From Lachnospiraceae bacterium AC2031 (lineage in GTDB: Bacteria; Bacillota; Clostridia; Lachnospirales; Lachnospiraceae): a stretch of DNA of 64,000 bases. The notes under the pieces were generated by a model. That model saw only the letters and a program-made list of their open reading frames with translations. It was not told the DNA's origin and did not search any database. Position numbers and translations under genes: made by a program. Position 1 is the first letter of the stretch; every line of letters starts with the position of its first letter. This document shows, one piece after another, positions 1 to 64,000 of this stretch. Location: assembly GCA_000687975.1 (NCBI GenBank), contig JIAB01000001.1:2890001-2954000 (forward strand). Reading direction: 5' to 3'.

Positions 1-1391
<1,391 letters not shown>

Positions 1392-1471
1392 AGAATTTAG
1401 GTAAAGATACGTTTTCTTGATAAAAGTATCATCTGTATGAAGTTTTGAAAGTACAATAAAAGTATTAAATA

Positions 1472-1499
1472 CTCGATCTATTTATAGGTCGAGTTTTTT
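1472..1499 (+). terminator. Terminator of the rRNA operon
   Basis: A 9-bp stem (ctcgatcta pairing with ataggtcgag, with one G-T pair and a ttta loop) at 1472-1493 is followed by a T run. It lies only about 80 bases after the 23S end. The intervening 1392-1471 is AT-rich, too short for a 5S gene and has no 5S-like conserved block. Confidence 0.85.
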
Positions 1500-1505
1500 A
1501 TAAAT

Positions 1506-1576
1506 AGGGGGTTGGTCTACCGGTATGATAGGGGTCTCCAAAACCTTTGGAAGGGGTTCGATTCCCTTACCCCCTG
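1506..1576 (+). tRNA. tRNA-Trp (anticodon CCA)
   Basis: The sequence folds as a 71-nt cloverleaf. The acceptor stem agggggt/accccct closes it, with discriminator G. The anticodon arm ggggt-ctccaaa-acctt has CCA at 34-36, the variable loop has 4 nt, and the T arm agggg-ttcgatt-ccctt has a standard T loop. The D stem has three pairs. The 3' CCA is not encoded. The gene starts 7 bases after the rRNA terminator. Confidence 0.93.
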
Positions 1577-1589
1577 AATTGAAAACGAA

Positions 1590-1628
1590 GTTCTGAAATG
1601 GTATAATTCCATTTTAGAACTTTTTTTT
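1590..1628 (+). terminator. Terminator after tRNA-Trp
   Basis: A 12-bp inverted repeat (gttctgaaatgg / ccattttagaac, loop tataatt) is followed by eight T. It separates the tRNA from the dehydrogenase gene that starts 53 bases later. Confidence 0.9.
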
Positions 1629-1680
1629 GTTTTATAATTTGTTTTCATTTCATTTCTACTAATAAAGGAGAACTTAGAAG

Positions 1681-2721
1681 ATGAGTAATATAAGAATAGC
1701 ATTTTTTGATGCTAAGGATTATGATAGAGATTCTTTTATTAAAGCTAATAATAAGAATGAATATGATATAACATATTTTGAGACCAGACTTTCTGAGGAT
1801 ACGGTCCGTTTGGCTGACGGATATGATGCTGTATGTGTATTTGTTAATGATGATATTAATAAAGAAGTTATTGATAAGCTGGTTGAGATGAATGTTAAGC
1901 TTATAGCTTTGAGATGTGCAGGCTATAATAATGTAGATATTAGTTATGCATATGAGAAGATTCATGTTGTTCGTGTTCCGGCTTATTCGCCTTATGCTGT
2001 TGCTGAGCATGCTATGGCGCTTCTTCTTACTTCTGTTAGAAGAATCCATAAAGCGTATATACGTACGAAAGATTTCAATTTCAGCCTTAATGGACTTACT
2101 GGATTTGATTTACATGGTAAGACTGTTGGTGTTGTTGGTACTGGTAAAATTGGACGTATATTTATTGATATATGTAGAGGATTTGGTATGAATATCATTG
2201 CCTATGATAAGTTTCCAGCTGAAGGTAGTGGTATAGATTATGTGTCACTTGATGAGCTTTGGAAGCGTAGTGATATCATATCATTTCATTGCCCACTTAC
2301 AGATGAAAATCATCATATGGTAAATGCTGATTCTATAGATAAGATGAAGAAGGGGGTTGTTCTTATCAATACGTCAAGAGGCGCTCTTATTGATGCCGAG
2401 GCTCTTGTTGAGGGAATTAAGCAGCGTAAGATTGGTGCTGCGTGTCTTGATGTATATGAGGAGGAATCAAATGTATTCTTCCATGATTATTCGAATCATA
2501 TAGTGAATGATGATATTTTGGCCAGACTTATCTCTATGCCAAATGTAATCGTAACCTCGCATCAGGCATTTCTTACGCAGGAAGCTCTTGCAAATATTGC
2601 AGATACAACTCTGGATAATGTAAAGAGCTTTTTTAAAGAAGGATTTAGTGGTAATGAAATCTGCTACAAATGTGATCGTCTTGATTCTTGTAACCAGGAA
2701 CATAAGAAGAAATGTTTTTAA
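1681..2721 (+). CDS. ldhA: D-lactate dehydrogenase (NAD-dependent)
   Basis: This 346-residue member of the D-2-hydroxyacid dehydrogenase family should reduce pyruvate to D-lactate in the cytosol, recycling NADH during fermentation. The Rossmann nucleotide loop GVVGTGKIGR is at about 149-158. The substrate-binding Arg is R233 in NTSRGALID, and the catalytic His is H294 in TSHQAFLTQEA. Stretches such as VPAYSPYAVAEHA and DVYEEESNVFF match the E. coli LdhA type rather than phosphoglycerate or hydroxypyruvate enzymes. An AAAGGAGA ribosome site lies 9 bases before the ATG. Odd feature: the C-terminus extends past the usual end with four cysteines in about 18 residues. The gene stands alone between the tRNA terminator and the next gene. 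Confidence 0.9.
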   Translation: MSNIRIAFFDAKDYDRDSFIKANNKNEYDITYFETRLSEDTVRLADGYDAVCVFVNDDINKEVIDKLVEMNVKLIALRCAGYNNVDISYAYEKIHVVRVPAYSPYAVAEHAMALLLTSVRRIHKAYIRTKDFNFSLNGLTGFDLHGKTVGVVGTGKIGRIFIDICRGFGMNIIAYDKFPAEGSGIDYVSLDELWKRSDIISFHCPLTDENHHMVNADSIDKMKKGVVLINTSRGALIDAEALVEGIKQRKIGAACLDVYEEESNVFFHDYSNHIVNDDILARLISMPNVIVTSHQAFLTQEALANIADTTLDNVKSFFKEGFSGNEICYKCDRLDSCNQEHKKKCF

Positions 2722-2824
2722 TTGCTTTTGATTTATTGCCTAAATGAGCATATAATATGACTAAAATGGTAATACAAAGAGTCTTAAATTAGGGGTATAT
2801 ATGACTCTTGTGGAGAGTGCAATA

Positions 2825-4201
2825 ATGAATAAACTTGATAAGCTTAAAAAGAGGGGAATATCACTTAGAAATCTTAACATTGTTATGTTGGGCCTTGCTA
2901 TTCTTATATCGGCCATTCTGATATGGGCCATGAATAGGACGGATTCATTATATAGAAGGACTCATGAATTTACTCAGAATCTTCTTCAATGGAGGCAGGA
3001 TTCATATGATCTGCAGGTAGGCTCAGATTATCTTACTGAACAAGTCAGGTATTTTGCAGTTACTGGAGATAGAACATTTCTGGATAATTATTTTGAGGAA
3101 GCTTTGGTTACTCAGAGAAGAGAAAAGGCGCTTGATAAGTTAAAGCAAAATCATGACAATTCTGAAGCTGTAGCTGAGCTTACTTCGGCTATGAATGAGT
3201 CGATACAATTAATGAATCTTGAATATTATTCTATGGTTCTTACTATAGAAGGATATGGCTATGATATAAATGAATTTCCGGAAGAACTTCAATCAGTTGA
3301 ACTTACGGATAAAGATGAGGCGTTATCGGATCCTGAGAAGAAGAGTCTTGCTATAAAGTATCTCTTTCACGATGACTATCTTACGTCTAAGCGTCGAATA
3401 TCTAATGATATGAACGATTGCCTTGATCGACTAGAATATGAAGTTGCTGCCAGTCAGTCAAAAGTTGCTGATCAGCTTAGTAAGCAGGTGGATTTAGAAC
3501 ATTTTTTGACTTTTGTTCTTATCGGTATAATGCTTGGTATTGTTTTAGCAACGTCGGTACTTGTATTCAGACCGCTTCGAAACTGTGTGGATCTTATTCG
3601 TAAGGATTATGAGATTCCGCTTAAGGGAGCTTATGAGGTTAGGTTCCTTGCCAAGAATTATAACCTTATGTACTATACAACGAAGGAAAATGAGAACAAG
3701 CTTAACTTTGACGCAAATCATGATAAGATGACTGGTCTATATAATAGAAGAGGTTATGATTTCTTCCTTCATAATGTTGATATGGAGACTTCAACACTTA
3801 TGATCATTGATCTGGATAAGTTTAAAGAAGTTAATGATACATATGGCCATGATGTGGGGGACAAGGTAATAATAAAAGCTGCTAAGATAATACAAAATAG
3901 TTTCCGTACCCAGGACTATGTATGTCGTATAGGTGGAGATGAGTTTGCAGTAATTATGATAAGATCTGATTCATCTATGAAGGATCTTATAACTCGTAAA
4001 GTGAATCTGATAAATGAGAAGATTGGTACTGCAGAGGAAGAAGAAGGCATTCCTTCGGTATCCTGCAGCGTTGGCGTAGCATTTGGCCGTGTTGGACTAA
4101 GTGTAAGTGATCTCTTTAAACGAGCTGACAGCGCATTATATAACACGAAAAAATCTGGTCGTAAGGGCGTATCATTTTACTCAAAGAAAAATGAAGCATA
4201 A
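2825..4201 (+). CDS. Membrane-anchored diguanylate cyclase (GGDEF)
   Basis: The protein has a short cytosolic N-terminus, a first membrane helix (NIVMLGLAILISAILIWAM), an extracytoplasmic helical region of about 190 residues, a second helix (FLTFVLIGIMLGIVLATSV) and a C-terminal GGDEF domain. The active-site motif RIGGDEF is intact (about residues 370-374). An RTQD inhibitory-site motif (RxxD) lies five residues before it, so the enzyme should make cyclic-di-GMP from two GTP and be product-inhibited. The extracytoplasmic region looks like a four-helix sensor of unknown ligand. The ATG at 2825 is preferred because GGAGAG lies 7 bases upstream. An in-frame ATG at 2801 with a weaker AGGGG would add eight residues. 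Confidence 0.88.
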   Translation: MNKLDKLKKRGISLRNLNIVMLGLAILISAILIWAMNRTDSLYRRTHEFTQNLLQWRQDSYDLQVGSDYLTEQVRYFAVTGDRTFLDNYFEEALVTQRREKALDKLKQNHDNSEAVAELTSAMNESIQLMNLEYYSMVLTIEGYGYDINEFPEELQSVELTDKDEALSDPEKKSLAIKYLFHDDYLTSKRRISNDMNDCLDRLEYEVAASQSKVADQLSKQVDLEHFLTFVLIGIMLGIVLATSVLVFRPLRNCVDLIRKDYEIPLKGAYEVRFLAKNYNLMYYTTKENENKLNFDANHDKMTGLYNRRGYDFFLHNVDMETSTLMIIDLDKFKEVNDTYGHDVGDKVIIKAAKIIQNSFRTQDYVCRIGGDEFAVIMIRSDSSMKDLITRKVNLINEKIGTAEEEEGIPSVSCSVGVAFGRVGLSVSDLFKRADSALYNTKKSGRKGVSFYSKKNEA

Positions 4202-4240
4202 GCATTTTGAGAATCATAAGTATGAAAATACTTCGATTGA

Positions 4241-4264
4241 AAGGGACGGGAAACCGTTCCTTTT
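4241..4264 (+). terminator. Terminator after the GGDEF gene
   Basis: The stem gggacgg / ccgttcc has a gaaa tetraloop and is followed by TTTT. It lies about 40 bases after the cyclase stop codon. Confidence 0.75.
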
Positions 4265-4275
4265 GCTTATTATGG

Positions 4276-4335
4276 CAACATTTGTAAAGAAAATCGCAAG
4301 ATATGAAAAGTATTAGCAAATATCTTTATGATAAT
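4276..4335 (+). promoter_or_regulatory. Predicted arabinose-regulon promoter A (21-bp direct repeats)
   Basis: Two direct half-sites, CAACATTTG at 4276-4284 and CAAGATATG at 4297-4305, are exactly 21 bp apart. A GATAAT box at 4330-4335 follows. The same geometry recurs before three other operons (5434, 17594, 24707). This is the layout expected for an AraC-family activator whose proximal half-site overlaps the -35 region. The promoter would drive the GH43 gene. Confidence 0.6.
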
Positions 4336-4395
4336 ATTAGAATGTATTAGTATAAGAAATCGGAGCGTTTGGACGCTAAAGAAAAGAGGGTTAAT

Positions 4396-5379
4396 ATGAG
4401 AAAGAATGAGAGAAAGCCGCTTGTAACAAACATTTTTACAGCTGATCCATCAGCACATGTTTTTGATGGTAAGATTTATGTTTATCCATCTCATGATATG
4501 GATATCGAGATGGAAGAGGATGATGACGGTGAGCAGTACAGAATGGAAGATTATCATGTTCTGTCTATGGATTCACTTGATAGCACTTGTGTTGATAATG
4601 GAGTTGCTCTTCATGAGAAGGATGTTCCATGGGTATCAAGACAGATGTGGGCTCCAGACGCTGTAAAAGTTAATGATAAATATTATCTTGTTTTCCCTGC
4701 AAAGGATAAGGACGACATTTTCAGAATTGGTGTTGCAGAATCAGATTCACCAGTTGGTCCATTTGTTGCTCAGGAAAACTATATTGAAGGAAGCTACAGC
4801 ATTGATCCTGCTGTATTTGTAGATGATGACGGAAAGATTTACTGCTACAATGGTGGTCTCTGGGGAGGTCAGCTTGAGATGTGGCAGTCAGGAAGCTTCA
4901 ATCCTGATGAGAGAAGACCAGAGGGAAATGAAAAGTCTATTGGACCTTTAGTTGCTGAGTTCAAAGAGGATATGACAGGCTTTAAGGCTGCTCCTAAGAT
5001 GATCGAGATCCTTGATGAGAACGGTGCTCCTATAACAGCAGGTGATGAAGATAGAAGATACTTTGAGGGTCCATGGCTTCACAAGTTTAATGGCAAGTAT
5101 TATCTCTCATATTCAACAGGTACAACACATTATCTCTGCTATGCAGAAGGTACAAATCCATATGGCCCATTTACTTATAAGGGAAGACTTATGGAGCCAG
5201 TTATTGGATGGACAACTCATCATTCAATCGTTGAGATTGAAGGAGAGTGGTATCTGTTCTATCATGACAGCTCTATGTCAGATGGATGCTCACATAAGAG
5301 ATGTGTTAAGTATACAAAGCTTAATATCGCTGAGGACGGTACTATTGAGACTATCGTTCCTTACGATCACGAGAAATAA
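4396..5379 (+). CDS. Glycoside hydrolase family 43 (arabinosidase/xylosidase-type)
   Basis: This is a GH43 five-bladed propeller enzyme of about 327 residues. It shows the three acidic positions of the family: Asp in TADPSAHVFDG (about residue 17), Asp in SIDPAVFVDDDG and Glu in YFEGPWLHKFNG. There is no signal peptide, so it should cleave imported arabino- or xylo-oligosaccharides in the cytosol. Its predicted promoter belongs to the same set as the arabinose genes, which favours an arabinofuranosidase-like role; the exact substrate cannot be read from sequence. The ATG at 4396 has AGAGGG 5 bases upstream. A TTG at 4369 would add nine residues but has no good ribosome site. Confidence 0.88.
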   Translation: MRKNERKPLVTNIFTADPSAHVFDGKIYVYPSHDMDIEMEEDDDGEQYRMEDYHVLSMDSLDSTCVDNGVALHEKDVPWVSRQMWAPDAVKVNDKYYLVFPAKDKDDIFRIGVAESDSPVGPFVAQENYIEGSYSIDPAVFVDDDGKIYCYNGGLWGGQLEMWQSGSFNPDERRPEGNEKSIGPLVAEFKEDMTGFKAAPKMIEILDENGAPITAGDEDRRYFEGPWLHKFNGKYYLSYSTGTTHYLCYAEGTNPYGPFTYKGRLMEPVIGWTTHHSIVEIEGEWYLFYHDSSMSDGCSHKRCVKYTKLNIAEDGTIETIVPYDHEK

Positions 5380-5433
5380 AACAGGTTTTTGTTATTACAC
5401 CACATATTTTTGATATAAAAACTAAAATATGAG

Positions 5434-5494
5434 CATTATTTGTAAACAAGATGACAACATTTGAAAAGTCTTTATAGAAAACCTGTGTTACTAT
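5434..5494 (+). promoter_or_regulatory. Predicted arabinose-regulon promoter B (21-bp direct repeats)
   Basis: CATTATTTG at 5434-5442 and CAACATTTG at 5455-5463 are 21 bp apart. TACTAT at 5489-5494 begins 34 bp after the start of the proximal repeat. The -10 context tgtgttactatga closely matches promoter C (tgtgttattatga). Transcription would start near 5501, more than 300 bases before the AraB-type gene. Confidence 0.6.
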
Positions 5495-5500
5495 GACTTT

Positions 5501-5669
5501 AGTGAAGGAAACGACTATAGACCAAGTGAAGGTTAAAAGTATTTATATGACAGGGGTGTTTTATTTACTTTAAGATTCACACATGTTTCCTAAGCTATAT
5601 CCCTTCCTTTGGGAGTATTTGATAAGTGTATAAAAGGGAAAACGAGGTTTTTAATGACCTCGTTTTTTC
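5501..5669 (+). ncRNA. Candidate leader RNA or small RNA ending in an intrinsic terminator
   Basis: Between promoter B and the kinase gene lies a stretch of about 170 bases with no convincing ORF. It ends in a strong terminator: aacgaggt / acctcgtt with an 8-base loop at 5641-5664, then a T run. A smaller tccc / ggga hairpin lies near 5610-5622. This could be an attenuated 5' leader of the araB-araD operon or an independent small RNA co-regulated with it. I do not recognise a known riboswitch class. The transcript start is inferred from the predicted -10 box only. Confidence 0.45.
5639..5668 (+). terminator. Intrinsic terminator upstream of araB-type gene
   Basis: Stem aacgaggt (5641-5648) pairs with acctcgtt (5657-5664) and is followed by T residues. 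Its position between promoter B and the next gene means that read-through must be controlled, or that a second promoter is used. Confidence 0.8.
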
Positions 5670-5681
5670 TTTTGCATTTAG

Positions 5682-5722
5682 CATTATTTGTTAAATGGCC
5701 TCTCAACGTAAAAAAATATAAA
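5682..5722 (+). promoter_or_regulatory. Possible second regulon promoter directly before araB-type gene
   Basis: A single good half-site CATTATTTG (5682-5690) is identical to the distal half-site of promoter B. A TATAAA box at 5717-5722 begins 35 bp after it, close to the spacing at the other promoters. The position 21 bp upstream (CGTTTTTTC) matches poorly and overlaps the terminator. This is a weaker candidate than promoters A-D. Confidence 0.3.
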
Positions 5723-5811
5723 AAATAAAGAAAAAAACTGATTTTCCTAAAAGTAACTAGATGGTAGAATATGACTTATATGATTTAAGTAATTACAGGA
5801 GGAATAGTGAA

Positions 5812-7413
5812 ATGGGAGTTAAAGAGATAATCGAAGCAGGAAAAACTGCGATCGGAATAGAATTTGGTTCTACAAGAATCAAGGCTGTACTTGTTGATGA
5901 GAGTGGTAAGCCTCTCGCACAGGGTGGTCATGGCTGGGAGAACCAGTTTGAGAATGGTGTATGGACATATAGTCTTGATATGATATGGAATGGTCTTCAG
6001 GATGCATACGCTGATCTTCTGAAGAATGTTAAAGATGAGTATGATGCTGTCATCACTACAACTGGAGCAATCGGCTTCAGTGCTATGATGCATGGATATA
6101 TGGCGTTTAATCAGAGTGGAGATCTGCTTGTTCCATTTAGAACCTGGAGAAATACAATCACTGAGCAGGCTGCTAAGGAGCTGACTCAGGAATTTGGTTT
6201 CAATATTCCACAGAGATGGAGTATTGCACATCTTCATCAGGCTATTCTTAATAATGAAGAGCATGTAAAGGACATTTCCTTCTTTACAACTCTTGCTGGA
6301 TATATTCATTGGCAGCTTTCAGGTGAGAAGGTACTTGGTGTAGGTGATGCGTCAGGTATGTTCCCAATCGATAGTAAGACAAGAAATTATAATGATGAGT
6401 ATCTTGATAAGTATGATAAGATCCTTATGCAGAAGGGCATCACATGGAATATCAGAGGTATTCTTCCTGAGGTTAGACTTGCAGGTGAGTCTGCTGGTAC
6501 TCTTACAGCTGAGGGAGCTGCAAAGCTTGATGTAAGTGGCAATCTTAAGGCTGGAATTCCAATGTGTCCTCCAGAGGGTGATGCTGGTACAGGTATGGTT
6601 GCTACAAACAGCGTAGCAGTTCGTACAGGTAATGTTTCTGCAGGTACATCTATCTTCGCTATGGTAGTTATGGAGCATGCTCTTAATTCTCTTCATGAGG
6701 AAATCGACGTTGTTACAACTCCTGTAGGCGATGATGTTGCTATGGTACACTGTAACAACTGTACATCTGATATAAATGCATGGGCAAATATCTTCAAGCA
6801 GTATAGCGAGGCTATAGGCGCTCCTGTTGATACTGATAAGCTTTATACAACACTGTTTACTGCAGCACTAGGCGGTGCTCCTGACTGTGGTGGTCTTATG
6901 GGATTTAATTATTTCTCAGGTGAGCCAGTTACAGGTTTCGATGAGGGTAGACCAGTGTTTGCAAGAAAGGTAAATGCAGATTTCTCATTTGCTAACTTTA
7001 TGAGACTTCATCTTTATTCAGCAGTTAGCACACTTAAGGTTGGTCTTGATATCCTTCTTAGAGATGAGGGAGTTAAGGTTGATAAGCTTTTCGGACACGG
7101 CGGATTCTTTAAGACTAAGGAAGTTGGACAGAGAATCATGTCTGCAGCAACAGGCGGTCCTATCACTGTTATGGAGACAGCTGGTGAAGGTGGTGCCTGG
7201 GGTATGGCAGTGCTTGCGCTGTATCTTGTTAAGACAGGCGGTGATGTACTTGGTTCAGAGTCACTTGCAGATTTCCTTAATGGAACAATCTTTGGTGGCG
7301 AAGAGGGAACAACAATCACAGCCAGTGAAGAAGAGATTAAGGGCTTCGATGAATTCATGAAGTCATTTACATCTGCTTACTCACTTGAGAAAGCAGCAAT
7401 CGATACATTATAA
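5812..7413 (+). CDS. araB: FGGY-family carbohydrate kinase, probable L-ribulokinase
   Basis: The protein has 533 residues and the FGGY kinase fold. The N-terminal phosphate loop region is IGIEFGSTRIKAVLVD. The central GNVSAGTSIFAM segment and the C-terminal GGGFFKTK-like region (GHGGFFKTKEVGQ) match this family. Its place immediately before araD and inside an arabinose locus points to phosphorylation of L-ribulose to L-ribulose 5-phosphate. By sequence alone a xylulokinase-like activity cannot be excluded, but a separate xylulokinase lies at 21893. The start at 5812 has AGGAGG 9 bases upstream; an ATG at 5761 in the same frame has no such site. The araD gene follows after 15 bases. Confidence 0.82.
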   Translation: MGVKEIIEAGKTAIGIEFGSTRIKAVLVDESGKPLAQGGHGWENQFENGVWTYSLDMIWNGLQDAYADLLKNVKDEYDAVITTTGAIGFSAMMHGYMAFNQSGDLLVPFRTWRNTITEQAAKELTQEFGFNIPQRWSIAHLHQAILNNEEHVKDISFFTTLAGYIHWQLSGEKVLGVGDASGMFPIDSKTRNYNDEYLDKYDKILMQKGITWNIRGILPEVRLAGESAGTLTAEGAAKLDVSGNLKAGIPMCPPEGDAGTGMVATNSVAVRTGNVSAGTSIFAMVVMEHALNSLHEEIDVVTTPVGDDVAMVHCNNCTSDINAWANIFKQYSEAIGAPVDTDKLYTTLFTAALGGAPDCGGLMGFNYFSGEPVTGFDEGRPVFARKVNADFSFANFMRLHLYSAVSTLKVGLDILLRDEGVKVDKLFGHGGFFKTKEVGQRIMSAATGGPITVMETAGEGGAWGMAVLALYLVKTGGDVLGSESLADFLNGTIFGGEEGTTITASEEEIKGFDEFMKSFTSAYSLEKAAIDTL

Positions 7414-7428
7414 AAACGAGGAGAAATC

Positions 7429-8124
7429 ATGTTAGAGGAATTAAAGATTAAGGTTTTTGAGGCTAATATGGAGCTTCCTAAGAGGGGGCTTGTTACATAC
7501 ACTTGGGGAAATGTAAGTGGTATCGACAGAGAGTCAGGACTCTTTGTTATTAAGCCAAGTGGTGTGGATTATGATACAATGACACCAGATGATATGGTTG
7601 TTATGGATCTTGAAGGAAACAAGGTAGAAGGTAAGTATAAGCCTTCATCTGATACACCTACTCATCTTGAACTTTATAAGAGATATGAGGAGATAGGTGG
7701 TGTAGTTCATACACATAGTACGGAGGCTGTTGCATGGGCACAGGCTGGAAGAAGCATTCCACTCTATGGAACAACTCATGCAGATTATTTCTATGGCGAG
7801 ATTCCTTGTGCAAGAAGTCTTACACCTGAAGAGATTGAAGAAGCTTATGAGAAGAATACTGGTCTTGTTATCATCGAGACCTTCGATGAGAGAGGTCTCA
7901 ATCCTATGTATACACCAGGTGTTCTTTGTACAAATCATGGCCCATTTACCTGGGGCAAGGATGCTGCTGAGGCTGTACATAATGCAGTAGTTCTTGAAGA
8001 GGTTGCTAAGATGGCTCTTAAGACTGAGCTCATCAATCCAAATGTTAAAACCGCGCCAGATTGCATAAGAGATAAGCATTTCTTCCGCAAGCATGGTGCC
8101 AATGCCTATTACGGTCAGAATTAA
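7429..8124 (+). CDS. araD: L-ribulose-5-phosphate 4-epimerase
   Basis: This 231-residue class II aldolase-like protein converts L-ribulose 5-phosphate to D-xylulose 5-phosphate in the cytosol, joining arabinose catabolism to the pentose phosphate pathway. The zinc-binding HTHS motif in [16 protein letters not shown], the phosphate-site segment [10 protein letters not shown] and the third metal His in [10 protein letters not shown] are all visible. Length and motifs fit AraD throughout. A GAGGAGAA site precedes the ATG. A short hairpin (atcacc-gatt-ggtgat, 8132-8147) without a T run separates it from the regulator gene, so partial read-through is likely. Confidence 0.95.
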
Positions 8125-8162
8125 TTGAAGAATCACCGATTGGTGATCTTATAAGAGGTCAC

Positions 8163-9881
8163 ATGATTAAAGTTTTTCTTGTTGAAGATGAATATGCGAT
8201 CCGTGAAGGAATAAAGAAATCCGTGAATTGGGAAGCAAATGGCTACACCCTTGTGGGCGAAGCAGGAGATGGCGAGATGGCATTTCCTAAGATCGTCAAG
8301 GCGAAGCCGGATATCCTGATCACGGATATTCGTATGCCTTTTATGGACGGACTTGAACTGTCCCGTCTTGTTAAGAAGGAGATTCCTAACATTAAGATAG
8401 TTGTGCTCAGTGGTTATGATGATTTTAACTATGCTAAGCAGGCTATCTCTATTGGCGTGGAAGAGTATATTCTGAAGCCTGTATCTGGGGAGACACTTCT
8501 GGCTGAGCTTGGAAAGATTGCTGATACAATAAATGCTCAGCGTCAGGAGAACCAGGCTAAAGAGAAGTATCTCCGCGATATGGAAGAAATCCGTACCCTT
8601 GCAAAGCAGAAGTTTATTCATGATACCATCGATGGAAAGCTTTCTATGCAGGAGTCATTAGAGCAGGGACGTGATCTTGGTATAGATATTACAGCTACAT
8701 ATTATTCTATAGTTCTTTTCCAGGCCTTTCCAAGGTCGAAGTCCAGTGCTGCTGGTGGGGCAGAGTTTGATGTGGCTGAGTATTCAGGCGTCAGCGAGGA
8801 TATATATAGTAGTATAAAAGATGCTTTTTCTGATTCTAAGGATGTTTATCTATATGAACAGGTTGGAGATGTTTTATGCTTTCTTGGAAAATCTGATTCA
8901 TTAGACGAGATGACACGTAATTCAGAAAAAGGAATGAATTCAATCAAAGACATTATGTCAACCTATCCTGACTGGATCTATTTTATCTCAGTTGGTAAAC
9001 CGGTGGAGAGGATTCGAGATGTTAATTCTTCCTATCGTGATGCCAGCAGGAAATTTGCTGAAAGATATATGCTGGATGACAGCTTTATCTTCTATGGTGA
9101 GGATGGAGATAATAGAGAGAAGATAAGAGAAAAGGTTTCTGCTGAGAAGAAGGATTCCACAGATACCCTTGTTGATATTAATTCTCTAGATATAAATACT
9201 CTTGATATTGGTGGTATTGATATCAAGATGGTATCTCAGAAGACCATATTCCATTTCCTTAGAAATGGTACTCTGGGTGAGATTGACGACCTGGTAGATG
9301 AGTACTTCACAAGTCTTGGAGATGAGGCTTTGGAGTCCCTGATGCTTCGACAATACGTGCTTATGGAAGCGCTCATAAGTGGAATGGCATTTCTCGACAG
9401 CATGAATGTAAGCAAGGAAAAGTCTTCCGAAATACTGGGAGAATTGACTGATCCAGTGAAGTTCGTGGATTCGGTGGACAAGGCGAAGGATTATATTACA
9501 AGAATACTTCGTTCACTTATTGATTATAGAAATCAGGTGTCAGATAAGAAGTATACTGAGATCATCGATAAAGCCAGAGAGTTTATTCAGGATAACTATA
9601 AGAATGATGAAATGTCACTTCAGACAGTTGCGTCCTATGTAAATGTCAGCTCCAATCATTTCAGTGCTATATTTAGAAGGGAAACTGGAGAGACCTTCAT
9701 TGATTATCTGACCAGAGTTAGAATGGATAATGCTAAGGATCTTTTGACCTGCACATCTATGAAGACTTCAGAGATTGGCTTTGAGGTTGGATATAAGGAT
9801 CCTCATTATTTCAGTTATATATTTAAAAAGACAATCGGTATGTCACCTAAGGAATACCGTCGTATGAAGAAAGATTCGTAG
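8163..9881 (+). CDS. YesN-like response regulator with AraC DNA-binding domain
   Basis: The 572-residue protein has an N-terminal receiver domain (about 1-122) with the phospho-acceptor Asp at D55 (ITDIRMPFMDG). A long middle region follows, with an Asp/Ile-rich linker near 335-355. The C-terminal AraC/XylS double helix-turn-helix is at about 470-572 (LQTVASYVNVSSNHFSAIF ... EIGFEVGYKDPHYFSYIFK). It pairs with the histidine kinase that begins 21 bases downstream. Proteins of this type bind direct-repeat half-sites. The 21-bp-spaced repeats before the GH43, araB-type, transaldolase and ABC operons are plausible targets, so it is the best candidate for the pentose regulon activator. Confidence 0.9.
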   Translation: MIKVFLVEDEYAIREGIKKSVNWEANGYTLVGEAGDGEMAFPKIVKAKPDILITDIRMPFMDGLELSRLVKKEIPNIKIVVLSGYDDFNYAKQAISIGVEEYILKPVSGETLLAELGKIADTINAQRQENQAKEKYLRDMEEIRTLAKQKFIHDTIDGKLSMQESLEQGRDLGIDITATYYSIVLFQAFPRSKSSAAGGAEFDVAEYSGVSEDIYSSIKDAFSDSKDVYLYEQVGDVLCFLGKSDSLDEMTRNSEKGMNSIKDIMSTYPDWIYFISVGKPVERIRDVNSSYRDASRKFAERYMLDDSFIFYGEDGDNREKIREKVSAEKKDSTDTLVDINSLDINTLDIGGIDIKMVSQKTIFHFLRNGTLGEIDDLVDEYFTSLGDEALESLMLRQYVLMEALISGMAFLDSMNVSKEKSSEILGELTDPVKFVDSVDKAKDYITRILRSLIDYRNQVSDKKYTEIIDKAREFIQDNYKNDEMSLQTVASYVNVSSNHFSAIFRRETGETFIDYLTRVRMDNAKDLLTCTSMKTSEIGFEVGYKDPHYFSYIFKKTIGMSPKEYRRMKKDS

Positions 9882-9902
9882 ATCTTTTAAGAGGCAGAGA
9901 AG

Positions 9903-11399
9903 TTGAGTCAAAAGAAGAGAAGTAGCAAGATTCAGTCCAAGCTGATCAAGTATATATGGATATGTGTTATTCCTCTTATTATCCTTTTCAGTATTGCAGT
10001 TATAAGACTGTACGGATTCTATCAGGAATACGATCTGCTTGTTCGGAATATTACCAGTGCAAATGAATACAATATGAGCTTCAAGTCTTCTATGGATGAG
10101 ATGATGTACCGTATTATTACGGGTTCAGCCAACTGGACTGATGCTGAGGAAAAACTGGAGGGCGAGGATCCCAAGGCACTTATCAGTGATGCTACAAAGC
10201 ATTTTGAGGAGCTTCGTGATAAGACCAGTGAGGAGAATGTCCGCAGTGATCTTGATGCGCTCATTAAGCTTCTTGGCATTTTGGATGAACGAGTTGATGA
10301 TATCCTTGAGAATGTTGAAGAGGGCGGCCATTACGACGAAAATATGGAAATGCTGGATATGAATATCCGTACTCTTACTTCTCTTATTCAGGAGGATATT
10401 CAGAAATACATTTATGACGAGGCTCATAATATGGAGATGCTGCGACGTCAGGTTGCGGCCAGCCTTCTTACCACTATTAGGGTTATGATACTCGTTCTTA
10501 TCATTATTCTTGTTGCAATATATATCCTATCTAAGAGACTTTCCCAAAGAATTACAGAACCTATCACAGAACTGGTAGGTATGACAGAAAAATTTGCAGG
10601 TGGAGATTTTACTGTATCCTATCATCCGGACAGAGATGATGAGATGAGAACTCTTGCAGAGAGTTTTAACAGCATGGTTAAAGAGATTGAGACTCTCGTA
10701 GAGGATATTCATCGTGAGCAGGAAAATGCTAAAGATGCAGAGCTAAGGCTTTTGCAGGAACAGATAAATCCCCATTTCCTTTATAATACACTGGACGCGA
10801 TTATCTGGATGACAGAAGCAGGAGAGAATCAGAAAGCGATACAGGTAATTCAGGAGCTTTCCAGCTTCTTTAGAATCTCACTTAGTAAGGGTGAGAGTGA
10901 GATCACAATAAAGAATGAACGTGAACATGTAAAGAATTACCTCGAGATTCAAAGATACCGTTATCAGGATATTCTGGATTATGAGATAGATATAGATGAA
11001 GATATTCTGGATTATCATATTCAGAAGCTGACGCTTCAGCCTATCGTGGAAAATGCCCTCTACCATGGAATTAAGAATAAGCGTGGTGGTGGTATGATCA
11101 GGGTTGAAGGTTATCTTGAGAACAGTGACAGAAATCCTAAAAGAAATCTTTCCAGTAGTGACATTATATTCCAGATCAAGGATACGGGTATTGGAATGAA
11201 TGAAGAAGAACTGGAAAGACTTCGAGGTCTTATTTCAGGAGAAATTGTTTTAGATGAGCAGAGAGGCTTCGGTATGGCAAATGTTCAAAAACGAATAGAG
11301 ATGCTATATGGAGCGGGATACGGAATCACTGTAGAAAGTGTTTACAACGAAGGTACAACTGTAACGGTTCGAATTCCCAATGTATCAAAGGGGCATTAA
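9903..11399 (+). CDS. YesM-like sensor histidine kinase
   Basis: The protein has 498 residues. Two membrane helices (near 19-40 and 188-209) flank an extracytoplasmic domain of about 150 residues. A HAMP linker (about 210-262), a His_kinase domain with phospho-acceptor His H291 in QINPHFLYNTLDA, and a HATPase domain with DTGIGMNEEEL and GFGMANVQKRIEML follow. It should phosphorylate the adjacent response regulator in response to an extracellular sugar signal, possibly relayed by the binding lipoprotein encoded just downstream. The start is a TTG at 9903 with AGAGGCAGAGAAG upstream; no nearby in-frame ATG has a better site. Confidence 0.92.
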   Translation: MSQKKRSSKIQSKLIKYIWICVIPLIILFSIAVIRLYGFYQEYDLLVRNITSANEYNMSFKSSMDEMMYRIITGSANWTDAEEKLEGEDPKALISDATKHFEELRDKTSEENVRSDLDALIKLLGILDERVDDILENVEEGGHYDENMEMLDMNIRTLTSLIQEDIQKYIYDEAHNMEMLRRQVAASLLTTIRVMILVLIIILVAIYILSKRLSQRITEPITELVGMTEKFAGGDFTVSYHPDRDDEMRTLAESFNSMVKEIETLVEDIHREQENAKDAELRLLQEQINPHFLYNTLDAIIWMTEAGENQKAIQVIQELSSFFRISLSKGESEITIKNEREHVKNYLEIQRYRYQDILDYEIDIDEDILDYHIQKLTLQPIVENALYHGIKNKRGGGMIRVEGYLENSDRNPKRNLSSSDIIFQIKDTGIGMNEEELERLRGLISGEIVLDEQRGFGMANVQKRIEMLYGAGYGITVESVYNEGTTVTVRIPNVSKGH

Positions 11400-11407
11400 T
11401 AAGTCGT

Positions 11408-12484
11408 ATGATAAAAAGAAGAATGTTTAACAGAATAGTAGCAGGAATCATATCTATGGGTTTGATGCTGACAGGGATTTCTGGCTGTGGAACTGCCTCT
11501 AATGATGAGGTCTCTACAGAACAGAAGGAGGAACTTATAACAGTAGGTTTCTCTCAGCTGGGAGCGGAATCAGACTGGCGCGTGGCTAATACTGCGTCGA
11601 TTCAGAACAGTTTGACTAGACAAAATGGATTCGAACTCATGTTTGATGATGCACAGCAGAAACAGGACAAACAATTTATTGCTATAAGAAACTTTACTCA
11701 GCAGGAGGTGGACTGTATCGTTCTTGCTCCTGTTATGGAGACAGGATGGGATACTGTGCTTCAGGAGGCGAAGGATGCAGGCATTCCTGTAGTAGTAGTG
11801 GATAGACAGGTTAAGGTTACAGATACAGATCTTGTTACTGCCTGGGTAGGCTCTGACTTCACTAAGGAAGCAAAGGTGGCATGTGAGTGGCTGAAGGCTT
11901 ATACAGAGACTAAAGGTATTGAACCTGGAGAACTTAATATAGTAGATATACAGGGTACTCTTGGTGCTACTGCTCAGATTGGCAGAACCAACGGAATAGT
12001 TGAGGCCAGCGGTAAGTATGGCTGGAACCTGATAGCTCAGGTACCTGCAGATTATACACAGGCTAAAGGTAAGGAGGTTATGGCAAATCTTCTTGCGGAG
12101 CATCCGGAGATAAATGTGGTCTACGCAGAAAATGACAACGAAGCTATCGGTGCCATCGAGGCTATAGAAGAAGCGGGGAAGACAGCGGGAACGGATATTT
12201 CGAAAGGTGAAATACTGGTGATCTCATTTGACGCCGCTCACTCAGGTCTCAGCAAGGTTCTTGAAGGTAAGATCGGTCTTGATGTTGAATGTAATCCTCT
12301 TCAGGGGGAAGAGGTTGAAAAGCTTGTGAAGGCTGTAAAGGCTGGAACGGAATTTAATAAATATACCTATGTAAAGGAGAGTGCATTTGCGGCTGATGAC
12401 ACGGTAAAGAGTGTCACGGTGAATGGCGAGGAATATGAGATCACTGTTCTTACAGATTCAATCCTCAGCAATCGTGAGTATTAA
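11408..12484 (+). CDS. Sugar-binding lipoprotein linked to the two-component system
   Basis: The 358-residue protein has a lipoprotein signal peptide with lipobox LTGISGC and a type I periplasmic-binding fold of the ribose/galactose family. Typical segments are ITVGFSQLGAESDWR, VDCIVLAPVMETGWD, VVVVDRQVK and NVVYAENDNEAIGA. It closely resembles the transporter binding protein at 12744, but it sits at the end of the regulator-kinase operon, 8 bases after the kinase. That context suggests it presents sugar to the kinase sensor domain rather than, or as well as, serving transport. The ligand is unknown; arabinose or an arabinofuranose sugar fits the locus. Confidence 0.87.
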   Translation: MIKRRMFNRIVAGIISMGLMLTGISGCGTASNDEVSTEQKEELITVGFSQLGAESDWRVANTASIQNSLTRQNGFELMFDDAQQKQDKQFIAIRNFTQQEVDCIVLAPVMETGWDTVLQEAKDAGIPVVVVDRQVKVTDTDLVTAWVGSDFTKEAKVACEWLKAYTETKGIEPGELNIVDIQGTLGATAQIGRTNGIVEASGKYGWNLIAQVPADYTQAKGKEVMANLLAEHPEINVVYAENDNEAIGAIEAIEEAGKTAGTDISKGEILVISFDAAHSGLSKVLEGKIGLDVECNPLQGEEVEKLVKAVKAGTEFNKYTYVKESAFAADDTVKSVTVNGEEYEITVLTDSILSNREY

Positions 12485-12743
12485 AATTATAAAAATGGAA
12501 TAAAAAATCCAAACTAAAATAAAATATCGTAACAATCGTAAAATCTAAAAAACTGAAAATAAAATATCGTAAAAACAAAAATGAAGAAAATACGCATAAA
12601 ATAATTATTTGAAAAAAAGAAATTATTTATTCTGTATAATTACCCTCCAAACTTTGTTATATTCGTATCATCAAGAAAACGAAAACATCTTGGACCGTTC
12701 GGCGGTTTAAGAAAAGTACAAAGTGAAACGGAGGGTTTTTCTA
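12485..12743 (+). promoter_or_regulatory. AT-rich intergenic control region before the ABC operon
   Basis: This 259-base gap holds a 17-bp direct repeat, AAAATAAAATATCGTAA, at 12516-12532 and 12556-12572 (40 bp apart), with a further ATCGTAA at 12535-12541. A TATAAT box at 12636-12641 (ctgtataatta) is a likely -10. The 21-bp CAnnnTTTG repeats seen at the other pentose promoters are not convincingly present, so the transporter may be controlled differently. GGAGGG at 12730-12735 is the ribosome site of the next gene. Confidence 0.45.
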
Positions 12744-13781
12744 ATGAAGAAATTCGGAAAGAAAGTCTTAGCAACTGTTGTGGCTTCAACTATGGCACTT
12801 GGCCTTGCAGCTTGTGGCGGAGCAAGTGGTTCAAATGACACTAGCTCAAATGATACTGGTAGCACAGATACAGCTGCTACTTCAGATTCTGCTTCAAGTG
12901 GTGACAAGATCAAGGTTGGTATCATCAACAACGATCCAAATGAGTCTGGATATCGTACAGCAAACGATAAGGACCTTAAAGCTATGTTCTGTGAAGCTAA
13001 CGGATATGATGCATCATTCTCATACAGCTTAAAGAATGATGAGCAGATCACAGCAGCTCAGAAGTACATCCAGGATGGAGTTGATTACCTCCTCCTCTCT
13101 GCAGCTGATACATCTGGTTGGGACAGTGTTCTCAAGGATGCTCAGGATGCAGGCATACAGGTAATCCTCTTCGACCGTACAATTGATGCTAGCGAGGATC
13201 TTTATGCAGCTTCAATCGTATCTGATATGGACAAGGAAGGTGAGACAGCAGCTAACTGGCTTAAGGATCAGAACCTTGGCGAGTACAAGATCATTCACCT
13301 TCAGGGCGTTATGGGTTCAGCAGCTCAGCAGGGTAGATCAGGAGCACTTGATACTCTTGCTAAGGAAAATGGTTGGACAATCGTTACACAGCAGACAGCA
13401 GAGTGGAATGCAGAGAAGGCTCAGCAGATCGTTCAGTCAGTTATTGATTCAGGAGAATCTTTCAATGTAATCTATGCAGAGAACGACGATATGGCTAAGG
13501 GTGCTGTTGAGGCACTTGATAAGGCTAACATCTCACACGGTGTTGGTAAGGACGTAGTAGTTATGGGATTTGACTGCAACAAGTGGGCACTTGAAGAGCT
13601 TAAGGCAGGAAATTGGAATTATGATGGACAGTGTAATCCATTCCAGGCTAGCTACATTGACGATGTTATCAAGAAGCTTGAGAAGGGTGAGACACTTTCA
13701 GAGAAGACAATCATAATGGAAGAGAAGGGCTTCGATGCATCTACTATTACACAGGAAGATGTAGATAACTACGGTATCTAA
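12744..13781 (+). CDS. ABC transporter sugar-binding lipoprotein (YtfQ-like)
   Basis: The 345-residue protein carries a signal peptide with lipobox LGLAACG, a Ser/Thr/Asp-rich linker and a type I sugar-binding fold (IKVGIINNDPNESGYRTAND, VDYLLLSAADTSGW, VILFDRTID, FNVIYAENDDMAKG). Followed by an ATPase and two permeases, it matches the gene order of the E. coli YtfQRT-YjfF importer, whose binding protein takes furanose sugars. It probably captures arabinose or arabinofuranose outside the membrane. The ATG at 12744 has GGAGGG 8 bases upstream; a GTG at 12723 in frame lies before that site and is unlikely. Confidence 0.9.
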   Translation: MKKFGKKVLATVVASTMALGLAACGGASGSNDTSSNDTGSTDTAATSDSASSGDKIKVGIINNDPNESGYRTANDKDLKAMFCEANGYDASFSYSLKNDEQITAAQKYIQDGVDYLLLSAADTSGWDSVLKDAQDAGIQVILFDRTIDASEDLYAASIVSDMDKEGETAANWLKDQNLGEYKIIHLQGVMGSAAQQGRSGALDTLAKENGWTIVTQQTAEWNAEKAQQIVQSVIDSGESFNVIYAENDDMAKGAVEALDKANISHGVGKDVVVMGFDCNKWALEELKAGNWNYDGQCNPFQASYIDDVIKKLEKGETLSEKTIIMEEKGFDASTITQEDVDNYGI

Positions 13782-13799
13782 TCTTAGGAAACTTTGGGA

Positions 13800-13831
13800 G
13801 GGTGCAGCATTTAAAGATGTTGCACCCTTTT
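13800..13831 (+). terminator. Stem-loop between binding protein and ATPase genes
   Basis: gggtgcagcat (13800-13810) pairs with atgttgcaccc (13817-13827) with a ttaaag loop, followed by only four T. Such partial terminators or 3' stabilisers commonly let a binding protein be made in excess over its membrane partners; that role is inferred. Confidence 0.7.
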
Positions 13832-13889
13832 ATGTTGGGACGGTATTAGATTAACGTCTCTCAGACACATTAAAGAATGAGGTGAAGTC

Positions 13890-15458
13890 GTGAAGGATAA
13901 AGCGGTTTTAGAACTACATAACATATATAAGACCTTCCCTGGTGTTAAGGCCCTTCAGAACGTTGATTTTACTCTGTGTGAAGGCGAGATCCATGCTCTC
14001 ATGGGTGAAAATGGAGCAGGTAAATCTACTCTTATCAAGGTCATCACCGGAGTATATGAAAAAGAAGAGGGAACTATATACCTTAAGGGTGTTGAAGGTG
14101 AAGCACATATTCATTCTCCACAGGATGCTCAGAATCTTGGAATCAGTACAGTGTATCAGGAGATAACACTGTGTCCGAATCTGACAGTGGCTGAGAATAT
14201 GTTTATAGGAAGAACAAAGGGCGGTATCACTAACTGGAAGAAGATGAATGAGGACACGGATAAGATACTTAAGTCACTTGATATTCCAGCAAAAGCTACA
14301 CAGCAGCTAGCTACGTGTTCACTGGCAGTGCAGCAGATGGTTGCTATAGCAAGAGCGGTAGATATGGAATGTAAGGTTCTTATCCTTGATGAGCCGACTT
14401 CCTCTCTTGATGATAGTGAGGTTCGTAAGCTTTTTGGACTTATGAGAGACCTTAAGTCTAAGGGCGTAGGAATAGTATTCGTTACCCATTTCCTGGATCA
14501 GGTTTATGAGGTATGCGATAAGATAACAGTTTTACGAGATGGAAAACTGGTTGGTGAATATGAGATCAAAGATCTGCCAAGAGTTCAGCTGGTTTCTAAG
14601 ATGCTCGGAAAAGAACTGGATGATCTTTCTGATATTAAAGAGGACTCAGGCGAATATGAAGAAGGTGATACAGGTGTACCTGTATTTGAAGCTGAGCAGC
14701 TTCAATCAGATGCCGGTATAAAACCATTTGACTTCTTCATCAGAAAAGGAGAGGTCAACGGATTCACTGGTCTTCTGGGCTCTGGTCGAAGCGAGTGTGT
14801 AAGAGCAATCTTCGGTGCTGACAGAGTCATAAATGGAAAAGTTAAAAAGAATGGCAAGGAGGTTAAGATATCTAAACCTCTGGATGCCATGAAACAAGGT
14901 ATTGCTTATCTACCTGAGGACAGAAAGATGGACGGTATCGTCGGTGACCTTTCTGTAAGGGAAAATATCATCCTTGCAGCTCAGGTTTTAAGGGGCTTCT
15001 TCAAACCTTTCTCGAAAGCAGAAACCTACAAACTTGCTGACGAGTATATAAAGCTTCTTGATATTAAGACAGCTTCTGCAGACACACCTATCAAATCTCT
15101 CTCCGGTGGAAATCAGCAGAAGGTTATATTAGCAAGATGGCTGCTTATGCATCCTGAATATCTTATCCTTGATGAACCAACTCGAGGTATCGATGTTGGT
15201 ACAAAGATTGATATCCAGAAACTTGTGCTTAAGCTTGCATCAGAAGGAATGAGCATAACATTTATTTCTTCAGAAACAGATGAGATGCTTCGTACATGTT
15301 CAAGACTTGTAGTAATGCGAGACAGAAAGGTTGTTGGAGAACTTAAAGGAGATGAACTTACACAGAGTGGAATCATGAAGACCATTGCTGGTGGTAAGTC
15401 AGAGGATACAAAAGCTCAGAAACAGGAAGTAGAAGAAGGAGGTGAGAGCGTTGGCTAG
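13890..15458 (+). CDS. Sugar ABC transporter ATPase, double nucleotide-binding domain
   Basis: The 522-residue protein has two fused ABC domains, as in RbsA, MglA and YtfR. The first has Walker A GENGAGKST (about 39-47) and Walker B ILDEPTSSLD. The second has the altered P-loop GLLGSGRSE typical of this family, signature LSGGNQQK and Walker B ILDEPTRGID. It powers sugar import through the two permeases downstream. The GTG start at 13890 has GAGGTG about 5 bases upstream. Its 3' end overlaps the permease start by 8 bases, so translation is probably coupled. Confidence 0.93.
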   Translation: MKDKAVLELHNIYKTFPGVKALQNVDFTLCEGEIHALMGENGAGKSTLIKVITGVYEKEEGTIYLKGVEGEAHIHSPQDAQNLGISTVYQEITLCPNLTVAENMFIGRTKGGITNWKKMNEDTDKILKSLDIPAKATQQLATCSLAVQQMVAIARAVDMECKVLILDEPTSSLDDSEVRKLFGLMRDLKSKGVGIVFVTHFLDQVYEVCDKITVLRDGKLVGEYEIKDLPRVQLVSKMLGKELDDLSDIKEDSGEYEEGDTGVPVFEAEQLQSDAGIKPFDFFIRKGEVNGFTGLLGSGRSECVRAIFGADRVINGKVKKNGKEVKISKPLDAMKQGIAYLPEDRKMDGIVGDLSVRENIILAAQVLRGFFKPFSKAETYKLADEYIKLLDIKTASADTPIKSLSGGNQQKVILARWLLMHPEYLILDEPTRGIDVGTKIDIQKLVLKLASEGMSITFISSETDEMLRTCSRLVVMRDRKVVGELKGDELTQSGIMKTIAGGKSEDTKAQKQEVEEGGESVG

Positions 15459-16527
15459 CACAAAGACTAAAAAATTTACATTCAATAAGCAACTGCTTAT
15501 TCCTCTTGCGGCTATTGTCGCTCTTGCACTTTTCAACCTTGTGGTTGATCCAAGCTTCTTCAAGGTAACACTTGGAACTAATAGTGCAGGTAACCCTGTA
15601 CTTTCAGGCTATCTTATAACAATTCTGGACTATGGTTCAGAACTTGCTATCCTGGCTATTGGAATGACTCTTGTTACAGCTGCTTCAGGTGGACAGGATA
15701 TCTCCGTTGGAGCAACTATCGCCATAGCAGGTAGTGTTATCCTTAAGGTTCTTTGTGGAAATAACTCAAGACCTGAAACACTTCAGGCACCTATCATTGT
15801 TGCGTTCCTGGTTGCTTGTGTAGTAGCAATGCTGTTCGGTGCATTTAATGGTATTCTGGTTGCTTACTTTAAGATACAGCCAATGGTTGCCACGTTGATC
15901 CTTTTCACAGCTGGACGTTCTATCGCAGCTTGGATCAACAACAATGAGCTTCCAATTATCAGTGAGCCATCTTTTGGATATTTTGGAGGATACATTCCTG
16001 GAATTCCTATACCAACTCCATTCTTTATTGCACTTGCCTGTGTAATAGTGATCATGCTTGTACTTAAGTTTACAACACTTGGTCTTTATACACAGTCAGT
16101 TGGTATCAACGGAAGCTCTTCAAGACTAAATGGTATCAATCCACAGTTTATTAAGTTCCTCACATTTGTAATCCTTGGTCTTTGTGTAGCAGTAGCTGGA
16201 CTTATCAAGGTCAGCAGACTTTCAACTATTAACTATTCAGTTATTGCTAAAGATATAGAAATGGATGCGATCCTTGCTGTTGCTCTGGGCGGAAATGCAC
16301 TCAGTGGTGGTAAGTTTAACATGACGGCATCAATTCTTGGTGCATATGTAATCCAGTTCCTTACTACAACGCTTTACAAGATGAATGTTAACTCAGAAGC
16401 ATTGTCAGCTTACAAGGCAGTAGTAGTTATTGTCCTGGTAGTACTTAGTACTCCTGTAGTAAGAAAAGAGCTTTCAAAGCTTTTCGCAAAAAAATCATCA
16501 AAGCAGGCAGTAAAGGAGGTGGCTTAA
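15451..16527 (+). CDS. Sugar ABC transporter permease 1 (YtfT-like)
   Basis: This BPD_transp_2-type permease of about 358 residues has roughly ten membrane helices. The conserved GQDISVGATIAIAG segment and EMDAILAVALGGNALSGGK motif belong to ribose/galactose-class permeases. A TTG start at 15451 is chosen because GGAGGT lies 7 bases before it; it falls inside the end of the ATPase gene. It should pair with the next permease as a heterodimer. Confidence 0.9.
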   Translation: MASTKTKKFTFNKQLLIPLAAIVALALFNLVVDPSFFKVTLGTNSAGNPVLSGYLITILDYGSELAILAIGMTLVTAASGGQDISVGATIAIAGSVILKVLCGNNSRPETLQAPIIVAFLVACVVAMLFGAFNGILVAYFKIQPMVATLILFTAGRSIAAWINNNELPIISEPSFGYFGGYIPGIPIPTPFFIALACVIVIMLVLKFTTLGLYTQSVGINGSSSRLNGINPQFIKFLTFVILGLCVAVAGLIKVSRLSTINYSVIAKDIEMDAILAVALGGNALSGGKFNMTASILGAYVIQFLTTTLYKMNVNSEALSAYKAVVVIVLVVLSTPVVRKELSKLFAKKSSKQAVKEVA

Positions 16528-16528
16528 T

Positions 16529-17581
16529 ATGAACGAGAATAAAAAGACTGGAAATAAGTTCACCAAATGGTTTGGAAGAACCAGCGATACTAATCTGCTT
16601 CTCACGATAACCATTGTAGTATTTTTCTTAATGTACATCGGAGCTATTGTCTTTCAGGGACAGGGCTTCCTAAAACCACAAACCTTCTTCAATATTTTAA
16701 ATGCAAATGCAGCGCTCATAATTACATCAGTTGGATTATCAATTGTAATGATCTGTGGCGGCATCGATATCTCAGTCGGTGGAGTAGTTGCTCTTGTAAG
16801 TATGAGCTGTGCTGTATACCTTGACTTCCATAATGGAAGTATACTGGGAGCAATTGGTATAGCTCTTGCAATCGGTCTTGTGTTTGGTATGGTTCAGGGC
16901 TTCCTTGTAGCTTACCTGGACATTCAGCCGTTCATCGTAACCCTGGCAGGAATGTTCTTTGCAAGAGGTATGACCACCATCGTCCATACAGCTCCATTCA
17001 ATGTAGAAAATGAAGCCTTTGTACAGCTGAAAGATACAAGAGTAATAGTTCCAGGTTTTGGTTCTTACAATAAGCTTGGAAACTACGTAAATGCTTATGT
17101 TGAGATAGGCGTTATCGTAGCAGTACTGGTGGTTATAACATTTTTCATTATCCTACGTTGGACAAAGCTTGGTAGAAGCTTTTATGCAGTAGGAGGAAAT
17201 GCTCAGAGTGCACTGATGCTTGGTATCAATGTAAAAAGAACTCGTTTCCTTTCACATCTGATCTGTGGCGTCCTTGCAGGTATCGCTGGTTTTGTATATT
17301 TCATGCATGTTGGTTCTGGTTCGGCATCTCATGCAAGTGGTATGGAAATGAATGCAATCGCATCATCTATCATCGGTGGAACGATGCTGACAGGTGGTGT
17401 TGGAAACATCATCGGAACATTCTTTGGTGTTCTTTCACTGTCAACAATTCAGAATATTGTTTCATCAGCAGGACTGGATCAGGCATGGTGGACAGGTATT
17501 ACAATTGCGGCTATGCTTTGCATATTCCTGGTGGTTCAATCAGTGGTTATTGCTAATAAAAAGAAGATGCTCACCAAGTAA
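16529..17581 (+). CDS. Sugar ABC transporter permease 2 (YjfF-like)
   Basis: The 350-residue permease belongs to the same family as its neighbour (GGIDISVGGVVALVSM; GMEMNAIASSIIGGTMLTGG). The start follows the previous stop with one base between, and AAAGGAGGT lies upstream. The binding protein, double ATPase and two unequal permeases form a complete importer. It is the last gene of that operon; the next operon has its own predicted promoter immediately downstream. Confidence 0.9.
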   Translation: MNENKKTGNKFTKWFGRTSDTNLLLTITIVVFFLMYIGAIVFQGQGFLKPQTFFNILNANAALIITSVGLSIVMICGGIDISVGGVVALVSMSCAVYLDFHNGSILGAIGIALAIGLVFGMVQGFLVAYLDIQPFIVTLAGMFFARGMTTIVHTAPFNVENEAFVQLKDTRVIVPGFGSYNKLGNYVNAYVEIGVIVAVLVVITFFIILRWTKLGRSFYAVGGNAQSALMLGINVKRTRFLSHLICGVLAGIAGFVYFMHVGSGSASHASGMEMNAIASSIIGGTMLTGGVGNIIGTFFGVLSLSTIQNIVSSAGLDQAWWTGITIAAMLCIFLVVQSVVIANKKKMLTK

Positions 17582-17593
17582 TATAAAATCTAG

Positions 17594-17675
17594 CATTTTT
17601 AGTAAATCAAGTAGCAATTTTTGTAAACAATTTGACAACATTTGAGAAGATTAAAATAGTCCCTTGTGTTATTAT
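17594..17675 (+). promoter_or_regulatory. Predicted arabinose-regulon promoter C (three 21-bp repeats)
   Basis: Three half-sites, CATTTTTAG (17594), CAATTTTTG (17615) and CAACATTTG (17636), are each 21 bp apart. TATTAT at 17670-17675 begins 34 bp after the start of the third. It is the richest version of the shared architecture and precedes the transaldolase-transketolase-isomerase operon. Confidence 0.65.
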
Positions 17676-17722
17676 GATACTTGCGTTAGTAGAGTAGTTT
17701 AGAATCTAATAACACAAGGGAC
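17659..17722. repeat. Perfect 16-bp inverted repeat spanning the predicted transcription start
   Basis: GTCCCTTGTGTTATTA (17659-17674) and its exact reverse complement (17707-17722) are separated by 32 bases. The left arm contains most of the predicted -10 box, while the right arm lies about 20-35 bases inside the transcript. It therefore cannot form an RNA hairpin from that promoter. A DNA-level operator or cruciform is more likely. Confidence 0.8.
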
Positions 17723-17749
17723 AAAAATAATTTTTTGGGAGGTTAAAAA

Positions 17750-18403
17750 ATGAAGTTTTTTATTGACACAGCTAATGTAGATGACATTAGAAAGGCTAAT
17801 GACATGGGGGTTATTTGTGGTGTTACTACAAACCCATCACTCATAGCTAAGGAAGGCAGAGATTTTAACGAGGTTATCAAGGAGATCACATCTATCGTTG
17901 ATGGACCTATCAGTGGTGAGGTTAAGGCTACCACAGTTGATGCTGAAGGAATGATCAAGGAGGGTCGCGAGATCGCAGCTATTCATCCTAACATGATCGT
18001 TAAGATTCCTATGACAGTTGAAGGTCTTAAGGCAGTTAAGGTTCTTGCTGCAGAAGGCATCAAGACAAATGTTACACTTATCTTTTCAGCTAATCAGGCA
18101 CTTCTTGCTGCAAGAGCTGGTGCAACATATGTATCACCATTCCTTGGAAGACTTGATGACATCAGTATGCCAGGTATCAACCTCATTGAGGATATCGTTC
18201 AGATTTTTGATAATTATGGTCTTGAGACAGAAATCATTGCTGCATCAATCAGAAATACAGTACACGTAACAGAGTGCGCTCTTGCTGGTGCTGATATCGC
18301 TACAGTACCTTATGCTGTAATCGAGCAGATGACAAAGCATCCTCTTACAGATCAGGGTATTGAGAAGTTCCAGGCAGATTATAAGAAAGTATTTGGTGAG
18401 TAA
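17750..18403 (+). CDS. tal: Transaldolase (small TalC/fructose-6-phosphate aldolase-like type)
   Basis: The 217-residue TIM-barrel protein matches the compact transaldolase subfamily: [13 protein letters not shown] at the start, [12 protein letters not shown], the Schiff-base Lys in [24 protein letters not shown] and [11 protein letters not shown]. It interconverts sedoheptulose 7-phosphate and glyceraldehyde 3-phosphate with erythrose 4-phosphate and fructose 6-phosphate. Fructose-6-phosphate aldolase activity is an alternative for this subfamily, but the adjacent transketolase favours transaldolase. TGGGAGG lies 8 bases before the ATG. Confidence 0.93.
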
Positions 18404-18428
18404 AAAAACTACGAGAAGGAAAATGATT

Positions 18429-19256
18429 ATGAATCAGGAAAGAAAAGCAGAACTTAAGAAACAGGCAAATGAGGTTCGTAAGGGTATCGTTACAGCTGTT
18501 CATAGTGCAAAGTCTGGTCATCCAGGCGGATCACTTTCTGCAGCTGACATCCTTACATACCTTTATTTTGAGGAGATGAATATAGATCCAAAGGAGCCAA
18601 AGAAGGCTGATAGAGATAGACTTGTTCTTTCTAAGGGCCACATTGCTCCAGCACTTTATTCAGTTCTTTCTCACAGAGGTTATTTTCCAACCTCTGATTT
18701 AACAACCCTCCGTCACACGGGTTCTTACCTTCAGGGACATCCAGATATGAAGCATATTCCAGGCGTTGATATGTCATCTGGTTCCCTGGGTCAGGGCCTA
18801 TCAGCAGCGGTTGGTATGGCACTTAATGCTAAACTCGATGGCTCTGATTACAGAGTATATGCTGTATGTGGTGATGGTGAGATTCAGGAAGGTCAGATCT
18901 GGGAAGCTTCAATGTTTGCAGCTTCAAGAAATCTTGACAACCTTACAGTAATTGTTGATAACAATAACCTTCAGATTGATGGTTCAATCGATCAGGTATG
19001 TTCACCTTATCCAATCGATGAGAAGTTCGCTGCATTTGGATTCCATGTAATCAACATCGATGGTCATAACTTCGATGAGATCGCAGCTGCATTTGATGAA
19101 GCTAAGGCTACAAAGGGTAAGCCAACAGCTATCATAGCTAAGACTACAAAGGGTAAGGGCGTATCCTTTATGGAGAATCAGTGCGGATGGCATGGTAAGG
19201 CTCCAAATGATGAAGAGTTTGAACAGGCATTAAAGGATTTGGAGGTGACTGAGTAA
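18429..19256 (+). CDS. Transketolase, N-terminal (thiamine-diphosphate-binding) subunit
   Basis: The 275-residue protein covers the N-terminal third of a standard transketolase. It shows HSAKSGHPGGSLSAADIL, LSKGHIAPALYSVL and the thiamine diphosphate/Mg motif GDGEIQEGQIWEA ... VDNNNLQIDG. Together with the next gene it forms the two-polypeptide transketolase common in Clostridia. ATG 18429 (AGAAGG 10 bases upstream) is preferred; ATG 18423 is also possible. Its stop overlaps the next start by one base. Confidence 0.93.
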   Translation: MNQERKAELKKQANEVRKGIVTAVHSAKSGHPGGSLSAADILTYLYFEEMNIDPKEPKKADRDRLVLSKGHIAPALYSVLSHRGYFPTSDLTTLRHTGSYLQGHPDMKHIPGVDMSSGSLGQGLSAAVGMALNAKLDGSDYRVYAVCGDGEIQEGQIWEASMFAASRNLDNLTVIVDNNNLQIDGSIDQVCSPYPIDEKFAAFGFHVINIDGHNFDEIAAAFDEAKATKGKPTAIIAKTTKGKGVSFMENQCGWHGKAPNDEEFEQALKDLEVTE

Positions 19257-20194
19257 TGGCAGACGTAGTAAAGATTGCAACTAGAGATAGTTATGGAAAT
19301 GCTCTCGTAGAGCTTGGACAGGAGAAGGACAATGTAGTTGTTCTTGATGCTGACCTTGCAGCTGCTACAAAGACAGGAACTTTTAAGAAGGCATTTCCTG
19401 AAAGACATATTGACTGCGGTATCGCAGAGGCAGATATGATGGGTATCGCTGCTGGTCTTGCTACTTGTGGCAAGGTTCCGTTTGCAAGTACATTTGCAAT
19501 GTTTGCAGCAGGACGTGCTTTTGAGCAGGTTCGTAACTCTATCGGTTATCCACATCTTAATGTAAAGATTGGTGCTACACATGCAGGTATCTCTGTTGGC
19601 GAGGACGGTGCTTCTCATCAGTGTAATGAGGATATAGCTCTTATGAGAACTATTCCTGGTATGACAATCATCAATCCTTCAGATGATATTGAAGCTAAGG
19701 CTGCAGTTAAGGCTGCATATGAAATCGACGGTCCTGTATATATGAGATTTGGTCGTCTTGCAGTTCCAGTTATCAATGATAATGCTGATTACAAGTTTGA
19801 GGTTGGTAAGGGAGTTCTTCTTAAGGACGGTAGTGATATTACAATCATCGCAACTGGTCTTGAGGTTGGTGAATCTCTTAAGGCAGCTGAGAAGCTTGAG
19901 GCTGATGGAATCAGTGTAAGAGTGATCAATATTCATACAATCAAGCCACTTGATAAGGATATCGTTGTTAAGGCAGCTAAGGAGACTAAGAAAATCTTCA
20001 CAGCTGAGGAACATTCAATCATTGGCGGACTTGGTAGTGCAGTTGCTGAAGTGCTTGCAGAAGAGTGTCAGACACCTCTTTACAGAATCGGTGTTAGAGA
20101 TACATTTGGCGAGTCTGGTCCAGCAGTTGAATTACTTAAGAAATACAAGCTCGATGCTGATGGCATCTATGAGCAGATTAAATCAAATTTATAA
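19256..20194 (+). CDS. Transketolase, C-terminal subunit
   Basis: The 312-residue protein contains the pyrimidine-binding and C-terminal transketolase domains: DADLAAATKT, ERHIDCGIAEADMMGIAAGLA, GEDGASHQCNEDIALMR and EEHSIIGGLGSAVAEVLAE. It completes the split enzyme with the upstream subunit; a TAATG overlap implies coupled translation. The pair moves two-carbon units among xylulose 5-phosphate, ribose 5-phosphate and erythrose 4-phosphate, the next step after AraD. Confidence 0.93.
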   Translation: MADVVKIATRDSYGNALVELGQEKDNVVVLDADLAAATKTGTFKKAFPERHIDCGIAEADMMGIAAGLATCGKVPFASTFAMFAAGRAFEQVRNSIGYPHLNVKIGATHAGISVGEDGASHQCNEDIALMRTIPGMTIINPSDDIEAKAAVKAAYEIDGPVYMRFGRLAVPVINDNADYKFEVGKGVLLKDGSDITIIATGLEVGESLKAAEKLEADGISVRVINIHTIKPLDKDIVVKAAKETKKIFTAEEHSIIGGLGSAVAEVLAEECQTPLYRIGVRDTFGESGPAVELLKKYKLDADGIYEQIKSNL

Positions 20195-20223
20195 ATAACA
20201 TTCATAAGGGAGGTTAATTAACT

Positions 20224-21705
20224 ATGAATCATTTACCAGAGGTTAAGATGGGAATCGTTGCAGTTAGCCGTGACTGTTTCCCAATGAGTCTTTCAGAGTC
20301 AAGAAGAAAGGCAGTTGTTGCTTCTTACAAGGCAAAGTATGGTGACATCTATGAGTGTCCTGTAACAGTTGAGAACGAGGTTGATATGAGAAAGGCACTT
20401 GCTGACATCAATGCAGCAGGCGTTAATGCTCTTGTAGTATATCTTGGAAACTTTGGTCCAGAGTCAAGTGAGATCCTTCTTGTTAAGGAGTTCCAGGGAC
20501 CATCAGCAGTTATCGCTGCTGCAGAGGAGTCAGGCGACAGACTTCTTGACGACAGAGGAGATGCTTACTGTGGTATGCTTAATGCTAGCTACAACCTTAA
20601 GCTTCGTAACCTTCGTGCATTCATCCCAGAGTATCCAGTAGGTGATGCTGATGAGTGTGCAGATATGATCAAGGAATTCGTATCAGTTGCTAGAGTAAGA
20701 ATCGCACTTAGCGACCTTAAGATCATAAGCTTTGGACCACGTCCACAGGACTTCCTTGCTTGTAACGCTCCTATTAAGCAGCTTTACAACCTTGGCGTTG
20801 AAATCGAAGAGAACTCAGAGCTTGACCTTTTCGAAGCATTCAACAAGCATGAGGGTGATGAGAGAATTCCTTCAGTTGTTGAAGATATGGCAAACGAGCT
20901 TGGTGCTGGTAACAAGAAGCCAGAGATCCTTTCAAGACTTGCTCAGTATGAGCTTACACTTCGTGATTGGATCGAGGATCACAAGGGCAGCAGAAGCAAC
21001 GTTATCATCGCTGGAAAGTGCTGGCCAGCATTCCAGACACAGTTCAAGTGTGTTCCTTGCTATGTAAACAGCCGTCTTGCTAAGGATGGAATTCCTGTTT
21101 CTTGTGAGGTTGATATTTACGGAGCTCTTTCAGAGTACATCGGACAGCTTGTTAGTGAAGATACAGTTACTCTTCTTGATATCAACAATACAGTTCCAAA
21201 GGATATGTATGAAGAAGAAATCAAGGGTAAGTTCTCATATGACTATAAGCTTACAGATACATTCATGGGCTTCCACTGTGGAAACACAGCTACAGACAAG
21301 CTTGCATTCTGCGAGATGAGAAACCAGAAGATCATGGCTCGTTCACTTCCAGTAGAAGTTACTAACGGAACACTTGAGGGAGATCTTATCCCAGGTGAGG
21401 CTACAATCTTCAGACTTCAGAGCACATCAGATGGAAAGCTTCGTGCTTACGTTGCAGAAGGCGAGATCCTTCCAGTAGCTACAAGATCATTTGGTGCTAT
21501 CGGTATTTTTGCTATACCTGAGATGGGACGTTTCTATCGTCACGTTCTTGTTCAGAAGAATTATCCACATCATGCAGCTATTACATTCCATCATAATGGA
21601 AAGGCTCTTTATGACGTATTCAAGTATCTTGGCGTTAAGTTTGATGAGATCGATTACAATCATCCAGCTGGCGTAAGATATAGATCAGAGAACCCATTCG
21701 CATAA
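20224..21705 (+). CDS. L-fucose/L-arabinose isomerase-family protein, probable L-arabinose isomerase
   Basis: The 493-residue protein has the overall layout of the L-fucose isomerase superfamily: an N-terminal domain with VYLGNFGPESSE, a middle segment ISFGPRPQDF, and a metal-site region with CWPAFQTQFKCVPCYVNSR, CEVDIYGAL and FHCGNTATDK. It is not a close match to the classic AraA family as I know it. The locus encodes the kinase and epimerase for L-ribulose but no other isomerase, so conversion of L-arabinose to L-ribulose is the most economical function. GGGAGG lies upstream of the ATG. It ends the operon that starts with transaldolase. Confidence 0.75.
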   Translation: MNHLPEVKMGIVAVSRDCFPMSLSESRRKAVVASYKAKYGDIYECPVTVENEVDMRKALADINAAGVNALVVYLGNFGPESSEILLVKEFQGPSAVIAAAEESGDRLLDDRGDAYCGMLNASYNLKLRNLRAFIPEYPVGDADECADMIKEFVSVARVRIALSDLKIISFGPRPQDFLACNAPIKQLYNLGVEIEENSELDLFEAFNKHEGDERIPSVVEDMANELGAGNKKPEILSRLAQYELTLRDWIEDHKGSRSNVIIAGKCWPAFQTQFKCVPCYVNSRLAKDGIPVSCEVDIYGALSEYIGQLVSEDTVTLLDINNTVPKDMYEEEIKGKFSYDYKLTDTFMGFHCGNTATDKLAFCEMRNQKIMARSLPVEVTNGTLEGDLIPGEATIFRLQSTSDGKLRAYVAEGEILPVATRSFGAIGIFAIPEMGRFYRHVLVQKNYPHHAAITFHHNGKALYDVFKYLGVKFDEIDYNHPAGVRYRSENPFA

Positions 21706-21723
21706 TAAGCGATTAATGTAATT

Positions 21724-21778
21724 GTCAGTAGGTGCTACACATACAATCGATAAAGTACACCCTTCGGGTTCTACTGAC
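21724..21778 (+). other. Structured element after the isomerase gene
   Basis: gtcagtag (21724-21731) pairs exactly with ctactgac (21771-21778). Inside are a hairpin accc-ttc-gggt (21759-21769) and, as an alternative, gtg-tac pairing with gtacac (21732-21760). It lies 18 bases after the isomerase stop and before the operon terminator. It could be a 3'-end stabiliser or processing site. Confidence 0.5.
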
Positions 21779-21811
21779 CAGTTACTAATAAAAAATCATT
21801 TAACGGGGGCT

Positions 21812-21853
21812 GGGGTAGGTTTTGTCACCTGACAGAGCCTACCCCATTTCTAC
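21812..21853 (+). terminator. Strong hairpin ending the transketolase-isomerase operon
   Basis: ggggtagg and the following ttttgtc pair continuously, with several G-T pairs, to gacagagcctacccc across an acct loop (21812-21845). The downstream run is only moderately T-rich (atttctac). It ends the operon or attenuates read-through to xylB. A TATAAT at 21858-21863 may serve xylB. Confidence 0.65.
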
Positions 21854-21892
21854 TATTTATAATAACTAAAATTTCTTGGAGGTTAATAATCT

Positions 21893-23350
21893 ATGTATAT
21901 TGGAGTAGATTTAGGAACATCAGCAGTTAAGCTGCTTGCTATGAGTAATGATGGCGAGATACTTAAGACTGTATCAGTTGAGTATCCTATCAGTTTTCCA
22001 AAGTCAGGCTGGTCTGAGCAGAATCCAGAGGACTGGTATAAGGGAACTATGGAAGGTATTGGAAAACTTCTCGCTGATATGCCTGATAAGACAGTTGATG
22101 GTATCGGTATCGGTGGACAGATGCACGGACTTGTTATCTTAGATGAAAATGATAACGTTATCCGTCCAGCTATTCTTTGGAACGATGGCCGTACAACAAA
22201 GGAGACAGAGTATCTTAATACAGTAATTGGTAAGGATAAGCTGTCAGAGTATACAGGAAATATTGCATTTGCTGGTTTCACAGCACCTAAGGTACTTTGG
22301 GTAAAGGATAATGAGCCAGACAATTTCGCAAAGATCAAGAAGCTTATGCTTCCAAAGGACTATATCGTTTATAAGTTTACTGGATCATATGTATCAGATT
22401 ATTCAGATGCATCAGGTATGCTCCTTATGGATGTTAAGAATAAGTGCTGGTCAAAGGAAATGCTTGAGATCTGTGGAATCTCACATGTTGAGATGCCGGA
22501 GCTTCATGAGAGCTTTGATGTAGTAGGTGAGGTTAAGCCTGAGATCGCTGCTGAGCTTGGACTTACTGGAACACTTAAGGTAGTAGCAGGTGCTGGTGAC
22601 AACGCTGCTGCAGCAGTAGGTACTGGTACAGTTGGTGCAGGTGGATGTAATCTTTCACTTGGTACTTCAGGAACGCTCTTTATTTCAAATGATAAGTTCT
22701 CAGTAGATGACAAGAACTCACTTCATTCATTTGCTCATGCTGATGGCGGTTTCCATCTTATGGGATGTATGCTTTCAGCTGCATCATGTAACAAGTGGTG
22801 GATGGATGAGATCCTTCGTGATACAGATTATGCTGCAAATCAGGCAGGTATTGATAAGCTTGGCGAGAACAATGTATTCTTCATGCCATATCTTATGGGT
22901 GAGAGATCACCTCACAACAATCCTCTTGTAAGAGCTGGATTCCTTGGTATGAGTATGGATACAACAAGAGAAGATATGGTTCAGGCAGTTCTTGAGGGAG
23001 TTGCATTTGGACTTAGAGATTCTATGGAAGTAGCTAGAAGCCTTGGTATCAAGATTGAAGTATCTAATATCTGCGGTGGTGGTGCAAAGAGCCCACTCTG
23101 GAGAAAGATCATAGCAAATGTTATGAATGTAAAACTTGAGATCCAGAAGAACGATGAGGGTCCTGCTCTTGGTGGAGCAATTCTTGCAGCTGTTGGATGT
23201 GGAAGATACTCAGATGTTATCACAGCAGCTAAGAGTCTTGTGAATGTAGTTGAGGTAGTTGAGCCAGATGCAGAGCTTGTTGCTAAGTACGAAGAAAAGT
23301 ACCAGCAGTTCAAGAAGCTTTATCCTACAGTTAAGGGATTATATGACTAA
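21893..23350 (+). CDS. xylB: Xylulokinase
   Basis: The 485-residue FGGY kinase has YIGVDLGTSAVKLLAM at the start, GIGIGGQMHGLVILD (substrate region), ILWNDGRTTKE, GAGDNAAAAVGTGTVGAGG, and the C-terminal GGGAKSPLWRKIIANV motif characteristic of XylB. It phosphorylates D-xylulose to D-xylulose 5-phosphate, the entry point shared with AraD. No xylose isomerase is present in this window. TTGGAGG lies about 11 bases before the ATG. Confidence 0.95.
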   Translation: MYIGVDLGTSAVKLLAMSNDGEILKTVSVEYPISFPKSGWSEQNPEDWYKGTMEGIGKLLADMPDKTVDGIGIGGQMHGLVILDENDNVIRPAILWNDGRTTKETEYLNTVIGKDKLSEYTGNIAFAGFTAPKVLWVKDNEPDNFAKIKKLMLPKDYIVYKFTGSYVSDYSDASGMLLMDVKNKCWSKEMLEICGISHVEMPELHESFDVVGEVKPEIAAELGLTGTLKVVAGAGDNAAAAVGTGTVGAGGCNLSLGTSGTLFISNDKFSVDDKNSLHSFAHADGGFHLMGCMLSAASCNKWWMDEILRDTDYAANQAGIDKLGENNVFFMPYLMGERSPHNNPLVRAGFLGMSMDTTREDMVQAVLEGVAFGLRDSMEVARSLGIKIEVSNICGGGAKSPLWRKIIANVMNVKLEIQKNDEGPALGGAILAAVGCGRYSDVITAAKSLVNVVEVVEPDAELVAKYEEKYQQFKKLYPTVKGLYD

Positions 23351-23373
23351 TATCCAGATGGAGGTATTATAAA

Positions 23374-24429
23374 GTGAAAAAAGAGGTGTTTGGCGAGACA
23401 AGAGGCGGCTCAACAGTTACAGCCTATACTCTTGAAAACTCAAATGGAGTGTCTGCTACAGTCATAGATTTTGGAGCTACAGTTGTTAAACTTATGGTTC
23501 CAGATAAGAACGGAACTTTGAGAGATGTTCAGCTTGGTTATGATGATGTTGCTTCTTATGAAGATGGTGAGTGTTTCTTCGGTGCTATAATAGGAAGAAA
23601 TGCAAATCGTATTAAGGACGGTAAAGTTACCATAGATGATGTAGTTTATCAGATGGATCAGAATGATCATGGTAATAACCTTCACAGTGGTAATAAGGGC
23701 GTAGATAAGACTATGTGGACTTACCTTCCAAAGGATGATCCGAATTCAGTATCATTTATTTGTAAATCAAATGATAAGGAACAGGGCCTTCCTGGAAATG
23801 TAACAATGACTGTTACTTATTCATTAAATGATGATAATGAATTTAAGATTACCTACGATGCCGTTTCAGATATGAAGACAGTAATTAATATGACAAGTCA
23901 TATGTACTTCAACCTTAACGGCCATAATGAAGGAAATGTTGAAGGCCATATCGTAACACTGGATAGTGATTATTATAATCCTGTTATTGATGATAAAGCT
24001 ATTCCAACAGAGGAAAATGCACCAGTAGCTGGAACTGTATTCGACTTTAGAACTCCAAAGGCTATAAGCCAGGATGTTAATAAGGGAGATATTCAGCAGA
24101 AGTATGTTGGTGGTTATGACCATAACTTCGTTATTAATGGTACAACAGGCGAGTTTAGACATTTTGCTACAGTATATGCAGAGGAGAGTGGAATAGTAAT
24201 GGATCTGTTCTCTGATCAGACTGGTACACAGTTCTATTCTGGAAACTTTATTGTTGACCAGAAGGGAAAGGATGGAGTTGATTATCATTTCCGTTCTGGT
24301 ATGTGTCTTGAACCTCAGTATATACCAAATGCAATGAACTTCATTCCTGAGGGTGATGCGGATTCACCAATCTTTGATGCTGATGAGCATTATCATACAG
24401 AGAGTGTATATAAGTTCTCTGTGAAGTAG
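23374..24429 (+). CDS. galM: Aldose 1-epimerase (mutarotase)
   Basis: The 351-residue protein has the GalM beta-sandwich motifs: GATVVKLMVPDKNG, FFGAIIGRNANRI, NLHSGNKGVDKTMW, NMTSHMYFNLNGH with the catalytic-site His, and GYDHNFVIN. It interconverts alpha and beta anomers of aldoses (L-arabinose, xylose, galactose or glucose), speeding isomerase and kinase steps. It follows xylB by 23 bases with a GTG start and GGAGG 9 bases upstream, so the two are probably cotranscribed. No signal peptide is present. Confidence 0.9.
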   Translation: MKKEVFGETRGGSTVTAYTLENSNGVSATVIDFGATVVKLMVPDKNGTLRDVQLGYDDVASYEDGECFFGAIIGRNANRIKDGKVTIDDVVYQMDQNDHGNNLHSGNKGVDKTMWTYLPKDDPNSVSFICKSNDKEQGLPGNVTMTVTYSLNDDNEFKITYDAVSDMKTVINMTSHMYFNLNGHNEGNVEGHIVTLDSDYYNPVIDDKAIPTEENAPVAGTVFDFRTPKAISQDVNKGDIQQKYVGGYDHNFVINGTTGEFRHFATVYAEESGIVMDLFSDQTGTQFYSGNFIVDQKGKDGVDYHFRSGMCLEPQYIPNAMNFIPEGDADSPIFDADEHYHTESVYKFSVK

Positions 24430-24473
24430 TTCAAGAAGTTTGATGGGATGAGTTCAAGAAGTTTGATGGGATG
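24428..24473 (+). repeat. Tandem 23-bp repeat
   Basis: Two perfect 23-bp copies beginning agttcaagaagtttgatggg lie at 24428-24450 and 24451-24473. A partial third copy (agttcaagcaatcgatg) then runs into the hairpin array. The first copy begins at the mutarotase stop codon. Confidence 0.9.
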
Positions 24474-24616
24474 AGTTCAAGCAATCGATGAATTTAGCAT
24501 AAGATGCTAAATTCATTCGATTATGAGACTTCGTCTCAAATAGAATGTATAAAAAGTGCACATTTATGGAAGCAAGCTTCCTAAATGTGCACTTTTTATA
24601 CATTCTGCTTGAACTC
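24473..24616. repeat. Palindromic hairpin-array element with terminal inverted repeats
   Basis: A 144-bp element is bounded by GAGTTCAAGCA (24473-24483) and its reverse complement (24606-24616). Inside are three consecutive hairpins. The first is aatttagcat-aag-atgctaaatt with extended arms (24483-24522). The second is tgagac-ttc-gtctca (24524-24538). The third is a very long one whose 25-base arm starts at 24542 (agaatgtataaaaagtgcac) and pairs through to 24606. It could be a non-autonomous mobile or REP-like element, or act as a bidirectional terminator. No coding capacity. Confidence 0.8.
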
Positions 24617-24706
24617 AGACAATCAAATGTTACAAATGTATTACACAAAATATACAACAAAAACGTATAAAAATACCCCTTCTTTTGTATAATTTTTCAA
24701 AAATAG

Positions 24707-24767
24707 CACATTTTGTTAAAAGGATGGCATTTTTTGTTAAGTATTATTGTGCAATTTTGACTATAAT
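24707..24767 (+). promoter_or_regulatory. Predicted arabinose-regulon promoter D (21-bp direct repeats)
   Basis: CACATTTTG (24707-24715) and CATTTTTTG (24728-24736) are 21 bp apart. A perfect TATAAT at 24762-24767 begins 34 bp after the start of the proximal repeat, as at promoters B and C. It precedes the CUT1-type ABC operon by about 155 bases; that leader has no clear ORF or strong hairpin. Confidence 0.65.
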
Positions 24768-24923
24768 ACATTTAGTCAGCGACAATAAGGTGTTTTTGAG
24801 TAAGTAATTTCTACTAAATAATGTCAACTATTTGGTACTAATAGCATACGAAAGGACTAATTGTTGTCGATGTATGTGCACTCATGCAGACGGTTTTTAA
24901 AGTATTAAGAGGAGGATTTAAAA

Positions 24924-26396
24924 ATGAGAAAAATGAGACGTGTTGCTGCTGTTGCTCTTAGTGCAGCTATGGTAGCATCAATGGTTACTGGATGCGGAAG
25001 CTCTAGTGACACAAGCACAGACACAAGTTCTGACGATTCAGCTACAGAGGCTACTACAGCAGCTTCTGACGATGACGCTTCATCAGATGATGCTTCATCA
25101 GATGATACTTCATCTAGCGAGTCAACAGGTGAGGGCGAGACTATCAATGTTTGGGCATTCACAGATGAGGTTCCTAACATGATCAAGAAGTTCAAGGAGA
25201 CACATCCTGAATTCAAGTATGAGATCAAGGAAACAATCATTGCTACAACTGATGGTGCTTATCAGCCAGCTCTTGACCAGGCTCTTGCAGCGGGTGGTGA
25301 GGATGCTCCTGATATCTACGCAGCAGAGGCAGCTTTCGTTCTGAAGTATACACAGGGCGATATGGCATCATATGCATGTCCTTACGATGATCTTGGTATT
25401 GATACTCAGGCTGAGATCGACGAAGCTAAGATCGCACAGTACACAGTTGATATCGGAACTAACCCTGAATCAGGTAAGGTAGTTGGTCTTGGATATCAGG
25501 CTACTGGTGGTGCTTTCATCTATAGACGTTCAATCGCTAAGGATGCTTTCGGTACAGATGATCCTGCAGAGATCGCTGAAATCATTGGTTCTGGTTCAGG
25601 TAACTGGGATAAGTTCTATGAGGCAGCTGAGACTCTTAAGGGTAAGGGTTACGGTATCGTTTCTGGTGATGGTGATATGTGGCACGCTATTGAGAACAGC
25701 TCAGATACAGGTTGGGTTGTAGATGGCAAGCTTAACATCGATCCTAAGAGAGAAGCTTTCCTTGACGAGTCAAAGAAGCTGAAGGATAACGGATATCATA
25801 ATGATACTCAGGACTGGTCAGATGCTTGGTTCGCTGATATGAAGGGCGAAGGCGAGAAGCAAATCTTTGGTTTCTTCGGACCAGCTTGGCTCATCAACTA
25901 TACACTTGCTCCTAACTGTGGTGGCGAGGCTGTTGGTGAAGGTACATACGGTGACTGGGCAGTTTGTGCACCTCCTATCGGATTCTTCTGGGGCGGTACT
26001 TGGGTACTTGCTAATAAGGATTCAGAGAAGAAGGAAGCTGTTGGACAGATTATCGACTGGATCACACTTAACTGTACAGAAGATGGTCTTCAGTATATGT
26101 GGGCTAACGGTACATTTAATGGTGAAGGCGGTACAAAGGACTGCGTAGCTTCAGCTACAGTTATGGATATGTCTGATGGTACACTTGACTTCCTTGGTGG
26201 CCAGAATATGTTCGACGTATTTGGTGAGGCTAACAGCTATGCAAATGGTAAGAACCTTACACAGTACGATGAGACAATCAATACTTACTGGAGAGATCAG
26301 GTACGTCAGTACTCAGCAGGCGAGAAGGATAGAGATACAGCTATCGCTGACTTCAAGCAGCAGGTTGCTGATAACCTTGCAGTAACAGTTGAGTAA
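24924..26396 (+). CDS. ABC transporter solute-binding lipoprotein (family 1)
   Basis: The 490-residue lipoprotein has a signal peptide with lipobox ASMVTGC, a long Ser/Asp/Thr linker (about residues 23-70) and a large type II binding fold with NVWAFTDEVPNMIKKF and GFFGPAWLINY segments. It belongs to the oligosaccharide-binding class that works with MalF/MalG-type permeases. With the regulon promoter upstream, arabino- or xylo-oligosaccharides are the likely cargo, which the cytosolic GH43 enzyme could then cleave. Ligand identity is inferred from context. Confidence 0.88.
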   Translation: MRKMRRVAAVALSAAMVASMVTGCGSSSDTSTDTSSDDSATEATTAASDDDASSDDASSDDTSSSESTGEGETINVWAFTDEVPNMIKKFKETHPEFKYEIKETIIATTDGAYQPALDQALAAGGEDAPDIYAAEAAFVLKYTQGDMASYACPYDDLGIDTQAEIDEAKIAQYTVDIGTNPESGKVVGLGYQATGGAFIYRRSIAKDAFGTDDPAEIAEIIGSGSGNWDKFYEAAETLKGKGYGIVSGDGDMWHAIENSSDTGWVVDGKLNIDPKREAFLDESKKLKDNGYHNDTQDWSDAWFADMKGEGEKQIFGFFGPAWLINYTLAPNCGGEAVGEGTYGDWAVCAPPIGFFWGGTWVLANKDSEKKEAVGQIIDWITLNCTEDGLQYMWANGTFNGEGGTKDCVASATVMDMSDGTLDFLGGQNMFDVFGEANSYANGKNLTQYDETINTYWRDQVRQYSAGEKDRDTAIADFKQQVADNLAVTVE

Positions 26397-26428
26397 TACG
26401 CTCAGATTTTATACTAACAATTAAAACT

Positions 26429-26460
26429 ATGGGATGATGGAGGTTACTCCATCATCCCAT
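26429..26460 (+). terminator. Stem-loop between binding protein and permease genes
   Basis: A perfect 14-bp stem (atgggatgatggag / ctccatcatcccat, loop gtta) is followed by aataat, not a T run. It probably protects or partly terminates the binding-protein message, so that the permeases are made at lower level. Confidence 0.75.
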
Positions 26461-26490
26461 AATAATACTAATAAGGTGTTGGAGGTTGAG

Positions 26491-27462
26491 ATGAAGAAGA
26501 AGAAACATAGCGAGGTTAGATACTCGAAATATGGTTATATTTTCAGTATTCCTTTTGTCGTAGCCTACCTTATTTTCCAACTTTATCCAATAATATATAC
26601 GGTTGTGATTGGATTTACCAACATGCAGGGTGTTATTACCCCTGAAGTGCACATTCTTGACAATCCTTTTGCTAATTTCCAGACTATTCTAACAAGTCCG
26701 TCTTTTAGGAATGCTTTGAAGAATACGTTCATGATCTGGGGCGTTAACTTTGCTCCACAGATTTTATTAGCATTACTTCTCACAGCATGGTTTACGGACA
26801 GAAGATGGAATATAAAAGGACAGGGCTTATATAAAGTACTTATTTATATGCCTAACATTATTACTGCGGCTACAATAGCCATTCTATTTAAATCACTTTT
26901 TGATTATCCTACAAGTCCTGCTCAGGATATCCTGACAAGTCTTGGATTAATCAGTAAACCAATCAATTTCCCAATCAGTAAGTCATTCTGTAGAGGAATT
27001 GTTGCATTCATCCAGTTCTGGATGTGGTATGGTTATACCATGCTTATACTTATTTCTGGTGTACTTGGAATCGATCCTGAAATTTTCGATGCAGCCGAAG
27101 TTGATGGCGCAAGTAAGACTCAGGTATTCTTCCATATTACACTTCCTAACATAAGAACTATTATGTTATTCACACTGGTTACCTCTCTTATCGGAGGTCT
27201 GAATATGTTCGATATTCCAAAGCTCTTCATGCTTGGTGGACCGGACAACGCTACAACAACAGCCAGCGTATTCATTTACAATCAGGCATTTAGCGGAAGC
27301 TACATGTACAATAGAGCAGCAGCTGCTTCTATGATCATGTTTATTATAATTATGATCCTGTCTTCAATCCTGTTCTTCCTTATGAGAGAACGTGATGATG
27401 GATATGGAACAACAAGCGGTAAAAAAAGAAAAAGCTACGCTAAGAAAGGGGGTGCTGCATAA
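26491..27462 (+). CDS. ABC transporter permease (MalF-like)
   Basis: The 323-residue permease has about six membrane helices and the EAA loop AAEVDGASKTQVFFHITLP that contacts the ATPase. The ATG at 26491 has GGAGG 5 bases upstream; an ATG at 26434 in frame lies inside the preceding hairpin and has no ribosome site. The stop overlaps the next ATG (TAATG). No ATPase gene is nearby, so a shared MsmK-type ATPase encoded elsewhere is presumably used. Confidence 0.92.
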   Translation: MKKKKHSEVRYSKYGYIFSIPFVVAYLIFQLYPIIYTVVIGFTNMQGVITPEVHILDNPFANFQTILTSPSFRNALKNTFMIWGVNFAPQILLALLLTAWFTDRRWNIKGQGLYKVLIYMPNIITAATIAILFKSLFDYPTSPAQDILTSLGLISKPINFPISKSFCRGIVAFIQFWMWYGYTMLILISGVLGIDPEIFDAAEVDGASKTQVFFHITLPNIRTIMLFTLVTSLIGGLNMFDIPKLFMLGGPDNATTTASVFIYNQAFSGSYMYNRAAAASMIMFIIIMILSSILFFLMRERDDGYGTTSGKKRKSYAKKGGAA

Positions 27463-28352
27463 TGGCAACAGCAACACCTGAGACACTCTCATACGATAGT
27501 GTACCAAAGCAGAACAGACCCAAAGCGCATAATGGTATGAAGACCATTATTCATATAGTTTGTATCTTCCTTAGTATTTTGAGCGTTTTACCTTTCTGGG
27601 TAATGATTGTAAACTCAACTAGGTCAACAACTCAGATTCAGCAGCATGCGCTGTCTCTGATACCATCTTCCTACATGGTTAATAACTTTAAGATACTGAC
27701 AGGAAAGTCCTTCAATCCACTTGTTGGACTTGGCAACTCACTTATCATTTCGTGTGGTGCAACCCTCCTAACAGTATACTTCTCATCACTGACTGCATAT
27801 GCGATGGTTGCATATGATTGGAAGCTTAAGAAGGCGTTCTTTAGCTTTATTGTCGGAGTTATGATGATACCTGCACAGGTTACAACGATAGGTTTCTATC
27901 AGATGGTTTATAAGGTTGGTATGACAAACAAGTTATCAATGCTTATATTACCAGCTATCGCAGCTCCATCAACAGTGTTCTTTATGAGACAGTATCTGTA
28001 CCCAACGTTATCGATGGAGATTGTACAAGCAGCAAGAATTGATGGTGCAGGCGAGTTCAGAATATTTAATCAGATAGTTCTCCCTATCATGAAACCAGCT
28101 ATTGCTACACAGGCAATATTCTGCTTCGTTAGTAGCTGGAATAATCTGTTCATGCCACTCGTTCTTCTCACAAATAAAGAGAAGTACACAATGCCTATCA
28201 TGGTATCACTTCTTAGAGGTGATATTTACAAGACCGAGTTCGGTTCTGTATACATGGGACTTACCCTTACAGTTCTGCCACTTATAGTAATGTACCTTAT
28301 ACTTTCTAAGTACATCATTGCGGGCGTTGCCCTTGGTGGAGTTAAAGGTTAA
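27462..28352 (+). CDS. ABC transporter permease (MalG-like)
   Basis: The 296-residue CUT1 permease has six predicted membrane helices and the EAA loop AARIDGAGEFRIFNQIVLP. It forms the translocation heterodimer with the upstream permease. A strong terminator follows after about 30 bases, closing the operon. Confidence 0.92.
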   Translation: MATATPETLSYDSVPKQNRPKAHNGMKTIIHIVCIFLSILSVLPFWVMIVNSTRSTTQIQQHALSLIPSSYMVNNFKILTGKSFNPLVGLGNSLIISCGATLLTVYFSSLTAYAMVAYDWKLKKAFFSFIVGVMMIPAQVTTIGFYQMVYKVGMTNKLSMLILPAIAAPSTVFFMRQYLYPTLSMEIVQAARIDGAGEFRIFNQIVLPIMKPAIATQAIFCFVSSWNNLFMPLVLLTNKEKYTMPIMVSLLRGDIYKTEFGSVYMGLTLTVLPLIVMYLILSKYIIAGVALGGVKG

Positions 28353-28382
28353 TTATACATGTGGGGTTAAAAGTATTGAAAT

Positions 28383-28417
28383 AGCCACTGGATTTAATCC
28401 AGTGGCTGTTTTTTTTA
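28383..28417 (+). terminator. Terminator of the CUT1 ABC operon
   Basis: agccactggatt pairs with aatccagtggct and is followed by GTTTTTTTT. Because the flanking gene is convergent, it may also work in the opposite direction. Confidence 0.92.
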
Positions 28418-28444
28418 TTGAAATATTTAGATTTTTTGAAATAG

Positions 28445-29380
28445 CTAGACGTTTGTATGATTTACATCATTTGAGTTAAGCCTGAGCTTTTTGTATTCGC
28501 TAGGCGAGTAGTTCGTGTATTTCTTGAATGCTCTACAGAAGGATGGAAGAGTATTGAACCCAGTTTGAAATGCAATATCTGTTATTGGTTTTTCGGTAAC
28601 TAGTAGTTCCTCTGCAATATGTATTCTCTTCAAAGTCAGATAATCGTGGAATGTATATCCAGTCTGTAACTTGAATAGTCGCATAAAATGGAACTTTGAG
28701 AATCCAGTATATTCTGCAGCCTGCTCGGTAGATATCTCTTCTGAATAGTTGATATCAACGTATCGTAGAAGTGAGTTGATACGATTGATTGACTGAGAAG
28801 TACTGTTGGTTTCTGTTTTTACCATGTTTTCTGAGTGTTTTGCAATTGCTACGAAGATCTGATACATCTTGCTGTAAACAGTTGTCTCCCAGAAATTAGC
28901 ATTGGTAAAGTATACAGAGTTCATATCCATGAAAAGCTTATATACTTCGCTGTATATATCAGGGCAGGTTTCTTCGTTACATAGGAATGCATTGAAGAAC
29001 AGAGGCTCGATACTCTTATAATCTCGTGAGTTGAAGAAACTGTTCATCTCTATAAGATATATGAATCGAACACCTACTTTATCGTTTATATACTCGTGAA
29101 GCATATTTGGCGGTATGAATAGAATATCGCCTTCTTTCAGGTTATATTCATGATTGTTTGCGTGTATTTCATAGTTGTTCTGGATACAGATAAAGGCTTC
29201 CATAGCATCGTGAGAATGCATCTCATAGCCTTCTGCCTGATTGTTGTACCAGATACGAATATGTGAAGAAGAGCTGTAATTAACCAGCTCTTTTTTGTTA
29301 TGAACTACACGTCCATCGAACTCAGTCGATGGCTGCTTCCATTTTTCTGGAACATTTTCCCAAGGTTTAATGTCTCCCAT
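28445..29380 (-). CDS. AraC-family regulator with cupin sensor domain
   Basis: The 311-residue protein has an N-terminal AraC-type cupin region (MHSHDAMEAFICIQ; LKEGDILFIPPNMLHEY) and a C-terminal double helix-turn-helix (STEQAAEYTGFSKFHFMRLF ... ITDIAFQTGFNTLPSFCRAF). It is convergent with the CUT1 ABC operon and divergent from the V-ATPase operon, so it probably responds to a small sugar and controls the adjacent transporter or its own promoter. A GGAGGG site lies about 11 bases before the ATG. Its ligand is unknown. Confidence 0.9.
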   Translation of the reverse strand: MGDIKPWENVPEKWKQPSTEFDGRVVHNKKELVNYSSSSHIRIWYNNQAEGYEMHSHDAMEAFICIQNNYEIHANNHEYNLKEGDILFIPPNMLHEYINDKVGVRFIYLIEMNSFFNSRDYKSIEPLFFNAFLCNEETCPDIYSEVYKLFMDMNSVYFTNANFWETTVYSKMYQIFVAIAKHSENMVKTETNSTSQSINRINSLLRYVDINYSEEISTEQAAEYTGFSKFHFMRLFKLQTGYTFHDYLTLKRIHIAEELLVTEKPITDIAFQTGFNTLPSFCRAFKKYTNYSPSEYKKLRLNSNDVNHTNV

Positions 29381-29552
29381 ATAGAATAGTACCCTCCGAA
29401 AAACATTTCTAAATCAAAATGTGATAACGAACTTTAGTTGAATTATTTATATGATAACTCAAAAAATATGATTTTTCAAATCCTTAGATTTAAGCCTCAT
29501 TACAATAGCATTTTTTTGTCATATTTTCTTACAAAATCCCGTAAATGTCTTG

Positions 29553-29581
29553 TTGCTTTAAAGCACTAAAATTAGTATAAT
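29553..29581 (+). promoter_or_regulatory. Promoter of the V-ATPase operon
   Basis: TTGCTT (29553-29558), a 17-base spacer and TATAAT (29576-29581) form a good vegetative promoter. The leader contains a hairpin (ttggg-ggacta / tagtcc-caa, about 29594-29625) before the ribosome site AAAGGAGA. The rest of the divergent gap 29381-29552 is AT-rich and should hold the AraC gene promoter; no clear operator was seen. Confidence 0.7.
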
Positions 29582-29669
29582 AGACTTCGTTGGGTTTTTG
29601 GGCGGACTACTCACAAATAGTCCCAAGACTAAAGGCCTGACAAAGAACCTGTAAAGGAGAAAATAGGCC

Positions 29670-29978
29670 GTGATAAGTGAGGCTATGAAAGCAGTTGAAA
29701 TAGCTGAGAAGAGTGCCGCTGAGAAGATTCAGTCAGCTAAGGATGAGGCTGAAAAAATCCGTAAGGCTTCTTTAGAAGAAGCTGAGGGGATGAAGCGTCA
29801 GGCTGAAGATGATTCTAAGGCTGAAAGTCAGAGCAAACTTCAGAAGATGGAGTCTGACAGAGAGGCAGCTATCCAGCAGGCAAAGGTTGATGCTGAAAGT
29901 AAGGCTGAAGAGCTTAAATCAAGCATGCAGGCTAAGGAAGCTCAGGCTATAGATGCTGTAATAAGTAAGATAATATAG
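29670..29978 (+). CDS. V-type ATPase subunit G/H (peripheral stalk)
   Basis: The 102-residue protein is almost entirely a heptad-rich, Ala/Glu/Lys coiled coil (AVEIAEKSAAEKIQSAKDEA and following), as expected for the stalk subunit that pairs with subunit E. It is first in a V-type ATPase operon, the usual place for AhaH/NtpF-type subunits. The start is a GTG with AAAGGAGA upstream. Low-complexity composition makes family assignment rest mainly on position. Confidence 0.8.
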   Translation: MISEAMKAVEIAEKSAAEKIQSAKDEAEKIRKASLEEAEGMKRQAEDDSKAESQSKLQKMESDREAAIQQAKVDAESKAEELKSSMQAKEAQAIDAVISKII

Positions 29979-29994
29979 AAAGGCGGATGTAACT

Positions 29995-32494
<2,500 letters not shown>

Positions 32495-32495
32495 T

Positions 32496-32751
32496 ACCAA
32501 CTAAATACAGAGTGCAAGCAAGCTTGCTTGCATAGCACGATGGATTTATGTTGGTTAAAACAGCATGAGTGCGTAACATGTTTTATTTAAACATGTGGAG
32601 CACGAATACTGTTATGAATTGCGAGGACAGTCCTCGATTATGAAATAATCGAGGATCCGAAGGATGCATTCTGCGAAAGCAGAATCAAGATTTGCAGAGC
32701 AAATCTTGCATATCTTCGAAGAAGATATGGCACAGCGAAGTGTAGCAATTC
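32496..32751. repeat. Hairpin-array element inside the V-ATPase operon (K/E gap)
   Basis: The 290-base gap holds a chain of mostly perfect hairpins. An outer accaac/gttggt pair encloses the palindrome TGCAAGCAAGCTTGCTTGCA (32513-32532). Next comes acatgttt-tattt-aaacatgt (32576-32596) inside aacag/ctgtt arms. A third block is bounded by gaattgc (32616-32622) and gcaattc (32745-32751). That block contains gagga-cag-tcctc, which competes with tcctcgattat-gaa-ataatcgagga, then attctgc-gaaa-gcagaat, aagatttgc-aga-gcaaatctt and atatcttc-gaa-gaagatat. No ORF is present. It resembles the 24473-24616 element in style. Confidence 0.8.
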
Positions 32752-32784
32752 GTATTTCAATAATAAGTGTAGAAAGGAGTCAGT

Positions 32785-33378
32785 ATGGCTGGTATTGAAA
32801 GCATTACTAAAGAAATAAACCTTGAAGCTGAAAAGGAAGCTGCTGGGATTATATCTGCTGCTGAAGAAGCTGCCAAGTCTCTGAAAGCTAAGACTGAAGA
32901 AGAGTGTAAGTCTATAAAAGCCGAAGCTGATGAAAAGATCAGCAAGAAGCTTGTGTCGGAAGAGAAAAAGACGCAGTCTCAGTGTGAGCAGGCTCAGAAG
33001 CTTATTATGCTGAATGCTAAGCAGGAGATTATTGACGATGTTCTTTGTAAGGCAAAGAATAAGCTTCTCCTTTTAGATACAAAGGATTATTTTGATACAT
33101 TATTAAAGTTATTAGATAAGCAGTCTCAGGCAGATAAAGGTGTTCTTCTTTTAAATGAGAAGGATCTTTCCAGAATGCCAGAGGATTTTGAGAAGTCAGC
33201 ACAGGCCGTTGCAACAAAGAATGGCGGCATGCTTGAAGTCTCAAAGGATACTGTAAATATTGATGGTGGATTTATCCTTAAGTATGGAAATATAGAAATC
33301 AATTCTTCATTTGATGCTCTTTTTGAGGAGAATGAAGAAGAACTTGTAGATATAGTAAATAAAATGCTTTGGGCATAA
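32785..33378 (+). CDS. ntpE: V-type ATPase subunit E (peripheral stalk)
   Basis: The 197-residue protein has an N-terminal Ala/Glu/Lys-rich coiled coil (about 1-75) and a compact C-terminal domain (VSKDTVNIDGGFILKYGNIE), as in V-type E subunits. It links the catalytic head to subunit I. GAAAGGAGT lies before the ATG. The long structured gap upstream means its translation is not coupled to subunit K. Confidence 0.88.
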   Translation: MAGIESITKEINLEAEKEAAGIISAAEEAAKSLKAKTEEECKSIKAEADEKISKKLVSEEKKTQSQCEQAQKLIMLNAKQEIIDDVLCKAKNKLLLLDTKDYFDTLLKLLDKQSQADKGVLLLNEKDLSRMPEDFEKSAQAVATKNGGMLEVSKDTVNIDGGFILKYGNIEINSSFDALFEENEEELVDIVNKMLWA

Positions 33379-33393
33379 ATAGGAGACGAAGAT

Positions 33394-34365
33394 ATGAGAG
33401 ATGCGGATTACATATACGCAGTTGCCTGTATCCGTGCTAAAGAGAAAACACTTCTAAATGATGCCGATGTCCAGACTATGGTTGGAATGAAAAGTGAGAA
33501 AGAGGTTTTATCTTATCTTACAGAAAAGGGCTGGGGTGATGGATCAGTAGATGCTGATATGGAAACAGTTCTTTCTGAAGAAGAAGAAAAACAGATGAAG
33601 CTTCTTAAAACTCTGGGAGTTGATGAGAAGATTATCGAAACTCTTTTCATTCAGGAAATCTATCATAACCTTAAGGCTGCAATTAAAGAGGTCTGTACAG
33701 GACTTGATGATAGCCAGGCTTTTTATGATCATGACAAGTATGGCAAGAATGTACTTATGCAGATCATAAGAGAGAAGGATTTCGAAAAACTTCCTGAGGA
33801 TATGGCTAAAGTAGCTGAGAAGGCCTTAGATCTTATGTTAACCACTAGAGATGGACAGCGTCTAGATATAATGATAGATAGAGCGTGTCTTGATGCGATT
33901 GAGAAGGAAGCTGTTTCAACTAAGGACAAGTTCCTTTCAGATTACGCAGAGACTAAGGTTGTTATTTCTGATATAAAGATTGCAGTTAGAGCGGCAGATA
34001 CAAAGAGACCTCTTAAGATGATAGAGGAGGCTCTTGCACCTAACAGAAAGTTTGATGTAAAGAAGCTTGCCGCCGCAGCAGCAACAAGTCGAGAGGCAGT
34101 ATACGAGTTTCTGAGTAGAGCAGGATTTGGCCAGGCTGTTGATGCACTGAAAGATTCATTTTCTGCATTTGAAAAGTGGTGCGATGATCATGTAATGAGC
34201 ACCCTTATGAATCAGAAAACAAATATTCAGTCCAGTGGACCAATAGTTGCTTTCTTCCTGGCTAAGCAAAATGAGATAAGAACAGCAAGAATCATTATGA
34301 CCGCAAAGGCAAACGGATTCAGTGATGATGTTATCTCGGAAAGGGTAAGGAAGATGTATGGATGA
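33394..34365 (+). CDS. ntpC: V-type ATPase subunit C (d-type, rotor-to-ring adaptor)
   Basis: The 323-residue, largely helical protein begins MRDADYIYAVACIRAKE, matching the NtpC/AhaC family. It sits on top of the membrane ring and couples it to the central stalk. The order between E and F is standard. It overlaps the subunit F start by 8 bases, so translation is probably coupled. Confidence 0.9.
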   Translation: MRDADYIYAVACIRAKEKTLLNDADVQTMVGMKSEKEVLSYLTEKGWGDGSVDADMETVLSEEEEKQMKLLKTLGVDEKIIETLFIQEIYHNLKAAIKEVCTGLDDSQAFYDHDKYGKNVLMQIIREKDFEKLPEDMAKVAEKALDLMLTTRDGQRLDIMIDRACLDAIEKEAVSTKDKFLSDYAETKVVISDIKIAVRAADTKRPLKMIEEALAPNRKFDVKKLAAAAATSREAVYEFLSRAGFGQAVDALKDSFSAFEKWCDDHVMSTLMNQKTNIQSSGPIVAFFLAKQNEIRTARIIMTAKANGFSDDVISERVRKMYG

Positions 34366-34684
34366 GGATAATAAGATCGCTGTAATGGGCGACTATGATA
34401 GTATCTATGGATTTGCTTCCCTGGGACTTAGTACATTTCCTGTTGAAGGACAGGAGGATGCAGTAAGAACTCTGAAGAATCTTGCCTCCAGCGGATATGG
34501 CATAATTTATATAACAGAGGAATTAGCTGCACTCGTTGAGAAGCAGATAGAGAAATATAAAGAAGTAATGACACCTGCGATTATTCAGATTCCAGGTGTA
34601 AAGGGAAATACTGGAGATGGAATCAGGGCTGTTCGCCGTTCAGTAGAGCAGGCTGTTGGTAGTGATATCCTCTTCGGAGAGTAG
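34358..34684 (+). CDS. ntpG: V-type ATPase subunit F (central stalk)
   Basis: The 108-residue protein has the typical start [18 protein letters not shown] and the IIYITEELA ... PAIIQIPG motifs of archaeal/bacterial V-type F subunits (called NtpG in Enterococcus). It binds subunit D in the rotor. The overlap with the C subunit and the short spacing to the A subunit support one operon. Confidence 0.93.
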
Positions 34685-34700
34685 AAAGGAGAAACACTCC

Positions 34701-36473
34701 ATGGGAGTAGTTGGTAAGATTAAGAAGGTTGCCGGACCTCTTGTTATAGCAACGGGCATGCGTGATGCGGATATGTTCGACGTTGTGCGTGTTAGTAACG
34801 AGAGACTTATAGGTGAGATTATAGAGATGCACGGTGACGAGGCATCTATCCAGGTATACGAAGAGACTGCTGGACTTGGCCCAGGCGAGCCTGTTGAGTC
34901 TACAGAAGTTCCTCTTTCAGTAGAACTTGGTCCTGGTCTTATGGGTTCTATCTATGATGGTATTCAGAGACCTCTTACAAAGATTATGGAGGTTACTGGT
35001 GGTAACCTGCTTGAGCGAGGCGTTGAAGTTCCTTCTCTTGATAGAGAAAAGAAATGGGATTTCGTAGCCACAGCTAAAGAAGGAGACAAGGTTGTTGCTG
35101 GTGATATCATCGGTACTGTTCAGGAAACTGAAGTTGTTGAACAGCGTATCATGATCCCTTATGGAATTGAAGGAACAATCAAGTCAATCAAGAGTGGTTC
35201 ATTTACTGTAACAGAGACAGTTGCAGTTGTTGAAACAGCTGATGGTGATAAAGAAGTAATGATGATGCAGAAGTGGCCAGTTCGTAAGGGCCGTCCATAT
35301 CAGAAGAAGCTTCCACCACGTCAGCCACTTATAACAGGACAGAGAGTAGTAGATACATTTTTCCCTATTGCTAAGGGCGGTGTTGCTGCAGTTCCTGGTC
35401 CTTTCGGTTCTGGTAAGACAGTTATCCAGCATCAGCTTGCTAAGTGGGCAGACGCTGAGATCGTTGTATATATTGGATGTGGAGAGCGTGGAAATGAGAT
35501 GACTGACGTTCTGAACGAGTTCCCTGAACTTAAGGATCCTCGTACAGGCGAGTCACTTATGAAGAGAACAATTCTTATAGCTAACACATCAGATATGCCT
35601 GTTGCTGCCCGTGAGGCATCTATCTATACTGGTATTACACTTGCTGAGTATTTCCGAGATATGGGTTACTCAGTAGCACTTATGGCAGACTCAACATCTC
35701 GTTGGGCAGAGGCTCTTCGAGAGATGTCAGGACGTCTTGAAGAGATGCCTGGTGAGGAAGGTTATCCTGCATACCTTGCATCACGTCTTGCACAGTTCTA
35801 TGAGAGAGCTGGACACGTTGTATGTCTTGGTAGTGATGAGAGACAGGGTGCTCTTTCAGCTATCGGTGCTGTATCCCCTCCTGGTGGTGATATTTCAGAG
35901 CCTGTATCACAGGCAACACTTCGTATCGTTAAGGTGTTCTGGTCACTTGATGCAAGTCTTGCTTACCAGAGACATTTCCCAGCTATTAACTGGCTGAACA
36001 GCTACAGTCTGTATCTTGATGAGATAAAGGGCTGGTTCGATGAAAACGTTGATGAAGACTGGATGGTACTTAGACAGAATCTTATGGGTCTTCTTCAGGA
36101 AGAGGCATCTCTGAACGAAATCGTTAAGATGGTAGGTATGGATGCACTTTCTCCTCAGGATAGACTTAAGATGGAAGCTGCTCGTTCAATTCGTGAGGAC
36201 TTCCTCCATCAGAATTCATTTGACGAGATCGATACATATACATCAATGCAGAAGCAGTTCTATATGCAGAAGCTTGTTTGGGCATTCTATGAAGAGGGTG
36301 TTAAGGCTCTTAAGGATGGCGCAAATATAAATGCACTATGTGATCTTTCTGTTCGAGAAGCAATCGGACGTTATAAGTATACAGAAGAAGATAAGATAGA
36401 AGAAAAGTTTAATCAGGTACATGATGCTCTCATTCGTGAGATGTCAGGCCTTATTGGAAAGGAGGAAGACTAA
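34701..36473 (+). CDS. ntpA: V-type ATPase catalytic subunit A
   Basis: The 590-residue catalytic subunit has the P-loop [11 protein letters not shown], the family-specific bulge region (about 100-200) and motifs such as [11 protein letters not shown] and [20 protein letters not shown]. It hydrolyses ATP in the A3B3 head. The start at 34701 (GGGAGTAGTTGG) has AAAGGAG about 8 bases upstream; an earlier in-frame ATG at 34656 lies within the F gene. The stop overlaps the B subunit start by one base. Confidence 0.97.
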
Positions 36474-37837
36474 TGCCTAAAGAGTATCGTACTATACAAG
36501 AAGTTGCCGGCCCACTTATGCTGGTAAAGGATGTTGAAAATGTAAAGTATGACGAGCTGGGTGAAATTGAGCTTGCAAATGGCGAGAAGCGTCGTTGTAA
36601 GGTTCTCGAGATAGATGGCAGCAATGCATTAGTTCAGCTTTTCGATAACGCTACAGGTATCAACCTTGAGAGTAGTAAAGTTAAGTTCCTTGGACGTTCA
36701 CTTGAACTCGGTGTATCAGGCGATATGCTTGGTCGTGTCTTTGACGGACTTGGACGTACAATAGATGGTGGTCCAGAAATTCTTCCGGACGCTCGTATGG
36801 ATATCAACGGACTTCCTATGAATCCAGCTGCTAGAGCATATCCATCAGAGTTCATTGAGACAGGTGTTTCTGCTATCGATGGACTTAATACACTGGTTAG
36901 AGGACAGAAGCTTCCTATATTCTCAGCTTCAGGTCTTCCACATGCACAGCTTGCTGCACAGATTGCCCGTCAGGCAAAGGTAAAGGGTAAGGATGAAGAT
37001 TTCGCCGTTGTATTTGCCGCTATGGGTATTACATTTGAAGAGGCACATTTCTTCGAGGAATCATTCCGTGAGAGTGGTGCTATCGACAGAACAGTCCTCT
37101 TTATAAATCTTGCAAATGACCCTGCTGTTGAGCGTATTTCTACACCTCGTATGGCCCTCACAGCTGCTGAATTCCTTGCTTTCGAGAAGGGAATGCATGT
37201 ACTTGTAATCATGACAGATATCACAAACTACGCAGATGCGCTTCGTGAGATATCTGCAGCTCGTAAGGAGGTTCCAGGACGTCGTGGATATCCTGGATAC
37301 ATGTACACTGACCTTGCAACAATGTATGAAAGAGCAGGACGTCAGCGTGGTAAGAATGGATCTATTACTATGATCCCAATCCTTACTATGCCTGAGGATG
37401 ATAAGACTCATCCAATCCCTGACCTTACAGGATATATCACAGAGGGACAGATCATTCTTTCCCGTGAACTTTATCGTAAGGGTATTACACCACCTATCGA
37501 TGTTCTTCCTTCACTATCACGTCTTAAGGATAAGGGTATCGGTGATGGGAAGACAAGAGCTGACCATGCTGCAACTATGAACCAGCTGTTCTCAGCTTAT
37601 GCTCGTGGTAAGGAAGCTAAGGAACTCATGGTAATCCTTGGTGAGGCAGCCCTTACAGATATCGATCTTCTCTATGCTAAGTTTGCAGAAGAATTTGAGA
37701 AGAAGTATGTATCACAGGGTTATCAGGCTGACCGTGATATTCAGGAAACGCTTGATATCGGTTGGGAGTTACTCCGTATTCTTCCTCGTTCAGAACTGAA
37801 GCGTATCAACGATAAGTTCCTTGATATGTACTATTAA
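36473..37837 (+). CDS. ntpB: V-type ATPase regulatory subunit B
   Basis: The 454-residue non-catalytic nucleotide-binding subunit has [20 protein letters not shown], the altered P-loop region of B subunits, along with [17 protein letters not shown] and [20 protein letters not shown]. It alternates with subunit A in the head. It starts in a TAATG overlap. A structured gap of about 225 bases follows before subunit D. Confidence 0.97.
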
Positions 37838-37850
37838 AATAAAGTGTATT

Positions 37851-38037
37851 CGCGAGTGAGTTGTTACAGAAGATTTCACAGACTTTCATGAAGGGACATT
37901 TCGGGCCTGTTCACTTAGCGATTCAGACACCGACTAGGTGGCTGAGAGCTTAGTGATCCTAGGGGTGCCCGAAAGAGAGGCGCGAGCCGTGCCCTGAATG
38001 GAAGTACTGAGAAATCTTCTAGTGCAAACTCACCGCG
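37851..38037 (+). ncRNA. Candidate large structured RNA inside the V-ATPase operon (B/D gap)
   Basis: The gap has nested long-range helices. P1 is gtgagtt 37856-37862 with aactcac 38027-38033, extended by cgcg/cgcg across a bulged A. P2 is agaagatttc 37868-37877 with gaaatcttct 38011-38020. P3 is tttcgggc 37899-37906 with gcccgaaa 37967-37974. P4 is cacttagc 37912-37919 with gcttagtg 37948-37955 (one mismatch), continuing through cag/ctg to cacc-gacta-ggtg. A ggc-gcga-gcc hairpin lies near 37980. The region is more GC-rich than its surroundings and lacks an ORF. I do not recognise a named RNA class. It could be a riboswitch-like or processing element, or an inserted palindromic unit. Confidence 0.6.
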
Positions 38038-38064
38038 GTGTAAACATATAGAAAGAGAATAATT

Positions 38065-38727
38065 ATGGCAACACAAACAGTAATTCCTACACGAATGGAA
38101 TTAACTCGGTTAAAGAAGAAACTGAATACTGCTGTAAAGGGACATAGACTTCTGAAGGATAAGCGTGACGAGCTTATGCGCGAGTTCCTGGAACTTGTTA
38201 AGGTTAATATGGAGCTACGTGAAAAGGTTGAGAAGGGCATTGATGCAGCAAACAAGAATTTCGTTCTTGCAAAGGCTGGAATGTCTGAACAGACTCTTCG
38301 TACAGCTATGATGGCGCCAAAGCAGGAGGTATCTCTTGTACAGGATAAGAAGAATGTAATGAGCGTTGATATTCCGGTGTTCGATTTTAAGACTCGTACA
38401 CCAGATGAGAATGACATATACTCTTATGGTTTTGCATTTACTTCTGGTGATCTGGATGGGGCTGTTGATTCATTAGCTGCTGTCTTTCCAGATATGCTTA
38501 AGCTTGCTGAGGTTGAGAAATCCTGTCAGCTTATGGCTGCTGAGATTGAGAAGACCAGACGTCGTGTTAATGCTTTGGAACATGTTATTATTCCAGAAAC
38601 GCAGGAGAGTATCAAGTATATTACTATGAAGCTTGATGAGAATGAAAGAAGTACACAGGTACGACTCATGAAGGTTAAGTCTATGATGCTTGAGCAGGCT
38701 CATCATTATTCTGAGAAAAATTCATAA
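38065..38727 (+). CDS. ntpD: V-type ATPase subunit D (central rotor shaft)
   Basis: The 220-residue protein has long N- and C-terminal coiled-coil helices and family motifs: PTRMELTRLKKKLNTAVKGH at the start and RRVNALEHVIIPETQESIKY near the C-terminus. It rotates inside the A3B3 head. It is last in the operon and followed by a strong terminator. Confidence 0.94.
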   Translation: MATQTVIPTRMELTRLKKKLNTAVKGHRLLKDKRDELMREFLELVKVNMELREKVEKGIDAANKNFVLAKAGMSEQTLRTAMMAPKQEVSLVQDKKNVMSVDIPVFDFKTRTPDENDIYSYGFAFTSGDLDGAVDSLAAVFPDMLKLAEVEKSCQLMAAEIEKTRRRVNALEHVIIPETQESIKYITMKLDENERSTQVRLMKVKSMMLEQAHHYSEKNS

Positions 38728-38743
38728 TATAAAAAAATGACTT

Positions 38744-38781
38744 AAGTGACATTTACATTTAACGTAAATGTCACTTTTTTT
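38744..38781 (+). terminator. Terminator of the V-ATPase operon
   Basis: aagtgacatttac pairs with gtaaatgtcactt around an atttaac loop and is followed by a T run. Confidence 0.93.
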
Positions 38782-38863
38782 GATGGAATTAAGTATAGAT
38801 ATGGGCTATAATAAACTTAAGTAGTTATGGGGTTACTTTTTAACTATTAATGGGGTATTTTGT

Positions 38864-41800
38864 ATGACGGGTAATAATCAGAAGAAGCATTCGACTTCTT
38901 TTTCTAAGCTTGCATTGGCTCTTGCCAATGACTATTCTTCAATCTATGTTATAGATTCGTCAGATGACAGTTATGTTGAGTATACTGCTGAGGGCGGTGA
39001 GAAGGCGCTTGTAGTCAGGTCCAGGGGAGATAATTTCTTTGTGGACTTGAAGAAGAATTGCCGTGAATTAGTTTGGCCTGAAGATCAAGAAACATTCCTA
39101 AAAGAATTAAAAAAAGAACGTGTCGTAGAGAAGCTTGAGAAGGGTGTCTCTTTTGGTCTTAGATATAGACTGAATATTGATGGAGTACCAGTTCATTACT
39201 TTCTTAAGACTATCAGAGAAGACTCTAACGATATAATTATTGGCGTTCAGAATATTGATGAACAGGTGAAGATTTATCAAAAGGATAAAGATGATCTAAA
39301 AACTTATTCTGAGATTGCTAAATCTTTAGCTGGAATGTATGAGGCTATTTATTATATTGATATTAATACAGGTCATTATATAGAGTATTACTCTAGTCAG
39401 AGTTATTCTGAACTAGGTATTGATTCTGGTGGTGAAAACTTCTTTGAAAAGGTTAAGCATGATATTCAGGTTCATATTTTTGAGGAAGATCGAGAGATGC
39501 TTGTTCAAAATTTGGACAGGGATTTTCTGCTTGCCAGACTGGAAGAAAAGGATACTTATTCTATCGTATACAGGCAGTTTATTGATGGAAAGATGCAGTA
39601 TCTGAATATACTAGTTTTTAAACAGGAAAATGAAGATGATCATATTGTTATCGGTGTCCGTAATATAAATGAGCAAAAGGTGAAAGAGGCTGATTCTCTT
39701 GTTTATGGTCATATTGCAGGATCTCTGGCTAGTAGATATGAGGTTATATATTATATCGATATTGATTCCAATGAGTATACTCAATATAACGCTGGAGATA
39801 TGTATGGAAAGCTTGTAACAACTAAGAAGGGACAGGATTTCTTTAATGATACTGTGGAGGCTATAGAAAAGACTGTCCATGATGACGATAAAGATAGAAT
39901 ACTTACTGTTATGGAAAAGAACCATCTTCTGGACATTATGGCCCAGGAAGGTGCATTAGCTATTACTTATCGACAAGTAATAGATGGACAGTCCCGGTAT
40001 TTATCGATGCTCGTAGTAAGACCTAAGAATGATGAGAAGCATCTTGTTATGGGTATAACTAATATTGATGCTCAGATAAAAAGAGAACAATATATAAAAT
40101 CTGAAAGTCAGACCTTAAGTGAGATATCTATGGAACTGACTGAAAGATATGAAGTTATCTATCTTGTTAATATAAAGACAGATGAATATATGGAATATAG
40201 TTCTAGCGATAGATATTCCAGACTAAAGATAGATAAAAAGGGTGAAAACTTCTTCGAGGAAACCCAGAAGAATATGAAGACAGATATCTATAGCGAAGAT
40301 TATAAAATGATGTCGATCGCAATGGATAAGGATTTTCTTATGGAGAGTCTTAAAGAGTCGGGAAAGTTTATTATAAATTATCGGCTTATTCTGGATGGAC
40401 GTCCTCAGTATGTTACGCTTTTTGCTGTTAGGCCAAAGAAGGATAAAGAACATATTATAATCGCGGTTGCTAATATTGATTCGACAAGGAGAAGAGAACT
40501 TCTTTTTGAAGATGCAATGGGCGCTGAGATGGATATGGCAAATCATGATCCTCTTACTGGACTAAAGAATAAGCGTGCGTATGCTCAGGCTGAGATGATT
40601 CTTGATGATAGTATATCTGAAGATGATAAGAAGGGATTCGCCATCCTTATTGCTGATATAAATGGACTGAAAGAAATAAATGAGACTCAGGGAATAAAGA
40701 TTGGGGATTCTATAATACAAGAGGTAAGTAAGATACTTACCGATATATTTAGCAACAGTAAGGTCTTTAGAATTGGAGCGGATGTATTTGCTGTTATTAT
40801 AGAGGGCGAAGATTATAAAGCAAGAGATGTGCTTGCACAAAAACTTGAAGATATTCAGGCTGAAAAACAGGAGATGGGACTTCCAACTATTTCATATGGT
40901 ATGGCAGATTACAGTCCAATGTTGGATATTAAAGTTCAGGATGTTTATAACAGAGCTGAACAGGTTATGCTTTCAAAAAGACAGCTTGATCAGGAAACAG
41001 ATGATAAGGATGTTATACAAAGACTTGGAGAATATGAGAAGGATATAAAGTACTTCCGCTTGTTTGAAGATCTTATTTCATCTATGGCAGAAATACATAT
41101 GCCTGATATAAGTCGTATAGAGAAGAATCTTATAGAAATATCTTCGATGTATCGACTTTCGAAAGCAGTTACCAGAGTATATCGTTCTGCATTGGAAGAA
41201 AAGAAGGGGGCTGGAGAAACATTAAGTTGTTATGATACTGGTATTGAGGGAGATGAGATTCTTTCATATAGAGTTGAAACTAAAGTTGGTAATATAGTTG
41301 AGATGAAGGTATATATGTCTAAGGATGAGATACCTCTTAATGATACTGAAAAAGAGCGTGTAAATCTTGTGATGAGGACGGTTGTCAACTACATTAGTAG
41401 AAATCGACTTAGGGATATGGTCGAAGACCTTACATATTCAGATACCGAAGGATTTAGAAATCAAAGATATATGCAACGCTATATGGTAGAGAATGCAAGA
41501 GACCTGAGTGATAAGGCTGCATTTAAATACAATCTAAAACATTTTTCTCTTGTTAACAGTGAGGTTGGAAGAGAACTTGGTGATGTAGTAATGAGACGTC
41601 ACTTTGAACAGCTGGAATCTATAATTGGTGATAGAGGAACAGTTAGTCGTCTTGGTGGTGATAACTTCATTGGTATCTGTGGTAAAGAACAGTTAGGACA
41701 GGTACTAACGTATCTTACTGAAGCTAATGTTATATATGATACACGTGAAGGTAAAAACCTTAATATTTCTGCAAGTGTTGGTGTATTTCGAATCCCAGAA

Positions 41801-42709
41801 GATTATGATGCTAAACATATTGGTGAGATTATGGAAAAAATCAACATCGCCTTCAGTGCTGCACAGAACGGTGGTAAGGAAAGCATAGTATTCTTTGATG
41901 GAAAGCTTGTGAAAAACAAAGAAGGTTCTATGAAAGTACAGCAGAGGTTCCCAGAAGCTCTTCGCAATGAGGAGTTCAAGGTATATTATCAGCCTAAGGT
42001 TGATATTAGAACTGGGAAGATTGTGGGAGCGGAGGCACTCTGTCGTTGGTTTCATAAAGGAAAGATGGTAAGTCCAGGGGAATTCATACCTGCTCTTGAG
42101 GAAACAAATGATATCTGCAAATTGGATTTCTATATGCTTGATCATGTCTGTAGGGATATAAGAAAGTGGATGGATGAAGGACGTAAGATAGTAAGAGTTT
42201 CTGTAAATCTATCGCGTAAGCATATGCTTAATGTAAATCTGGTAGATAATTTATTAAAGATTATAGACAGACATAATATTCCACATAGCAGTATTGAGAT
42301 AGAGCTTACTGAGACTACATCAGATGTTGGATTTGGTGATCTGAAGAGAGTTGTAACAGGTCTTCAGAGTGTTGGAATATATACTTCAGTTGATGATTTT
42401 GGAGTAGGTTATTCATCTCTGAATCTGATCAGAGAGCTTCCTTGGAATGTTATCAAGGTTGATAAGAGCTTCCTTCCAGTTGGAGATGCCGTTATGGATG
42501 ATGTGACTAAGATCATGTTTAGACATGTTATCCTGATGACAACTGAGATGGGAATTGAGTGTATAGTAGAGGGTGTCGAGACTGAGAAACAGCTTGCTAT
42601 TCTTCGGGAGAATAATTGTAACTATGCTCAGGGCTTCTTATATGACAGACCTCTTCCTAAAGAAGATTTTGAGGCGAGGTTATCTGAAGGAGCATACGCA
42701 GTCTACTAA
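38864..42709 (+). CDS. Cyclic-di-GMP phosphodiesterase with four PAS-like repeats, two degenerate GGDEF domains and EAL
   Basis: The 1281-residue cytosolic protein begins with four related PAS-like sensor repeats of about 125 residues (near 10-128, 142-265, 275-400, 410-540). Each has a YEVIYYIDI-type start, a GENFFE-type middle and an ITNIDAQ-type end. A first GGDEF-like domain has GADVF at 638-642, and a second has GGDNF at 931-935, so both are probably catalytically dead. The C-terminal EAL domain is intact: EAL at 1057-1059, SVNLSRKH, IELTET, VDDFGVGYSSL and VIKVDKSF. Hydrolysis of cyclic-di-GMP under multiple sensory inputs is predicted. A TATAAT at 38807-38812 is a likely -10. No membrane helix or signal peptide is seen. 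Confidence 0.9.
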   Translation: MTGNNQKKHSTSFSKLALALANDYSSIYVIDSSDDSYVEYTAEGGEKALVVRSRGDNFFVDLKKNCRELVWPEDQETFLKELKKERVVEKLEKGVSFGLRYRLNIDGVPVHYFLKTIREDSNDIIIGVQNIDEQVKIYQKDKDDLKTYSEIAKSLAGMYEAIYYIDINTGHYIEYYSSQSYSELGIDSGGENFFEKVKHDIQVHIFEEDREMLVQNLDRDFLLARLEEKDTYSIVYRQFIDGKMQYLNILVFKQENEDDHIVIGVRNINEQKVKEADSLVYGHIAGSLASRYEVIYYIDIDSNEYTQYNAGDMYGKLVTTKKGQDFFNDTVEAIEKTVHDDDKDRILTVMEKNHLLDIMAQEGALAITYRQVIDGQSRYLSMLVVRPKNDEKHLVMGITNIDAQIKREQYIKSESQTLSEISMELTERYEVIYLVNIKTDEYMEYSSSDRYSRLKIDKKGENFFEETQKNMKTDIYSEDYKMMSIAMDKDFLMESLKESGKFIINYRLILDGRPQYVTLFAVRPKKDKEHIIIAVANIDSTRRRELLFEDAMGAEMDMANHDPLTGLKNKRAYAQAEMILDDSISEDDKKGFAILIADINGLKEINETQGIKIGDSIIQEVSKILTDIFSNSKVFRIGADVFAVIIEGEDYKARDVLAQKLEDIQAEKQEMGLPTISYGMADYSPMLDIKVQDVYNRAEQVMLSKRQLDQETDDKDVIQRLGEYEKDIKYFRLFEDLISSMAEIHMPDISRIEKNLIEISSMYRLSKAVTRVYRSALEEKKGAGETLSCYDTGIEGDEILSYRVETKVGNIVEMKVYMSKDEIPLNDTEKERVNLVMRTVVNYISRNRLRDMVEDLTYSDTEGFRNQRYMQRYMVENARDLSDKAAFKYNLKHFSLVNSEVGRELGDVVMRRHFEQLESIIGDRGTVSRLGGDNFIGICGKEQLGQVLTYLTEANVIYDTREGKNLNISASVGVFRIPEDYDAKHIGEIMEKINIAFSAAQNGGKESIVFFDGKLVKNKEGSMKVQQRFPEALRNEEFKVYYQPKVDIRTGKIVGAEALCRWFHKGKMVSPGEFIPALEETNDICKLDFYMLDHVCRDIRKWMDEGRKIVRVSVNLSRKHMLNVNLVDNLLKIIDRHNIPHSSIEIELTETTSDVGFGDLKRVVTGLQSVGIYTSVDDFGVGYSSLNLIRELPWNVIKVDKSFLPVGDAVMDDVTKIMFRHVILMTTEMGIECIVEGVETEKQLAILRENNCNYAQGFLYDRPLPKEDFEARLSEGAYAVY

Positions 42710-42760
42710 ATCTTCGAAGAACTTGAGACAAATGTGTTTATGACGTAAAGGAGGGGTTTT

Positions 42761-42907
42761 ATGGCTACATTGATCAAATGTCCAAAGTGTGGATCTAATA
42801 GACTTGAACCTGTTAAGCAGGCTGATGGAATAGCTGGAAAGATGGGAATGACAGTTTTCCTCTGCTTAAATTGTGGAAAAGAATCTAAGATTAAGAATAA
42901 GAAATGA
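42761..42907 (+). CDS. Small zinc-ribbon protein (48 residues)
   Basis: A short ORF starts MATLIKCPKCGSNRLEP and ends with CLNCGKESKIKNKK. Two CxxC pairs about 26 residues apart form a zinc ribbon. AAAGGAGGGG lies about 8 bases before the ATG, a very strong ribosome site, and a bidirectional-looking terminator follows. It lies 51 bases after the EAL gene and may be cotranscribed with it. Function unknown; similar tiny ribbons occur as nucleic-acid-binding or adaptor proteins. Confidence 0.75.
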   Translation: MATLIKCPKCGSNRLEPVKQADGIAGKMGMTVFLCLNCGKESKIKNKK

Positions 42908-42925
42908 TCATATGACTACACGTGA

Positions 42926-42957
42926 GAAGAGCCCTGCATACTGGCAGGGCTCTTCTT
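42926..42957. terminator. Convergent terminator
   Basis: gaagagccctgc pairs perfectly with gcagggctcttc around a short loop, with T residues on the right. It lies between the plus-strand zinc-ribbon gene and the minus-strand GGDEF gene and may serve both. Confidence 0.9.
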
Positions 42958-42963
42958 TATATA

Positions 42964-44820
42964 CTATCTTTTTGAATGATGCTTTTTCTTTTCACGATAC
43001 ATATCTTTATCTGCTTCTTTCATACCTTCCAGGATACTGCGGTAGGAAGAAATCTCCGCCAGACCAACGCTGACACCAAAGCTATATTTTGTGAATCGGG
43101 ATGAGGCTTTATGAACTGCATCATAAAGTTTTTCTCTAAACTCGTTTATATCATCGCTTTCATTTTGAAGCAGGATAGTGGCACAGAATTCGTCGCCACC
43201 GATACGTGCTGCGAATTCATTTTCCTTGAGTACTTCTCTGATACAGTCGGCCACAGCTTTAATGGCTCTGTCTCCTTCGAAATGTCCATAGTTATCGTTA
43301 ATGGTTTTAAGACCGTCCACATCGATACTTGAAAATACAACTCTGAAGTTTTCTGGTTCAGTGGTTTCGTCGCCGTGTTCGGTTTCGTACAGTTCGCGGA
43401 TCCTGTTTTCAAAGCCTCGTCTATTGTATAGTCCGGTAAGTGGATCCTGCTGGTATAGCATTTTAATGTCTTCAAGCTCACCCTGAAGAGAGAGGAGCTC
43501 CAGTTTCTTAAGGGTATTACCAACCATTATAAGAAGCTGTGCAGTTACGACATCGAAGTATTGTGGGATGTCATCCTTGAGCTGTAATACAAAGTAGCCA
43601 TATAGTTCGTCCTGACAGTTGATCGGGAAGAAGACATTTGTATTTCCTTCTAATTGCTTATCACGAGCTTTTGATATTGGATATGGAGTAGATACCTCCA
43701 GATCCTTTGAAGGTGTTTCGAGAAGAGATACCTTCTTATATTCTTCAGCCTCGGCATATAGCTGGTTTTTTAGTATTGCATATATGTGGCTATATCTGTT
43801 GGTGTTTCTGAAAAGCTTAAGTGCGCGGCGGACACATTCGTTCATATCCAGTACGCTTCCAAACTGCATATTCATATGTACACACTGGACTGCATTGTTG
43901 TGCTCTTCGGTGATGATGTCGCGCATCATTTCGTAGTTTTGTACCAGAACGTCATTCAGGTTCATGCAGCCGCAACTAGAGCGGTAGATACATTTGCCTC
44001 TGATATGCTTCTTCTTTTTAAGACGAGTCAGATCAACATGATACTGTTCGATAATATCTATGGCAGCTCCACACATTTCTGTTACATCGAAATCTATAGT
44101 TGTGAGCATAGGGATGTTTTCACTGCTTTCAGGAACGTTATCAAGACCTGTGACTATTACATCCTCTGGACAGTGTATTCCCTGCTTTTTAAGGGAATCA
44201 ATAAGTGCTAGGGCCATATAATCATTGGAACAGATTATTGCTTCAGGAAGGCCTTTCTCTCTATTCATAAAGAACTCAGCGGTTTCATCACCCTGATTAT
44301 TCCAGTAGTTGCCATGGAAGATGTCTGTATCTTCATCAATGATAAGACCGGCTTCAAGCATGGCATCCATGTAGCCGGAGAGACGATTGGTTGTATCGTC
44401 AAGAGCAAAGGTTCCTGTGACAAAACCAATATCCTTACATTTGTGATCATATATTATATGCTTCGTCATGTTATACATTTCCTGACGATCATCAAAGACC
44501 ACGTTGTAGCAACCGTCTACAGAATTTCTTAGACATACAACAGGGCAGCTGGCGCCACGTAAATGTTTTCTAAGATCTAGATTGATATCGTAGTTATGCA
44601 TTGTATCATCAGCGGAAATGATTCCGTCATAGTTTCCAACATTAGAAAGACCAAAGACCTTCTTAAGTCCTTCAATGTGTAGATAATCCCCGTCTGGCAC
44701 TACAGTATTTGCAAAAATATCCAGCGTATATCTCCTTGTCCTAGATATTTTATGTAGCGCTGAGATAACTTCGTTCTCATACGACTGTGTGCAGTTTCCA
44801 ATAAAAAGAGCTAACCTCAT
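42964..44820 (-). CDS. LacI-type sugar-sensor domain fused to diguanylate cyclase
   Basis: The 618-residue protein begins directly with a LacI/GalR-type effector-binding fold (about 1-270: MRLALFIGNCTQSYENEVIS; GFVTGTFALDDTTNRLSGY; AIICSNDYMALALIDSLKKQ; VTGLDNVPESS). It lacks both a helix-turn-helix headpiece and a signal peptide. A linker and GAF-like region (about 290-440) lead to a GGDEF domain with DPLTGLYNRRGFENR and an intact RIGGDEF (GGDEF 541-545). It should make cyclic-di-GMP under control of a cytosolic sugar or metabolite. CAGGAGGTATT precedes the ATG. The galactoside operon is divergent, suggesting galactose-type ligands, but this is only inference from position. Confidence 0.88.
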   Translation of the reverse strand: MRLALFIGNCTQSYENEVISALHKISRTRRYTLDIFANTVVPDGDYLHIEGLKKVFGLSNVGNYDGIISADDTMHNYDINLDLRKHLRGASCPVVCLRNSVDGCYNVVFDDRQEMYNMTKHIIYDHKCKDIGFVTGTFALDDTTNRLSGYMDAMLEAGLIIDEDTDIFHGNYWNNQGDETAEFFMNREKGLPEAIICSNDYMALALIDSLKKQGIHCPEDVIVTGLDNVPESSENIPMLTTIDFDVTEMCGAAIDIIEQYHVDLTRLKKKKHIRGKCIYRSSCGCMNLNDVLVQNYEMMRDIITEEHNNAVQCVHMNMQFGSVLDMNECVRRALKLFRNTNRYSHIYAILKNQLYAEAEEYKKVSLLETPSKDLEVSTPYPISKARDKQLEGNTNVFFPINCQDELYGYFVLQLKDDIPQYFDVVTAQLLIMVGNTLKKLELLSLQGELEDIKMLYQQDPLTGLYNRRGFENRIRELYETEHGDETTEPENFRVVFSSIDVDGLKTINDNYGHFEGDRAIKAVADCIREVLKENEFAARIGGDEFCATILLQNESDDINEFREKLYDAVHKASSRFTKYSFGVSVGLAEISSYRSILEGMKEADKDMYREKKKHHSKR

Positions 44821-45056
44821 AATACCTCCTGAACTTTGGCAAAAAATACGTTTGCCAATAGGTGTTTCCCCACTTGCTCATGATAACATGAGAAGCGGTT
44901 TAATACTAGGTGTTAAATGCTAGAAATTTGACATATTCTGCGGTTTGTTGGGATGACAAGGAACGCTTAAATATGGTATATTTATATTGTGAAAGTTTGG
45001 TATGGGGGTACCTGATATTAAGTAAAAAATAAGTCGAGGAGGTACTAGGTTTACTA
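44821..45056. promoter_or_regulatory. Divergent control region between sensor-cyclase and galactoside operon
   Basis: The gap contains a perfect inverted repeat TTGGCAAA / TTTGCCAA (44836-44843 and 44851-44858) just upstream of the minus-strand gene. A second palindrome is ctcatg-ataa-catgag (44878-44893). A probable plus-strand -10 is TATATT (44987-44992), and AGGAGG (45037-45042) serves the beta-galactosidase gene, 14 bases from its ATG. The inverted repeats are candidate operators; no regulator for them is encoded adjacent. Confidence 0.45.
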
Positions 45057-47555
45057 ATGGGAGAAAGACTTTATATTAATAATGATTGGAAGTTTTCCAC
45101 GGATTATTCCGAGGATATGCTTAAGACGGTTTTTTCTGATAATGATATGGTGTCTGTTCGTTTGCCACATACGGTGAAGGAACTGCCATATCATTATTTT
45201 GATGAGAAAGATTATCAGATGGTGAGCGGTTACAGACGTATCCTGGATGCTCCAAAGGAGTGGGAGGAAAAGGCTGTTATCCTTACCTTTGAAGGCGTGG
45301 CTCATGATGCAACTGTATTTGTAAATGGTGTTCAGGTTGCTGAGCATCATAGTGGTTATACTGCATTTTCTGCGGATATAGCATCCAGTCTTAAGTTTGG
45401 AGAGTCAAATGTGATCACTGTTCGCTGTGATTCGAGAGAGAGCCTGAATGTGCCTCCATTTGGCTTTGTGATCGACTATATGACATATGGTGGAATTTAT
45501 CGTGATGTTTATATTGAGGTGAAGGAAAAGCAGCATATCGAGGATGTTTTTATCACAACAAAGCTTGCTGAGAAGTATGAGGCAGATGGAATAGAAAGAG
45601 TCGGATCATCTCAGATAACTTCTCAGATTAAGATTAAGGGACCAAGTGCTGGTCTTGCAATCAGACAGTATATACGTCCTTGTAAATGTAGTTTACATAA
45701 TTCTGGTGAATTTGCATCTGATAATGCAGAATATAAAGAGATATTAATGCAGGAGCTTGGAAATGATGAGAATATCATTTACGATCTTCCTGCAAGAACT
45801 GGCGATGTTGCACTTTGGGATGTAGATAATCCTGTAAGATATGAGGTAAAGACTGAACTGGTTAAGCTGCCAGACAGTGCTGATAAGGCTGCAAAGAAGG
45901 AATACGTAGTTTTGGATGAGAAGTCAGTTAAGATCGGATTCCGTAGAGCTCAGTTTAAGGTTAGTGGATTCTTCCTTAATGGACGTAGACTCAAGATAAG
46001 AGGACTTAATCGTCATCAGAGCTATCCATATGTAGGTTATGCTATGCCTCGTTCTATGCAGGAGAATGATGCTAAAATCTTAAAGTATGAGCTGGGACTT
46101 AATGCGGTTCGTACATCTCATTATCCTCAGAGTCAGTATTTTATAGATAAATGTGATGAGCTGGGACTTCTTGTATTCACTGAGATTCCTGGATGGCAGC
46201 ATATCGGTGATGCTGCATGGAAGGATCAGGCAGTAGTAAATGTTCGCGAGATGGTAACTCAGTATCGAAATCACCCATCTATTGTTCTTTGGGGCGTTCG
46301 TATTAATGAGTCAGTAGATGATGATGAATTCTACACAAGAACTAATGAACTGTGTCGTGAGCTTGATCCTAGTCGTCAGACAGGCGGCGTACGCTGCTAT
46401 AAGAAGGGCAGTATGCTGGAGGATGTCTACACATATAATGATTTCTCACACACAGGTGATAATAAGGGAGTAGAGAAGAAGTCGGATATTACTCCTAATA
46501 CAGATAAGCCTTATCTGGTAAGTGAATATAACGGACATATGTACCCAACGAAGGCATTTGACTGGGAGGAGCATCGCATGGAGCACATGTTACGACATGC
46601 ATGTGTTATAGACGAGGTGGCAAATCAGATCGATATAGCAGGTTCCTTTGGCTGGTGTATGTTTGATTACAATACACATAAAGATTTTGGAAGCGGAGAT
46701 AGGATCTGTTATCACGGAGTTATGGATATGTTCCGTAATCCTAAACTTGCTTCCTATGTATACAGTATTCAGCAGGAGGAGACTCCGGTTCTCCAGGTTA
46801 GCTCAAGTTTTGATATTGGTGAGCATCCTGGCAGCAACCGTGGAGAAGTATACATTCTCACAAATGCTGATAGTGTAAAAATGTATAAGAATGGACGTTT
46901 TATAAAGGAGTACACACAGGCTGATTCACCTTACAAGAATCTTCTTCATGGTCCTATAAAGATTGATGATTATATTGGCGATGCAATAGTTGAGGGAGAA
47001 CCATCCATGTCAGCTAAGCAGGCTGAGGATCTGAAGTGCCTTCTTAATGAGGTGGCTCGTGTTGGTCTCTATGGCATGTCAAAGAAAATGATGGCAAAGG
47101 CAGGATACGTAAGCGTTAAGTATCGTATGTCACTCACTGATGCAGTCGCATACTTCAATAAGTATGTTGGCGATTGGGGAAGTGAGTCAACTGTGTATAA
47201 GTTTGAAGCATATAAGAATGGCGAGATTGTAAAGGAACTGACAGTGGCACCTATGACAAGCCGCAAGCTTTCAGTTCAGGTTGATCATACAGAACTGAAG
47301 GAAGATAGTTCCTATGATGTTGCTGCAATTAGGATCATGGATAAGGACGAGAATGGAAATGTTCTTCCTTTCGCAAATGATCCTGTATGTCTATCAACAG
47401 TTGGTCCTATCGAGATAATCGGACCAAGCATCCTTTCACTGCAGGGCGGTATGGGTGGAACCTACGTTAAGACAACTGGAAAGACTGGTGAAGCAAAGCT
47501 TATCATCACTCCACAGTACGGAGGATCCACCACAGTAACCTTTACAGTTAGTTAA
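45057..47555 (+). CDS. Glycoside hydrolase family 2 beta-galactosidase
   Basis: The 832-residue GH2 enzyme has an N-terminal sugar-binding jelly roll (VRLPHTVKELPYHYFD; FEGVAHDATVFVNG; YGGIYRDVYIEV), an immunoglobulin-like domain, and a TIM barrel with LRTSHYPQ-like VRTSHYPQSQYF. The acid/base Glu is in WGVRINESVDDDEF, and the probable nucleophile is the Glu in YLVSEYNGHM. A C-terminal beta domain follows. No signal peptide is present, so it acts on imported substrate. A symporter and alpha-galactosidase follow, making galactosides the likely substrate; beta-glucuronidase specificity appears less likely. The ribosome site is unusually far (14 bases) from the ATG. Confidence 0.88.
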   Translation: MGERLYINNDWKFSTDYSEDMLKTVFSDNDMVSVRLPHTVKELPYHYFDEKDYQMVSGYRRILDAPKEWEEKAVILTFEGVAHDATVFVNGVQVAEHHSGYTAFSADIASSLKFGESNVITVRCDSRESLNVPPFGFVIDYMTYGGIYRDVYIEVKEKQHIEDVFITTKLAEKYEADGIERVGSSQITSQIKIKGPSAGLAIRQYIRPCKCSLHNSGEFASDNAEYKEILMQELGNDENIIYDLPARTGDVALWDVDNPVRYEVKTELVKLPDSADKAAKKEYVVLDEKSVKIGFRRAQFKVSGFFLNGRRLKIRGLNRHQSYPYVGYAMPRSMQENDAKILKYELGLNAVRTSHYPQSQYFIDKCDELGLLVFTEIPGWQHIGDAAWKDQAVVNVREMVTQYRNHPSIVLWGVRINESVDDDEFYTRTNELCRELDPSRQTGGVRCYKKGSMLEDVYTYNDFSHTGDNKGVEKKSDITPNTDKPYLVSEYNGHMYPTKAFDWEEHRMEHMLRHACVIDEVANQIDIAGSFGWCMFDYNTHKDFGSGDRICYHGVMDMFRNPKLASYVYSIQQEETPVLQVSSSFDIGEHPGSNRGEVYILTNADSVKMYKNGRFIKEYTQADSPYKNLLHGPIKIDDYIGDAIVEGEPSMSAKQAEDLKCLLNEVARVGLYGMSKKMMAKAGYVSVKYRMSLTDAVAYFNKYVGDWGSESTVYKFEAYKNGEIVKELTVAPMTSRKLSVQVDHTELKEDSSYDVAAIRIMDKDENGNVLPFANDPVCLSTVGPIEIIGPSILSLQGGMGGTYVKTTGKTGEAKLIITPQYGGSTTVTFTVS

Positions 47556-47563
47556 CATAATAT

Positions 47564-47596
47564 TGAGTCAAAAGGGCTTTGAGCCCATTTGACTCA
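47564..47596 (+). terminator. Stem-loop between beta-galactosidase and symporter genes
   Basis: tgagtcaaa pairs with tttgactca and gggct with agccc around a ttg loop. Only three T follow, so it more likely sets relative expression or protects the upstream message than ends transcription. Confidence 0.65.
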
Positions 47597-47617
47597 TTTA
47601 GAATAGGAGAGAAGAAT

Positions 47618-49036
47618 ATGGAGCTTAGGATTAAAGAGAAGATTTCCTATGGCCTTGGTGCTGTAGGAAAGGACATGGTTTACATGCTCTCTGCTAGTTA
47701 TGTGCTGTATTACTTCCAGGATGTTTTAGGAGTAAATGCCATCGCTATGGGTATCATTTTAATGGCGGCGAGAGTATTTGATGCATTTAATGATCCTATT
47801 ATGGGAATAGTTGTTGCTAAGACTAAGACAAAGTGGGGCAAGTTCCGTCCATGGCTTATGATCGGAACTCTCACGAATGCGGTCATTCTTTTTCTGATGT
47901 TTGCCTGTCCACCTAGCCTTGATGCAAAAGGTCTGGTTGCTTATGCGGCAGTTTCATACATCCTTTGGGGTGTGACCTATACAATGATGGATATTCCTTA
48001 TTGGTCAATGATTCCTGCATTTACAAAGTCCGGTAAAGAGCGTGAAGGACTTACAACGCTGGCTCGTTCCTGTGCTGGAGTTGGTTCTGCCCTTGTTACT
48101 ATCTTTACAGTTATGATAGTAAATGCAATCGGCAAGGCCATAGCTGGTTCGAGTGCAACTGCCAGAGAGGTTGAGATTGCAGGCTTCAAGTGGTTTGCAC
48201 TTATAGTATCCATTTTGTTTATTGTATTTATTCTGATTACCTGTATAAATATCAAGGAACAGGCAACAGTAGATATGGAGTCACCATCTGTTGGACAGAT
48301 GTTCAAGGCTCTAATTTCAAATGATCAGGCTATGACAATAGTTATTGCTATAGTGCTTATCAACACATCAATTTATATCACCTCTAATCTTGTAATCTAT
48401 TTCTTCAAATATGATTTTGGAGGAGAGGGCTGGAAGGGAAGCTACACCTTCTTCAATATGTTTGGTGGTGCTATCCAGATTCTTTCTATGATGATTTTCT
48501 ATCCATTGCTCCGTAAGTTTGCCAGCAACGTAAAGATATTCTATATCTGCCTTGCAAGTGCGATCATCGGATATGGAGTGCTTTTTGCGATAGCATTTAT
48601 CAACATGTCTAACGTATTTATTCTATTCATTCCTGGATTTTTCATCTTCGCTGCAAATGGTGTTCTGCAGGTGCTTACAACTGTATTCCTCGCTAATACC
48701 GTAGATTATGGAGATCTGAAGAATCATAGAAGAGATGAGTCGGTTATATTTTCCATGCAGACCTTTGTTGTAAAGCTGGCATCGGGTATTGCTGCTCTTA
48801 TTGCCTCAATCTGCCTTTCAATGAATAATCTGAAGGCTGAGTCAAGTGATGAGGTAGAGCAGGCTTATGACTTTGCAAAGGATGTAGCCACAAGTTCCAA
48901 GCTGGGACTTCGTATGACTATGACAATAGTTCCGATAATTGGTCTTTTTATAGCTATTATAGTTTTCCGTAAGAAGTTCATTCTTACAGAAGAGAAGATG
49001 AATGAAATCACAGAGGAATTAAAATCCAGAGGATAA
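47618..49036 (+). CDS. GPH-family sugar:cation symporter (MelB-like)
   Basis: The 472-residue protein has about twelve membrane helices. MelB-type signatures are KISYGLGAVGKDMVYML, the acidic helix AARVFDAFNDPIMG, KTKWGKFRPWLM and DIPYWSMIPAFT. It should import galactosides such as melibiose or lactose with Na+ or H+. The Asp residues of the FDAFNDP helix and the helix 4 Asp match the cation site of the family. ATG 47618 with AGGAGA 7 bases upstream is chosen over ATG 47579, which lies within the upstream hairpin region. GH36 follows 4 bases later. Confidence 0.93.
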   Translation: MELRIKEKISYGLGAVGKDMVYMLSASYVLYYFQDVLGVNAIAMGIILMAARVFDAFNDPIMGIVVAKTKTKWGKFRPWLMIGTLTNAVILFLMFACPPSLDAKGLVAYAAVSYILWGVTYTMMDIPYWSMIPAFTKSGKEREGLTTLARSCAGVGSALVTIFTVMIVNAIGKAIAGSSATAREVEIAGFKWFALIVSILFIVFILITCINIKEQATVDMESPSVGQMFKALISNDQAMTIVIAIVLINTSIYITSNLVIYFFKYDFGGEGWKGSYTFFNMFGGAIQILSMMIFYPLLRKFASNVKIFYICLASAIIGYGVLFAIAFINMSNVFILFIPGFFIFAANGVLQVLTTVFLANTVDYGDLKNHRRDESVIFSMQTFVVKLASGIAALIASICLSMNNLKAESSDEVEQAYDFAKDVATSSKLGLRMTMTIVPIIGLFIAIIVFRKKFILTEEKMNEITEELKSRG

Positions 49037-49040
49037 TTTT

Positions 49041-51425
49041 ATGATCGTAGATGGCGGCAAATATTTTGTCTTAAATACAGAGAAGACTTCTTATGCATTT
49101 AGAGTAATGGAGTCGGGGCATTTGGAGCATCTCTACTATGGGAAGAAGATTCGCGTAGTAGACAGTTTGGATGGACTTTATGAGCGCCAGGAATTCATTG
49201 TAGGCAATAATAATGCCTATAGTCCTGATTATCCAACACTCACTCTAAATAACATATGTCTGGAGGCTTCATTTGAAGGTAAGGGCGACAATCGGGAGGC
49301 TTTTGCTGTAATAGAAAATGCAGATGGAAGCAGAACCTCCGACTTTGTTTTTGAGTCTTATAGTATAGATAGTAGTAAAGAAGAACTAAGTACCATGCCA
49401 TCTTCATATGGATTGGAGGGTGACAATCATCTTCAGGTGGTACTTTTTGATCAATATAATAAACTGAGATTATATCTTGATTATTATGTATTTGAAAAAT
49501 CAAATGTTATCACAAGAACTTCCCGCATCGAAAACTGCAGTGAAACATCAGTTACTATCAGACAGATGATGTCAGCTCAGTTTGATATGCATGAAACTGG
49601 ATACATTATGTCAACCTTTAATGGAGCCTGGGCAAGAGAAATGTCACGTAAAGATATACCTCTTAAAGCAGGAAAGCATATTAACTCGAGCTATACAGGA
49701 ACCAGCTCAAGTAATGCAAATCCTTTCTTCATGTTGTCAACTCCGACAACTACTGAGGATACCGGAGTAGCATATGGATTTAACCTCATATATAGCGGAA
49801 ATCACGCAGAGATAGCAGAAGTAAATGAATTTAATAAAACAAGGATCCTGTGGGGAATCAATCCTAGAGGATTTAGCTGGGAACTGGATTCAGGAGAGGT
49901 CTTCGAAGCACCTGAGGCAGTGATGACATTTTCTGATGTTGGTTTTAATGGAATGAGTATTAGTTTACATAACTTTATTCGCAGACATGTTACCAGAGGA
50001 GAGTGGGCGAGGAAAGAGAGACCTATCCTTCTTAATAGCTGGGAGGCTGCTTACTTTGATATAAATGAATCAAAGCTGCTTAAACTGGCGAAGGCTGGAC
50101 GTGATGTTGGAATCGAGCTTTTTGTTATGGATGATGGCTGGTTTGGAGAAAGAAATGACGACAGCAGATCCTTGGGAGACTGGACGGCGAATAAAAAGAA
50201 GCTTCCTGGGGGAGTTAAAGGTTTATGCGATAAGATAAATAAGCTTGGAATGTCATTTGGCATCTGGGTTGAGCCGGAGATGGTAAATGTTAATTCTGAC
50301 CTATATAGAGCGCATCCTGACTGGGCTATTCAGATTCCAGACAGACCACACTCTGAAGGACGAAATCAGAGGATGCTGGATCTGGCTAGACCAGAGGTTC
50401 AGGACTACATTATAGATGCTATGACGAAGCTTTTTAGTTCGGCGAATATTGAGTATGTGAAGTGGGATATGAACCGAACGCTTACAGATGTTTATTCTGT
50501 ATATATCAGAGAACAGAATGTTAGTAGTGAATCAGTACTAAGTAAGAATAGACAAGGTGAAGTTGCTCATAGATATGTTCTGGGACTTTACCGCTGTATG
50601 AAAACACTTACTGAAAGCTTTCCGCATATTCTTTTTGAAGGCTGTGCATCAGGTGGTAATCGTTTTGATCTGGGAATACTTAGTTACTTCCCGCAAGTTT
50701 GGGGAAGTGATGATACTGATGCGATAATGAGAACCGAGATTCAGACGGGGTATAGCTATGGTTATCCTCAGAGCTGCTGGGGGGCTCATGTTTCAGGACT
50801 TAATAATCATCAGACACTTCGAGTGACACCGCTTGAAACAAGATTTGCAGTTGCTTCCTATGGTAGTCTTGGTTATGAAGTTAACCTTGTGGATATGCAT
50901 AAGGAAGAACTAGCAGCAATAAAGGAACAGATATCAAAATATAAAAGTTTTAGAAGTGTTTTTCAGTATGGTCAGATGTACCGCGGAAGAACATATGTTA
51001 ATGATAATAATATAACAGAGTGGACAGTTGTTTCGCATGATAAGAAGAAGGCTGTTGGAATGCTGCTCCAAAGACAGGCGGTTCCTAATATGCCTTATCA
51101 ATACTATAAGGCTGTCGGTTTAGACGAAGATATGTATTATCATTTCTATAACCGTGAGATAAAGGTGAGTATTAAGGAATTTGGTGATCTGGTAAATGTT
51201 GTATCGCCGGTTCATATAAAACCTGGATCACATATGCAGCACATTGTAGATAAGTTCTATAAGCTGGATGGTGATGCGGATGATTTAAAAATGTTCGGAA
51301 GTGCCATAATGTATGCAGGAGTAAAGCTTCTTCCAGCCTATGGTGGAACAGGTTTTAACGAAAAGACCAGAGTGTTTACTGATTATAGTGCCAGACTTTT
51401 CTTTATGGAAGCAGAGAATATATAA
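49041..51425 (+). CDS. Alpha-galactosidase, glycoside hydrolase family 36
   Basis: The 794-residue GH36 enzyme has a beta-sandwich N-terminus and a TIM barrel with NSWEAAYFDI, LFVMDDGWFG, the nucleophile Asp in YVKWDMNR, CASGGNRFDLG and the acid/base Asp in VWGSDDTDAI. It releases galactose from melibiose, raffinose-type sugars or galactomannan fragments. There is no signal peptide, so it acts on material brought in by the adjacent symporter. It begins 4 bases after the symporter stop. Confidence 0.96.
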   Translation: MIVDGGKYFVLNTEKTSYAFRVMESGHLEHLYYGKKIRVVDSLDGLYERQEFIVGNNNAYSPDYPTLTLNNICLEASFEGKGDNREAFAVIENADGSRTSDFVFESYSIDSSKEELSTMPSSYGLEGDNHLQVVLFDQYNKLRLYLDYYVFEKSNVITRTSRIENCSETSVTIRQMMSAQFDMHETGYIMSTFNGAWAREMSRKDIPLKAGKHINSSYTGTSSSNANPFFMLSTPTTTEDTGVAYGFNLIYSGNHAEIAEVNEFNKTRILWGINPRGFSWELDSGEVFEAPEAVMTFSDVGFNGMSISLHNFIRRHVTRGEWARKERPILLNSWEAAYFDINESKLLKLAKAGRDVGIELFVMDDGWFGERNDDSRSLGDWTANKKKLPGGVKGLCDKINKLGMSFGIWVEPEMVNVNSDLYRAHPDWAIQIPDRPHSEGRNQRMLDLARPEVQDYIIDAMTKLFSSANIEYVKWDMNRTLTDVYSVYIREQNVSSESVLSKNRQGEVAHRYVLGLYRCMKTLTESFPHILFEGCASGGNRFDLGILSYFPQVWGSDDTDAIMRTEIQTGYSYGYPQSCWGAHVSGLNNHQTLRVTPLETRFAVASYGSLGYEVNLVDMHKEELAAIKEQISKYKSFRSVFQYGQMYRGRTYVNDNNITEWTVVSHDKKKAVGMLLQRQAVPNMPYQYYKAVGLDEDMYYHFYNREIKVSIKEFGDLVNVVSPVHIKPGSHMQHIVDKFYKLDGDADDLKMFGSAIMYAGVKLLPAYGGTGFNEKTRVFTDYSARLFFMEAENI

Positions 51426-51443
51426 AAGACAGGGGGTAAAAAA

Positions 51444-51959
51444 ATGAAGGTGAATTTTGAGGGTAAGGTTCCATATTTTGATGTGGAATACTCGCACGTT
51501 TTTGTAGTTGTAAAAGGAGAGGCTGATCTTACAGCGTCTTTCTTCACTGGGGATGAGAAATCACTAAAGATGGGCTCTGATATTGTAAAGACAAGCGTTG
51601 CAGTACCACTTGCGAAGATTTCTGGTGAGAAGGTATCCGTCAAGAATCTTGAGGCGGAAATTCCTAGAATTATTGAAGGGGCAAAAGAGGCTATAGAAAA
51701 GAATATCGTAACAGTAGAATCTCTTACAATCGAGTCTATAAAACTTGCACCCGAGGATGAAGCTCGGATTCAGATGATAGATAAGAATAAGCAGATTCAG
51801 AGCATGAACCCTGAAGAAATAAATGCATTAAATCAGAAGGCTATGCAGGAAGCTATGGCTCAGGCTGCTGCTATGCCATATCCTAAGTTCTGTCCTAACT
51901 GTGGAACACCTACAACGGGCGGAAACTTCTGCGGCGAATGTGGTAATAAACTAAGATAA
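51444..51959 (+). CDS. Uncharacterised protein with C-terminal zinc ribbon
   Basis: The 171-residue protein has an N-terminal beta-rich region (FEGKVPYFDVEYSHVFVVVK), a helical middle (about 65-125), an Ala/Met/Gln-rich stretch and a C-terminal zinc ribbon (FCPNCGTPTTGGNFCGECGN) with two CxxC pairs. The helical part resembles the segments that accompany zinc-ribbon tails of SPFH/virion-core-like proteins, but I cannot assign a family. AGGGGG precedes the ATG, and the gene follows alpha-galactosidase by 18 bases, so it may be cotranscribed by chance. Confidence 0.7.
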   Translation: MKVNFEGKVPYFDVEYSHVFVVVKGEADLTASFFTGDEKSLKMGSDIVKTSVAVPLAKISGEKVSVKNLEAEIPRIIEGAKEAIEKNIVTVESLTIESIKLAPEDEARIQMIDKNKQIQSMNPEEINALNQKAMQEAMAQAAAMPYPKFCPNCGTPTTGGNFCGECGNKLR

Positions 51960-52000
51960 GTAGGTGACAAGGTTTAAAAGTATTTTGGAGGAATTAAATA

Positions 52001-52642
52001 ATGGATGTTTCATTTATCAGTGTGAATGCGCAGAACAGCGTGAGACTGGAAGTGGAGGGAAAGGTAATATATGTTGATCCTTTTCAGATAAAGGAGAAGG
52101 TATCAGATGCGGATTATATATTCCTGACTCATGATCACTATGATCACTTTAGTCCGGATGATATAAGTAATATCATTAAGCCAGAGACTAAATTTGTTGC
52201 GCCTCAGGCAATGGAAAAGAAGGTGCAGAAGAAATTATCTACTGATAAGGTTTTAACTGTTGAACCAGGAAAGAGCTATGAGGTGGATGGTATCAGTTTC
52301 GAGACAGTAGCTATGTATAACAAGATGAAGCCATTTCATCTAAAAAAGGCAGGCTGGTGTGGCTATATAATAAATGCATCAGGAAAGCGCGTTTATATTG
52401 CTGGAGATATTGATGACATAGATGAGGCAAAAGCAGTTGTATGTGATGTTGCCATGATCCCTATCGGGGGATTCTATACTATGAATTCTAAAGAGGGAGC
52501 AGAACTAATAAATACTATGAAGCCTAGCGTCGCTATACCAACTCACTATGGTACAGCTGTTGGGAAACCAAGTGATGGAGATGATTTTGCAAAGCTGGTG
52601 AATGACAGTATTCAGGTTGAACTAAAACTTTTTTTGGGGTAA
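52001..52642 (+). CDS. MBL-fold metal-dependent hydrolase
   Basis: The 213-residue metallo-beta-lactamase-fold protein has the metal motif THDHYDHFSPDD (HxHxDH), the Asp of the YIAGDIDDID strand and the C-terminal IPTHYG histidine. It resembles UlaG/YtnP-like small hydrolases; the substrate is unknown. TTGGAGG lies 10 bases before the ATG. It is followed 6 bases later by a cyclase-family gene, hinting at a short shared pathway. Confidence 0.87.
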   Translation: MDVSFISVNAQNSVRLEVEGKVIYVDPFQIKEKVSDADYIFLTHDHYDHFSPDDISNIIKPETKFVAPQAMEKKVQKKLSTDKVLTVEPGKSYEVDGISFETVAMYNKMKPFHLKKAGWCGYIINASGKRVYIAGDIDDIDEAKAVVCDVAMIPIGGFYTMNSKEGAELINTMKPSVAIPTHYGTAVGKPSDGDDFAKLVNDSIQVELKLFLG

Positions 52643-52648
52643 CAGAAA

Positions 52649-53263
52649 ATGAAAATATATGATATTACTCAGGAACTATTTACCTGTAATGTATTCCCAG
52701 GGGATCCGCAGCCAGAAAGAATAGTACAGTTAAGAATAGCGGATGGAGAGATGTGTAATCTCACAGCATTCAAGATGTGTGCACATAACGGTACACATGT
52801 TGATGCGCCGTACCATTTTATTGATGACGGAAAGACCATAGATGAAGTGGACTTAAAACGTTTTGTGGGATACGCCTACGTTGCTTCACATGAGGGGGCA
52901 CTTACAGCCAATGATGCAAGAGACATTATTGGAAAAGCAAAGGCAGCTGATGAATCCTTAAGTGCAGGAGATGATAAGGCTTCTTACAGAATACTTGTGA
53001 AGGGCGATGCTGTTGTTACAGAAGATGCTGCGAAGGTATTTGCGGAAGAAGGGATTCTCCTTTTTGGAAATGAATTTCAGACGGTTGGACCAGAGGATGC
53101 ACCTATGGCAGTCCATCTGATCATGCTGGGAGCGGAGATAGTTCTTCTTGAAGGAATTAGACTTTCTGAAGTGGAAGACGGAGTATATTTCCTAAACGCT
53201 GCACCAATTAATCTTGGCGGTGCTGATGGAGCACCTTGCAGGGCGTTACTTATGTCACTATAG
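52649..53263 (+). CDS. Cyclase-family metal-dependent hydrolase (kynurenine formamidase-like)
   Basis: The 204-residue protein has the family signature HNGTHVDAPYHF (HxGTHxDxPxH), DGKTIDEVDL, and a conserved C-terminal acidic motif (VLLEGIRLSEV). Members hydrolyse amide or ester bonds, for example N-formylkynurenine; the true substrate here is unknown. Only a weak GGGG ribosome site precedes it, and it is close behind the MBL gene, so translation may be coupled. Confidence 0.88.
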   Translation: MKIYDITQELFTCNVFPGDPQPERIVQLRIADGEMCNLTAFKMCAHNGTHVDAPYHFIDDGKTIDEVDLKRFVGYAYVASHEGALTANDARDIIGKAKAADESLSAGDDKASYRILVKGDAVVTEDAAKVFAEEGILLFGNEFQTVGPEDAPMAVHLIMLGAEIVLLEGIRLSEVEDGVYFLNAAPINLGGADGAPCRALLMSL

Positions 53264-53316
53264 GAAGATAAAAGGATGGCTCCTGTGCTGAACAGAGCTG
53301 GTAAAGGGGAACAAAA

Positions 53317-54204
53317 ATGAAGGTACTTTGTTTTGGCTCACTTAATATAGACTATGTATATTCAGTGGATCATATGGTAATAAAGGGAGAGACTGAAACC
53401 AGTAACGGTGTCAGTGTTAATCCTGGTGGAAAGGGTCTTAATCAATCTATTTCGCTTGCAAGAGCTGGGGTTAATGTATGGCATGCAGGCATGGTAGGAG
53501 AAGAAGGCCAGTTCCTGATTGATAGATGTATAGAAAATGGAGTAGATTCAAAATATATTCGTATGATAGATGGACGTTCAGGTCATACCATCATACAGGT
53601 GGATAAAAGTGGTGACAATTCAATAATCCTTTTCGGAGGAGCGAACCAAAAGATGACTCCTGAGTTTATTAATGAAGTGTTAGGTGGTTTTGAAAGTGGA
53701 GATATGATTCTTCTTCAGAATGAGATAAACCTACTTGATATGATAATAGATAAGGCGTATGAAAAAGGTTTGATCATTGTGCTTAATCCATCACCTTATA
53801 ATGACACCTTGAAAGCATGTGATATGAGTAAGGTTTCGTATTTTATTCTAAATGAGATCGAAGGCGAACAGATGACTGGCGAAAAGGAGCCAGATAATAT
53901 ACTCGAAGGAATTAAAAGAATGTATCCAACGGCAAAGGTGGTATTAACTCTTGGAGAGGCTGGTTCTATCTATATGGATGGAGACAGAATACTGCGCCAG
54001 GATGCATATAAGGTAAAGGCAGTGGATACAACTGCTGCTGGAGATACATTTACTGGTTATTTTATATCGTCTGTTATAAAGGGAGCGAGTCCTTCAGAGG
54101 GTCTTAGACTTGCGGCGAAAGCATCGGCTATAGCTGTTACAAAACCAGGGGCGCTTGATTCAATTCCAAAGCTGGATGAGGTATATGAAAACCCAGTTGA
54201 ATAA
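53317..54204 (+). CDS. PfkB-family sugar kinase (ribokinase-like)
   Basis: The 295-residue kinase has the N-terminal PfkB signature GGKGLNQSISLARAG and the C-terminal ATP/catalytic motif DTTAAGDTFTGYF with catalytic Asp, as well as SLNIDYVYSVDH. Length and motifs fit ribokinase-type enzymes; ribose or a related sugar or nucleoside is the probable substrate. AAAGGGGA precedes the ATG. It is 53 bases after the cyclase-family gene and is followed by a strong terminator. Confidence 0.88.
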   Translation: MKVLCFGSLNIDYVYSVDHMVIKGETETSNGVSVNPGGKGLNQSISLARAGVNVWHAGMVGEEGQFLIDRCIENGVDSKYIRMIDGRSGHTIIQVDKSGDNSIILFGGANQKMTPEFINEVLGGFESGDMILLQNEINLLDMIIDKAYEKGLIIVLNPSPYNDTLKACDMSKVSYFILNEIEGEQMTGEKEPDNILEGIKRMYPTAKVVLTLGEAGSIYMDGDRILRQDAYKVKAVDTTAAGDTFTGYFISSVIKGASPSEGLRLAAKASAIAVTKPGALDSIPKLDEVYENPVE

Positions 54205-54254
54205 AACAAACCCTAGTGGTATTATGAACTTAATATAATGATTATAGAAACAAA

Positions 54255-54296
54255 GGCGTTTCATCCACTACGATGTAGGGATGGAACGCCCTTTTT
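54255..54296 (+). terminator. Terminator after the PfkB kinase
   Basis: ggcgtt, catcc and ctac on the left pair with gtag, ggatg and aacgcc on the right in one nearly continuous stem with a gat loop (54255-54290), followed by CTTTTT. Confidence 0.93.
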
Positions 54297-54310
54297 ACGT
54301 TTAGGAGTGT

Positions 54311-54392
54311 ATGATGTCTCAGACAGAAAAATTAATACCTGTCGCCAGTTTGGATATGGTAAAATTGTACTGAACTGGTGATAGGTATTTTT
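54311..54392 (+). other. Possible 20-codon leader ORF overlapping a second hairpin
   Basis: An ATG at 54311 with AGGAG 4 bases upstream opens a 20-codon ORF ending at 54373. Its distal half overlaps the left arm of a 17-base inverted repeat (54334-54350 with 54373-54389, aatacctgtcgccagtt-type, two mismatches) that ends in a T run. The layout resembles a leader peptide with attenuator ahead of the DUF3795-like gene. It could also be only a terminator; the peptide is not recognised. Confidence 0.35.
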
Positions 54393-54432
54393 GGCGTCTT
54401 AAAGTTTTTTGATATGTGATAGGAGAAGTAAT

Positions 54433-54846
54433 ATGATTTTATCTAGATGTGGGATGAGATGTGATCTATGCTTAGTATATCGTCCTAATGTTGAAAAGGA
54501 AGATAGACGAGAAGAGATAGTAAAGGTATTTAAGAAGATCTTCGATAGTTTTGATGGGGACCCTAGTACTATCATTTGCGATGGATGTACAAGTGATAAG
54601 GAGAATCCTGTGCTGCTGGATTCGGATTGCAAGGCTAGACCATGCGTTATCAGTAAAGGGATAGAACACTGTGGCTATTGTGAGAGTTTTCCTTGTTCTA
54701 TATTCCCTGCAGAACCTACTGATGAGGAATTAAAGCAGAAGATAGACGTTGAACATCTATGGACATGGGAGGAAAATGACCTCTTAAAAGCATATCAGTG
54801 TCGAAAGAATATGGAAGAGTTTAGAAAGAACAGAACCGAAGAATAA
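54433..54846 (+). CDS. DUF3795-like cysteine-rich protein
   Basis: The protein has about 137 residues. Cys-rich motifs MILSRCGMRCDLC at the start, TIICDGCTSD, CKARPCVISKGIEHCGYCESFPC and a C-terminal Cys-free helix match the DUF3795 family of small putative metal-binding proteins. No function is known. The ATG at 54433 has AGGAGAAG 6 bases upstream; an ATG at 54409 in frame lies before that site. The AraC regulator begins 16 bases after its stop, so the two are probably one operon. Confidence 0.85.
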   Translation: MILSRCGMRCDLCLVYRPNVEKEDRREEIVKVFKKIFDSFDGDPSTIICDGCTSDKENPVLLDSDCKARPCVISKGIEHCGYCESFPCSIFPAEPTDEELKQKIDVEHLWTWEENDLLKAYQCRKNMEEFRKNRTEE

Positions 54847-54862
54847 TGAGGGGATGAGGGGG

Positions 54863-55891
54863 ATGGAATTAGTAACAAGGAGCAAACGACCAGGAATGAA
54901 ATGTTCTCTGGATGTTTTCTATGATCATACAAAAGGCTTTTCCAAGTACATAAATGATAAGACTATGTATAAGATTATGCTGCTTCGTTCAGGCTCTTTT
55001 GTCTACGAAGATGAAGGGAAATATAGGCTTGTACATGCGCCAGCTTCGCTTGCTCTAAGTGAGAAGGCTGAGTTTAATGTGCTCTCAGAAAGTGACGTGG
55101 AAGTGAGAACAGTCTTCTTTAAACCATCCATTATCAGAGAAGAGTTTACGTATGAGGCAATAGACTCAGGAATATATGATAAGTTTCTTAGTGCTGTGCA
55201 GGGGACAGAAGAGATGTCCTTTGATCAAAAGTTGGGTTATGCAACTGGAGCGGATATTAAGTTCGAAGACTCTTTTTCAAACAATATGATATATCAGGAT
55301 GCACTGTATGTGCTTCAGTTTAAGTGGCGTAATAAAGATAACATTCATAACCTACTAACAAGACAGGAGTACGATACATTACGACGCTTGTTCCTCAGTA
55401 TAGAATATGAGATAAATGAACAGCCGGATAATTTCTGGATCCTGCGTACCAGACACTTTATAACATCCATTCTTTTTATGGAATATGACTTTTATAGAAA
55501 TAACAGACAGGATGATATTTACGATAATCCTCTAGTGGCTAGAGTAAGCAGGTATTTTTGGGATAAGCTCAGTGATGAGATAACTCTGTCTGATGTTTTA
55601 AAGGAATTTTCGGTAAATAAGAACACGCTGAATGAAGCGTTCTATAATGAGTTAGATATGTCATGTATGGCATATCTGGAACAGATGAGAGTAAATATTG
55701 CAAAGTATTTCCTTCAATTTTCAGATTACTCAGTCAGTTATATCAGCGAGATGTGTGGGTATAACGATACCAATTATTTCACAAAGGTTTTCAAAAAGCA
55801 TACAGGTATGACAGCATCTGAATTTCAGAAACAGGTTAGAGGTAGAGATATGTCCGAGAGCGTAAAAAAACTCATGGAACCTGACAACTAA
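54863..55891 (+). CDS. AraC-family transcriptional regulator
   Basis: The 342-residue protein has an N-terminal beta-rich sensor region without a clear cupin signature, a helical dimerisation segment (about 155-225), and a C-terminal AraC DNA-binding domain (LSDVLKEFSVNKNTLNEAFYNE ... SYISEMCGYNDTNYFTKVFKK). GAGGGG lies 9 bases before the ATG at 54863; ATG 54854 is an alternative. The gene directly upstream of the signalling cluster has 21-bp direct repeats at its promoter, so autoregulation or control of the cluster is possible. Confidence 0.88.
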   Translation: MELVTRSKRPGMKCSLDVFYDHTKGFSKYINDKTMYKIMLLRSGSFVYEDEGKYRLVHAPASLALSEKAEFNVLSESDVEVRTVFFKPSIIREEFTYEAIDSGIYDKFLSAVQGTEEMSFDQKLGYATGADIKFEDSFSNNMIYQDALYVLQFKWRNKDNIHNLLTRQEYDTLRRLFLSIEYEINEQPDNFWILRTRHFITSILFMEYDFYRNNRQDDIYDNPLVARVSRYFWDKLSDEITLSDVLKEFSVNKNTLNEAFYNELDMSCMAYLEQMRVNIAKYFLQFSDYSVSYISEMCGYNDTNYFTKVFKKHTGMTASEFQKQVRGRDMSESVKKLMEPDN

Positions 55892-55918
55892 GCTATTCTC
55901 GTAAATGTGACTTTTAGG

Positions 55919-55968
55919 TTTCATATATAGGCATATTTTGGTATAATATAGGCATATTTTACTATGCC
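55919..55968 (+). promoter_or_regulatory. Promoter with 21-bp-spaced direct repeats before the HPt gene
   Basis: TTTCAT (55919-55924), a 17-base spacer and TATAAT (55942-55947) make a plausible promoter. The 15-bp sequence ATATAGGCATATTTT occurs twice, at 55925-55939 and 55946-55960, exactly 21 bp apart and straddling the -10 box. ggcat/atgcc also form an inverted repeat (55951-55968). The repeat sequence differs from that of the pentose promoters and may bind the AraC regulator encoded just upstream, in a repressing position. Confidence 0.55.
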
Positions 55969-56010
55969 TTAACAGGGGAAAAAGGCGACAATAAAAGGGA
56001 AGGACGAAGC

Positions 56011-56385
56011 ATGACAGTTCAGGAACTGTATCAGAATATTGGCGGCGACTACGAGCAGGCCATCAGAGTGTTACGCATAGATAAACTGTTGGATAAGCAT
56101 ATAAGAAAGTTCAGGTCAAATGGGGTTATAGACCAGCTTCTTACTGCAGGAGAAACTATGGATCCCAATGCTCTTTTTGAAGCAGCTCATGCTTTAAAAG
56201 GTGTTTCAGCAAATCTTGGATTGACACATCTTTCGGATGCGGCTTCGGAGATTACTGAAGAGTATCGTCCTGGAAATGTCAGAAGACTAACTGACGATGA
56301 AGTAAAAGCAAGACTTCAGTCTATACAAGAGATGTATGAACGTATAGTAAAAGGGGTTTTAGAATATGAGGAGTCTTGTGAATAA
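56011..56385 (+). CDS. Histidine phosphotransfer (HPt) protein
   Basis: The 124-residue four-helix HPt domain has the phospho-acceptor His H60 in AAHALKGVSANLGL. A stand-alone HPt normally relays phosphate from a hybrid kinase receiver to a final response regulator. The hybrid kinase gene starts 40 bases downstream, so the two should form one relay; no output regulator is encoded in between. GGGAAGGA precedes the ATG. Confidence 0.92.
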   Translation: MTVQELYQNIGGDYEQAIRVLRIDKLLDKHIRKFRSNGVIDQLLTAGETMDPNALFEAAHALKGVSANLGLTHLSDAASEITEEYRPGNVRRLTDDEVKARLQSIQEMYERIVKGVLEYEESCE

Positions 56386-56424
56386 TATTTGATGTAAAAA
56401 TGCTGATACAGGAGAGGGGTCAGA

Positions 56425-59283
56425 ATGGGGATTACATCAAAGGGAGAAGGAATCTCTTCTGAAAAAAAGAAATATCTGGGTGTTCTTGGGGCCTGGGCAC
56501 TGGCTTTTGGCTGTAGTGTTGGCTGGGGCTCTTTTGTAATGCCAGGAACAACCTTTCTTCCAATAGCGGGACCAATCGGTACTGCTGTCGGTCTAAGCCT
56601 TGGTGGGCTTGTTATGCTGCTACTCGCAGTAAATTACCATTATCTTATGAATAAATATCCAGATGGCGGTGGTGCCTATACATATACGAAGCTTGCCTTC
56701 GGGTATGACCACGGCTTTGTTAGTGCGTGGTTTCTTATACTTACCTACATAGCGATTATCTGGGCAAATGCTACGGCTCTACCTCTTATCATGAGAACAA
56801 TCATTGGAGATACATTTCAGATTGGTTATCTTTATGAGATAGCTGGCTATCCAATCTATGTTGGTGAATTGTTTCTTGCTATAGGAGCGCTTATACTTGC
56901 GGCTCTTGTGTGTCTTTATAGAAAGCCGGCTGAGTGGACTCAGATAATTATGGCGGTTCTTCTTTTTGGTGGTGTTGTTATATGTTTTGCGGCAGCTTCA
57001 GGAAAGCTTGGCGTTGGAGGATATACACCAGCCTTTGCAGAAGATAAGAGTGCTTCGGCTGGAGTGTTCACTATCTTTGCTCTTGCTCCTTGGGCGTTTG
57101 TTGGTTTCGAATCCATCTCTCATAGTTCTGCTGAATCCAAGTTTTCACTAAAGAAATCATTTGGAATACTTGCAGTATCAGTTATAACTGCAACACTTGC
57201 TTATGTATTTCTTACGCTTATGGCTGTAAAGGCTCTTCCGGATGGTTGCAATTCATGGGTGGATTATGTAAGAAACCTTGGGGATTATTCAGGCGTTGCT
57301 TCCCAGCCTACATTTCATGCGGCATATGCTGCTTTGGGAGAGACTGGAAGACTGATACTTGGAGCTGCAGCGATGGGAGCTATATTTACAGGGCTTATAG
57401 GTAACTATATAGCTCTTAGTCGTCTTATTGATTCTATTGCTGAGGATGGACTCTTTCCAAAGTGGTTTGGAGTGAAAAGAGGTATGGTACCTAGAAATGC
57501 TATTCTCGCAATCCTTGTTGTTTCTGCTATATTTCCTTTTCTTGGTCGAACAACCATTAGCTGGATAGTTGATGTTACGACCATAGGTGCGACTATCGCC
57601 TATGCGCTGGCTTCAGCATCTGCATATAAGACTGCAAAGGATGAGAAGAATAGTTATTTTATGTTCTTTGGATTTGTTGGAATAGTTGTGTCAGTTCTTT
57701 TTGCTCTTGCGTTCTTGATACCGAATATTTTTTCGATAACAACACTATCTACGGAATCTTACCTTATACTTTCAATCTGGAGTATTTGTGGACTTCTGTA
57801 TTTTCGTATCTTTCTTAGTGTGGATCATCAGCGTCGTATGGGCAAATCCATCGTGGCATGGGTAGTCCTCTTAGGACTTATTATATATACCTCCAGTATC
57901 TGGATGCACCAGACTATAGGATCAGCCCTGGTGAAGTATGAAAATAACACCGACAAGATTGCTAAATCAGTTCATACAGCTAGTCATATACAGCTTATGC
58001 TCATTATCTTTTCTCTGATCATTCTTCTCAATATATATGGGATCATGCAGAAAAGAGAGAAGACTATCGAAGTTGAGAAAGCACGTGCTGAAAAAACCAG
58101 TCAGGCTAAGTCTAGCTTTTTATCTAATATGAGCCATGAGATCAGAACACCTATGAATGCGATTATAGGACTTCAGAAGCTTGCTCTGAAGGATCCTGAG
58201 TTGAAGCCTGAGACCAGATCTAGTCTTGAAAAGATTGGTGCCAGCGCAAACCATTTGCTTGGACTGATAAATGATATTCTTGATATGAGTCGTATCGAAT
58301 CAGGAAGGATGCAGGTCAGGAAAGAAAAGTTCGATTTTCACGAGCTTCTGAACCAGGTATCTACAATAATAGAAGGACAGTGTCAGGATAAGAGATTGAA
58401 ATATGAATGTAATATCATTGGCGAGGTAAAAGATCATTACGTAGGCGACAGTCTTAAGCTGAGTCAGGTAATGATCAATATTCTTGGAAATGCAGTTAAG
58501 TTTACTAATACCAGGGGAAGTGTTTCACTTACAGTTGAACAGCTTGAAGAACAGGATGATGTATGTAAGATGAAGTTTATCATGAAGGATACAGGAATTG
58601 GTATGGACCCAGAATATATTCCTAAGATCTTTGATACCTTCTCTCAGGAGGATGCCAGCAATACTAACATATACGGTGGAAGTGGTCTTGGAATGGCTAT
58701 TACAAAGAATCTTGTTGGGATGATGGACGGCGAAATATATGTTGAGAGTAAGAAGGGAGAAGGGTCCACATTTACAGTAATTGTTCCGCTTGGTCTTATA
58801 AATGAGACTGTAGCAAATGATGAATCTGAAAAACATATTGAAGAATCATTTAGTGGAGAAGAGATAACTGAGATTCTCTCAGGAAAGAGAGTTCTTATGG
58901 CAGAGGATGTAGAGCAGAATGCGGAGATTCTTACAGACCTTCTGGAGCTTGAGGATATTATCTCAGCCAGGGCGAGAAATGGAGAAGAAGCGGTGATGAT
59001 GTTCTCGAAGAGTGAGCCAGGATTCTATGCGGCCATACTTATGGATGTAAGAATGCCAGTGATGGATGGATTAGAGGCGACTCGCACCATACGTAAGCTG
59101 GGACATCCAGATGCTAAGACTATTCCTATCATTGCGATGACTGCAAATGTATTTGATGAAGATGTGGAACGCTCTATGGAAGCAGGAATGAATGCACATC
59201 TTTCAAAGCCTGTAGAGCCTGATAGATTATATGAAACTATGGCAAGACTGATTAAAGAACAAACTGCCGGGGAGGTGGATTAA
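56425..59283 (+). CDS. APC-type transporter fused to hybrid histidine kinase/receiver
   Basis: The 952-residue protein has an N-terminal amino-acid-polyamine-organocation permease-like domain of about 12 membrane helices (about 15-480). Its first helix is GAWALAFGCSVGWGSFVMPG, followed by PDGGGAYTYTKLAFG and FALAPWAFVGFESISHSSAE. One or two further helices and a coiled linker lead to a HisKA domain with His H571 in SNMSHEIRTPMNAIIGLQ. A HATPase domain with NAVKF, DTGIGM and GGSGLGMAITKNLV follows. The C-terminal receiver has phospho-acceptor Asp D874 in ILMDVRMPVMDG. Either a working permease that also signals, or a permease fold reused as a sensor of amino acids, is plausible. The following SBP-GGDEF gene starts one base after the stop. 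Confidence 0.9.
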   Translation: MGITSKGEGISSEKKKYLGVLGAWALAFGCSVGWGSFVMPGTTFLPIAGPIGTAVGLSLGGLVMLLLAVNYHYLMNKYPDGGGAYTYTKLAFGYDHGFVSAWFLILTYIAIIWANATALPLIMRTIIGDTFQIGYLYEIAGYPIYVGELFLAIGALILAALVCLYRKPAEWTQIIMAVLLFGGVVICFAAASGKLGVGGYTPAFAEDKSASAGVFTIFALAPWAFVGFESISHSSAESKFSLKKSFGILAVSVITATLAYVFLTLMAVKALPDGCNSWVDYVRNLGDYSGVASQPTFHAAYAALGETGRLILGAAAMGAIFTGLIGNYIALSRLIDSIAEDGLFPKWFGVKRGMVPRNAILAILVVSAIFPFLGRTTISWIVDVTTIGATIAYALASASAYKTAKDEKNSYFMFFGFVGIVVSVLFALAFLIPNIFSITTLSTESYLILSIWSICGLLYFRIFLSVDHQRRMGKSIVAWVVLLGLIIYTSSIWMHQTIGSALVKYENNTDKIAKSVHTASHIQLMLIIFSLIILLNIYGIMQKREKTIEVEKARAEKTSQAKSSFLSNMSHEIRTPMNAIIGLQKLALKDPELKPETRSSLEKIGASANHLLGLINDILDMSRIESGRMQVRKEKFDFHELLNQVSTIIEGQCQDKRLKYECNIIGEVKDHYVGDSLKLSQVMINILGNAVKFTNTRGSVSLTVEQLEEQDDVCKMKFIMKDTGIGMDPEYIPKIFDTFSQEDASNTNIYGGSGLGMAITKNLVGMMDGEIYVESKKGEGSTFTVIVPLGLINETVANDESEKHIEESFSGEEITEILSGKRVLMAEDVEQNAEILTDLLELEDIISARARNGEEAVMMFSKSEPGFYAAILMDVRMPVMDGLEATRTIRKLGHPDAKTIPIIAMTANVFDEDVERSMEAGMNAHLSKPVEPDRLYETMARLIKEQTAGEVD

Positions 59284-59284
59284 A

Positions 59285-62200
59285 TTGCGATATAAAAAGA
59301 ATACGAAAAGGTTGATAGTGGTCCTCCTGCTGCTGGCAATGGTGATAAGCACTCTGACGTCATTTACAGTTCGGGCTGAGGAAAAAGAACATAAGGTGGT
59401 ACGTGTCGGCTGGTTTGATTCGTCCTTTAATTATTTTGATGAATTTGGAAGACGATGCGGTATAGATTATGAATATCAGCAGAAGATATCTGCGTATACG
59501 GGCTGGACTTATGAGTATGTTGAGGATAGCTGGCCAAATCTTCTTGAGATGCTTAAAAAAGGAGAGATAGATCTTCTTAGTGACGTTTCTTATAAAGAAG
59601 AACGCGAAGAATATATGTTATACCCGGATCTTCCGATGGGTACAGAATCATATTATATCTTTATAAGTGCAGACAATAGAGAGATAAATATTGAGGATAT
59701 TACGTCACTAGATGGAAAGAAAATTGGTGTAAATAAAGGCAGTATTCAGGAAGGCTTCCTAAAGGATTGGGCTGATAAATATGAAATCCATATCGAAATA
59801 ATACCGCTTACTGTACATGAGGCTGAATCCATGGATATGGTGTTCAGTGGGGAAATTGATGGATATGCGACAATCTATGACTTCGAAGCAGAACAGGAAG
59901 TGATTCCATTTTGCAGGATCGGTGGTTCTGATTATTACTATGCTGTAAATAAGGACCGCGAGGATCTTTTATCAGAGCTTAATATGGCTCTTTCTCAGAT
60001 ACAGTCTGATGATCCATATTTTAATCAGAAGATATCTGATGATCGTCTTTATGGTGACAATATCAATGCTATTCTTTCATCCTCTCAGGAGGAGTGGATC
60101 AGACAGCATGGCACTATTCGTATAGGTTATAGAGATGATTATCTACCTTTCTGTGATGAAGATAATGAAACAGGAGAACTGACAGGTGCACTTAAGGATT
60201 ATCTTGCTCACGCAGAAAATACGTTGGATAGTAGTTATGTAGAATTCGAGACCATATCTTATGATTCAACAAAAGATGCCCTTGCTGCTCTTGAGGCAGG
60301 GGAAGTAGACTGCATATTCCCTGTATATTTCAGCACCTATGATGCAGATCAGCAGGGTATAAGACTTACAGATGCGGCTATGAAAACTGAGATGGTTGCC
60401 ATCATGCGAGAGTCAGATGACAGACGTCTGTCAAAGAGTAGTGACATGACGATGGCAATAAATGATGGAATGATGAACATAGAAACCTTTATTAAGGATG
60501 AGTATCCACTGACTGAAAGAATTCCGTATACGGGTCTTGATAAGTGCTACAAGGCTGTAGCAAATAATGAGGCTGATAGTGTACTTGTCAGCAGTTATAG
60601 GATTCTTCCTGCACAAGATACTCTGGATAAGTATAATCTTTGTTCAGTACCTACAGGAGAGTCTATGCCATTTTCCTTTGGCGTAAAGAAATGGGATACC
60701 GAGCTTTACTTCCTTCTAAACAAAACGGTTAAGACTACAAATAATGAGGATATGGATGCAGCCCTTGCATCTTATATGAAGGTTGATTCAAAGATCTCCT
60801 ATATGAAGTTTTTTAAGGACAACTGGCTTTTAGTTGTTAGTCTTCTCACAGTAGTTTTTGCTGTAGTTATAATCCTTCTTGTTCAAAAGATGAATGCTGA
60901 GCGTACTGCTGCAAAACAGAGACGTCTTCTTATGGAGGCAGAGGAGATAGCTGATCTTAAGCAGACTATTACGTCCCTTCTTGATAATATGCCAGGTATG
61001 AATTATACAAAGGATGCAGAGACAGGTGAATATCTTGCCTGCAATCAGACGTATGCTGAGTACACCAACAAAAAGGATCCGTCAGAAGTTTTTGGTCATA
61101 CAGCAGAGGAACTTTTTGATAGCGAGACCGCAAAACGTATTAATGAAGATGACAAGGTGGCACTGTCCATGGATGGACCATATGTATTCTTTGATGAAAT
61201 GAAGAAGAGTGATGGAACTACCATTCAGACTAAGGTAACTAAGCTTAAATATACTGATGATAAAGGTCGTCTTTGTCTTCTTGGTATGCTTCAGGATGTT
61301 AGTGATACTTTCCGAATATCCAGAGATGATGCAAAAACAAAGGATTCCTATGAAAAAGCAAGGAACAGTGGTTTTATTTTCTCAAACATAGCCCAGGCTC
61401 TGGCTTATGGGTATCTGAATATATATTACATTGATGTCAATACTGAGGAATTTATAGAGTATCGAAATATACCTGGGAAAAATGGACTTACTGAATTACG
61501 ACGTGGATGGCATTTCTTTGAGGCGTGTGTAGATGAGATTGAAGAATTTGTTTATCCAGAGGATAAGGAAGCAGTGATAAAAGCCATGGATCGTAAGACT
61601 CTTGTGGCGGCACTGGAACAGAATGATACATTTATGATGACCACTAGAATCTTTAGAGATGGCGTACCTAGGTATGTGAGTGTGAATGCAACCCGTATGC
61701 AAGAGGATGATCGATATATCATCCTAAGCCTCACTGATGTAGATGAAGAGGTAAAACAACGTAATGCAGCTCAGAAGATGCTTGAAGAGCAGGTTGCTTA
61801 TGACAGAATTACAGCTCTTGCTGGTGAATTCTTTGGTATCTATGTTGTTGATCCTGAGACAGGACAGTACCGTGAGTTTAGTGCAACTGCAGGGTTTAAT
61901 GCATTTGAACTTCCAAGTGAAGGAAAGGACTTCTTTGAAACAGCAAGAAATCATGCGCTTTCTGTTGTTTATCAGGAAGATCAGAATAGATTTCTTTCTA
62001 TGCTTTCAAGAGACAATGTTCTTTCAGAGATTGAGCAGAGTGGAATCTTCACACTTAGCTATCGTTTGTTAACAGATGGAGAACCTCGTTATGTTCAGCT
62101 TAAAGCTGCTATGATCGAAGAACAGGAAGGAACTCGACTAATAGTTGGTATAAATGATATCGATGCTCAGGTTCGTCAGGAAGAAGAGTATGGACGTCGT

Positions 62201-62689
62201 CTTGCTCAAGCTCGTATAGAAGCAAATATTGATGCACTGACAGGTGTTAAAAATAGAAATGCTTATCGTGTATATGAGGAAAGGATCAATGCACAGATAG
62301 ATGTTAATCGTGCACCTGAATTTGCTATTACTATTCTTGATGTAAATGATCTAAAGAAGGTAAATGATACTCAGGGACATAAGGCAGGAGATCAGTATTT
62401 AAGAGATGCATGTAGGATTATATGTTCCACATTTAAACGAAGCCCAGTGTTCAGAGTGGGTGGAGATGAATTCTGTGTTCTGTCTCAAGGTGATGATTAT
62501 GCACGTATCGATGAGCTTATAGAAATGATGAATGCTCATAATGATGATGCTATAGAAAATGGTGGAATCGTTATAGCTGTTGGTATGGCTAGATATGAGA
62601 AGGAATCTACCGTGGCTCCTGTTTATGAGAGAGCGGATCAGACAATGTATGAGAACAAGACTGGTCTTAAAGCTAGAAAAAAAGGATAG
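59285..62689 (+). CDS. Dual solute-binding-domain sensor diguanylate cyclase
   Basis: The 1134-residue protein has a signal peptide, then two consecutive family 3 (amino-acid-type) solute-binding domains outside the membrane (about 35-255 and 265-500; VVRVGWFDSSFNYFDEFG and TIRIGYRDDYLPFCDE). A membrane helix (about 513-535) leads to a PAS domain (LDNMPGMNYTKDAETGEYLA), two of the PAS-like repeats found in the EAL protein at 38864, and a GGDEF domain with intact RVGGDEF (1059-1063). It should convert extracellular ligand binding into cyclic-di-GMP. The TTG start at 59285 has GGAGGT 7 bases upstream and is coupled to the transporter-kinase gene. Confidence 0.9.
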   Translation: MRYKKNTKRLIVVLLLLAMVISTLTSFTVRAEEKEHKVVRVGWFDSSFNYFDEFGRRCGIDYEYQQKISAYTGWTYEYVEDSWPNLLEMLKKGEIDLLSDVSYKEEREEYMLYPDLPMGTESYYIFISADNREINIEDITSLDGKKIGVNKGSIQEGFLKDWADKYEIHIEIIPLTVHEAESMDMVFSGEIDGYATIYDFEAEQEVIPFCRIGGSDYYYAVNKDREDLLSELNMALSQIQSDDPYFNQKISDDRLYGDNINAILSSSQEEWIRQHGTIRIGYRDDYLPFCDEDNETGELTGALKDYLAHAENTLDSSYVEFETISYDSTKDALAALEAGEVDCIFPVYFSTYDADQQGIRLTDAAMKTEMVAIMRESDDRRLSKSSDMTMAINDGMMNIETFIKDEYPLTERIPYTGLDKCYKAVANNEADSVLVSSYRILPAQDTLDKYNLCSVPTGESMPFSFGVKKWDTELYFLLNKTVKTTNNEDMDAALASYMKVDSKISYMKFFKDNWLLVVSLLTVVFAVVIILLVQKMNAERTAAKQRRLLMEAEEIADLKQTITSLLDNMPGMNYTKDAETGEYLACNQTYAEYTNKKDPSEVFGHTAEELFDSETAKRINEDDKVALSMDGPYVFFDEMKKSDGTTIQTKVTKLKYTDDKGRLCLLGMLQDVSDTFRISRDDAKTKDSYEKARNSGFIFSNIAQALAYGYLNIYYIDVNTEEFIEYRNIPGKNGLTELRRGWHFFEACVDEIEEFVYPEDKEAVIKAMDRKTLVAALEQNDTFMMTTRIFRDGVPRYVSVNATRMQEDDRYIILSLTDVDEEVKQRNAAQKMLEEQVAYDRITALAGEFFGIYVVDPETGQYREFSATAGFNAFELPSEGKDFFETARNHALSVVYQEDQNRFLSMLSRDNVLSEIEQSGIFTLSYRLLTDGEPRYVQLKAAMIEEQEGTRLIVGINDIDAQVRQEEEYGRRLAQARIEANIDALTGVKNRNAYRVYEERINAQIDVNRAPEFAITILDVNDLKKVNDTQGHKAGDQYLRDACRIICSTFKRSPVFRVGGDEFCVLSQGDDYARIDELIEMMNAHNDDAIENGGIVIAVGMARYEKESTVAPVYERADQTMYENKTGLKARKKG

Positions 62690-62695
62690 AAGAGT

Positions 62696-64000
62696 ATGTA
62701 TTATTCAACAATCGGTATATTGGCTGTAATAATATTATTCATAGTGAACTGGGATATACTCAAGGGGTTCAATGTTACTTACGATAAGCCTGCATGGAAT
62801 GTGTACAGGCGATTCCTTTATGCTGTCCTGATATATTATCTGACTGATATATTCTGGGGAATTCTTGAGAGTAGAAAACTAGTAACATCCCTCTTTATTG
62901 ATACAACTATTTACTTTGTTGCTATGGCGGTTGGTATATCCTTCTGGGCTGAATATACGGTTGCATATCTAGATGAGAAGACAAAGTTTGGAAAGTTCCT
63001 TATTTATGCAGGAAGAACTATTGCCATCACAATCACAGTAATGGTTATAGTAAATATATTTACTCCTGTACTTTTTACAGTTGATAAAGACTGCGTATAT
63101 CATGACCTTCCTATTCGTGACTTTATGCTGGTATGCCAGATCTGTATGCTTCTTGTCATTTCCATATATGCATTTGTTTGTATGTTCAAACTGGATAGTA
63201 CTGTTCCTAAGCGCACACGATATAAGATACTTGCCTCCTTTGGTTTTATTATGGCGCTTTGTCTTTTTATTCAGCTTTGGTTTCCTTATTTACCTATATA
63301 TTCTATTGCATATATGTTGGGAACTTGTCTTCTTCATTCATTCGTTGCTAATGATGAGAAGGAGGAAAGCAGGCGTCGTGAGGAGGAAGCAAAAAAGATT
63401 GAAGAACTTAAGGAAAGATTCGTATCCCTTCTTGATAATATGCCTGGAATGACATTTACCAAGGAAACAAGTACTGGAAAATATCTTGCCTGCAATCAGG
63501 AGTTTGCCAAGTATGCTCATAAAGCATCTCCTGAGGAAGTGGTAGGACTTACTGATGCAGAGATATTTGATAAAGAGACAGCGGCTCATTTTGTGGAGGC
63601 CGATAGACTTGCGATGTCTCTTAGTAAACCTTACATATTTTTTGAGGATGTACCTGATGCGGCTGGAAATCCAAGACAACTTCAGACAACAAAACTCAAA
63701 TATACAGATACTGCGGGAAGACAGTGCGTTCTTGGTATGTGTCAGGATGTAACGGATATGATACGTGTACAGCATGAACAGGCTATGACCAAGGAAGCTT
63801 ATGAGAATGCTGTTAGTTCAGGACTCATGTTTGCCAATATCGCCCAGACATTAGCTAGGGATTATATTGATATGTATTATATAGATGGGGATTCTGAAGA
63901 GTATATTGAGTATCAAAAGGGTGAGGAAGGTGACGCTCTTAAAGAAATTCGCAGGGGATGGCATTTCTTTAGTGATTGTAAGCTGGAGCTTTCTGAAAGC
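62696..64000 (+). CDS. Membrane PAS sensor protein, cut by window end
   Basis: The ORF starts at ATG 62696 (MYYSTIGILAVIILFIVNWD) and stays open for 435 codons to the last base. It has six to seven membrane helices (about 1-215), a coiled linker, a PAS domain (SLLDNMPGMTFTKETSTG) and the start of a PAS-like repeat (IDMYYIDGDSEEYIEYQKGE; RRGWHFFSDC). From the PAS domain on, it is clearly paralogous to the protein encoded just upstream, with the same order of domains. A GGDEF, EAL or kinase output beyond the window is likely. It lies 6 bases after the previous stop, so it belongs to the same operon. Confidence 0.85.
   Translation, partial: MYYSTIGILAVIILFIVNWDILKGFNVTYDKPAWNVYRRFLYAVLIYYLTDIFWGILESRKLVTSLFIDTTIYFVAMAVGISFWAEYTVAYLDEKTKFGKFLIYAGRTIAITITVMVIVNIFTPVLFTVDKDCVYHDLPIRDFMLVCQICMLLVISIYAFVCMFKLDSTVPKRTRYKILASFGFIMALCLFIQLWFPYLPIYSIAYMLGTCLLHSFVANDEKEESRRREEEAKKIEELKERFVSLLDNMPGMTFTKETSTGKYLACNQEFAKYAHKASPEEVVGLTDAEIFDKETAAHFVEADRLAMSLSKPYIFFEDVPDAAGNPRQLQTTKLKYTDTAGRQCVLGMCQDVTDMIRVQHEQAMTKEAYENAVSSGLMFANIAQTLARDYIDMYYIDGDSEEYIEYQKGEEGDALKEIRRGWHFFSDCKLELSES

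Follow-up and report, generated by a model that had tools for sequence, protein, structure and literature searches.

The locus described here raises the question of why an APC-type permease should be joined to a complete histidine kinase and a receiver, and what such a protein might do. The window, meaning the whole stretch of DNA that was analysed, comprises 64,000 nucleotides of contig JIAB01000001.1 of Lachnospiraceae bacterium AC2031. At 56425..59283 on its forward strand it encodes a fusion of 952 aa, composed of an APC permease, the predicted helices TM13 and TM14, HisKA, HATPase and REC, as assigned from the open reading frame, Pfam and a predicted model.

The frame at 56425-59283 (+) opens with ATG and runs through its 952 codons without interruption, and the longest reverse-strand ORF listed inside it has 103 aa. 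The permease, HisKA, HATPase_c and Response_reg matches each exceed their curated Pfam cut-off. The APC (LeuT-fold) permease domain spans approximately residues 15-470 (56467..57834, +) and is matched by AA_permease_2 (PF13520) at 18-434 (2.1e-22, 80.1 bits against a cut-off of 27) and by AA_permease (PF00324) at 32-430 (8.1e-15, 54.9 bits against a cut-off of 24.6). On the same strand follow HisKA with H571 (residues 561-627; 58105..58305), HATPase_c (674-789; 58444..58791) and the receiver with D874 (Response_reg, 823-938; 58891..59238). The position of H571 is His in 90 of 91 aligned HK fusions and that of D874 is Asp in 91 of 91, this set being 97 HK fusions minus five cut by a contig end and L118. 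With HisKA, HATPase_c and a receiver and their catalytic residues, the 952-aa protein has the make-up of a hybrid histidine kinase. The original prediction, that one polypeptide joins a permease to a hybrid kinase and receiver with H571 and D874 in place and all kinase motifs intact, is therefore borne out by the single open frame, the Pfam matches to all four domains and the aligned fusions. It had also set the head apart from the SSS/CbrA class as an APC-type fold, which agrees with the AA_permease matches and with the absence of a Pfam match at 0.001 to an SSF (SLC5) domain; an ammonium transporter domain likewise gave no match at 0.001 in the 952-aa protein.

Fusions of this kind were tabulated across genomes. 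At 1e-20 the permease part is matched once in the AC2031 genome. Matches at that threshold occur in at least 47 of 299 genomes of the family and the signalling fusion in at least 21 of these 299 (own genome included; 26 fusions in all, in frames >600 aa), and at 1e-40 at least 23 of 398 genomes of the phylum match, four of them (own, G261, G327, G656) in frames >800 aa; at most four candidates per genome were scored in the former set and at most three in the latter, so these tallies may be low. A distant and different fusion, of APC with Fe-ADH, is present in 8 of the 299 family genomes. A scan of species genomes confirmed at least 580 relatives, the best 80 of which were kept as loci; as they were picked by likeness to an alignment containing the coupler they are not a random sample, and as the loci are related their counts are not independent events. 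Their labels include Lachnospiraceae, Ruminococcaceae or Oscillospiraceae, Selenomonadaceae, Erysipelotrichaceae, Coriobacteriaceae and Atopobiaceae, although most of the 80 are metagenome assemblies and single taxon labels may be wrong. Ruminant-gut sites are named for many of them.

This survey also bears on whether two genes have been run together by a frameshift, a chimera or an assembly join. Speaking for this, the relative L106 is split, apparently through a deletion and a frame change in an assembly from uncultured material. The signalling fusion is nevertheless present at 76 of the best 80 of at least 580 loci, the other four being L106 itself and three in which the contig stops ahead of the output domain, and the same fusion stands on other contigs at L082, L083, L085 (from Eubacterium ruminantium) and L152, with 72-75% identity to the window protein. 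An artefact was accordingly rejected as an explanation, its chance being negligible.

The head is not tied to one kind of output. Signalling fusions made up 106 of the 128 permease frames examined: 55 APC-HK-REC, 37 APC-HK-REC-REC, one APC-HK-HK-REC, four APC-HK (three of these cut by a contig end), five APC-GGDEF (two cut), three APC-GGDEF-REC-GGDEF-EAL and one APC-PAS-GGDEF. The remaining 22 showed a permease only, comprising nine standalone permeases, L106, eight Fe-ADH fusions (whose partner had no model) and four cut frames. These labels come from HMMs built for this analysis; Pfam was run on 10 permease fusions, 6 neighbouring frames and the other 6 Fe-ADH fusions. At L100 three different fusions stand in a row (HK-REC-REC, GGDEF-REC-GGDEF-EAL and GGDEF), and L109 has two different permease fusions. 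Among the nine fusions directly to a cyclase, eight keep the GGDEF motif in their first GGDEF domain and the ninth is cut there; the second such domain of the three EAL versions lacks it. A head found on kinase, cyclase and cyclase/phosphodiesterase outputs is what would be expected of an input module, and it suggests that transporter-like heads on different signalling machines form a little-noticed class of nutrient sensor.

The descent of the heads was followed in two trees, both with the Fe-ADH group as root. The first, built quickly, covers 126 of the 128 frames, all but two short cut heads (L095 and L111). It gathers the fused heads into one clade of 109 rows with SH-aLRT 100, made up of 105 fused heads, three cut ones and L106, and among standalone heads L054 and L058 come closest to this clade. 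A second, more careful tree of 71 of these 126 rows, drawn without the three cut rows, L106, six of the eight Fe-ADH rows and 44 HK rows (L068 included), again separates the fused clade from the standalone permeases with support 100/100. It needs three changes for HK and two for GGDEF, both forced by well-supported branches. A single fused clade with differing outputs is most simply accounted for by one signalling fusion followed by exchange of outputs, and the trees suggest this course, the order of events being unproved.

The resemblance of the head to known permeases is clear from several comparisons. In a search of solved structures the permease part alone matches GkApcT and cationic amino acid transporters, and a 26-row profile of it also matches AdiC, a lysine permease and the LAT family. 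The predicted structure has AdiC 3ob6_A as its top VIA-align match (Z 41.0, 418 residues, 2.8 A, model 13-476), two more AdiC entries follow at Z 40.0, and Foldseek returns AdiC and GkApcT with TM-scores of 0.78-0.81 by target. TM1 is broken at 31-35 and TM6 at 224-228 in the model, as in LeuT-fold carriers. NCBIfam gave only sub-cut-off matches on the isolated head, the best being TIGR00909 with 67.8 bits against a cut-off of 556.8. The N-terminal part is APC-like in sequence and in modelled fold, and the doubt raised beforehand on this point falls away.

Whether the head still works as a permease is a separate matter. The GxG region of the first helix, from which retained substrate binding had been argued, is G33-W34-G35; it is present in 9/9 standalone permeases and 8/8 APC-Fe-ADH proteins as well, and so tells little about sensing. 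Other positions separate the groups more sharply. E229 is found in 105 of 105 fused heads, where eight of the nine standalone heads have Asp and the ninth Gly, and the Fe-ADH type has Asp (8/8); W113 in 102 of 105, against five Pro, two Ala, one Ser and one Cys in the standalone heads; and N327 in 79 of 97 HK and 8 of 8 GGDEF fusions (Asn in 87/105), against Phe in 9/9 standalone heads. Residues common to the fused heads and absent from standalone ones, E229 and N327, support the reading of the head as a receptor. By sequence alignment at about 20% identity (alignment A3), E229 pairs with E208 of AdiC, W223 with W202, N327 with W293 and N115 with G100, and Q173 with K163 of E. coli LysP and Q151 of AdiC. 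W202 and E208 both have roles in AdiC itself. W293 of AdiC is termed a gating residue, and the lysine at the Na2 site of proton-coupled relatives is exemplified by K162 of P. aeruginosa LysP, both in excerpts of PMC12764776.

A dual-function transceptor of the CbrA type, with a working transporter as its head and a kinase set by flux or occupancy during uptake, has to be weighed against these residues. CbrA is a precedent, for it carries a kinase and transports histidine (portions of PMC7096432 and PMC13022988); the modelled head preserves a LeuT core in which TM1 and TM6 are broken, and it is under strong purifying selection. Many head residues are nearly invariant across relatives, and dN/dS is 0.07-0.17 for the permease part against 0.06-0.19 for the kinase (five of six pairs with finite dS), ratios that are rough for the window pairs because their dS is >1 or saturated; judged by these values, purifying selection acts on the permease part much as it does on the kinase, which speaks for the receptor reading as well. 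Against transport stand the Asn at the position aligned with the AdiC gate W293 in 87 of 105 fusions and the replaced lysine at the Na2 site, which is Gln in the window (Q173) and in 87/97 HK fusions, and Met or Leu in 7/8 GGDEF fusions. Gln also occupies this site in AdiC and in 8/9 standalone relatives, so the replacement argues against proton symport only, and not against exchange. For the same reason the TM5/Na2-site residue was dropped as proof of a dead transporter. We regard a working transceptor as rather unlikely. The neighbourhoods of the standalone relatives, with L058 adjoining a 3-sulfopropanediol dehydratase and L054 a choline-kinase-like gene, suggest unlike substrates, and no ligand is therefore named for the fused heads.

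Between head and kinase, where CbrA and CrbS have a STAC domain (the subject of Korycinski et al. 2015), residues 435-560 gave no Pfam match, and two long helices are modelled there. Approximately residues 471-548 (57835..58068, +) form a predicted coupler of TM13, a short outside loop and TM14, according to the model helices and alignment A1. In the whole-protein model (mean pLDDT 81.3, pTM 0.61; alignment A2, 32 rows) a helix at 477-504 is followed by a single helix at 509-588, in which TM14 passes without a break into the DHp region. Of the roughly 12 permease helices originally counted, the APC head stands; the count has to be extended by these two predicted membrane helices. The model of a 760-aa APC-GGDEF relative at L109 (pLDDT 80.5) has the same layout, with helices at 489-532 and 537-607. 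The second of these extends as far as the margin of the GGDEF domain; confidence is <50 at 597-611 and low for the output part. The models thus predict a coupler common to the kinase and cyclase versions, a TM13-TM14 hairpin whose second helix points towards the output. The coupler, the HPt gene, the alternative outputs on the head and the c-di-GMP gene neighbourhood were absent from the original prediction.

The hairpin admits another explanation, namely that the head is mainly a membrane anchor and that signals are taken in by the TM13-loop-TM14 hairpin or by contacts in the cytoplasm. Such a topology is that of a simple two-TM sensor, the loop length differs among relatives (alignment A1), and the CbrA kinase works without its transporter domain (parts of PMC7096432). 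An anchor would, however, hardly account for a head that is 74-86% identical in four window pairs against 63-82% for the hairpin, that has many near-invariant residues and that is kept whatever the output domain; we judge this explanation improbable. The same comparison tells against the coupler role proposed here, as in three of the four window pairs no part is less conserved than TM13-TM14.

The genes on either side indicate where a signal might go. Immediately upstream, at 56011..56385 (+), lies a gene for an HPt protein of 124 aa (Pfam Hpt, 2.7e-10), a predicted phosphotransfer partner whose H60, in the motif AHALKG, was read from the translation; 39 bases separate its end from the start of the fusion. 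One base after the fusion a gene with a TTG start (59285..62689, +) encodes a 1134-aa protein with two SBP_bac_3 domains, PAS and GGDEF by Pfam, and is a probable operon member. The same neighbour lies directly downstream at L082, L083, L085, L086, L088, L089, L090, L091 and L152, or in 10 of 97 HK fusions with the window's own. Six bases further on, the gene at 62696..64000 (+) continues beyond the window and is also a probable operon member; read on L081, it encodes an 892-aa protein with an N-terminal part that looks membrane-embedded by eye, followed by PAS, HisKA, REC and REC. No counterpart of the AraC gene further upstream (54854-55891) turned up at E <1e-30 at any other locus of the set, and we leave this gene out of the system. 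Between it and the HPt gene no terminator-like site was found, and the promoter-like sites there (3 against 1.7 expected) are not informative.

Among relatives the gene order HK-REC / REC-GGDEF-EAL / HPt / APC-HK-REC(-REC) recurs many times. Of the 92 HK fusions whose upstream DNA reaches 450 bases or more, 53 have an HPt gene ahead of them on the same strand, no more than 500 bases away; of the 69 with 4500 bases or more, 25 are preceded by HK-REC, REC-GGDEF-EAL and HPt. Where the upstream DNA extends to 2500 bases or more, as it does for 80 HK fusions, HPt and REC-GGDEF(-EAL) both occur in 33, HPt alone in 11, REC-GGDEF alone in 3 and neither in 33, the first group speaking for a relay and the last counting against it, although L055, L061 and L064, which have neither upstream, have HPt and REC-GGDEF downstream. 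Taking about 6 kb on either side and no length filter, both are present in 37 of 97, HPt alone in 19, REC-GGDEF alone in 3 and neither in 38. The REC-GGDEF-EAL frames at these loci keep EAL in 43 of 44 and DDFG in 43 of 44, and none of the 44 has a GGDEF-type signature (consensus e-a-D-r-F), so these proteins are predicted phosphodiesterases. In AC2031 itself the genes for a REC-GGDEF-EAL relative (52% identity) and for an HPt protein are neighbours at 1.095-1.097 Mb, and the stretch read there shows no sensor gene immediately next to the pair. This places the REC-GGDEF-EAL gene outside the operon of the fusion (1.095 against 2.946 Mb), which counts against the relay reading.

We lean, at somewhat better than even, towards a membrane receptor derived from a transporter, with a phosphorelay running from it to c-di-GMP enzymes. 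A small solute would bind in the central cavity of the APC domain, and the change between outward and inward states would be passed through the TM13-TM14 hairpin to the continuous TM14-DHp helix and would alter autophosphorylation at H571. Phosphate would then move from H571 to D874 and on to H60 in the product of the adjacent HPt gene, which would hand it to receivers of c-di-GMP enzymes. Many relatives may use the neighbouring REC-GGDEF-EAL protein for this; in AC2031 the final receivers may be the unlinked REC-GGDEF-EAL/HPt pair at 1.095 Mb or those of the 62696 gene. The sequence data establish the domain architecture, the intact motifs, the single clade of fused heads and the repeated gene order; ligand binding, signal direction, relay partners and c-di-GMP output are what we infer. 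A phosphorelay, as originally proposed, is likely given the adjacent HPt gene; an amino acid as ligand, retained substrate binding and coupled transport, proposed with it, stand as suggestions. The strongest caution against the receptor reading comes from CbrA, whose SLC5 domain modulates autokinase activity yet is not essential for kinase and phosphotransfer, and whose substrate histidine had no significant effect on any activity, according to sections of PMC7096432.

More generally, we hold it to be slightly better than an even chance that the APC fold is a general, exchangeable input domain of gut anaerobes. It would have arisen by one conversion of a permease to a receptor (E229, W113-A114 and, mostly, loss of the TM8 aromatic gate) and would drive phosphorelays and, directly, c-di-GMP synthesis or breakdown, as a class of nutrient receptor on which the papers searched are silent. 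Should the ligand be a gut amino acid or amine, nutrient sensing would be linked to c-di-GMP in ruminant-gut anaerobes.

Ssy1 of yeast is an amino-acid permease used for signalling. Yeast Gap1 also signals as an amino-acid permease, and is not fused to a kinase or cyclase (cited in excerpts of PMC11109136), and in LysP-CadC an amino-acid permease acts with a membrane regulator as separate, unfused proteins (portions of PMC12764776). The receptors with an S-component fold likewise link a transporter fold to receptors, with an unrelated fold (passages of PMC11109136). AdiC, GkApcT and CAT1 share the fold and are homologous in sequence to the window head, and differ in being standalone, without TM13-14 and without an output domain. 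A search of openly licensed PubMed Central papers turned up none that describes a kinase or cyclase joined to a bacterial APC-family permease, and the main text of a 2022 census of c-di-GMP input domains has 'permease' and 'symporter' 0 times and 'transporter' once (PMC8846402); such architectures may already be listed in domain databases. Transporter-headed kinases as such are already known from CbrA, CrbS and Ks-Amt5. Like the window protein, CbrA and CrbS (MxtR) have a LeuT-type transporter domain N-terminal to a histidine kinase, and MxtR (CrbS) also has a REC domain (extracts of PMC7918813 and PMC13022988). They are, however, SLC5(SSS)-STAC-PAS-histidine kinases, SSS (TC 2.A.21) being another family of the APC superfamily, with 13 TM helices and STAC where the window protein has an APC head and a predicted two-TM hairpin. 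Extracts of PMC7918813 report no SSF-HisKA proteins at first glance in Gram-positive bacteria, and for Actinobacteria they record SSS combined with HATPase_c, GAF and PP2C_SIG. The ammonium sensor kinase Ks-Amt5 likewise uses a transporter fold as its sensor, joined without PAS, HAMP or STAC; its fold is Amt/Rh against LeuT here, and the passages available on it mention no other output domains. How the transporter domain of CbrA talks to its kinase is unsettled, and CbrA is still termed a rare transporter-kinase in a 2026 preprint (parts of PMC13022988). The permease-headed set is much larger, and its naturally swapped heads and outputs make read-out of a LeuT fold testable by swapping. New relative to CbrA, CrbS and Ks-Amt5 are the transporter family, the coupler, and the range and exchange of outputs.

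The third protein of the operon, which begins at position 62696 of the window and runs past its end at 64000 (positions 11697-14375 of locus L081), contains a HisKA domain followed by two receivers. This architecture is also found in L085 and L086, the three proteins having lengths of 887-892 aa, and the domain search returned no match to an ATPase domain in any of them. The ATPase domain is kept in the third operon protein of L082, L083, L088, L089, L091 and L152. Judged from domain content, the first three proteins have lost it, and what remains would be fit for phosphotransfer only.

A REC-GGDEF-EAL gene paired with an HPt gene lies elsewhere in the window's genome (contig C1, about 1095231-1097260; L193:10232-12261). 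No sensor gene was found directly beside this pair, which is a candidate for a remotely encoded relay target.

Tandem pairs of genes joining the APC permease head to a histidine kinase occur in two genomes (L173:393-5382 and L174:6504-11406), and the receiver is absent from both genes of each pair. In L173 a gene whose product carries a CheB methylesterase domain adjoins the pair, and one of the kinases is missing the usual R-T-P after the histidine; L174 has a similar-sized gene at the equivalent place, the CheB domain being seen in the L173 gene. Single clusters can also contain permease-headed proteins with differing outputs in series (L100:4225-17737, L109 and L095); such series might detect more than one ligand, or respond to a single ligand with opposing effects on c-di-GMP. 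The L106 relative (7998-11176) is broken between head and kinase. A deletion that also shifted the frame seems to have removed the stretch from TM14, the last predicted membrane helix, to the HisKA motif, and this probably reflects a defect of the assembly or of the strain.

At L058:2008-8967, the genes for a predicted (2S)-3-sulfopropanediol dehydratase, for its activase and for an iron-containing alcohol dehydrogenase (Fe-ADH) directly precede one of the two closest standalone relatives of the fused clade, so the substrate of that permease may be a sulfonate or a similar solute. The genes at L054:8979-10751 and L067:2763-3659 combine a winged helix with a nucleotidyltransferase domain; each stands next to a standalone permease, and the L054 gene additionally has a choline-kinase-like part. 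Finally, an APC permease and an Fe-ADH are joined in one protein of 882-963 aa in 8 of the 299 family genomes (all eight confirmed by Pfam), forming a separate group (L071, L074-L080) of possible transport-enzyme fusions.
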